Virus record (IMG/VR): IMGVR_UViG_3300050821_004879
Span: 1-32,316 of that record
From: a virus
Strand: one strand, 5' to 3'
DNA: 32,316 nt
This document shows positions 1-32,316 of the stretch, one piece after another. Positions within the stretch are counted from its first letter, which is position 1. Each line of letters starts with the position of its first letter. The translations under genes were made by a program, and so were the position numbers. Below the pieces are notes generated by a model that was given only the letters and a program-made list of their open reading frames with translations, was not told where the DNA came from and ran no database searches.

Positions 1-1002
1 GGTGGTTTCTTGCGCTCCTATCTCATGCCGTAGCTCAGCCTTTAGCTTAGGTTCCGCAATGAGGGCTGTTAAGATGCTCATGCGATATGGTGGGGGGCTA
101 TCGTGCATGATACGCTCGACGAGCTGCCAATCTGCCTCTTCTAGCGCTGTGCGGCCATAAATGGCGGCGCGTGCTCTCGCAATTAAGAAAAATGTTTTCG
201 CCAGAACCCCAGATCCTTCCGGCTGATCCACGTCAATGACTTGGTGATTGTACCCACGTACCACGTTCTGACGGATTCGAGCGGCGAAACAGGAATAGTT
301 TACGACCCGGTTTTCCTCATCACTGGTGAGTGTCGGGAATGTGAAGCATTGTTGATGGCTGAGAATGTCTGCAATTAGGTCTCGGGTGTGCTCACGCATT
401 CTCTGTTCGCCACCCACCTGTTTCAGGGAGTGTTTACTTATCTGAGACTGATGCGCGGGGCGCCAGTTTAGGAACATGAAACGTGGGCCTAGGCCAGCGA
501 AGCCACCCCATGCTCTATGAATTTCCTGAGTCACACCTGCCAGAATAGTTAGCTTGCCTTCCCAGGGTCTACCCTGACCTTTACCGTTATCGACTGTGTA
601 GCTGCCATCCGCAATCTCTCGTAGCGCGGCTACAACTTCGGCTTGGTCCTGCTGCCTCTGCGAAAGCAAAGTTGTGAGGTCTTTCAGGAGCAGGAGATGC
701 TTTTTGGCTGCGTCCAATCGCTCAAGCAGCCCAACACCCTCGCGGTATCCCGAGATGAATGCTTTGGGGCTGAGATTGCCCACCATATAGCTTTCGGGGA
801 GTTTTTTGAACGCTGTGATGGCTTCAGTTTTACCGGATCGGGGCGGCCCGACAATAATAATCCAGATAGGTTCTGTTTGCGTCGCTCGGTGACAGATTAC
901 CGCGCACATCGCGGCCTCTAAGGCTTGCCAGTCAAAAGAGGCATACCACTTCCCGAGATGGAATTGCAGGGCTTGAATTTTTTGGAGACGGTCGGCGCTC
1001 AG
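1..1002 (-). CDS. Phage P-loop ATPase / putative helicase, 3' end outside window
   Basis: The minus-strand frame is open from 1017 to the left edge. It has a Walker A motif GPPRSGKTE preceded by a hydrophobic strand (EPIWIIIVG), a Walker B-like segment HLLLLKDLTTLLS, a conserved block LREIADGSYTV..GKGQGRPWEGKL, and an arginine-containing GPRFMF motif. This set is known from phage superfamily-III-like helicase/DUF927-type ATPases that act in replication initiation. Start choice is difficult: the first ATG (909) would cut away residues that look like the conserved helix before Walker A. A CTG at 1002 has GGAG six bases upstream and is used here. It lies 16 bases after the stop of the zinc-cluster gene upstream and in the same frame. 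Function as a replication ATPase is likely; helicase activity is inferred. The C-terminus is not in view. Confidence 0.75.
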   Translation of the reverse strand, partial: MSADRLQKIQALQFHLGKWYASFDWQALEAAMCAVICHRATQTEPIWIIIVGPPRSGKTEAITAFKKLPESYMVGNLSPKAFISGYREGVGLLERLDAAKKHLLLLKDLTTLLSQRQQDQAEVVAALREIADGSYTVDNGKGQGRPWEGKLTILAGVTQEIHRAWGGFAGLGPRFMFLNWRPAHQSQISKHSLKQVGGEQRMREHTRDLIADILSHQQCFTFPTLTSDEENRVVNYSCFAARIRQNVVRGYNHQVIDVDQPEGSGVLAKTFFLIARARAAIYGRTALEEADWQLVERIMHDSPPPYRMSILTALIAEPKLKAELRHEIGAQETT

Positions 1003-1017
1003 AAAGTGCTCCGGGAT

Positions 1018-1896
1018 TTATTTTGAGGCTTCGGCCTTCTGCTTCTCCAGCTCGGCGGCCCACCTAAGGAAAGTATCATCATCCACAACTTCAGGCGAAG
1101 TTTGTAATTCGTTAGCGCATCTCCGGTAAGCCTTCGCTTCCGCGCTGGCGATCTGGGCCTTGAGGGCGGCTTTTAGCTTATTTTCACTTAGGCACCACCC
1201 ACATTCCTTCTGCCCGATAGCAGAGGCATCATTCACAGCTACTAGACAGGCCTTCGGATGACCACAGGGTAGCTTTGCCATATCGCGGCTGGCATTCTGC
1301 TCGCGCAAGGCGGCGTTGTCGGCTTCGAGCTGCTTGCGTTCTCGATAGTCTTGTGCTGCTGAATTGATTAGCCCGTCAACGCGTGCTTGAAACGGAGCCA
1401 CCAGCGCCGCATCATGCTCTGTAAGGGCCTTCGGGTCGGCGAGGGAGAGGATGTGCTGCTGCCAAGTAACATCAATCCATCCGCACTTTGAGCATTTTAT
1501 CTTGGCGTAGTTGCCACTAAGACCGTAGATAAACGATGTCGGCTCATGCCCAGCCACCCGCCGTGCGAACAGCGCGAGTGCGGCATCTCTTTGGTCGCAA
1601 GCGGAGCATCTGAACACTGGCTCGCTACGTGCCGGTTCGTCCGGCAGATTGACCATGACGCGATGCGGTTGCTCTACTCGACACGCCTTCGGATGCCCGC
1701 ATTCCATCGGCTCACGAAGCTGCGCGAGTGCGGCCCGGTGCTCAGAATCTGTTCCGGGGTCAATGCCACTTCCGGTGCATCGCTCACAGATAGGAGCGCA
1801 ATTACCGATTCCATGCCAATCCAGGTCTAGGCGACTCCCTATTTTCTGACCACATAGATGGCACAGTTTCGGATATTCCATTGTTGGCTCGCTCAT
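1018..1896 (-). CDS. Multi-zinc-knuckle protein of unknown function
   Basis: This 292-residue protein is built from cysteine clusters: C12-x2-C15, C33, C37-x2-C40, CGHPKAC at 66-72, C97-x2-C100, C135-x2-C138, a second CGHPKAC at 211-217, and C232-x2-C235. The CGHPKAC motif followed 14-24 residues later by CxxC occurs twice, which suggests a duplicated zinc-binding unit. A helical, charged stretch (about 165-205) separates them and a second helical tail ends the protein. The start ATG has GAGG five bases upstream. It sits directly before the P-loop ATPase gene, in the same frame and separated by a single TAA. No enzyme motif is visible. A DNA- or RNA-binding or scaffold role in early infection is only inferred from the zinc clusters. 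Confidence 0.7.
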   Translation of the reverse strand: MSEPTMEYPKLCHLCGQKIGSRLDLDWHGIGNCAPICERCTGSGIDPGTDSEHRAALAQLREPMECGHPKACRVEQPHRVMVNLPDEPARSEPVFRCSACDQRDAALALFARRVAGHEPTSFIYGLSGNYAKIKCSKCGWIDVTWQQHILSLADPKALTEHDAALVAPFQARVDGLINSAAQDYRERKQLEADNAALREQNASRDMAKLPCGHPKACLVAVNDASAIGQKECGWCLSENKLKAALKAQIASAEAKAYRRCANELQTSPEVVDDDTFLRWAAELEKQKAEASK

Positions 1897-1926
1897 TTCT
1901 CCCTCGTTTGACCCTTGGGCTGGCCC

Positions 1927-2280
1927 TTACCGCTTCGGCTCACGAATCTTGATGGCGTTACCCGCTATGGGATGAATTGCCAGCCTTCCAAAATTTGTGC
2001 TGATGTCCAGTTCGTCATCCTCCCGAAGGTAGAGATAAAGCTCATCTTTCCCTACCTTAATGGTTAGGTGGCGAGACTGGACGTAATGCTTCTTTATGCT
2101 CGGGCCTTGTTCTTCGCCAGTGCAAACATGTTCGTCCACCCAGATTCGGGTAGGCGTCTGGGCGTCTTGGAATTCATTCAAGGCACTGACAGCTACATCC
2201 CGCTGCCGTCTGATATCAGCGAAATAATCCTGTGCCCATAGCGGCAGTTTTGTTAGGTCTCGCTCGTGATATAGACCCAC
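1927..2280 (-). CDS. Phage protein of unknown function with RDLTKLPLWAQ N-terminus
   Basis: The open frame extends upstream to 2370, but a GTG at 2280 has a strong Shine-Dalgarno AAGGAG five bases away and lies just after the stop of the upstream gene. I therefore call 117 residues starting VGLYHERDLTKLPLWAQ. That opening, followed by a helix rich in R/D (YFADIRRQRDVAVSALN), resembles a short module seen at the start of many small phage proteins. The rest looks like a beta-rich domain (HLTIKVGKDELYLYL and following). There are no catalytic motifs, signal peptide or membrane segment. It belongs to the leftward small-gene operon. Function unknown. Confidence 0.65.
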   Translation of the reverse strand: MGLYHERDLTKLPLWAQDYFADIRRQRDVAVSALNEFQDAQTPTRIWVDEHVCTGEEQGPSIKKHYVQSRHLTIKVGKDELYLYLREDDELDISTNFGRLAIHPIAGNAIKIREPKR

Positions 2281-2281
2281 G

Positions 2282-2572
2282 TTAACTCCTTTGCTCGGGC
2301 TGGCCCCCTGATTTATCCCGAGAACCGAGGGACGGGGGTAAGCAGGCGATGGCCCTGCGATATTTGACATTATCCTCGGCGGTTAGTCCGACAGTTGAAA
2401 GTCTTGCTACCGCCCATTGCAGTTGTGACTCTAAAAACGCTTCTCGTGCCGCCATCCTCTCGGCCGCTTCTAGGTCCTTGCTAGCCAGTTCTCGCGTAAG
2501 CTTCCCATCAGCAGAAAATTGCTTGTAAAACTCTACCGCTCGCGCCAGCGCCGGAAACGCGGGTTCGGTCAT
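2282..2572 (-). CDS. Small helical hypothetical protein
   Basis: This is a 96-residue, mostly helical protein (LARAVEFYKQF, then AAERMAAREAFLESQLQWAVARL). A GTG at 2593 would give a longer form, but the ATG at 2572 overlaps the stop of the upstream 50-codon zinc gene by the typical ATGA arrangement, so that start is preferred. Its C-terminus (QPEQRS) carries the junction sequence that also provides the Shine-Dalgarno of the next gene. No recognised domain. Part of the leftward operon. Confidence 0.6.
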   Translation of the reverse strand: MTEPAFPALARAVEFYKQFSADGKLTRELASKDLEAAERMAAREAFLESQLQWAVARLSTVGLTAEDNVKYRRAIACLPPSLGSRDKSGGQPEQRS

Positions 2573-2721
2573 GGCTTCACCGCTCCTCGCCACTCACAAA
2601 AACCGCAAACATTCGCGTTATGCTTCTTGCCCCAACAGTCGCTGCAAACCATACGATTACAATTAGGGCAAGATTTGCGTATCCCGTTCTTCTTACGACA
2701 AAGACTGCATTTTTGTTTCAC
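2569..2721 (-). CDS. Very small zinc-ribbon protein
   Basis: A 50-codon gene starting GTG at 2721 with AGGAGG five bases upstream, directly after the TAA of the preceding gene, and ending TGA in an ATGA overlap with the following gene. Its cysteines form four CxxC pairs: C5/C8, C18/C21, C26/C29, C39/C42 (core motifs CSLC, CPNC, CSDC, CGFC). Eight regularly paired cysteines in 50 basic residues strongly suggest two structural zinc sites. Placement and overlaps support translation. The partner, nucleic acid or protein, is unknown. Confidence 0.72.
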   Translation of the reverse strand: MKQKCSLCRKKNGIRKSCPNCNRMVCSDCWGKKHNANVCGFCEWRGAVKP

Positions 2722-2949
2722 TTACTCCTCCTTGCTCGCGGATGGGGAGCGCGGCCCGATCTCGCGTGCGGTGAGGGGGCGCAAGGCATCGGTATTCCAG
2801 CTATTGAAGCCATCTACCTTACGGTCTAGGTTAACCGCCATACTGCCATCTCCAACGGGCCACATGTGTACTATTCGCGCCCGCCTTCTAGCGGAACGAA
2901 CCACAACTGTCATTCCCACCCTAAACTTCGGCTTGCGAGCTTTCGCCAT
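2722..2949 (-). CDS. Small SH3/KOW-like basic protein
   Basis: 75 residues beginning MAKARKPKFRVGMTVVV, with alternating short strands (ARIVHMWP, SMAVNLDRK) and a polar tail ending PRSPSASKEE. The opening pattern KPKxxVGxxVxV recurs in the plus-strand gene at 9568-9795, which suggests a shared small beta-barrel fold. The start ATG has GGAGGG seven bases upstream and follows immediately on the upstream TGA. Fold assignment is by pattern only; function unknown. Confidence 0.62.
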   Translation of the reverse strand: MAKARKPKFRVGMTVVVRSARRRARIVHMWPVGDGSMAVNLDRKVDGFNSWNTDALRPLTAREIGPRSPSASKEE

Positions 2950-3216
2950 TCACTTACCCTCCGGGGAGCGCGGTTTTTCTTCTGCCTGGTTGATAGCCTT
3001 ATCGATTATCTCCAGATCCTCTTCGTTCGTCTTTACTCCCAAAGCTCTGCGGACAATTGCGCCGCGTTCTTTCTCTGCCACCTTGCAGCTCGGTTGGCCT
3101 ACCGGCGTGTTCCAGCCGGGATGCTCCTTAAAAATGGCGATCAAGTAATCGAAGAAAGTGCCGCCGTTCCTTGCTGCGCGTCGGTCGCCTTCATTGACCG
3201 CGCACTCGAAGCACAT
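2950..3216 (-). CDS. Hypothetical phage protein
   Basis: 88 residues, beginning MCFECAVNEGDRRAARNGG and followed by an amphipathic region (FFDYLIAIFKEHPGW) and a charged helix (EEDLEIIDKAINQAEEK). The ATG is preceded by GGAGGCGGAG and abuts the upstream stop. The C-terminus PRSPEGK matches the tail of its upstream neighbour (QRSPEAE), because both genes end on the same short DNA repeat. No functional motif recognised. Confidence 0.6.
   Translation of the reverse strand: MCFECAVNEGDRRAARNGGTFFDYLIAIFKEHPGWNTPVGQPSCKVAEKERGAIVRRALGVKTNEEDLEIIDKAINQAEEKPRSPEGK
2957..2971. repeat. Gene-junction repeat, copy 1 (CCTCCGGGGAGCGC)
   Basis: The 14-base core CCTCCGGGGAGCGC (2958-2971) is identical to 3225-3238. 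Both copies sit at the end of a minus-strand gene, encode RSPE at the C-terminus, and provide GGAGG for the next gene. An 11-base part (GGGGAGCGCGG) recurs at 2744-2754. Confidence 0.7.
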
Positions 3217-3933
3217 TTACTCCGCCTCCGGGGAGCGCTGGCCCTGACTGCGGGCGCGGATAGCTGCGTGCTTCTCAAGAAAGCGGGATGCAGTAGGCCA
3301 ATGCTCTCTTATCGAGGCGATCAACGCTTCCCTCTCCGCCTGCACCGCTCGCTCGATGGCCCTATTCAGAGCGCCTACCCCTCTTTCATTCGGAACTGGC
3401 GGTGCCATGGGACCAAGCGTTCCGCCCTTTTCCGCGTTGAGCCGATTGTATTCTTGACGCCTACTCTCTTCCCTGCAAGCGGCGACTTCGGCAGCGGCAA
3501 CCGCTCGCTCGATGGCTGCCTTCACCTCTACCTCATCCAGAAGTAGTCCAACCCAGGACTTGTCCGCAATATCTTCCATAGGATTCGTTTCTGCTTTGCC
3601 GACAATTCTGTCCGCGTGTTCTTCGGCTTCCGAGTAGTCCCCCGCTCCGGTCGCTTGGTCGGTGATGATTGCATCGCGCACTCCATTCAGACGCTTTTGT
3701 AGACTCAGCGTCTTGGACATGAACTCCTTCAACACTGCTTTCATCGGACGATAAGAGTCGTGAACGGCAGACTGCGCTCGCTCGATAATGGGGAGCAGGG
3801 CTGCGCGCAGCGAGTAGCAGGAGACACGTGCTCCACTCTCGGTGATATGGCAACCATCAGACTGGATTACCAGACCATCCTCGCAATATATGCACGTCGC
3901 CTTGTCGATCTCGCGGGCTAGTTCTTCGGTCAT
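3217..3933 (-). CDS. First gene of leftward operon, helical hypothetical protein
   Basis: The frame reaches back to a TTG at 3960, but the ATG at 3933 has GGAGG six bases upstream and opens MTEELAREIDKATCIYCED, so 238 residues are called. It holds a CIYC pair plus nearby Cys/His (CHITESGARVSC), long helices, and two copies of AIERAV (near EVKAAIERAVAAAE and NRAIERAVQAE), which suggests an internal repeat. It is the promoter-proximal gene: a TATAAT-containing promoter lies 33-38 bases upstream. Possibly a zinc-binding early protein; function unknown. Confidence 0.65.
   Translation of the reverse strand: MTEELAREIDKATCIYCEDGLVIQSDGCHITESGARVSCYSLRAALLPIIERAQSAVHDSYRPMKAVLKEFMSKTLSLQKRLNGVRDAIITDQATGAGDYSEAEEHADRIVGKAETNPMEDIADKSWVGLLLDEVEVKAAIERAVAAAEVAACREESRRQEYNRLNAEKGGTLGPMAPPVPNERGVGALNRAIERAVQAEREALIASIREHWPTASRFLEKHAAIRARSQGQRSPEAE
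3225..3238. repeat. Gene-junction repeat, copy 2
   Basis: Identical 14-base partner of the 2958-2971 copy, again covering the last codons of a minus-strand gene and the Shine-Dalgarno of the next. It runs on into GCTGGCCC, which is shared with the junctions at 1914-1926 and 2294-2306. Confidence 0.7.
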
Positions 3934-3965
3934 GCCATTCCTCCGTCTCCAGCTAACCAAACGTC

Positions 3966-3995
3966 ATTATATGCTTAACTCGATGCATGACGCAA
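3966..3995 (-). promoter_or_regulatory. Leftward early promoter
   Basis: Reading the minus strand, a perfect -10 TATAAT lies at 3971-3966 and a weak -35 TTGCGT at 3995-3990, with an 18-base spacer. It would start transcription about 25 bases before the ATG at 3933, leaving room for the GGAGG. Inferred from consensus only. Confidence 0.55.
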
Positions 3996-4011
3996 GCACA
4001 AAGTTTGCTTG
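3993..4011. promoter_or_regulatory. Dyad, candidate operator between divergent promoters
   Basis: CAAGCA - 7 bases - TGCTTG is a perfect 6-bp inverted repeat. The half-site TGCTTGA is repeated directly at 4018-4024, within the plus promoter -35, and TGCTTAA occurs at 3972. It sits between the two -35 elements, where one regulator could control both directions. No repressor gene was recognised in the window. Confidence 0.4.
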
Positions 4012-4020
4012 ATTTAATGC

Positions 4021-4050
4021 TTGACATCCAGCGAAGTGCTATGCAATAAT
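4021..4050 (+). promoter_or_regulatory. Rightward promoter with extended -10
   Basis: Perfect -35 TTGACA at 4021-4026, 18-base spacer, extended -10 TGC-AATAAT at 4042-4050. The predicted start point is only about 8-10 bases before the ATG at 4065, so the first gene would have an almost leaderless transcript. The 12 bases TAATGCTTGACA (4015-4026) recur exactly in the late promoter at 29001-29012. Confidence 0.6.
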
Positions 4051-4064
4051 TTGCAGCGTCAATT

Positions 4065-4241
4065 ATGAAAGGTCACACATCAGGTACCGCACCGAGAAAG
4101 ATCACGCGGCAGGAGCGGTGGGCGCTGAAGCAGAAGCGGAAGGGGTTGTGCGTGAATTGTGGGGACCTCAGGGACCGTTACTCATGGCGCTGTAATAAGT
4201 GTCAGAAAGCCGTGAGGGAGAAGGCGAGAAAAGCGACATGA
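4065..4241 (+). CDS. Small basic zinc-finger protein, first gene of rightward operon
   Basis: 58 codons starting ATG at 4065. The N-terminal half is strongly basic (PRKITRQERWALKQKRKG) and the C-terminal half has a CVNC ... CNKC zinc knuckle (C29/C32, C43/C46). The stop overlaps the nuclease start as ATGA. There is no clear Shine-Dalgarno, in line with the very short predicted leader. Basic residues and a single zinc ribbon suggest nucleic-acid binding, possibly a regulator; this is inference. An in-frame ATG-less extension is not needed. Confidence 0.68.
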   Translation: MKGHTSGTAPRKITRQERWALKQKRKGLCVNCGDLRDRYSWRCNKCQKAVREKARKAT

Positions 4242-5500
4242 CCTTCAAGACTGATCGTTCTCGTATCCTTACCTACCAACGGTGCCCGCGCTCTCGCTAT
4301 TTCGAGTATGAGTTTGGTGGGCATGGCGTCAGGCGGAAGGCGCAGGCAATTCCACTTGTCACCGGGAAGCATGTTCACGCGGGGCTGGCGGCTCTTTTGA
4401 TGGAGGCGGTCAAGGGTCCCGTTCCCGGTGAAATGTATGAATTTGAAATTGAAGCAGCGGTTAAGGTTGCTCACAAAGAATATGACAAAGAATTAACCGA
4501 ACGCGGCCTTCAGCTTTCGGAAACCGAGCAACTCACCTTCGTGGCCGCCGAACAACGCGCCCTGATTGAAGCCCTCGTTAGAGCTTGGGCAATAATTGGC
4601 TTGCCACGGCTCCTGCAACAGTTTACCATTGCGATAGTCCCCGCAGTTAGTCCCGAACAGGACACCCCAGCCGTCGAAACGGAAATCGTGTTTCCATTCG
4701 GTCCTTCCGGTCAATTTATGTCCAGACCTGACGCAATCCTTCAAGAGAGGGAGTCGGGGGACCTTTATGCGCTGTCGTTCAAGACGGCGGCATCCCTCGA
4801 CAAGCGCAGGGAGCGGGAAGCCCTCCATGATGACCAGGGCATTTCGGAGATGCTGGCCGTTGAGAGCCTGATGGGCCGGAAGTGCTCGGGTGTCCTCTAC
4901 AACTTTCTGATTAAGGGTCCGCGCAAGGAATACCCGGATGACTCAGGGCAATATGTCCAGTGGTCTCCACTGATCCGTTATTACAAAAAGGATGGACTGC
5001 GCCCGCTTGAAACTGAGTACGCCGCTCAATACCAGTGGAAGGATGAGTTTGGGAACACGCGGAGACTCGGGAAGGGATGGGTCCGGGAAAATGCATGGGA
5101 TCACGACGGGGGTGTGAAGTGGTGGGTCGGATGGCTGGCGCAAAACCAACCGGCATTGCTTGAGGAGCAGATCATCACGCCCCCCGTGATTTATCGGAAC
5201 ACACATGAGTTGCAGGGTTGGCTAAGACAGAGGATTTATCAGGAACGGGCGGTTGCCGCCTCGGCGCATGTGGTGGAAGCACTTCGCGTGGTTGGCAGAG
5301 AACAATTCTTGCCGGTGCTGGATGAACAGTTCCCACAGAATCGCCGCTCTTGTGACTGGCCCGGCCAGTGCCAGTTTACTGAGATTTGTCATGGCCCGAT
5401 TGACCCGATGGACCCCCTCTCAGACAGTGGGTTTGAAGTACGGGTGCCGAACCATCCTGCGGAAGCGGAGGTGCCCGATGGCGAAACAGCCAAGGCATAA
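4238..5500 (+). CDS. Cas4/RecB-like PD-(D/E)XK nuclease with Fe-S cysteines
   Basis: The ATG at 4238 (ATGA overlap with the previous stop) gives 420 residues. Motifs in order: C16 in LTYQRCPRSRYFEY, H45/H47 in GKHVHAGL, RPDAIL with D165, LSFKTA with K182, and a DDQGISEML glutamine motif near 200. At the C-terminus are C372-x5-C378-x5-C384. One N-terminal and three C-terminal cysteines are the hallmark of Cas4/AddB-type nucleases that carry a 4Fe-4S cluster. The acidic residue normally two before the lysine is Ser180 here, so catalysis may use another acid or be altered. It heads a module with a Sak4-like ATPase and an SSB-like protein, consistent with a recombination exonuclease. Confidence 0.85.
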   Translation: MTFKTDRSRILTYQRCPRSRYFEYEFGGHGVRRKAQAIPLVTGKHVHAGLAALLMEAVKGPVPGEMYEFEIEAAVKVAHKEYDKELTERGLQLSETEQLTFVAAEQRALIEALVRAWAIIGLPRLLQQFTIAIVPAVSPEQDTPAVETEIVFPFGPSGQFMSRPDAILQERESGDLYALSFKTAASLDKRREREALHDDQGISEMLAVESLMGRKCSGVLYNFLIKGPRKEYPDDSGQYVQWSPLIRYYKKDGLRPLETEYAAQYQWKDEFGNTRRLGKGWVRENAWDHDGGVKWWVGWLAQNQPALLEEQIITPPVIYRNTHELQGWLRQRIYQERAVAASAHVVEALRVVGREQFLPVLDEQFPQNRRSCDWPGQCQFTEICHGPIDPMDPLSDSGFEVRVPNHPAEAEVPDGETAKA

Positions 5501-5825
5501 GTCCTCCACACACAAGATGAGGGAGGAATTGAAGCGGGAAACACTGGCGGTGGAGAGCGGGTTGATGGAGTGGACCCTTACCCACCTGACATCGAAATTG
5601 ATTGATGAGGCGTTTGTGCTTGAGTTGTTGGGGCAGCAAGAGGACAGGGAAAAGATGGCGCTCGCGCTTCAGGGGACGAATTTCGCAAGGGTGGTTGACC
5701 AGCTCTGGGACACCCTGCGTGGGCAAGGGGAGGACCGGCAGGCGATTCTGTTAGGAATTTTCAAGGTGGGATTCTCGCTAGGGATCAGGACGGTTGACCT
5801 TGCGGTGATTAGGAGAGGCGCTTGA
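5478..5825 (+). CDS. Helical hypothetical protein between nuclease and ATPase
   Basis: The ATG at 5478 has GGAGG six bases upstream and lies inside the nuclease 3' end (23-base overlap), giving 115 residues. It opens with a basic tail (MAKQPRHKSSTHKMREELKR) and then predicted helices; the end (ILLGIFKVGFSLGIRTVDLAVIRR) is hydrophobic but interrupted, probably a buried helix rather than a membrane span. The stop overlaps the TTG start of the ATPase. The conserved position suggests an accessory of the nuclease/ATPase pair. No known domain. Confidence 0.7.
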   Translation: MAKQPRHKSSTHKMREELKRETLAVESGLMEWTLTHLTSKLIDEAFVLELLGQQEDREKMALALQGTNFARVVDQLWDTLRGQGEDRQAILLGIFKVGFSLGIRTVDLAVIRRGA

Positions 5826-6799
5826 TAAATTCAGTTGCCAACACGATTATTTTTTATGGTGATTCGGGGTTGGGCAAGACGGAAAACGCCGTCGAGTTTG
5901 CCAAACTGGCCTATGAGGTCACACGGAAGCCGGTTGCCTTGATCTCACAGGAGGTCAGCTCGCAGAAGTTGTTTGAGCCGCTGATTGAGGTTGGGGTGGT
6001 CAAGGCGTTTTGGCTGAATGGAGTGGCGAACCCGCTGCCTGCGCTGCGCAAGTTGAGCCTGGGACAGTGGCCCATGTTAACAGGTAAAACCATAGCTGAG
6101 GGTGGCACCGGCGTAGGTGGCTGGCAGTGGAAGCCGGAAGTGTTCGGTGCCTACGTGATCGAGGGACTGCGCTCGATTTCTGAGAGACTGCTGGCCGATG
6201 TCAGCGGGAAGGGCAGGCAGATTGGGCAGGACGTTGTTGGGAGATTTGAGGAGGAGGGGCAGATTTTCGCCAAGGCTGGTCAGTCCCATTTCGGGTTTGT
6301 GCAGGATGAGTTGCTGCGCCTCATTCAATCGTTCGGTGGGTTGAACATCTGGCGCGTGCTATGGACCGGGCATGAAGTGATTGGGGAGGACTCTGACAGA
6401 GTGGTGATTCGCGGGCCGGGACTGGCAGGGAAGGCCAAGACTGGTGACGTGCAGAAGTATTGCTCCATGCTGTTGCACATTGATGGGTATGCCTCGACGG
6501 TGACGGCGGGGGATCAGCCACGCACCGAGATTAAGCGGCGCATTTGGTTCGTGAAGCACCCGGACCCGGTTTTCAAGACCATCCTGTATCCCGCTAAAGT
6601 GACGATTCCGAGCGCGAATTTGGCCGGGCTGGCTGAGAAGTATCCGGGTGGGTACTTTGAGCCGACTGTGAAACCGGGCGGTGGGCTGAAGGATTCACTC
6701 GCGGACTTTCTAAGGTTGGAACAGGACTTGTTAAAGGGGACAACGGACAGGGCGAAGGAGTGGAAGGCGAAGGTGGATGCGGAAGGGGGGCGCCAGTGA
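5822..6799 (+). CDS. RecA-core ATPase of the Sak4/AAA_24 type
   Basis: 325 residues starting TTG at 5822, with AGGAG upstream and overlap with the previous TGA. Walker A GDSGLGKTE is at residues 13-21; AYVIEGLRSI fits the Walker B strand (with Glu in place of the usual Asp), and VLWTGHE fits the sensor strand. This layout is that of phage Sak4-like single-strand annealing/recombination ATPases (AAA_24 family), which commonly accompany an exonuclease and an SSB. The following protein is a candidate SSB and the preceding one is a Cas4-like nuclease. Family call is good; the biochemical role here is inferred. Confidence 0.8.
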   Translation: MINSVANTIIFYGDSGLGKTENAVEFAKLAYEVTRKPVALISQEVSSQKLFEPLIEVGVVKAFWLNGVANPLPALRKLSLGQWPMLTGKTIAEGGTGVGGWQWKPEVFGAYVIEGLRSISERLLADVSGKGRQIGQDVVGRFEEEGQIFAKAGQSHFGFVQDELLRLIQSFGGLNIWRVLWTGHEVIGEDSDRVVIRGPGLAGKAKTGDVQKYCSMLLHIDGYASTVTAGDQPRTEIKRRIWFVKHPDPVFKTILYPAKVTIPSANLAGLAEKYPGGYFEPTVKPGGGLKDSLADFLRLEQDLLKGTTDRAKEWKAKVDAEGGRQ

Positions 6800-7023
6800 T
6801 TCGATCTCATTACATGTCTGGGCGGGTGGTGGAGAACGGGAGCAGGGAAGCAGATTCGGGCGACATCTTTCGATTCTCCGTGGTTGAGACGGAGGACATG
6901 CGATTTGACTGCCTGAAGCAGCGCATTGCGGTTCCAGGGATTCACCCGCTCGGGGCCAGCGTGGCTTTTATCATTGAAGTAGACGAGGACCAAAAAATTC
7001 AAAAGGAGCAAAAGAGAGCATGA
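6796..7023 (+). CDS. Small hypothetical protein
   Basis: The GTG at 6796 overlaps the ATPase stop (GTGA), with a GGGGGG tract five bases upstream, giving 75 residues. Beta-rich, with segments such as IFRFSVVETEDM and SVAFIIEVDED, and a charged C-terminus (DQKIQKEQKRA). The stop overlaps the next ATG as ATGA. No recognised family. Translational coupling suggests it works with the Sak4-like/SSB-like pair. Confidence 0.65.
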   Translation: MIRSHYMSGRVVENGSREADSGDIFRFSVVETEDMRFDCLKQRIAVPGIHPLGASVAFIIEVDEDQKIQKEQKRA

Positions 7024-7625
7024 GCGACACACAGTTGCAGACGCTTGATTTGAACGATCCGACACTGATTTTGCCGGATGAGGAATTGGTGCTCAACCCG
7101 GATGGGGATGCCTTTGCTGGCCTCGCGCCGGTGGATGATGGAGAGCATGTTGCAGTGCTCACATTCGGGCAGCGGGGGACGCAGCTTGGAACGACCAAGG
7201 ATGGCCGGAAGTACATCATGGCCCACCTTCAGGCGACGATTGAGGAGGGCACCAAAAAGTTTGTCGTGTTCGACACCGTGAGCACGTTGGTGCAGGAGAG
7301 CAGCGGGACCAGCCGGATGGCGGGTGTGCTGAAGGCGGCGGGTGAGACGGTCCCGGCACGAATCAGCATCGGGGACCTTGCGCGGCAGTTTGCACAGTTT
7401 GTGGCAGGGTCGCCGCGTGTGCTCATTACGACCCGGTGGGAGGCGCAGTATCAGCTCCCGCCCGAGAACGGCGCAAGCAAGGGGAAATACAAGACCTTTC
7501 TGCGCGGCCAGCGGAAGTTTCCCGAGAATGGGAACGGCGGGCTTGTCAGTGAGGTGAAGGCGCCCGATGGAACGCTGGTGCGGGCACAAGCGGTGATCAC
7601 GAAGTACGCGCCGGTGCAGGGATGA
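7020..7625 (+). CDS. Probable ssDNA-binding / recombination partner protein
   Basis: 201 residues, ATG overlapping the previous stop. The acidic N-terminus (LNDPTLILPDEELVLNPDGD) is followed by a domain with beta strands and alternating aromatic/basic positions (DGRKYIMAHLQATIEEGTKK, KYKTFLRGQRKFP, VRAQAVITKYAPVQ), plausible for an OB-like fold. Phage Sak4-type ATPase genes are often next to an SSB gene, and this is the only fitting candidate here. I do not recognise a family signature directly, so the SSB role is inference from shape and context. Confidence 0.55.
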   Translation: MSDTQLQTLDLNDPTLILPDEELVLNPDGDAFAGLAPVDDGEHVAVLTFGQRGTQLGTTKDGRKYIMAHLQATIEEGTKKFVVFDTVSTLVQESSGTSRMAGVLKAAGETVPARISIGDLARQFAQFVAGSPRVLITTRWEAQYQLPPENGASKGKYKTFLRGQRKFPENGNGGLVSEVKAPDGTLVRAQAVITKYAPVQG

Positions 7626-7945
7626 AGCTGCGCCTTCTTACAGCAGCAGTGCTGTTCCTGTCGGTTGGTTGTCAGCGATACAAGGAACAGCACTATAAGG
7701 CGGTGGGGCAGATCATGGCTACGACCATCTGTAACCAGAGCTATGGTCGCGGCCACAGGGACGTGAAATTGATCGGCCTGAAAACGGAGGATGATCTGTA
7801 CCTGACGATTCCTTTCAGGATTGACCAGAACTTCTTTTACGACCCGCTCAAGGTTGGTGAGTTGGCTTACCACAGTTGCGGAGCGGACCTTTATTGCTTC
7901 GATTCGTTCCGCTCTTTGCGACCGACAGTGAAGGATTCCAAGTAA
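7622..7945 (+). CDS. Small lipoprotein
   Basis: 107 residues beginning MKLRLLTAAVLFLSVGC, a short basic n-region, hydrophobic core and lipobox-like end (SVGC), so processing by signal peptidase II at Cys17 is likely. The mature part has further cysteines (TTICNQS, YHSCGADLYCF). The start overlaps the SSB-like gene stop (ATGA), so it is made with the early replication proteins. Phage early lipoproteins are known in some systems to block superinfection; that role here is a guess from location and topology. Confidence 0.7.
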   Translation: MKLRLLTAAVLFLSVGCQRYKEQHYKAVGQIMATTICNQSYGRGHRDVKLIGLKTEDDLYLTIPFRIDQNFFYDPLKVGELAYHSCGADLYCFDSFRSLRPTVKDSK

Positions 7946-8008
7946 ATGTGCCCCTCTGATACCATGTCACCCGAGATGACCGCCGCGCTCGCTCACCGGG
8001 AGGTGAAC

Positions 8009-9253
8009 GTGGCACGACGAAGGTATCAGCAAGGGACCGTGAAACAACGGAAGCTTAAGGGAGGAGCGGTAATGTGGATCGGGCGGTGGCTTGAGTACCA
8101 GCAGGATGGGAGCGCCATCCACCGCTCGCAAGTCTTGGGGACGTTGAGACCGGAGGATGCAAGGCTGAGGCAGATTCCGCATTTGCCAACAATGAAGGCG
8201 GCGCGGAGGGTGCTAGAGCCGATTCTGGCGAAGGTGAATAGTGTGGCGTATAAGCCGATTCACCGGGTGACGTTCATGGAAGTGGCGGAACAGTGGGAGC
8301 GGGACGTGCTGCCGCTGATGAAGCCCTCAACACAGGTTTCAATGAAGTCTAACCTCAACAAACATCTGAAGCCGTATTTTGGGACGATGCAGATGGCTGG
8401 GGTTGGGCCAGCATTGATGCAAAAGTTCATTACAAGTTTGGGGTCGATGGGATGTGGGGTTGATACCGAACACGCTCACTGTTCTGGTGGACTCACAGGC
8501 CGAGAGCAATCGGCCCCAAAGCTACTTTCACCCAAACACATTCAAAACATCATCATCACTTTCCGCCTCATCTGGAAAAAGGCGGAAGCCTGGGGCCATG
8601 TAGAGCATGATGCACTGAAGGGTGTGGATTTGCCCACAGTGCATCGAGCCGAGCGGCCCTCCTTTACGCTTGAAGAATGTCGGAGGATCATTCAGGCAGC
8701 GCCGGAGCCATACAGGACGTTCTACTGGCTTGCGGTGGAGACGGGGATGAGAGCCGGGGAGCTTTGCGGACTGAGGTGGGAGGATGTTGAAACCGATTCG
8801 TGTACGGTGCAGGTGCGGCAATCTGCGTGGGGTGGCTCAGTCGGCAGACCAAAAACCGAGAATGCAACCCGGCGCTTGCCTGTCAGTGCGGAATTGGCCC
8901 AACATCTCGGTCGGCAAAGAGGGCGAGCCGGTTTGCTACTTGTGTTCCACGGGACTGATGGACGCCCGTGGAATCAAGGTAATGTGGTGCGCAAGCACCT
9001 TAAACCGCTTTGCTGCCAGCTCGGGATTGTACCAAAAGGGCTTCATGCTTTCAGGCACGCAAACGCCACTTTCTTAGATCAAGCTCATGTACCGATGAAG
9101 GTCCGCCAATCCCGGCTGGGCCACTCGGACGTATCGCTCACACTCAACATTTACACCCACGTAATCGACGAGGACAACCGGGCGGCGGCGGCAAAGCTCA
9201 ACGAATTGCTTGCCCTTTCTCTGCCTCCCGCGCAGCATGAGACTGTACAATGA
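8009..9253 (+). CDS. int: Tyrosine recombinase / phage integrase
   Basis: 414 residues from a GTG at 8009 that has GGGAGG five bases upstream and gives the family-like opening MARRRYQQGT. An ATG at 7946, directly after the lipoprotein stop, would add 21 residues. The N-terminal arm-binding region has WIGRWLEY, then a SAM-like core-binding domain (VTFMEVAEQWERDVLP). Catalytic residues are all present: R248 (GMRAGE), K282 (RPKTEN), H346 and R349 (LHAFRH), H372 (LGHSD), Y382 (NIYTH). A glycine/cysteine-rich insertion (about 147-170) interrupts the core-binding domain. It would integrate and excise the phage genome, and sits unusually inside the replication operon. Confidence 0.92.
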   Translation: MARRRYQQGTVKQRKLKGGAVMWIGRWLEYQQDGSAIHRSQVLGTLRPEDARLRQIPHLPTMKAARRVLEPILAKVNSVAYKPIHRVTFMEVAEQWERDVLPLMKPSTQVSMKSNLNKHLKPYFGTMQMAGVGPALMQKFITSLGSMGCGVDTEHAHCSGGLTGREQSAPKLLSPKHIQNIIITFRLIWKKAEAWGHVEHDALKGVDLPTVHRAERPSFTLEECRRIIQAAPEPYRTFYWLAVETGMRAGELCGLRWEDVETDSCTVQVRQSAWGGSVGRPKTENATRRLPVSAELAQHLGRQRGRAGLLLVFHGTDGRPWNQGNVVRKHLKPLCCQLGIVPKGLHAFRHANATFLDQAHVPMKVRQSRLGHSDVSLTLNIYTHVIDEDNRAAAAKLNELLALSLPPAQHETVQ

Positions 9254-9428
9254 GTCAGTTACGGGCCGGGGAACGTGGGCGCGGTACCCACCGCGCTCCC
9301 TCCATCCCCTAACGTAAGTGCTTTAGAATCGGGTTCGGTGGTCATCTCAACCCCTTCCCGAGAGCGGTAAACGGTTAAATCTGACCGGATTCATTGCCCA
9401 TTTGTTGCTCATTGGTGGAGGTGTGTCT
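9254..9428. other. Non-coding gap after integrase with hairpin and inverted repeat
   Basis: This 175-base gap contains a perfect GCGCGGT / ACCGCGC hairpin with a 4-base loop (9279-9296) that is not followed by a T-run. It also holds GAATCGGGTTC (9326-9336), whose exact reverse complement GAACCCGATTC lies at 9443-9453 in the next gene. Both copies are followed by GGTG. Attachment sites usually lie beside the integrase gene, so this is the best attP candidate in the window; the core itself cannot be identified without the host junction. Confidence 0.4.
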
Positions 9429-9578
9429 GTGGCGCTCGTTAAGAACCCGATTCGGTGTGCTGCGCACCCGGATTACACAGGGACAGTGGTGCCTAAGGCA
9501 TGTCATCAGTGCTGGATGGTTTGGGAAGTGTTGCGAGACTTGAAGAAAGGAAAGTTGGAGGTGAAACGTGGCACGTAA
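9429..9578 (+). CDS. Very small zinc-binding protein
   Basis: 49 residues from a GTG at 9429 with GGAGG seven bases upstream. It has C10, H13, then C25-x2-C28 (KACHQCW), giving one plausible zinc site, and a basic helical tail (VLRDLKKGKLEVKRGT). It ends in a frame overlapping the next gene start by 11 bases. The inverted repeat at 9443-9453 lies inside it. Function unknown. Confidence 0.62.
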   Translation: MALVKNPIRCAAHPDYTGTVVPKACHQCWMVWEVLRDLKKGKLEVKRGT

Positions 9579-9795
9579 ACCGAAGTTGAAGGTCGGGGAC
9601 CGAGTGAGAGTGGCTATCAATGACGGCCGCGAGCACGGCTCTCAAGCTGTTTTTCGTCGCGTAGGGAAAGTTAAAACTGCACCATCCAGTAGCGGAGATG
9701 TGCTAGTGACATTCTCCAGGTGGAAAGGCGGTCACGGTCCAAATAAACACGATTGGTTTCTGATGCCGAATAAACTTGTGAGGATGCCTGCGTGA
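9568..9795 (+). CDS. Small SH3/KOW-like basic protein
   Basis: 75 residues from a GTG at 9568 with GGAGG six bases upstream. MARKPKLKVGDRVRVAIND opens a probable small beta-barrel (KVGDRVRV, VLVTFSRWKG, HDWFLMPNKLVRM). The same opening occurs in the minus-strand gene at 2722-2949. The stop overlaps the polymerase GTG start. Possibly a nucleic-acid-binding accessory to the polymerase; not recognised. Confidence 0.65.
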   Translation: MARKPKLKVGDRVRVAINDGREHGSQAVFRRVGKVKTAPSSSGDVLVTFSRWKGGHGPNKHDWFLMPNKLVRMPA

Positions 9796-12464
9796 CCAAG
9801 TTTCCCCGCCAAATCGACTGCCCCATCAAAGGCTCATGCGGCTTCAGCGAGCCGGATGGTGAGGGCACACTTGGTGTCCTCATCTTGGGGGAAGCCCTGG
9901 GGGATGCGGAGGCGCATGACGGGAAACCGTTCCGCCCCTATGCCCCGGCTGGGGCCATCCTCGAACGGGCCATCAAGCGGGCGGGATTTGTCAGGCAACA
10001 GTTCAAGCTGTGGAATATCGTGGGGTGTCAGCCCCCCAAGAATTTCCTAGAGCACGCGCCCTGGGAACATGACGCCATCCAGCATTGTCGCCCCTTTTTG
10101 GATAACGTCATTGAAAGGATGCGGCCCGGTTGTCTACTTGCACTCGGCAACGTACCGCTCAAGGCCACGACGGGGATGCTTGGTGAATACCGATCCGTAA
10201 CCTACCTTCGGGGATATGTGTTGCCATCGGTACACGGCATTCCGGTTGTGGCCTCCTTTCATCCCTCTTTTCTGCGAAGAGGGGCGATGCCCCTTCTGTC
10301 AGTGCTCATGCACGACATAAAACTTGCGGTGCAGGTTGCCAAGGAACGCAGGCTCCCACTCGCGGATATGAACGAGCCGCCTGTTCCGTCTGGCTATCAA
10401 CTGCACCCATCGGTGGATGCGGCGTGGTCATGGTTGCACACCCTAGAAGATGCACCGCACGCCCTTCTCACCTATGACATTGAGACCCCCCGCTCAGGCT
10501 CGACGAGTGAGGACGAAACGGATGAGCTAGGCGATTCCGAAATTTTGTCCATCCAATTCAGCCACGGGCGGGGCCAGGGCATTTTCTTACCATGGCAGGA
10601 GCCGTACATCACGATTGCGAAGGCGGCGCTGGCCTTGCCGAACGAGAAGGCCCAACAGAATGGTTGGAGGTTTGATGATCCGCTGCTTCGCGCTCACGGT
10701 GCCCCAATTGCGGGCATAGTCCATGACATTCGCTGGGCTTGGCATCACCTTCAGCCGGAGCTGTTGGCAAACCTCCAATTCATCGCCTCGTTTTACGGAT
10801 GGCCGTTCCCTTGGAAACATCTGCACCAATCGAACCCTGAGTTCTATGGCATCTGTGACGTTGATGCCCTTCAGTACATCACGCCGCAGCTTTTGGATGA
10901 CTTGAAAAAGCGCGGAGTGTGGAGAGGGTATGAGCGGCATGTGCTCCGCATGGAGCCGATTCTTCTCAACATGAGTGAGAGAGGGATGCCGGTTGATCCG
11001 GGGCGGCACGCAGAAGTTTTCGCGGACCTTGAGCAAATCAAGGGTGAGTTGTGGGGCAGGATGCAGGCATTGGTGCCGGATGAGGTGAGGGCGATTCATC
11101 CGAAGCAAGGGTACAAGAAAGAGCCAAAGGGCGCGGCCCTAAACACGACTACAACACACGCGGGTGAGGACGCGAAGTGGGCGCGTCGGTTCTTTCCGTC
11201 AGATGTCGAAGGCATTCAGGAGGAAAGATGGGTCAAGCTCCTCGCGTGGAAACCCAGTGGGGGTGTCAATGGCGGGCTGATCCGATACATGAAATTCAAG
11301 GGGCACCCTGTCCCAAAGGATTACAAGACGGAGAAGGAGACAACAGGTGATCGTGAATTAGTCCGGCTATGGAAGAAAACAAAGGACCCGCTCTATGAAA
11401 CCATCTTTGAGTACCGTGATGTTTGCACCATGCTGGACAACCACATGGAGAACTGGCGTCCGGGAATTGACGGGCGAGTGCATCCAGACATTTACATAGC
11501 TTCGACGGGGCAACTTGCGGCGCGTCGCCCGAACACCATGAACGCCCCGAAGCACGCCGTGTCGAAGTCGGGCCGGGCGAAGCCGCTCAATGACTTATTT
11601 CGCAGCATGGTGGTGGCAAAGCCGGGCCACACGTTTCTCGCCTTTGACTACAAGAGCTTTCACGCGCAAACGCTGGCATTTGAGGCACAGGACCCCGATT
11701 ACCTCCGTCTAGCCCGCTTGGATATTCACTCGTTTCTGGCAGCCTTTCTGGTGAAAGCCTTTCCTGCCGGGGAGCTGGATGGGCTGCTTTCCCTCCCGGA
11801 TGATGAGTTGGGGGCGAAGCTGGCGTGGGTCAAGAAAAATTATAAGGCCGTGCGGGACCAACAGGCGAAAGAAGCCATTCTTGGGTACGGGTTCGGATTG
11901 CAGGCACGCGGGCTTTACGAGCGCAATAGGGAGAGCTTTGAAAACATCGCGGCAGCAATGCGCGTGATGGATATGCTCAACCGGCTATTCCCGAAGGCCG
12001 CGAAGTTCCGCACCAATATCCGTCAGAAGGCGCATCAGCAAGGCTACCTCATCTCGCTGGGAGGCTCGATCCGATGGTTCTGGGAAGTGTTCAAGTGGGA
12101 CTCCGGGAAGGGACAGTGGGTGCCGGGGGAAGATTCAGAGAGCGCGATTGCCTTCCTGCCCGCCAATGATGCCTTCGGACACAAGAAAGACGCGGTGATC
12201 CGGCTGGATGAGCAGGGCTGGCTTGAATGGGCCAGTTACATCAATGACGTTCACGACGAGGTGTTCTTTGAGTGTCCTGATGCTTTGGTTGACACCGCAA
12301 TCCCCGCTATTGCCGCCGAACTTGAAAGGCCAAGCGAAGTCCTCATTGACCCAGTGGTGGCGCCGGGTGGTTTGGCGGTGGAAGTGTCGGTGAGCGTGGG
12401 GAAGGCGTGGAACAAGATGGAGGAGGTTAAGTGGAAATCAACTTTAACACCCGCACTGAGCTAG
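9792..12464 (+). CDS. Family A DNA polymerase fused to UDG-like domain
   Basis: 890 residues, GTG start overlapping the previous stop. Residues 1-190 match a family 4-like uracil-DNA glycosylase: C10/C16 and C79/C99 as Fe-S ligand candidates, GEALGDAEAHDGKPF (33-47), LWNIVGCQPPKN (73-84), and FHPS (156-159). A 3'-5' exonuclease follows with DIE (229-231), D312 and D357/D359. The polymerase has motif A FDYKSFHAQT (618-627), motif B around R688, K693 and YG (699-700), and motif C VHDE (820-823). In motif A the usual glutamate that gates ribonucleotides is His and the usual Arg is Gln. It is the replicative polymerase of the phage; the glycosylase part could sense or remove uracil ahead of synthesis. 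Confidence 0.92.
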   Translation: MTKFPRQIDCPIKGSCGFSEPDGEGTLGVLILGEALGDAEAHDGKPFRPYAPAGAILERAIKRAGFVRQQFKLWNIVGCQPPKNFLEHAPWEHDAIQHCRPFLDNVIERMRPGCLLALGNVPLKATTGMLGEYRSVTYLRGYVLPSVHGIPVVASFHPSFLRRGAMPLLSVLMHDIKLAVQVAKERRLPLADMNEPPVPSGYQLHPSVDAAWSWLHTLEDAPHALLTYDIETPRSGSTSEDETDELGDSEILSIQFSHGRGQGIFLPWQEPYITIAKAALALPNEKAQQNGWRFDDPLLRAHGAPIAGIVHDIRWAWHHLQPELLANLQFIASFYGWPFPWKHLHQSNPEFYGICDVDALQYITPQLLDDLKKRGVWRGYERHVLRMEPILLNMSERGMPVDPGRHAEVFADLEQIKGELWGRMQALVPDEVRAIHPKQGYKKEPKGAALNTTTTHAGEDAKWARRFFPSDVEGIQEERWVKLLAWKPSGGVNGGLIRYMKFKGHPVPKDYKTEKETTGDRELVRLWKKTKDPLYETIFEYRDVCTMLDNHMENWRPGIDGRVHPDIYIASTGQLAARRPNTMNAPKHAVSKSGRAKPLNDLFRSMVVAKPGHTFLAFDYKSFHAQTLAFEAQDPDYLRLARLDIHSFLAAFLVKAFPAGELDGLLSLPDDELGAKLAWVKKNYKAVRDQQAKEAILGYGFGLQARGLYERNRESFENIAAAMRVMDMLNRLFPKAAKFRTNIRQKAHQQGYLISLGGSIRWFWEVFKWDSGKGQWVPGEDSESAIAFLPANDAFGHKKDAVIRLDEQGWLEWASYINDVHDEVFFECPDALVDTAIPAIAAELERPSEVLIDPVVAPGGLAVEVSVSVGKAWNKMEEVKWKSTLTPALS

Positions 12465-13090
12465 TTCTGTTGGTGGCTGGGGTTATCCTGAGTGCAGGGC
12501 TGTTTCATGAGTGGCGCGTGTCACACGATGCCATCACGCGGATGAACACGGTGATTGCGGGAGCCGAGCAGGAGCGCAAGCAGACTACCGACGAGCTGAA
12601 AACCAAATTGGAGGCCATTGAGCATGACAAAAATAAAACCGTTACCGAGCGGCAGATCATTGAGCGGATTCCGCAGTACCTCACACTCCCCGAGCCGATC
12701 CAGGTGGCTCCGGCGTCTGTTGAGGAAATGGTGGCGCCCCCGGCAACCACGGCTGGCGGAGGTGGGCCGAAGGCTGAAGGACCTAAGGCTGCTAGATGTC
12801 ACGTAGCACCGTCGCTGCCGGAGTGTCAGGTGAAACTGGATGCCGGTCTCATTATCCCCCCGGTGGATGAGAAGCCGCTGTTCGACAAGCTGGCAAGTTG
12901 CGCGGAGTGCGACGCAACGGTGGCAGCACAGAAAATGCAGATTGCGGATTTGACGAAGGAGCGGGATGAGGCGGTCAAGACGGCGAAGGGGGGGAGCGTT
13001 TGGCGCAGGCTACTGCACGACACAAAGGTGCTGGGGATTGGGGCGATTGCGGGAGGGGTTCTGATCTGTGCGTCGGGCCACTGCAAGTAA
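12431..13090 (+). CDS. Membrane protein with two hydrophobic ends and coiled coil
   Basis: 219 residues from a GTG at 12431 with GGAGG upstream, overlapping the polymerase 3' end by 34 bases. An N-terminal span (LVLLVAGVILSAGLF) is followed by a charged coiled coil (EQERKQTTDELKTKLEAIE), a Pro/Gly-rich linker, paired cysteines (RCHVAPSLPEC, CAECD), a second coil, and a C-terminal glycine-rich span (VLGIGAIAGGVLICASG). The layout recalls inner-membrane spanin-like proteins, but a spanin would be expected beside the lysis genes. A membrane anchor for replication is another possibility. Not assigned. Confidence 0.7.
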   Translation: MEINFNTRTELVLLVAGVILSAGLFHEWRVSHDAITRMNTVIAGAEQERKQTTDELKTKLEAIEHDKNKTVTERQIIERIPQYLTLPEPIQVAPASVEEMVAPPATTAGGGGPKAEGPKAARCHVAPSLPECQVKLDAGLIIPPVDEKPLFDKLASCAECDATVAAQKMQIADLTKERDEAVKTAKGGSVWRRLLHDTKVLGIGAIAGGVLICASGHCK

Positions 13091-13232
13091 ACCGTACGAG
13101 CTTAGAAAATACCGACGCTACCATGCCACGGAGAGGTATCGGGAGTTGAACCGCTTGCGGATGCAGGCCACACGTAACCCCCTCCAGTACACGCTTGAAC
13201 TTTTCGGCTTCAAAAGGAGACTCGGAAGATGA
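13068..13232 (+). CDS. Small basic hypothetical protein
   Basis: 54 residues from a GTG at 13068, rich in Arg/Lys/Tyr (PYELRKYRRYHATERYRELN). It overlaps the membrane-protein end by 23 bases and ends in an ATGA overlap with the phosphoesterase start. A GGGAGGGG tract lies about ten bases upstream, longer spacing than usual. It fills what would otherwise be a 138-base gap, and its coding is plausible but less certain. A nucleic-acid-binding microprotein is a guess. Confidence 0.48.
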   Translation: MRRATASKPYELRKYRRYHATERYRELNRLRMQATRNPLQYTLELFGFKRRLGR

Positions 13233-14080
13233 CCGTTTGCGAGTACATAAGCCGCACCGAAGAGATTCAGAAAACGTTTAAGAAGAAAGCCGTAAAGGTG
13301 GAAGTACCGCACAGCGAGTTCCCGGAGCTATTGGTGACGGTGCCGGATTCGTGGCCTGTCATCAAGCTGGCACCGTGGTATGACGTGCATGTGGGGCACG
13401 CGCTTCATGCCGCAAAGATATTCGAGCGGCACAAGAAATGGCTCATCGAGGAGCCATACACCTTGAGCTGGAACGGCGGCGACATGATTGAGAACGTGGT
13501 AGAAGGGTCGCCGGGTATTTGGAGTCAGCGGTCTTACCCAGGGGAGCAGTTTGACTCCGCGCTTGAGCTGATGGCCCCGATGCAGCACAAGTTGTTGTTT
13601 GCTGTCCCAGGGAACCATGAGGCGCGGACCTTTCGGGTAGCTGGCTTCGACATTGCAAAACACATGGCGGATGACCTGAAGCTGCCCTACTTCCCCGACT
13701 ACTGCTTTCTCACGATCCGCTGGCGTGGGTTGAAGTTCCGCATCTGCGCTCATCACGGGACGGGTGCAGCAGCGACACCCGGAGGGCAGCGCAACTCTGC
13801 ACGCAAGGACATGCCGTGGGTCGGTGCCGATCTGTATTGGACCGGGCATCTCCACCAGCCAATTGCGGACGTGGTGTACCGGGCGGAGTTTGACCAAAAG
13901 ACGGACCTAATGTTTAGCCGGTCCTCCGTGGTCATCATCTCCCCCAGCTACCTGAAGTATTTCGGGGGGTATGGGGCAGCGAAGCGACTCGCGCCGGGCA
14001 CGCTGGGCATAACTGTTGCCGAGCTTCAGCCGTCCGGGAATATCAGGGTGATGGTGGATGCGAAGGGTGAGCGTAAGTAA
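13229..14080 (+). CDS. Calcineurin-like metallophosphoesterase
   Basis: 283 residues with the full metallophosphoesterase metal-site series: D52-x-H54 (WYDVHVG), GGD with D85, GNHE (N129, H130), H175 (CAHHG), and GHLH (H207, H209). These bind two metals and hydrolyse phosphoesters. Substrates of phage members range from nucleic-acid ends to nucleotides and are not predictable here. AAGGAG lies nine bases before the ATG. It follows the polymerase genes, so a role in DNA end processing or nucleotide handling is reasonable inference. Confidence 0.85.
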   Translation: MTVCEYISRTEEIQKTFKKKAVKVEVPHSEFPELLVTVPDSWPVIKLAPWYDVHVGHALHAAKIFERHKKWLIEEPYTLSWNGGDMIENVVEGSPGIWSQRSYPGEQFDSALELMAPMQHKLLFAVPGNHEARTFRVAGFDIAKHMADDLKLPYFPDYCFLTIRWRGLKFRICAHHGTGAAATPGGQRNSARKDMPWVGADLYWTGHLHQPIADVVYRAEFDQKTDLMFSRSSVVIISPSYLKYFGGYGAAKRLAPGTLGITVAELQPSGNIRVMVDAKGERK

Positions 14081-14207
14081 CGACTTCATGGCAGTCATGG
14101 GCTGCACAGATTGGCAAGTGGAAGCGCAGATCATCAGTGAAAATGGCGAAGCAATGACTGTAGGTGACAAGGCGCTTGCTTCTTTCAATGCCAATCGGGA
14201 GGTGAGA

Positions 14208-14549
14208 ATGGAAGGGGAAGTGGTTGTTTCAGCGAGTGGGGCTACTTCAACAAAGTTAGAAGAGGCATGGCACCTAATTCCATTCGCCGCCATTAAGTCG
14301 ATGGCCCGGCGCTTTTGGGTTGGTTCTGTGAAACATGCACCCCGCAATTGGGAAAGAGGCGATGAAACATTCGCAGAGATTCGACTGTCTCACTGCTACC
14401 GGCATATGGCGCTATTCGCGGAGTTTCGGCGCCAGGAGGACCTTGATGCTGTGTTGTGCAATGCAGCAATGCTAGCCTACTGGAAAGAGCGGGGCCTGCT
14501 GAAAGAGCGGACGATGCATGACACGGTGCTTGACACTCAGCAAAAGTAG
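14208..14549 (+). CDS. DUF5664-like (dATP/dGTP diphosphohydrolase N-terminal-like) protein
   Basis: The ATG at 14208 has GGGAGG five bases upstream and gives 113 residues starting just before the conserved domain. The open frame reaches back to 14058, where an alternative ATG overlaps the phosphoesterase end. The sequence pattern (TKLEEAWHLIPFAAIKSMA, KHAPRNWERG, LSHCYRHMALF, DLDAVLCNAAML) matches the small helical phage domain known as DUF5664: His-rich, with an NW motif. A role in dNTP control has been proposed for the family. Function here is not shown. Confidence 0.68.
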   Translation: MEGEVVVSASGATSTKLEEAWHLIPFAAIKSMARRFWVGSVKHAPRNWERGDETFAEIRLSHCYRHMALFAEFRRQEDLDAVLCNAAMLAYWKERGLLKERTMHDTVLDTQQK

Positions 14550-14596
14550 TGCTAGGTTAAACACAAAGGGGTGTAACAAATTTGGAGGCTTTGGTG

Positions 14597-14944
14597 ATGA
14601 GTAAAGTGGCTGGACCGAGATTGATTGACAAGAATAATATCCCCAAGATTAAGCGGAAGCCGATGGGGAGGGTGCCATCGTTGCCGGAGGTGCAAGCCAC
14701 TGTGAAGGCACTTGAGGCCAGGGAGCACCTGAGTGGTGGAAAGAGCAAGGTGCTGGCAATTGAACTGAGCGAGCAGACCTATCAGGAGTTGATTGACGAG
14801 GGCTTAAAGAGGCCGCTCTGGCTGGTCAAACAGGTTTTGCTATATCACATGAAAACCAACAAAATCCCGCACGGGCGTGTGAAAACCATTGGGGACAAGG
14901 CGGAGTACAAGGTGCATATGGTGACGGTGGAGGCGCCGAACTAG
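14597..14944 (+). CDS. Last gene of rightward operon, hypothetical
   Basis: 115 residues from the ATG at 14597, with GGAGG eight bases upstream; a GTG at 14594 has five-base spacing and is an equally good start. Basic N-terminus (PKIKRKPMGRVPSLPE), then helices (SEQTYQELIDEGLKRPLW) and a beta-rich end. The TAG stop shares CTAG with the stop of the converging cell-wall hydrolase gene. No family recognised; a small DNA-binding protein is possible. Confidence 0.62.
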   Translation: MSKVAGPRLIDKNNIPKIKRKPMGRVPSLPEVQATVKALEAREHLSGGKSKVLAIELSEQTYQELIDEGLKRPLWLVKQVLLYHMKTNKIPHGRVKTIGDKAEYKVHMVTVEAPN

Positions 14945-15408
14945 GCGAAGAAGGTATGATGGCCTTGCTTGAGAAGAATGGGATGGAGGTCGTGGCGGGC
15001 CACAATGTTGTCATGGAACCATCCACTTGTCACGGTTTCCAGATTGGCATAGTAAAGTGCCCCGTGCGTGGGGTCTGCGTCGGTCCCGCCTAAAACTTTC
15101 ACCGCGAGGTCCTGTGCTGCAATCCACGTGTCGAATGTGGCAGGTGGTTGCAGGTTAAACTCGGGGTCTGATGGCACCGACATCGATGTGAACTGATTCT
15201 TCTCGTAAATGACATCGTGAACTGACTTCCCCCACTGATGGGCACGGTTGGAGATGACATGCAGGACGCAGCGAATCCCTTCCGTGCCCTCACCCCTTGC
15301 CTCCTTCCATGCACAGAGCGCAGCCGAATGAAGGTCATCCTTGTCAGCGTTTAAGCCCGATGTGGACGGCGGCGCCGATGATGGCACTCGAAAGGACACT
15401 GAGGACAT
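14941..15408 (-). CDS. SleB-like cell-wall hydrolase (endolysin)
   Basis: The domain from about residue 25 of this call has the SleB/Hydrolase_2 pattern: ALCAWKEARGEGTEGIRCVL with the catalytic-type Glu in EARGEG, VISNRA, SVHDVIYEKNQFTS, and DPTHGALYYAN near the end. It would cleave peptidoglycan at lysis. No signal peptide is visible, so export would need the holin. The start is uncertain: the frame is open to 15522, the ATG at 15408 gives 155 residues but has no clear ribosome site and lies inside the upstream holin-like gene, so translation is probably coupled. Confidence 0.85.
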   Translation of the reverse strand: MSSVSFRVPSSAPPSTSGLNADKDDLHSAALCAWKEARGEGTEGIRCVLHVISNRAHQWGKSVHDVIYEKNQFTSMSVPSDPEFNLQPPATFDTWIAAQDLAVKVLGGTDADPTHGALYYANLETVTSGWFHDNIVARHDLHPILLKQGHHTFFA

Positions 15409-15562
15409 AGTGGATTCCGATGCGCTGATTGTGGGCTGCGACAAGTCCATCAACTTGATCCTCCAATAGCTTGATGCGCCCCGGCTGGCCGTTGCCCACC
15501 AGGGATTCAAGGTGAACTTCAATGCGGGCGAGACGTTCTATGATTTCGGATTCGTGCTGCAT
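15344..15562 (-). CDS. Holin-like / XhlA-like membrane protein
   Basis: 72 residues: a heptad-rich N-terminal helix (EIIERLARIEVHLESLV) and one C-terminal membrane span (YVLSVLSSAIIGAAVHIG), ending in a basic tail (LKR). This topology fits XhlA/holin-type accessory proteins. GAGGA precedes the ATG. It lies directly before, and overlaps, the SleB-like hydrolase gene, forming a lysis pair. Confidence 0.68.
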   Translation of the reverse strand: MQHESEIIERLARIEVHLESLVGNGQPGRIKLLEDQVDGLVAAHNQRIGIHYVLSVLSSAIIGAAVHIGLKR

Positions 15563-15572
15563 GTGTCCTCGA

Positions 15573-17567
15573 CTACTTCAGGTAGGCTTTGAAACTGTCA
15601 GCTAGTTTTTGTAGCTTGTTCGTGGCGTTTCCAAGGCCGGAGCGGAATTTGGTCAGCGTGGGGTCAACGCCGGATTCATGCGCCGCCCAATCCTGGAAGG
15701 TGGGGTTGTTGAGCATCGCACGAATCCCCTCCGGGGCCATGCCCCGCGCGATGTGGAGGGTGCCGAACATGCTGCCCATGCCGAGCATTGCTCCGCCATA
15801 CATGATCTGCATGAGGCTGTAGGGGTCGGAGATGCCAACTTTGCGGCTGTTCTGCACCAGCTTGCGGATGGCGTTCTGGCGGATTTGTAGTGTACTCTGC
15901 CCGGCAAATTGCAGGTCAGACTCACCGCGCATGATGGAGTGATCGAGGCCAAGGTCCTTCACGCGCTGCTCTGTCTCAGCTTCAATGTCCGAGATGCGCT
16001 GCTTGGCGCCCTCTGCGGTGGACTTCTGTTCGTCGATGATGTCGGAGAGCGGGGAGGCGTCCACACCAAACGAGGTGAAGAGACGGCGGAAGGTTTCGGC
16101 CTGTGTGGGGTTCATCAGCGCGGACGTGTGGCGGAGCATGTTTTGTTCGTGGACATCGTAGGCGGACATGAAGTCGTTCATGGGGCCATCCCCCAGGCCG
16201 CGCTTGAAGTCCCTATATTCATTCTTGGCGGTCTCGTACTGCTTCCCAAATCCATTCTCATCCGCGTAACGTTGCTGGATGCCGGTCACGTTGTCGTGTG
16301 CCTCGAATAAGGCACGCTTGAGGGTGGAGTCGGTTGCGGACTGTGCGGCGTTGTAAAGGTCCTCCCGGACACGGGTGGTGGCCTTGAAGGAAACGACATC
16401 GCCGGTGTTTAGCTTGGGCGCGGCGACGTTCATAATTGCATCGACTTGCTTAGGGACGTAGCCCAGGTTGATGAGAGCACCGCGCATGTCATCCCCACCC
16501 ATGCCGTTGTGTGCCCACTTGGAGGCCATTGATGCGGCCTTCAGCTCAGAGGCGGTGAGCGCACGAACCGTTGTGGCATTCTGCTCTTGCGGGAGGGCGC
16601 TAAAAATCTTCGCGGGGATTTCGTCCGGCTGGACACCGTGTGCCGTGAGGGTGTTGACGATTTCGGCCCGCATGTCGGGGCTGGTTGTGACGGGCGCGGT
16701 GGCCTTGTCCTCAAGGTCACTGAATAGTCCTTCAACGCGGGCTTTCTCCGCATGGATGACTTGCGCGGCATCCGCCATGATCTTGCCGGTGCGTTGCGGG
16801 ATTTGTCGCTCCGAAATGTCCTTGTCAATGCCCTGCGCAATCTCAGATGTGGTGGCAGCCTCACCCTTTCCCGCAGCTTCAATTTGCTGGGCAGCTTCCA
16901 CCTTTGCCTGCACCTTCGCGGCAAGATCCCCGCTTAGGCCAAGTCTGTTTTGCACGACATCGTGGATGTTATTGAGCGTGGAACCGGCTGTTAGGGCGGA
17001 GGCTGTCCCACCCAGCCCGGCTTGTAGGGTGTCCATCGAGAGCCGATTGGCGTAGTCAATGGCGGTTTCCTGAGCTTGGCGCCCGGTGAAAAGATTCTTT
17101 GCCCCTTGATGCGCGAGGTAGAGGTTGTAGGCACTGGTCAGAGCTTGCGCGAGGACGGATTTGCCAACGGCACTTGTCCCCCCTGTGGCTGCCACAGCGA
17201 GCGCATTTTTCGGATTCAGGTTGAGGAATCCGAGCACGTCTTTTTGCACATCCATGTAGGCATTGGTCAGCATGGAGGCGTAAGGGTGATTGCTGGCCTT
17301 AAGGCTTTGGACAAGCTGAGTGCCGCTGTCATTGGCCTTATCGAGCCATCCGTGTATCGGTTCCATCCAGCCGGTGTTGAGGACATCGTTGGCACGATGC
17401 CAGTAGCTTTTGACGGAATCGGCAAAGCCGGTGTCTTGGGCGACGGTCTGTGCCCCCTTCTCATCATCGCCCCAGATAGCAGCGTTGGGCTTTTCGGGTG
17501 CGGCGGGTGCCGGTGTGGCAGGTGGCTGCTGCTGCGGTTGCTGAAGCGGATTTGGCTGAGTGCTCAT
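15573..17567 (-). CDS. Large internal virion / ejection protein (T7 gp16 position)
   Basis: 664 residues. The N-terminus is Gln/Pro-rich and disordered, followed by long helices and an Ala/Gly-rich region (NALAVAATGGTSAVGKSVLAQ). Near the C-terminus is a hydrophobic glycine-rich stretch (LMQIMYGGAMLGMGSMFG) that could insert in a membrane. It is last of the internal-virion series, the position of the T7 core protein that forms the DNA ejection channel. No lytic transglycosylase motif is visible, unlike T7 gp16. The ATG overlaps the upstream stop. Confidence 0.68.
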   Translation of the reverse strand: MSTQPNPLQQPQQQPPATPAPAAPEKPNAAIWGDDEKGAQTVAQDTGFADSVKSYWHRANDVLNTGWMEPIHGWLDKANDSGTQLVQSLKASNHPYASMLTNAYMDVQKDVLGFLNLNPKNALAVAATGGTSAVGKSVLAQALTSAYNLYLAHQGAKNLFTGRQAQETAIDYANRLSMDTLQAGLGGTASALTAGSTLNNIHDVVQNRLGLSGDLAAKVQAKVEAAQQIEAAGKGEAATTSEIAQGIDKDISERQIPQRTGKIMADAAQVIHAEKARVEGLFSDLEDKATAPVTTSPDMRAEIVNTLTAHGVQPDEIPAKIFSALPQEQNATTVRALTASELKAASMASKWAHNGMGGDDMRGALINLGYVPKQVDAIMNVAAPKLNTGDVVSFKATTRVREDLYNAAQSATDSTLKRALFEAHDNVTGIQQRYADENGFGKQYETAKNEYRDFKRGLGDGPMNDFMSAYDVHEQNMLRHTSALMNPTQAETFRRLFTSFGVDASPLSDIIDEQKSTAEGAKQRISDIEAETEQRVKDLGLDHSIMRGESDLQFAGQSTLQIRQNAIRKLVQNSRKVGISDPYSLMQIMYGGAMLGMGSMFGTLHIARGMAPEGIRAMLNNPTFQDWAAHESGVDPTLTKFRSGLGNATNKLQKLADSFKAYLK

Positions 17568-19204
17568 TGCAGTATCGTCCGCCCACCAACGACAAGGTAC
17601 GGCGTGCCATCCTTACCGATGATCGGCCCATCAGCCTGTCCTTTCGGAGCCGGGCCAAGATCACGGTGGGCGAGTTTTGCCTTGTTCAAAAGGTCCTCTT
17701 TCCGGGCTTCAACCTGAGCGTCGAAGGGGTTTGTCTCAAAGGGATTCACTGTTCTGAGGGCGCCGACAATTCCACTGTTCCACTTCCACTGCGCATCGAG
17801 GGCACTTTGGTAAGAGCCACGGGCGGAGTTGAATTGGCTGATTGCGCCCGCTCGGGTTTGCCCATTCAGGTCCTCCACCATCGGCTGATATTTTTGGATG
17901 ATCTTCCCCGCAAGTTGCATGGGGTCCTGATTGCCACCAGTGGCTGCGCTCTGCTGCATAAATTCTTGCCGGGCTGCGGACTCCACGTCGCGGTCTAAGC
18001 CAAGGCGCTGAGAGATGACGCTTTCTGCCTGTGTCTGGTCGTAATGCAGCTTCGTCTTGGCTTGCTCGTCGTTATAGCGGAGATTACTGGTCAGCTCAGT
18101 GTCAAGCTTGGTGTAATCAGGGAGGTTAAGCTTGCCGTTGCGGTAGTCATCCGCCAGTTGCTCCTTGGTGATCTTCGGAGTGGTGGAGCGGATGGCTAGT
18201 GTGGTAGCTGCAAGGGTGTCCGGGTCAGACGGCGCCCCCTTCTCATCCCGCTTGTCAATCAGATCAAAAGTGTGTTCGTAGTCCTCGCGTGAAAGGCCAT
18301 AACGGGTGCGTGCGTCCTCAAGCTCTTGGTGGGATAGCTTCCCGTTGAGAGCCTTGGAAGTCATGTCGGAGACAACGTGCTCTTGTTGTAACTTCAGCGC
18401 CTTATCCGCCTCCGCCTGCTGCTGCTTCAGGTCCGAGACAGCCTGCCGATCCTTCGCGTTCGCCTGATCGAGTGCTTCATCCATGAAACGCTGACGCCGG
18501 ACGGCATCCAGATCGGGGTACTCACCCGCTTCTAGATTTTTGAGGGCTGCATGCGGGTCGTTGCGAATATCCTGCAACGCCTTCGCGTCCGAGATGTTTT
18601 CGGAGAAGGCTTTCCAGCGGTCCTGCCCCTGTTGAGCAGTGAGGATTCCACCGGCGACACGACTGGCAATCTGCCCCCTTGCAGTCGCCATCATGGCATC
18701 GAGGGAGGGGCCGGTTTGGGAGACGGCCAGTCCGGTCAGCTTGGTCAGGGAGTCATCCAAGGTGGCAACGTCCGCTTGGTTCTCCCGCTTGCGTGCCTCT
18801 GAGCGGGCCGAGATAACCTGATCAGTGGTCAGCCGGGCGAAACTCTGGTCAAACGAGAGCTTGGCTTCAGGGTCCTTTATCTCATCCGCATATTGATCGT
18901 GGATTTCCTTGAGGCCAGCCTGCACCCTGTCCGGGAACGTTCCATAATCCGGGTCATTCAGTTGACTGTTGATGAAAGCATTGGCATCGACGGCGGCGCT
19001 TGAGCTGGATTGGATGACTTGCCGGGAGCGACGAAGTTCAATCTGCTTCTGCGCAAGATCCTCCCCGATGGTTGTGGCGGCGTCACCTAGGCGTGCGGCG
19101 GCTTCCCCAGGTAGTTGAGCTGCACCTACGGAGATACCCGGCATCGGCTCCGGTTCGCGCCGGATGTGGGCGGTGTCGCTGATGATTTGAGGGATGTGGG
19201 GCAT
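17564..19204 (-). CDS. Internal virion protein (T7 gp15 position)
   Basis: 546 residues, almost entirely helical and charged after a short N-terminus (PGISVGAAQLPGEAAARLGD). Repeated helical segments (ALKNLEAGEYPDLDAVRRQ and similar) resemble the solenoid of podovirus core proteins, which pass into the host with the DNA. It lies between the gp14-like and gp16-position genes. Assignment rests on order, size and composition; direct family identity was not checked. Confidence 0.7.
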   Translation of the reverse strand: MPHIPQIISDTAHIRREPEPMPGISVGAAQLPGEAAARLGDAATTIGEDLAQKQIELRRSRQVIQSSSSAAVDANAFINSQLNDPDYGTFPDRVQAGLKEIHDQYADEIKDPEAKLSFDQSFARLTTDQVISARSEARKRENQADVATLDDSLTKLTGLAVSQTGPSLDAMMATARGQIASRVAGGILTAQQGQDRWKAFSENISDAKALQDIRNDPHAALKNLEAGEYPDLDAVRRQRFMDEALDQANAKDRQAVSDLKQQQAEADKALKLQQEHVVSDMTSKALNGKLSHQELEDARTRYGLSREDYEHTFDLIDKRDEKGAPSDPDTLAATTLAIRSTTPKITKEQLADDYRNGKLNLPDYTKLDTELTSNLRYNDEQAKTKLHYDQTQAESVISQRLGLDRDVESAARQEFMQQSAATGGNQDPMQLAGKIIQKYQPMVEDLNGQTRAGAISQFNSARGSYQSALDAQWKWNSGIVGALRTVNPFETNPFDAQVEARKEDLLNKAKLAHRDLGPAPKGQADGPIIGKDGTPYLVVGGRTILQ

Positions 19205-19207
19205 GGT

Positions 19208-19759
19208 CTATGCTGGCTGGCTGCTTGAGGTGGAGAGGTCAGTGCCACCGGCTGCGTTAGGTTGAACTAATGGCACAGGTGCTCCGTTCGTGCCCTTCAG
19301 ACCAATTACGCCGGTTGCCACTTTGGTCGCGCCCGTCAAAAGGGTGCTAGCGATGTTAAAGTTGGAGGCTGACTTCGCGGCCTGACCTGACAAGATGCTC
19401 GCCTGCGCTCCCATCAGTTGCGATTGCGCGGTGAGTCGGGCATTTCGACGGATGTTGAGGGCGTTCAACTCCGCCTCCCTCGCGTTCTGCGCCATGACAT
19501 CCATCGGGGACCCGGACATCGTGACCCCGGAGGCACCCACGGCAGCGCGGCCCTCCGCGAGAGTCACACGGTCCTGATAGCGTTGCTGCGCTTCCGCGAT
19601 GTCACCGCTGACCAACGTGTTTTTGGCGTTGGCGACATCCACTTGTGCGTTGTAATTCGCGGCGCTCTGTGCATTCGCACCAGCAGACGCCTGTCCCACA
19701 GCGGACACAGCGGTGCCTGCCGCAGCGGCGGCAATTCCTATGATTGGAAGGACGGGCAT
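19208..19759 (-). CDS. Internal virion protein, T7 gp14-like
   Basis: 183 residues. The N-terminal hydrophobic Ala/Gly helix (PIIGIAAAAAGTAVSAVGQ) and the following pattern (AANYNAQVDVANAK, GRAAVGASGVTMSGSPMDV, then NIRRNARL) match the widespread podovirus internal virion protein related to T7 gp14, which enters the outer membrane during ejection. It starts within the end of the gp13-like gene (22-base overlap) and precedes two large core proteins. Confidence 0.8.
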   Translation of the reverse strand: MPVLPIIGIAAAAAGTAVSAVGQASAGANAQSAANYNAQVDVANAKNTLVSGDIAEAQQRYQDRVTLAEGRAAVGASGVTMSGSPMDVMAQNAREAELNALNIRRNARLTAQSQLMGAQASILSGQAAKSASNFNIASTLLTGATKVATGVIGLKGTNGAPVPLVQPNAAGGTDLSTSSSQPA

Positions 19760-20220
19760 GTGTTTTCACCGAAAAATCTGACGTACCGAACATAGTCGGA
19801 ACGGTCTGTGCCGTATTGACGCATGACACCCTCGCGGCGGAAGCCAAGGGTTGAGACCCAGCATCGACTGACACGGTGGGTGACGGGGATTTCCACCTGC
19901 ACACGATGGAGTTTTAGTTCATGGGCAATCATCCCGAGATGCTTGCGGACGGCGCGGTGGAAGCTGAATTGGTACTTGCGGACAAGGGCGGAGGTGAAGG
20001 CCCAGCCGCTTGCTACACCCGGCCAGATTACGACAAGCCCGGCTGCGCCAATCGCGGCGCCATTGACAATGCCAGTGAAACCCATGCCCATTTTTTCGTA
20101 CAGTCGCGCCGCCTCAAGTAAATCCGGGATGCCCTCCGCGATGGTGCGGTCAGGCTCCCGCGCTTGAATCATCAGAATGTCATCCGCCTCAAAGGGCTTG
20201 AGTTGAAGCACGTCAGGCAT
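19738..20220 (-). CDS. T7 gp13-like (GNAT-fold) protein
   Basis: The ATG at 20220 overlaps the tail-tube B stop by eight bases and gives 160 residues beginning MPDVLQLKPFEADDI; a TTG at 20241 is possible. Pattern is that of the gp13/DUF2833 phage family, an acetyltransferase-like fold: opening K-P-x-D/E pattern, central AAGLVVIWPG strand, and the late RVSRCWVSTLGFRREG motif typical of GNAT ends. In T7-like phages it is needed for correct internal core assembly. Enzyme activity is uncertain. Confidence 0.7.
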   Translation of the reverse strand: MPDVLQLKPFEADDILMIQAREPDRTIAEGIPDLLEAARLYEKMGMGFTGIVNGAAIGAAGLVVIWPGVASGWAFTSALVRKYQFSFHRAVRKHLGMIAHELKLHRVQVEIPVTHRVSRCWVSTLGFRREGVMRQYGTDRSDYVRYVRFFGENTCPSFQS

Positions 20221-22258
20221 CTCCCACGTCCAGGGTTCCAAAAATAGAGAGCAGAGTCAGCGGGAGGGGCTGAGTTTGCTGGATGGTTATGTAAGCATCC
20301 CGGTCCCACCCGGTGTTTGAAATGCGCTGGTCCCCGCTGAAAAGGCTTGGGAAAGAGATCAGATTCCCATTGATGGTCACGCTCATGGTGTTGTAAAGAC
20401 GAGCGAAAATCTGGTTGTAGCGTTTGTGGGCGCCTTGTGCGGTTCCGGCGTCCCCGCCAGCTTCGGGGCGCAATGTCTCGATAGTGGATGGGAAATGGAG
20501 GCCAACTTCCGCGCTGGTCACGGGGGAGTCGAGGGTGATCTGCCCTCCACTCACAACCTTCTGGCGCTGCACCAACCCATTCCCGAGTACGTCAACCGTC
20601 GCGCCGTTTAGGTAAGCAAGGCCGGTGATGGTAGAGGTGGAGACACCGGAGTAGGACATCCCCGCGTCCACATTGAGGTATCCGTAAAATCCACCCTCCG
20701 TGTCGAGGTATTCCACAAAACGCGTCTGGACGCCGTTTACCGTTCGGTTAACAACCACCCATGTTTGATCTTGCGTGCCATCCGGCGCAGGGATGACGGC
20801 CACACTCTCAAACTTCCCGTCCGAGAGGTCCTGATTGGGGCCGGTGATCTGCCGATGCCACGCCACCACGTCATCCGTCTTGTCGTAAAATACACCGACA
20901 ATGCCATTTACTCTTTCGTAAGTGACGCCAACAAGAGTGCCATCGTTGCGGATCATCCAGATGATTGAGTCAAGTTCTTGCTGGTAATCCATCTGCGCCA
21001 CACCGCCCAACGTCATGTGCTCGCTCAGGAGGGCAAGGTCTGGGGCGATGTAGCTGCTTGAGTAGAGGTTATAGGAAAGCTCCCGCAATTTGCGGCCCGC
21101 ACGCTGCACGAAGATCGTGGCGTTGTACGCCTGGATGGGAGATAGATTCGCGGAGCCATGCGTGGTTTGCTGCTTTGCCACGACCGTGGAGGGCGTGATG
21201 GCGATGGTCGGGTCGCCACCACTGACTTCCCACTCCTGCCCAATTGTGCCCACCAGCAAAGCAAGTGCCGGGGCAATCCACTGAATTGCATTCAACTGAT
21301 TGGAGGCAAGTGTGAACGTCAGCGCCTCATCCGCCTGTCCGGTCCCTTCGTCCATGTTCAAATAGTCGGAGGTTTGGCTGGCCCACAGGGTATCCGGCGA
21401 AATGGGTGTGTTCGCCCACCATGTTCTTTGTTGGAAAAGTGTCACACAGGCGGGATTATTGCTTGCAACTCCAAAGTTCCCGACATACCACGCGCCAAGC
21501 CAAAAATGGTCTGCCGTTGCCGTGCTTCCAAAGTTGCCAACAACTGAAAATTGAGCATGTGTCGTATCCGTCTCCGCTGTGATGTACCCCCAGCCGAACG
21601 CGGTCCCCTGCTGGAGTTTTATGAGCGTGCCGGGAGACGTGTACCCTTGCCGAAAGAACGGTGCGGATGCTGTGATTGTGATTGTCCCGCCAGTTGTGGC
21701 GGATGGTGTGAGGGTAAATCCAAGGTTTCCGCTTCCAGGGACTAATTCATCTTCATTCCGGTATGGTCCATTCGTAAACCCGAACGCTCCGGCGCCAAAA
21801 TTGAGAAGTATGAGATTCCAACTGGTATCTGAAAAGTGAAGCAATTCAGAGGGGGCATGGTTCGGGTGGGCGATGTAGAGTACATCCACCGATTGCGCGA
21901 AGTGAAGTTGGAATATCTCGGTCGCAAGGTAGGTCGTGGCGACTTGATAAGGCACACCGCCCGAGAGGACCGGGGCGCCGTTCTTGTAAAAGCGAATGTA
22001 GTTTTCGCCAAACTCAAGCACGAAGGCTTGATTGCTAGCGGAGATGAAGGGGACAAGCCGGGTCTTTTTAGAAGGCGTCTTGACCGTCGCCACATAACGT
22101 GTCCCTGGCCTTCGTGTCACCCCACCTTGCTTGAAGCACGTCACATTTTGCAGGGTCTGTGCAGCATTCTTAAACTTCGCAAGGTCAGAGCGGGCGGCAG
22201 TACGCGGCGCCCATTCCCCTGCCGAGAACGCATTCTGGATTGTGCGAACGCGAGCCAT
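20213..22258 (-). CDS. Tail tubular protein B-like (nozzle) protein
   Basis: 681 residues beginning MARVRTIQNAFSAGEW, then a conserved opening: SDLAKFKNAAQTLQNVTCF, GGVTRRPGTRYVA, RLVPFISASNQAFVLEFG, YIRFYKNGAPV. This FsaGE ... RRPGTRfva ... RlvPF ... vLEFG series is known from podovirus tail nozzle/tubular B-type proteins. It forms the distal tail tube to which fibres attach. It lies directly after the tail tubular A-like gene with no intergenic space, as in T7 (gp11-gp12). Confidence 0.87.
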   Translation of the reverse strand: MARVRTIQNAFSAGEWAPRTAARSDLAKFKNAAQTLQNVTCFKQGGVTRRPGTRYVATVKTPSKKTRLVPFISASNQAFVLEFGENYIRFYKNGAPVLSGGVPYQVATTYLATEIFQLHFAQSVDVLYIAHPNHAPSELLHFSDTSWNLILLNFGAGAFGFTNGPYRNEDELVPGSGNLGFTLTPSATTGGTITITASAPFFRQGYTSPGTLIKLQQGTAFGWGYITAETDTTHAQFSVVGNFGSTATADHFWLGAWYVGNFGVASNNPACVTLFQQRTWWANTPISPDTLWASQTSDYLNMDEGTGQADEALTFTLASNQLNAIQWIAPALALLVGTIGQEWEVSGGDPTIAITPSTVVAKQQTTHGSANLSPIQAYNATIFVQRAGRKLRELSYNLYSSSYIAPDLALLSEHMTLGGVAQMDYQQELDSIIWMIRNDGTLVGVTYERVNGIVGVFYDKTDDVVAWHRQITGPNQDLSDGKFESVAVIPAPDGTQDQTWVVVNRTVNGVQTRFVEYLDTEGGFYGYLNVDAGMSYSGVSTSTITGLAYLNGATVDVLGNGLVQRQKVVSGGQITLDSPVTSAEVGLHFPSTIETLRPEAGGDAGTAQGAHKRYNQIFARLYNTMSVTINGNLISFPSLFSGDQRISNTGWDRDAYITIQQTQPLPLTLLSIFGTLDVGDA

Positions 22259-22849
22259 CTACCGCACGTCCGTCAGGATGTAGGAGCCGAAGTCATCCGG
22301 CGTGCCTTCCATGCCGTCGATGGTGCGGGCTTCTTTGAGGATGCCGAGATAGAGTTGCCAGACGCCCTGAGCAGCGGCGGTTGAGCCGGTGATGGGGAAG
22401 GCGAGAGAGGCGGCCAGACGGTAGATGAAGGCTTGGTAGAGCAGGGAGTCCAATTGGGTTAAGTCAGTCACACGCCCGATAAAGCGGATGGAAGCGACCG
22501 GATCATCCGTCATCAATTTGCGACCGGAGGCACCTGCCTCGATCTTGAAGTTGCTGCCGGGGTCGCCATTGTCTTGGTCATCATTCAATCCGAGCACGCG
22601 TAGACAATAAGGAGTGGTGGTCAGATCGTAGGCATAGGTCCACCCAAAGGAGGGCGTCGAGGTCAGAGCCAAGGTGGCACGGAAGGAGGCAGAGGTCCAC
22701 GGGTGTGCCCTCAAAACACCGTCGTAGATAGTGCTGACGAGTGCGTTTGCAGCGACAGCACGCGGGGTCGTGTCGGTGAGCGCAACGATGGGGTTGTCCC
22801 CCAGGATCGTGAGCGCCTGATTAGTGGCGTCGAGAAAGGAGTTTGCCAT
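22259..22849 (-). CDS. Tail tubular protein A-like (adaptor/gatekeeper)
   Basis: 196 residues. The opening FLDATNQALTILGDNPIVAL, the AHPWTSASFRATL block, and the late helix (LLYQAFIYRLAASLAFPITGS) are those of T7 gp11-type adaptor proteins that sit below the portal. Size is normal for the family. The following gene is the nozzle protein, confirming the tail module. Confidence 0.87.
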   Translation of the reverse strand: MANSFLDATNQALTILGDNPIVALTDTTPRAVAANALVSTIYDGVLRAHPWTSASFRATLALTSTPSFGWTYAYDLTTTPYCLRVLGLNDDQDNGDPGSNFKIEAGASGRKLMTDDPVASIRFIGRVTDLTQLDSLLYQAFIYRLAASLAFPITGSTAAAQGVWQLYLGILKEARTIDGMEGTPDDFGSYILTDVR

Positions 22850-22850
22850 T

Positions 22851-23240
22851 TTAAGCGGCCAACAAAATTTCCGCTGGTTGCGTGGAGCTTGCGGAGGTCA
22901 ACGAAAGGGCGGTGATCCCGCCCGCTGAAACCGGATTGCCGGTTTGAAAGTAGACAAACAGTTCACCCGGCTCCAATGTGACGGTTGTGCTGGTTGAGCC
23001 GTTTGGCGTGAAGGTCACACTGAGATTCGTCAGCCCCTTGTTCGTCACCACAACCACACTTACATTCGCGGCGGGCAGGTTGATTGTCAGTGGCGTGATC
23101 GGAACCTGCAAAAACGGCTCATAGAAAACCGTGGTCGCTGGGTAAAGCAGGGAGAGAGCCCGTGCAACAATGGTGGCATTGGTCACTGCGTCAGTTGCAG
23201 ATAAGGTGCTGTTCAAGGTGACGTTTATGTTTGCGGACAT
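22851..23240 (-). CDS. Small beta-rich virion-block protein
   Basis: 129 residues, rich in Thr/Val/Ser (LTINLPAANVSVVVVTNKG, TTVTLEPGELFVYFQTG), which suggests a compact beta sandwich. It lies between the holin-like protein and the tail adaptor. No cysteine, signal peptide or catalytic motif. A head or tail decoration role is inferred from position. Confidence 0.65.
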   Translation of the reverse strand: MSANINVTLNSTLSATDAVTNATIVARALSLLYPATTVFYEPFLQVPITPLTINLPAANVSVVVVTNKGLTNLSVTFTPNGSTSTTVTLEPGELFVYFQTGNPVSAGGITALSLTSASSTQPAEILLAA

Positions 23241-23456
23241 TTAGCTCTTTCCAAAGCCATTGCGGAGTTGGTTGACGGCATAGTGAACCGTGGCGAAGCC
23301 GCCCAGGCCCATCATTGTCGTTGCATCCGGGAGGACACCATGGAGGCGAGTGACGTGAATTAGGCAATACACGGCTGCGGAACTGTGGGCGAGCGTGAGG
23401 ACACGGCTGGCGCTGCCAGTTCCACCGTCGCTAAAGACTTCTTTGAGAAAGTTCAT
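23241..23456 (-). CDS. Small membrane protein, holin candidate
   Basis: 71 residues with two moderately hydrophobic stretches (VLTLAHSSAAVYCLIHV and MMGLGGFATVHYAV) around a short polar turn containing LPDATT. Short length and two spans fit a class II-type holin. The location among virion genes, 8 kb from the SleB-like hydrolase, is unusual; the other holin-like gene at 15344-15562 is next to the hydrolase. Function uncertain. Confidence 0.6.
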   Translation of the reverse strand: MNFLKEVFSDGGTGSASRVLTLAHSSAAVYCLIHVTRLHGVLPDATTMMGLGGFATVHYAVNQLRNGFGKS

Positions 23457-23459
23457 CGG

Positions 23460-24959
23460 CTACTGTCCTTCCAGCAATTCATACCGGCGCTGTTTGTTAA
23501 AGCTGGGGGTAGTTACGCCTCCCGGAGCCTTGAACGCGAATAAATCCGAGCGCCAGCCCTGTACCGGCCCGCTCTGTTTCCATGTAACCGTAAAGGCCGA
23601 TGCGCTTGAGTAAAGGTTATTCAGTTTGCCGTTGTTTTCGTCTAATTCGTTTATGCTGGCTTCTTGCGGGGAATAGGCCGTGTCGGAATTTCCTGTAGCA
23701 CTGCCCTGAATCTGCGGGGTGCTGACGCCAATGTCGGCAATCATGATCCCGCTGCTCGTGCTTGGGGTAGCGATTACCGTATTGAAATTGCCCGTGGCGC
23801 TTTGCGTCCCCGTGGCGTCGCAGTAGCCCGTTGTGCAGGTCGTTCCGCTGCCCGCAGTGATGGACGTGTCGAGCGTGCCCGTCTGCGAGAAGGCATAGAT
23901 CAGGCAATCGCCTTCGCTAAATGATCCCGAGGCGAGCGTAATGGTTAGAACGTCGGTGCTGCTGAATGTTGGCGTAGCGTTCGACGTGTACCACGCCATC
24001 TTGAGACCGGAGCCTGCGTTGTCGGCCCCTTGTCCGATCTTCGTCCAGGTATTGCCGCTGCCCGTGCCGCTCTGCGAGATAGCCGAGATGAATCCATTCC
24101 CGGCACTAGAATTGATGCATTCGAGAACCGCCATCGAACCATTGACCGGGATGGGCAGCTTGAACCCACTCGCCGCCGTGGCGACGTTGTAGTGCTCAAT
24201 GCTGGTGATGTAAAAGCCCGTGTCAGCCCCGCCCGCCGTACCAGACGTATAGGAGGCAGCGAGTGCACCCCAAGCCACGCTTGCGGCGAGAGTGAAATTG
24301 GCATTTACCGCCGTGGTGGAGCTGGCCACGCAGGTTTCTACGGACTCAGCGACTAGATTTGCTGTGATATAGCCAGGATCGTTTTGCTGGAATCCCCATG
24401 TGCAGTTTGAGGCGCTCCCAATCGTCCAGGCTTCGGGAGTCGTGCCAGACTCGTTTCCCGCGATGGCGACCATTAGGTCACCGCTGGCTGGCGTCAAGCT
24501 TCCCGCTGTTACCGCCGTCCCGGTGCCATTGTTACCAGCCGAGCAGCCATGCTTCGCGGTGACATTGTTGACTTCAGCCGACGCCCACTGGATAAATCCG
24601 GGCTGGGCGCCAGTGAAGGTGAAGGTGAGAATCCGCGCTCCTGCCGTAGCAGCAATATGCCCAATTTTGTAGGTTTGATTGGAGTCGGAGAATGTGCAAT
24701 CCACCGTCCAAGTGTCGCTCTTGTCATCCGTGAGTGTTGCGACCACGGAGGCGTTCACGGCGTATTGAATTTCAGCAATGATCCAATTCCCCGAAACCGT
24801 GGGCATCGGCAAAGGACAAATGTACGTCGTGTAGGCGGTTGATCCACCAGACGGGCACCCTCGATGTGTTACCTGCGTTGGTGTCGCGGCGCGCCCGAAC
24901 GCCGCGAAGAAAGGCAGCACTAGCAGCAATCCCGCCTTCATGGCCCAATGCCGAATCAC
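23460..24959 (-). CDS. Secreted-type Cys-rich protein in virion block
   Basis: The start is called at a GTG (24959) that overlaps the upstream stop as GTGA; ATGs at 24980 and 24941 are alternatives. All three keep a Sec signal peptide: basic start, hydrophobic core KAGLLLVLPFFAAF, cleavage region GRA-ATP. The 499-residue product is Ser/Thr/Gly-rich and beta-like, with many spaced cysteines (RGCP, TYICPLP, VDCTF, GDCLIYAF, TTCTTGYC). Typical tail fibres have no leader peptide, so export to the periplasm or surface is plausible. It may be a receptor-binding or host-modifying protein. Not recognised. Confidence 0.75.
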   Translation of the reverse strand: MIRHWAMKAGLLLVLPFFAAFGRAATPTQVTHRGCPSGGSTAYTTYICPLPMPTVSGNWIIAEIQYAVNASVVATLTDDKSDTWTVDCTFSDSNQTYKIGHIAATAGARILTFTFTGAQPGFIQWASAEVNNVTAKHGCSAGNNGTGTAVTAGSLTPASGDLMVAIAGNESGTTPEAWTIGSASNCTWGFQQNDPGYITANLVAESVETCVASSTTAVNANFTLAASVAWGALAASYTSGTAGGADTGFYITSIEHYNVATAASGFKLPIPVNGSMAVLECINSSAGNGFISAISQSGTGSGNTWTKIGQGADNAGSGLKMAWYTSNATPTFSSTDVLTITLASGSFSEGDCLIYAFSQTGTLDTSITAGSGTTCTTGYCDATGTQSATGNFNTVIATPSTSSGIMIADIGVSTPQIQGSATGNSDTAYSPQEASINELDENNGKLNNLYSSASAFTVTWKQSGPVQGWRSDLFAFKAPGGVTTPSFNKQRRYELLEGQ

Positions 24960-26986
24960 AGTCCGGTTGTCTCCATCCATTCAAAGGTGATGTCGAAACT
25001 GCCGCCAGTGACGGTCGCGCCGTTTAGATTCACGGCGAGTTGCTGCGCTGTTCCACGAAGAACAATGCTCTGCCCCATGCCCGGTCGCCAGATGTAGATG
25101 TCATTCGGGCTTGCCGTTCCTGCGGCCATGCACCCAAGCCAAACGGCGTCGTAATTACCAACCGTGGAATTGACCGTGGGATTCGCGGTATAGGTTAGAG
25201 GCGCTGAGACAGCGGAGGCATTACTGGTATCGTTCTTCACCGCCGTCATGGCTGCCGAAGTTCCGCTGGTATCTGCTGTGGTACGCTGGATAAGCTGTAA
25301 CTGGACGATTCCAGCAGTGGTCTGCGTGCAGGAAATCTTGACGCCCGTAACAATGACGGTGTTGGTCGCGTTTCCGGGAAGCACCGCGATGTCCGTTGCG
25401 CTCGCCGCCACCGCAAGTCCCAGCTTATTCGCTTTGTAGCTAGCGATGCTGGTTTCTGGTACTTGGGCCATAAGCCCATTGCCTTGGAGATCGGTGCGGA
25501 GAGCGGTGTCCCGACCAGCCGTAGCGGCAGACGGCATATTGGATTCAGCGATGCCCGGTAATACCGGCGCACGATTGGTCGTTGCAGCCGAACCGTTGTC
25601 CCCTAGGTGGCCACCGACAGCTTGGACACCTGCGGTGCCGTCAGTGGGGCAAGCTGTAGTCCCGACGAAGCAAGCAGCATTGGAATTGAGTGCCTTCACC
25701 GCGCCCGGCGACGTGCCAAAGTTTGCCATCGCGCCCATTGCTGCGGTGCCATCAGTGGGTTCCGCAAATATCGGATCGGTTGCGGAGTTTGCCGAAGTGT
25801 CCTTGCTCACTTCGCAAGGCGTGCTCGCACCGCACTGATTGGCTGAGGTCGCGGCACCGGAAGGCAACGGCAAAGACGCAGCACTGATAGCAACCGTCCC
25901 AGGTATCACTACCCGGATATTTCCCGAGAGATCGCAGGACAGAAGAACCTGATCCCCAGTAGTATTCGAGGGGGCAGATGATCCCGCAAGGCAAGGGAGA
26001 ACCCCTAAGTTATTGGCTCCCGGCGCGGCATTGTTGTTCGTGAGTGTGCCCACTATTGACCAGGGGGCATTGCCCTGCTGCACGGTCCATGTTCCAGATT
26101 GAGTGACGGCGCCGATTACATTCGCTCCGGCCGGCAGCGCCGCATTAACGCTCACCAGTAGGTTTTTGCTGCTATCCACTCGAAGTCTGTCCCACGTCGT
26201 TCCGTTGAATGCGGCCAGCAAATCGAATTGAAGTCCCGCAGTTGTGGGGTTGGCGAAAGCGTCTGAAGGAGTTGTAGAGCCACCCGAGCATCCCACCACA
26301 CAATCGGTGTAGAGGTAGCTATGGGAATCAATCCGCGCCCGGCCTGCGTTGCCGTTTGAAATTGCCGGATCGGCGCCGGTGTCATACAAGCCACCGATGG
26401 GATTGACGGGCGTGATGCCCACAGTAAAAGCAGAATTGTCAGCAAATCCCGCAGAGCTGGAACATCCCGAATCGCAATCCACATGCAGGTTGGAGCCTGA
26501 AGCCTGTATGGCCGTAACCGAACTATCCCCCCGCGTGCCAATGGGGGACATGCTCATGGTTATGCCTACGTTGACGGTGCCGGAGGTGATGGCGGATAGG
26601 CGCACCCTAAAGCGGTATGCGGAAGGAGTGGGGCAGTCTAAGGCGATGGTGGAATTGTTCGCAAGAGCCTCCGTGTTTTCCTGCTTCGTCGAGTCGGTGC
26701 GAACACAGAGGACTGGGAAATACGTTGTGCCACCATCATCAGAGATTTCAAAAAACACTGTGGACCCTGAATAGGTCCCGCTGATGCTGACGAGCGCGGT
26801 GGGATACCCGATGGCTTGAGGGCCACCGACTAAAATATCAAGGGCACTCCCCGGTGTCCCGCTGCACGTGCTGTTCGCAGTGGAACAGGTTGTGGTGAGC
26901 GCCCCGGTTTGTCTGAGTACGTTGGTCTGTGAAAGAAGGGTGAGAGGGCAGAGAAGGCCAATCACTAGCCAGAGATATTTACGCAC
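24956..26986 (-). CDS. Large secreted-type Cys-rich protein, tail/adhesin-like
   Basis: The GTG at 26986 has AAGGAG four bases upstream; an earlier in-frame start at 27040 lacks such a site. The resulting 676 residues begin with a Sec-type leader (MRKYLWLVIGLLCPLTLLS). The body is beta-rich with paired cysteines, including two related motifs VDCDSGCSSS and TDCVVGCSGG, plus CGASTPC and CFVGTTAC. A VTQSGTWTVQQG segment resembles motifs in repetitive phage/bacterial surface fibres. It lies directly before a second leader-bearing protein. Disulfides would form only after export, supporting a periplasmic or surface fate. Confidence 0.78.
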   Translation of the reverse strand: MRKYLWLVIGLLCPLTLLSQTNVLRQTGALTTTCSTANSTCSGTPGSALDILVGGPQAIGYPTALVSISGTYSGSTVFFEISDDGGTTYFPVLCVRTDSTKQENTEALANNSTIALDCPTPSAYRFRVRLSAITSGTVNVGITMSMSPIGTRGDSSVTAIQASGSNLHVDCDSGCSSSAGFADNSAFTVGITPVNPIGGLYDTGADPAISNGNAGRARIDSHSYLYTDCVVGCSGGSTTPSDAFANPTTAGLQFDLLAAFNGTTWDRLRVDSSKNLLVSVNAALPAGANVIGAVTQSGTWTVQQGNAPWSIVGTLTNNNAAPGANNLGVLPCLAGSSAPSNTTGDQVLLSCDLSGNIRVVIPGTVAISAASLPLPSGAATSANQCGASTPCEVSKDTSANSATDPIFAEPTDGTAAMGAMANFGTSPGAVKALNSNAACFVGTTACPTDGTAGVQAVGGHLGDNGSAATTNRAPVLPGIAESNMPSAATAGRDTALRTDLQGNGLMAQVPETSIASYKANKLGLAVAASATDIAVLPGNATNTVIVTGVKISCTQTTAGIVQLQLIQRTTADTSGTSAAMTAVKNDTSNASAVSAPLTYTANPTVNSTVGNYDAVWLGCMAAGTASPNDIYIWRPGMGQSIVLRGTAQQLAVNLNGATVTGGSFDITFEWMETTGL

Positions 26987-27008
26987 GGCTCTCCTTCCGC
27001 GCCGCGCC

Positions 27009-27323
27009 TTACTCTGTGGCGGTTGTGGCAATTTTGACAAACGCTGCGTGCGCGGCCTTCACCTGAGCGAGTTGCGCTTGGGATGCGGTGATTTGATCGG
27101 TGAGGTCTTTTTGCACAGCGGCTAGCTTGCTGGGTGCGGCAGCAATGTCCGCATTCAACGCGGCGAGCTTTGCCGTTTGTGCATCCACCTGATCGGAAAC
27201 CGGCTGCAAACTGTCCGCTTTGCTCTGAAGGGCAGCGACATTCGCTTGGAGGGCATCTTGCAGACCATCAATCTCATTGAGGTGCTGCTTGATGCTGGTC
27301 AGGATTTCGGCGTTGGTTGGCAT
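27009..27323 (-). CDS. Coiled-coil protein
   Basis: 104 residues, almost wholly heptad-like (LQDALQANVAALQSKADSL, KLAAVQKDLTDQITASQAQL). No cysteine, membrane span or signal. It sits between the beta-rich capsid-proximal protein and the first leader-bearing protein. Possibly an oligomerisation or chaperone factor for the neighbouring fibre-like proteins; inference only. Confidence 0.7.
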   Translation of the reverse strand: MPTNAEILTSIKQHLNEIDGLQDALQANVAALQSKADSLQPVSDQVDAQTAKLAALNADIAAAPSKLAAVQKDLTDQITASQAQLAQVKAAHAAFVKIATTATE

Positions 27324-27332
27324 GTCCCGTCC

Positions 27333-27794
27333 TTAGTCCACAACGTAGAGGACATATCCGTACAGGTTCGAGGAGGCCGTCCAGGCGGCGGTGGCATTCG
27401 TCGCAATCAAAAGTTCCGCGCCGGTGGAATTGGCAGAGGTAGTTGGAGAGGCTTCGGTAGACCCCCAATTGAGGGCGACGGTGTTCAAAAACTCATTCTG
27501 CGCCGTGGAGTTGGTGACGGCTGCGGCGAAATATTTGCCCGCTGTTCCAGAAATGCCGATTGCCGTGGTCGCGCTTGCACCCTGCGCCGTGTCCCACGCA
27601 AATGTGCCCTTGATGAGCCGCGCACCTTTCGGGATGTAGCAGAGCTGGATGATGTCGCCAATGTTGTTTCCGGAGGCGGGAGTCACCGCCGTGAAAAACG
27701 CCACACGCAGGCGTCCACCAAGGTCTGTCGCGCCCAGCTTCGTAACCGGATTCGAGAGGACGTTTGCTACCTGTGTTGAATTGATCGTTGCCAT
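27333..27794 (-). CDS. Virion-block protein, possible head decoration
   Basis: 153 residues beginning MATINSTQVANVLSNP, beta-rich with many Ala/Thr/Asn (TAIGISGTAGKYFAAAV, ELLIATNATAAW). First gene after the capsid gene and the probable terminator, the usual place of small head proteins. A GGGAG lies eight bases before the ATG. I do not recognise the family; a head-decoration role is inferred from position. Confidence 0.65.
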   Translation of the reverse strand: MATINSTQVANVLSNPVTKLGATDLGGRLRVAFFTAVTPASGNNIGDIIQLCYIPKGARLIKGTFAWDTAQGASATTAIGISGTAGKYFAAAVTNSTAQNEFLNTVALNWGSTEASPTTSANSTGAELLIATNATAAWTASSNLYGYVLYVVD

Positions 27795-27819
27795 TTCAAT
27801 TTCTCCCTAGCTTTCCGCT

Positions 27820-27855
27820 TTGAGAAGAAGGATAGGGGCCGCTTGTGACGGCCCC
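27820..27855 (-). terminator. Probable terminator after capsid gene
   Basis: On the minus strand, GGGGCCG (27855-27849), a 7-base loop and CGGCCCC (27841-27835) form a perfect stem, followed by TATCCTTCTTCTC, a T-rich but imperfect tail. It lies eight bases after the capsid stop. T7 has a terminator at the same place (after gene 10), which limits expression of tail genes relative to capsid. Confidence 0.55.
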
Positions 27856-27862
27856 CTTGCTG

Positions 27863-28762
27863 CTAATTCGTTTCATTTATCTTGAAACGGACCACGCCGT
27901 TGCCTTGCAGGCGGGTGGCACCGAAAGACCCAGCCACGTAAACCTGAGTGGCGTAGGACTTGTCGGACCGTTCCGTTACGCGGGTGATAAACTCCATGCC
28001 AACCGAAATGCCCATCGACTTTTCGTGCCACGCGAAGCCGTAGGAAAGGTTGGCGCCGAGACCATCTTGGCTCAGGTTGCCCTGGGGCATACGGGTCGTG
28101 CGGTGGAATTTGAAGCCGAGAAAGGTGTCAATCTCGCCGTTGACGAGGGCTTTCACGGTGTTGTAATCCGCGTTGGAAATCATCGGGGCAGTGCTCTGCT
28201 TCAGGAGTTGAGCAAAGCCAGCCGGGCGCATGACAATGTGACGCCCCTCATCCGGGACATCCTGCGCATCCAAGTCGAGCTTGACTTGCACAAGGTTCGG
28301 GACGGTGAGGGCGGCGCCGGAGAAGTCCTCGTCACCGGCTTTCTCGGATGAAAAGGTGATCTGCGTTGAACCGTCGATTGCGCCGTAGGCGATGCCATCG
28401 AAGGCGTTGATGACTTCATCATCGAAGGATCGGCCAAGCGCATAGCCCGCGTTCACGGCATATGCCGACTGAGGGTCAATCAAAATTCTGATGGCGTCCT
28501 GCTTGTCAATCAAATCCGCCCACTCATAGTCTTGCAAGGTAACCATGCGCCGACTGTGAGGGGTGTTGACGAGCGGTGTGTCAGAGTTGCGGGAGAGCTT
28601 CTTTTGCGCGGCGGTCTGATCCACTCGATCCCAGAAATCCGCCCGGCCCGTTACCGTTCTCTCTTGGACAGAGCCGCGAAGTTTGGAACCCGCTTGCTGG
28701 TAGGTAATCAGCACATTGTCCTTGTATTGCTGGACATGTGCCGTTGTAATCTGGTTTGACAC
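27863..28762 (-). CDS. Major capsid protein
   Basis: 299 residues from a GTG at 28762, with AGGA six bases upstream. The N-terminal part (TAHVQQYKDNVLITYQQAGSKL), mid-section DWADLIDKQ-like (EWADLIDKQDAIRILIDPQS) and the C-terminal NETN end fit phage capsid proteins of the HK97 fold. It lies after the scaffold gene and has its own promoter, a structured leader and a terminator, in line with the highest expression in the genome. Assembles the icosahedral shell. Confidence 0.85.
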   Translation of the reverse strand: MSNQITTAHVQQYKDNVLITYQQAGSKLRGSVQERTVTGRADFWDRVDQTAAQKKLSRNSDTPLVNTPHSRRMVTLQDYEWADLIDKQDAIRILIDPQSAYAVNAGYALGRSFDDEVINAFDGIAYGAIDGSTQITFSSEKAGDEDFSGAALTVPNLVQVKLDLDAQDVPDEGRHIVMRPAGFAQLLKQSTAPMISNADYNTVKALVNGEIDTFLGFKFHRTTRMPQGNLSQDGLGANLSYGFAWHEKSMGISVGMEFITRVTERSDKSYATQVYVAGSFGATRLQGNGVVRFKINETN

Positions 28763-28970
28763 GGAAGGTCCTCACGCGAAATTGAATTTTGTGAAGCATC
28801 GCGGAGGGTTGCCCGTCTTAGGAACGGACCCGCCTGCCTGCTATCGTGCAGGGTGGGCGGCTTGTCTTTCCAAGCGGTCAGCCGGACCTTGTGAGGGGTT
28901 GCCCGACTTACTGAAGGGGCCGAAGCGTTGACATTATGCTGAGGGGATTGCACCCTCAATCTTTTAACAA
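28763..28970 (-). promoter_or_regulatory. Structured leader RNA of the capsid gene
   Basis: The roughly 200-base stretch between promoter and capsid start has no gene. In the transcript sense it holds four hairpins: 28958-28940 (TGAGGG/CCCTCA), 28888-28876 (GGTC/GACC), 28875-28860 (GCTTG/CAAGC) and 28851-28838 (CTGC/GCAG, with a flanking 5-bp outer stem). Three of them lie between two near-identical repeats reading CGGGCAACCC (28905-28896 and 28815-28806; on the plus strand GGGTTGCCCG). Could control stability or translation of capsid mRNA, or bind a protein. No known RNA family recognised. Confidence 0.5.
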
Positions 28971-28977
28971 CGCACCA

Positions 28978-29006
28978 ATTAAATCACATATGACGCATTT
29001 TGTCAA
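28978..29006 (-). promoter_or_regulatory. Late promoter upstream of capsid gene
   Basis: On the minus strand, a perfect -35 TTGACA (29006-29001), a 17-base spacer and -10 TTTAAT (28983-28978). It overlaps the stop of the small gene upstream. The -35 is embedded in TAATGCTTGACA, identical to 4015-4026 in the rightward early promoter. Implies use of host sigma70 polymerase for late genes. Confidence 0.65.
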
Positions 29007-29009
29007 GCA

Positions 29010-29213
29010 TTACTTCTTGCTTCCATACGCCTTCGCATGATGAGCGATGTGGGAAAGGGTGACGGCGAGCCGGGCACGCTTACCCTCCACCCCTCCCTTT
29101 TTGGCGGCAGCACGCAGCTTACCTGCTGGAATCTTCTTCCCCTCCGGCACCCCCAGCTCTTTATGGAGAGCGCCGGGATGTTTGATGGCCCCAGCAATCC
29201 AATGCTTCGCCAT
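29010..29213 (-). CDS. Small basic phage protein
   Basis: 67 residues, strongly basic: MAKHWIAGAIKHPGALHKE, then EGKKIPAGKLRAAAKKGG and KRARLAVTLS. This opening is common in small phage proteins next to head genes. GGAG lies seven bases upstream of the ATG. Role unknown; may bind DNA or capsid. Confidence 0.72.
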   Translation of the reverse strand: MAKHWIAGAIKHPGALHKELGVPEGKKIPAGKLRAAAKKGGVEGKRARLAVTLSHIAHHAKAYGSKK

Positions 29214-29215
29214 CG

Positions 29216-30073
29216 CTACGCTCCCGATCCCGTCCCTAGCGCCGGGGCGGTGCCATACAACTTTTCATAAAGCGCGTTCACTTCCCGGACGGCTGCCTGT
29301 CGCGCTGCGGGTGTGGCATTGCGGCTGTTATACGGGTGCTTGGGATCGTTCCGAATCTCATTGATCTTGAGTTGAATTGCATCACGCGAGCCTTCGTCCT
29401 GCGTTGTGGGACCATCCCCGAGGACGATTGTGTCCTCCCCGAGCTGCGCGCCCAGGTTGGCGAAAAATTTCACCAGCGCCGGATGGTTGCCAAGGCCGGT
29501 GCTATCGAGGAGGCCTTTGATTTCATCCCCTCCCAACTCATTCACGGCCTTCACCGCAAGGGCCGCGTTCTTGTCAAAGTTCGCTCCCCACTCTTTCTTG
29601 AGCTCCGCGATGCCGGTTTCCATGCCCTTCCGGTAGGTTGTCAGATTCTCCGCTTGCGCCGCCGTGAAGCGGTCCAATAGACGCTGGGCCTGTCGAGGGT
29701 GAAGCCCTGCTTCATGTGCCCACGCCTTGAAATTTTTCTCAAGGCCCTCATCGTATGGGACACCCTCCGGCACAGCCGGGCGCTTCAGCTCGTACTTGTC
29801 GGCAGCGTCAGGCCGTCCCAAGCGCGTGTAAAACTTCCCCCACTCTTCATCGCTAGCATCGGCTTTCGGGAGGCGCACTGATCCACCCACCAACTTCTGT
29901 GCCTCAATGAACGACTTCGTTAGCCCCCCGATGTCCTTGAAGTCCTTGATGGAAGGGTCAGCACGCAATTCTTCCGGGAGGCTAGCACGCCAATCAGTCC
30001 CCGCATTGCCACCACCCTGTGCTACTGCTGCCACTGGTGTCTCCGCCGTCAAAACCGTCGCTGTCGTGCTCAT
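29216..30073 (-). CDS. Scaffolding protein
   Basis: 285 residues, helical and acidic. Conserved pattern: DWRASLPEELRADPSIKDF, GLTKSFIEAQKLVGGSVRLP, a RLGRPDAADKYEL segment, AHEAGLHPRQAQRLLDRF, and a charged C-terminal helix (REVNALYEKLYG). Matches podovirus scaffold proteins that guide capsid assembly. Lies between portal and capsid genes, as expected. Confidence 0.83.
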   Translation of the reverse strand: MSTTATVLTAETPVAAVAQGGGNAGTDWRASLPEELRADPSIKDFKDIGGLTKSFIEAQKLVGGSVRLPKADASDEEWGKFYTRLGRPDAADKYELKRPAVPEGVPYDEGLEKNFKAWAHEAGLHPRQAQRLLDRFTAAQAENLTTYRKGMETGIAELKKEWGANFDKNAALAVKAVNELGGDEIKGLLDSTGLGNHPALVKFFANLGAQLGEDTIVLGDGPTTQDEGSRDAIQLKINEIRNDPKHPYNSRNATPAARQAAVREVNALYEKLYGTAPALGTGSGA

Positions 30074-30276
30074 TCCTCACTCGCCTCCTGTGAAATTGCG
30101 GGTTCATTAAGGCGGTCCCGCTGCCGCAGAATATGTACCAACAAATCTGCCATACCTGCTCGCGCTTCCCGATCTTTCGTTTGCTGCACCGTGCGAGTCA
30201 GATCGACAAGCACCAAATGACCTAGTGGGCCGGTGAAGATTTTGTACGGTTGCTCTGGCTCAGGCCGCTTGACCAT
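30070..30276 (-). CDS. Small hypothetical protein between portal and scaffold
   Basis: The ATG at 30276 has GGGAGGG four to five bases upstream and gives 68 residues. Opens VKRPEPEQPYKIFTGPLGH, then a basic/acidic helix (VQQTKDREARAGMADLLVH). Overlaps the portal stop by 17 bases and its own stop overlaps the scaffold ATG. No family recognised; a head-assembly accessory is inferred from the position. Confidence 0.66.
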   Translation of the reverse strand: MVKRPEPEQPYKIFTGPLGHLVLVDLTRTVQQTKDREARAGMADLLVHILRQRDRLNEPAISQEASEE

Positions 30277-31936
30277 TATTCCCTCCCTGTGCACTCGCAA
30301 CCTGCGGGAGCAGCTTCAACGCCGGAGCCGCCTTCCCCGCTGCTTGCGCGGTTGTCTGTGCGTCCATGAGTTGTTGGCGCTCCGCGTTCTGCTGGTCCCT
30401 CTGCGCTCGCATCTTGGCGACGTCTTTCGGATCACGGAGCACGTGCGTTGGCACCCCAAGCACATCCGCGCTGATCCTCACCGCCTGATCGAAGTCAATC
30501 ACGTCAATCACATTCGGCTGAAGGGTTGCGGCGCCCTGCACGTACTGTCCGAGACGTTCAATCCCCTCCACTTCAGATAGTCGTTGCGACTTCGCCAGCG
30601 GCCCCTCATACTGCACGTCGATGTCTGCACCGTTTTTGGTGAGAATATCGGGCGGAGGTGTGAACGCCCCCTTGCGGAACATGATTCCAAACGTGCGCTC
30701 GATCAGTGGATTCAGCAACTCGGTTTCCTGACGGCCCATCGTTGGTCCTAGCAATCGTTCCAACAACTCAAACCGTTTCGCAACCTCAAACGCCGTCATC
30801 TGCGGGCCTTGCGGCAATTCCATCTGATCGGCAAAAAATATGCGCCTAATCGACGCCTTCAAGTCACCCGCCTTAACCTGATCGTTCGAGATGGACTCAC
30901 GGAAAGTCCCCGGAGGGAAAAGCGGCTGCAACGCCTCCATATCCCGCACAATCGTATTCCCGCCCGGCACGTTGCGGATCGGCCCCACCACGCCGTCATC
31001 AATAGACTTGGTGGGCATGTCGAGATTTTTCGCCCATGTCCTCAGCCCAAGCTCCACAACTTTGTTGAGGGTCTTGGTGTCCGGCAAAGCAATGTGCCCA
31101 GGACCCCTGCCGTAAATCTCGCCCGCCGTCTTTGTCCACCGGGGGACCATGAATGGAAATTCATTGAACCCACCTTCATCAATCAGATTTTTGTCGAGCA
31201 TCCCAATATAAACGGAGGCAACCGGGAGATTCGTTTTCGGTGTCCCTTGCGTCGGGATGGGCTTGCCGTCGATCTTGCGCGGGAACACGGCGTGCAGAAA
31301 TTCAAAGAGGTCATCAGCCTTGCCGGTGTCGAAGGCTTGCAAAACGCGTGGTCCCAACTTGTCCCTGCCCCACTTATCTACCGCAGCCGCCGCGCTCATC
31401 TTGAATGTCCGCATGAGCGTGTCTACCCTGCCCTCCGCATTCTCATCAATCACAAGGTCAGCGAGCGCCAAGGCACGGAAGATAATCCCCTTGAACGTCG
31501 ATGACTCCGGCTCCTTTTCTTCTTCCAGAAGCGCCGCAGTGCCAAACGCACCCTCATCCAAGTAAACTTCATGCACCTCCGAATTAAAATTCGACTGGTT
31601 GAACACCCGGAACATCCGCTTCGCGCACTCTTCAAGCCACTCCTGCACATCCTGACTTTCATTCAACTGCTCATCGCGGATTTTCAATGAAAACCACTTG
31701 GCGGAGCGGGTGGTCAGCGTCCCATTGAGGGTAGACGCCAGCCGGTCATTCGCATCCAGGGCCGTCGAGTCGTAAAGGTGCTCGGTCTGTCTTTGCCCCG
31801 GCGCCGGTTTCAAAACAAACTGCGCCCGCCTAGGATGGATGACGTTCGCAATATCCTGCCACACCCATCTCCAAAGCTGATGCTGTTCCACCAGCCGCTT
31901 GTGCCTTCGCAGAACTGATTGGGGATCAATTGGCAT
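30260..31936 (-). CDS. Portal protein (head-to-tail connector)
   Basis: 558 residues, with the podovirus portal pattern: RRHKRLVEQHQLWRWVWQDI, the IHPRRAQF segment, LYDSTALDANDRLASTLNG, SAKWFSLKI, then FNSEVHEVYLDEGAFGTAAL. Further on PFMVPRWTKTAGEIYGRGP and a long C-terminal helix rich in Q/A (RAQRDQQNAERQQLM). The dodecameric ring through which DNA is packaged. Size is normal for T7 gp8-type portals. Confidence 0.93.
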   Translation of the reverse strand: MPIDPQSVLRRHKRLVEQHQLWRWVWQDIANVIHPRRAQFVLKPAPGQRQTEHLYDSTALDANDRLASTLNGTLTTRSAKWFSLKIRDEQLNESQDVQEWLEECAKRMFRVFNQSNFNSEVHEVYLDEGAFGTAALLEEEKEPESSTFKGIIFRALALADLVIDENAEGRVDTLMRTFKMSAAAAVDKWGRDKLGPRVLQAFDTGKADDLFEFLHAVFPRKIDGKPIPTQGTPKTNLPVASVYIGMLDKNLIDEGGFNEFPFMVPRWTKTAGEIYGRGPGHIALPDTKTLNKVVELGLRTWAKNLDMPTKSIDDGVVGPIRNVPGGNTIVRDMEALQPLFPPGTFRESISNDQVKAGDLKASIRRIFFADQMELPQGPQMTAFEVAKRFELLERLLGPTMGRQETELLNPLIERTFGIMFRKGAFTPPPDILTKNGADIDVQYEGPLAKSQRLSEVEGIERLGQYVQGAATLQPNVIDVIDFDQAVRISADVLGVPTHVLRDPKDVAKMRAQRDQQNAERQQLMDAQTTAQAAGKAAPALKLLPQVASAQGGNNGQAA

Positions 31937-31937
31937 T

Positions 31938-32201
31938 TTATCGGCCTAGCAGCAATGATGGGAGCTTTGGAGCAGCAAGCGGCGTCGGGGACGGTAGCGG
32001 ATTGGTGGTCCCAAAGGGAGTCCGCGCCGGGCCAGTCAGAATCGTGGACTGCCTGCCATTCTGTGCCTGTGCTTTCGCACGGGCCGCATCCGCCGCCTGC
32101 TGTGCTGCGGTCTGCATTCCCGCCGCTGTGTCCGTCGAGGGGTCCGGGGGCAGCGTCAAAGCTTGCGGAGGCGGTGGTGCATATGTCGGTCCAAAGCTCA
32201 C
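31938..32201 (-). CDS. Small Pro/Ala-rich hypothetical protein
   Basis: The GTG at 32201 has GGAGG five bases upstream and overlaps the upstream stop (GTGA), giving 87 residues. Disordered, rich in Pro/Ala/Gln (YAPPPPQALTLPPDP; an Ala-Gln helix AAQQAADAARAKAQAQ). The portal gene starts just after its stop. An upstream ATG at 32276 falls within the preceding gene and lacks a ribosome site. Function unknown. Confidence 0.6.
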   Translation of the reverse strand: MSFGPTYAPPPPQALTLPPDPSTDTAAGMQTAAQQAADAARAKAQAQNGRQSTILTGPARTPFGTTNPLPSPTPLAAPKLPSLLLGR

Positions 32202-32305
32202 TTGATCCTCCGCATCCGGTTGTTGTCTCGGATCACCAAAACCATCCACACGTAAAGGGCTGGGTAAATGGCCCAATCGCCAATGTCAATAAATATGTCA
32301 CCCAT
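32198..32305 (-). CDS. Very small membrane protein (start possibly outside window)
   Basis: 35 residues from the ATG at 32305: MGDIFIDIGDWAIYPALYV, then WMVLVIRDNNRMRRIK, one membrane span with a basic C-terminus. The stop overlaps the next GTG. No clear ribosome site precedes the ATG within the window and the frame stays open to the edge, so the true start may lie further upstream. Function unknown. Confidence 0.5.
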   Translation of the reverse strand: MGDIFIDIGDWAIYPALYVWMVLVIRDNNRMRRIK

Positions 32306-32316
32306 ACCCCAGGTTC

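Follow-up and report, generated by a model that had tools for sequence, protein, structure and literature searches.

Sec-type leaders and pairable cysteines in two putative fibre-like proteins from the virion gene block of a podovirus fragment

Textbooks describe the assembly of tailed phages as cytoplasmic, with tailspikes and fibres that lack a leader and fold inside the cytoplasm. The window analyzed here, the whole 32,316-base virus record of a podovirus fragment, holds two adjacent genes in its virion block, named A and B, whose products begin with Sec-type leaders. This raises the question of where such proteins go and whether they end up on the virion. The favored answer, to which we assign a probability of roughly 0.52, is that A and B are Sec-exported, disulfide-bonded fibre- or tailspike-like adhesins which are released at lysis and most likely dock on virions at that time.

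The A-B locus and its products

The minus strand of the window carried genes for the portal, scaffold-like, major capsid, tail tubular A- and B-like and internal virion proteins and the endolysin, and the plus strand carried the integrase, UDG-PolA and further genes. A and B formed part of the late virion block, whose strand they share, with start-stop overlaps. Their neighbors were the major capsid protein (phrog_3437, E 2e-66) and, at the opposite end, tail tubular A/B-like proteins (phrog_394, phrog_376). The position between head and tail genes and the GTGA-type overlap described in an earlier note on this DNA were thus both found. Apart from these two, the window yielded no recognisable fibre or spike gene. 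The features are as follows.

22851-27323, minus strand: segment of p104, A, B, p71 and p129, missing between p153 and tail tubular A in same-capsid relatives
26991-26996, minus strand: Shine-Dalgarno sequence AAGGAG of A, read in the sequence
24956-26986, minus strand: gene A, 676 aa, Sec-type leader, fibre-like repeats and beta-sandwich domains, 16 cysteines past the leader
26930-26986, minus strand: leader of A, MRKYLWLVIGLLCPLTLLS, with GTG start; predicted cut between MRKYLWLVIGLLCPLTLLS and QTN
26459-26479, minus strand: first DCxxGCS motif of A (C171, C175)
26285-26305, minus strand: second DCxxGCS motif of A (C229, C233)
24959-25633, minus strand: residues 452-676 of A (C-terminal part), which share 71% identity with the A homolog of locus L011
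24956-24959, minus strand: GTGA overlap, start codon of B on the stop codon (TGA) of A
23460-24959, minus strand: gene B, 499 aa, Sec-type leader and two tandem beta-sandwich domains, 10 cysteines past the leader
24888-24959, minus strand: leader of B, MIRHWAMKAGLLLVLPFFAAFGRA; predicted cut between MIRHWAMKAGLLLVLPFFAAFGRA and ATPTQ
24237-24878, minus strand: first beta-sandwich domain of B (model residues 22-235), moderate confidence
23529-24209, minus strand: second beta-sandwich domain of B (model residues 245-471), moderate confidence

The GTG start of A at 26986 was preceded by a strong Shine-Dalgarno sequence (ggaaggag-agcc-GTG), and its stop codon was at 24956-24958. A longer TTG start at 27040 was rejected, as it would run into the preceding gene and lacks a ribosome site. 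The best start of B was the GTG at 24959; the ATG at 24941 likewise yields a leader, and the RxWAxKxGLL n-region is common to a 90% identical homolog in L002.

In five relatives with the same capsid (L056, L061, L062, L064 and L058) the gene order was capsid, p153, tail tubular A, tail tubular B, and the A-B site was empty, so A-B is an insertion. The same-position homologs for which the earlier note proposed a search were missing from these relatives, and leader-bearing homologs were found elsewhere, among others in L002 and L011.

Several other genes of the window were recorded. The 71-aa protein directly after B (23241-23456, minus strand) has a hydrophobic stretch and is possibly a holin, with no family match. 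A tyrosine integrase (7946-9253, plus strand) and a uracil-DNA glycosylase fused to a family A DNA polymerase (9792-12464, plus strand) occur in this podovirus together with T7-like tail genes. A small probable lipoprotein (7622-7945, plus strand; MKLRLLTAAVLFLSVGC) and a protein with an N-terminal membrane helix (12431-13090, plus strand), both distant from the endolysin, are possible spanin parts.

A was akin in sequence to phage fibre-like repeats and beta-sandwich domains. Searches of Pfam and PHROGs with A and with B gave no match, and no recognised fibre family or head-binding domain was detected in either; for this reason A and B are said to work like fibres and are not classed as members. 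Structure prediction, proposed earlier, was informative for B, which was modeled as two beta-sandwiches, and not for A, whose AlphaFold model had a mean pLDDT of 37 and was not used. The best Foldseek match of the B model had an E value of 2e-4 but a TM of about 0.1, and the VIA structure search gave Z of at most 8.2 and no confident PDB match. The fold is a common beta-sandwich, and no family is claimed for B from these matches. In tblastn searches of 50,697 phage records, A matched one record (MW202554), and B and three other members of the gene runs described below matched none. In bacterial genomes A was found at one Bradyrhizobium locus, with no further locus in family- and order-wide searches (the order-wide one without a positive control), and B had no match in those searched.

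Leaders and cysteine parity

The leaders were called by a heuristic rule (a positively charged n-region, a hydrophobic core and small residues at positions -1 and -3), by which the N-termini of both A and B, and of their homologs in L002 and L011, were recognised as Sec leaders. None of the other virion-block genes of the window was called. Random N-termini of the same composition were called in 1.6% of draws for A and 0.7% for B, and 17/471 shuffled N-termini passed. Since the rule is not SignalP, an independent sign was sought in cysteine parity. Proteins of oxidising compartments tend to have even cysteine numbers. The sequences are mostly metagenomic, with predicted gene starts, and the one Bradyrhizobium locus gives a host.

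The cysteine richness noticed earlier was evident: the mature parts of A and B contain 16 and 10 cysteines, versus 10 in about 4,200 aa (0-2 each) across the 14 other proteins of the block, and the two DCxxGCS motifs were present in the larger protein. Viral contigs were then scanned with the fibre repeat of A, which gave 45 loci from which duplicates were removed. The cysteine count was even in 23 of the 24 complete leader-bearing family members, A included (p=1.5e-6; 4 to 16 per protein). The sole odd member, L031, may be even too, because its odd cysteine adjoins the predicted cut. Leader-bearing members had a mean of 1.59 cysteines per 100 aa, compared with 0.33 in leaderless ones, most of which had zero. 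One beta-sandwich domain of A recurs in both kinds of protein; its leader-bearing copies had either 0 or 2 cysteines, never a single one, and its leaderless copies had none. L012, with the leader VSLRSGVLGVTFLLGALFFFCGSGAAQ recognised by eye and 16 cysteines past it, was counted as leader-bearing in this comparison; the family totals given above stand as computed, with L012 entered as leaderless owing to an overlong ORF and L031 as odd. As the leaderless homologs of A are nearly cysteine-free, the leader and pairable cysteines come and go together. Some cysteines are present in leaderless relatives of the B domain too.

The same test was applied to all 765 distinct ORFs of 120 aa or more across the collected loci. 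Among those with cysteines, 86/99 leader-bearing ORFs were even (87%, p=1e-14), versus 245/506 leaderless ones (48%). Because homologs are not independent, one ORF per homology cluster was also counted, and 50/62 leader-bearing ORFs were even (p about 6e-7). Leaderless proteins of at least 200 aa with at least 4 cysteines showed a slight even bias (121/198, versus 55/60 leader-bearing), which perhaps comes from missed leaders or metal sites. On these sequence grounds, the even counts tied to the leader are a signature of disulfide pairing after export, and the leaders of this class very probably act as export signals.

Export, suggested by the earlier note, is strongly supported by leaders that recur in homologs together with the putative cysteine pairing. 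Its refuting observation, homologs without a hydrophobic N-terminus, was also made and was informative, as those of A have almost no cysteines.

Leader-bearing spikes and mobile gene runs

A second, independent family was found through the Collar fibre of G007, in which the leader is followed by a domain that lies at the extreme N-terminus of leaderless spikes. Leaderless spikes starting with this domain occur in phages of Pseudomonas, Rhodoferax, Xanthomonas, Shewanella, Vibrio and Thalassomonas, and in phage isolates it starts at Met1. The G007-type domain matched PDB 7eeq, "Tailspike head-binding domain" (E 2.9e-10), and also the tail spike 9vyg. A scan for this domain gave 64 loci, including 18 distinct members with a leader, whose predicted cut coincides, exactly or nearly, with the start of leaderless relatives. 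The leader-bearing loci are L121-L135, L155, L163, L180 and L183. The cysteine count was even in 16/16 complete leader-bearing members (2 to 18), versus 15/28 leaderless members with cysteines. Most leader-bearing members belong to one group, so the 16 even counts are not 16 independent cases. In the tree they were placed among leaderless members, with about 4 changes, at least 2 of them forced by well-supported branches. These proteins often carry Collar or S74 domains; in L123 the order was leader, head-binding domain, Collar, S74 chaperone.

A and B were also part of mobile runs of 2-6 leader-bearing genes each, whose domains include fibre repeats, LamG, GH26/GH5, GH28, arabinofuranosidase-like and other glycan-active ones. 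An A-B pair, both with leaders, lies behind the portal gene in L011, an otherwise different phage, and in a third phage, L002, the B copy lies beside a lysozyme-like gene. Fibre-like leader-bearing members were present in L012 and at L093:7967-9964. G002 has five leader-bearing genes in a row and, besides them, a leaderless S74-containing protein, so exported proteins need not be the sole receptor binders.

Further runs are listed here for their content. In G003 (L095/L096, IMGVR_UViG_3300032001_000019), six consecutive leader-bearing genes (16563-31387) occupy about 15 kb, 36% of the 41-kb contig, and lie immediately ahead of terminase- and portal-like genes. Judged by eye, the members of 1432 and 1295 aa seem polysaccharide-active, with Pfam giving only Gly_rich_2 for the first. 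One protein of the L093 run (9931-13812) combines a GH5 cellulase, a GDSL lipase and GH26. The complete circular phage L086 (MW202554.1) has leaders on Collar fibre, GH28, LamG and A-like proteins (13349-14374, 24079-25638, 25674-26465, 27039-29579); its Collar-domain fibre starts MIVLVLLFLLLSISSADAG, and the annotated start of its GH28 gene appears to lie inside the leader. The Bradyrhizobium locus L119 (Bradyrhizobium sp. Tv2a-2, 8686-13412) has three consecutive leader-bearing genes with 8, 4 and 8 cysteines in a bacterial genome; its sequence is the same as that of virus contig L051, and it is a possible laboratory handle on the class. A similar short C-terminal tail (MALLGVGRCG, LTMLGAGC, MLLLGVGP) was seen on otherwise unrelated leader-bearing proteins (L002:7935-9476, L005:10797-11807, L010:14995-15786) and is possibly a docking or sorting peptide.

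Proposed route, alternatives and known systems

The favored reading draws on the leaders, the leader-tied cysteine pairing, the kinship of A with fibre repeats, the block position, the mobility, and the sister family in which a leader precedes a virion-binding domain. A and B would be made late, along with the virion proteins, exported by the host Sec pathway and relieved of their leaders. Their disulfide bonds would form in the periplasm, where the proteins would wait while particles are built in the cytoplasm. Lysis would then free them beside the progeny, on whose virions they would most likely dock. Such late joining is physically reasonable, given that spike-less P22 heads take up purified P22 tailspike in vitro. 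Decoration of virions after lysis, one of several suggestions made earlier, best fits the wider class, because head-binding domains sit immediately behind the leaders there; for A and B, in which no such domain is recognised, we infer docking. The broader proposal, that in one class of tailed phages the receptor-binding proteins mature beyond the cytoplasm through Sec export, periplasmic disulfides, trimming by signal peptidase to the canonical N-terminus and joining at lysis, is tentative, with odds somewhat below even.

A serious rival is that A and B, once exported and disulfide-bonded, act freely at or after lysis as secreted adhesins, binding or stripping surface glycans so that progeny escape capture by debris or spread through the matrix. 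The neighboring leader-bearing genes of related phages, which include GH26+GH5+GDSL, GH28, LamG and arabinofuranosidase-like enzymes or domains, are consistent with free action, as are the carbohydrate-binding look of the two beta-sandwiches of B (with no confident match) and the leaderless S74-containing protein retained by G002. However, domains that serve in virion attachment and in the folding of fibres (head-binding, Collar, S74) are kept in the leader-bearing spike family, A has leaderless fibre-like relatives in phages, and nothing was seen that would carry A and B past the outer membrane of a diderm host before lysis. Free action is accordingly rated at about one chance in three in our judgment, below docking on virions.

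The remaining explanations are much less probable. Lysogenic conversion, in which A and B would be made from a prophage and alter the host surface or block superinfection, is suggested by the tyrosine integrase of the window and by the run in a Bradyrhizobium genome, but such integrases (only the tyrosine type was scored) were present in only 2/16 related run-bearing records, and A and B are embedded in the late block with its start-stop overlaps; this reading is improbable. Membrane anchoring by an uncleaved leader, raised earlier and consistent with the hydrophobic core that both leaders have, is less probable still: small residues at -1/-3 give good cleavage sites, no other clear membrane segment lies beyond the leaders, and the predicted cut in the spike family falls where leaderless relatives start. 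Equally slight is the chance that translation starts past the leaders and A and B stay cytoplasmic. Predicted gene starts and a caller that passes some shuffled N-termini leave room for it, but the Shine-Dalgarno sequence ahead of the GTG of A and the excess of even counts in leader-bearing ORFs argue against it.

If fibres and spikes of some soil and freshwater phages are indeed exported and disulfide-bonded, the assembly of these phages needs a final extracytoplasmic step, receptor binders could be held separate from progeny within the cell, and stabilisation of spikes by disulfides could account for durability in soil. A leader with an even cysteine count would be a simple genome-wide marker for adhesins and depolymerases among unannotated late phage genes. 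The open-access literature was searched for leader-bearing fibres or spikes and no description was found, although absence there is not proof of novelty.

The coat protein and pIII of filamentous phages are virion proteins with a cleaved Sec leader, assembled at the membrane by extrusion. The phages described here are alike in their Sec-leader proteins, but they are tailed, with a portal, a scaffold and a major capsid protein. XepA of PBSX (PDB 6i56), an exported phage-coded protein, showed a weak fold likeness to part of B at Z 6.4, a level (under 8) often reached by this fold; no sequence match and no link to fibres was seen. The T4 antiholin RI has a cleavable Sec leader and works in the periplasm (PMC8385771), but it is a small lysis regulator, whereas A and B are large adhesin-like proteins of the virion block. 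Podoviral tailspikes and fibres (7eeq-type head-binding, Collar, S74) resemble A in its fibre repeats, which occur in leaderless phage proteins, and in virion-block position. They differ from A and B in the Sec leader, the paired cysteines and the head-binding domain, which is not recognised in A and B, and the leader-bearing sister family shares these tailspike domains.
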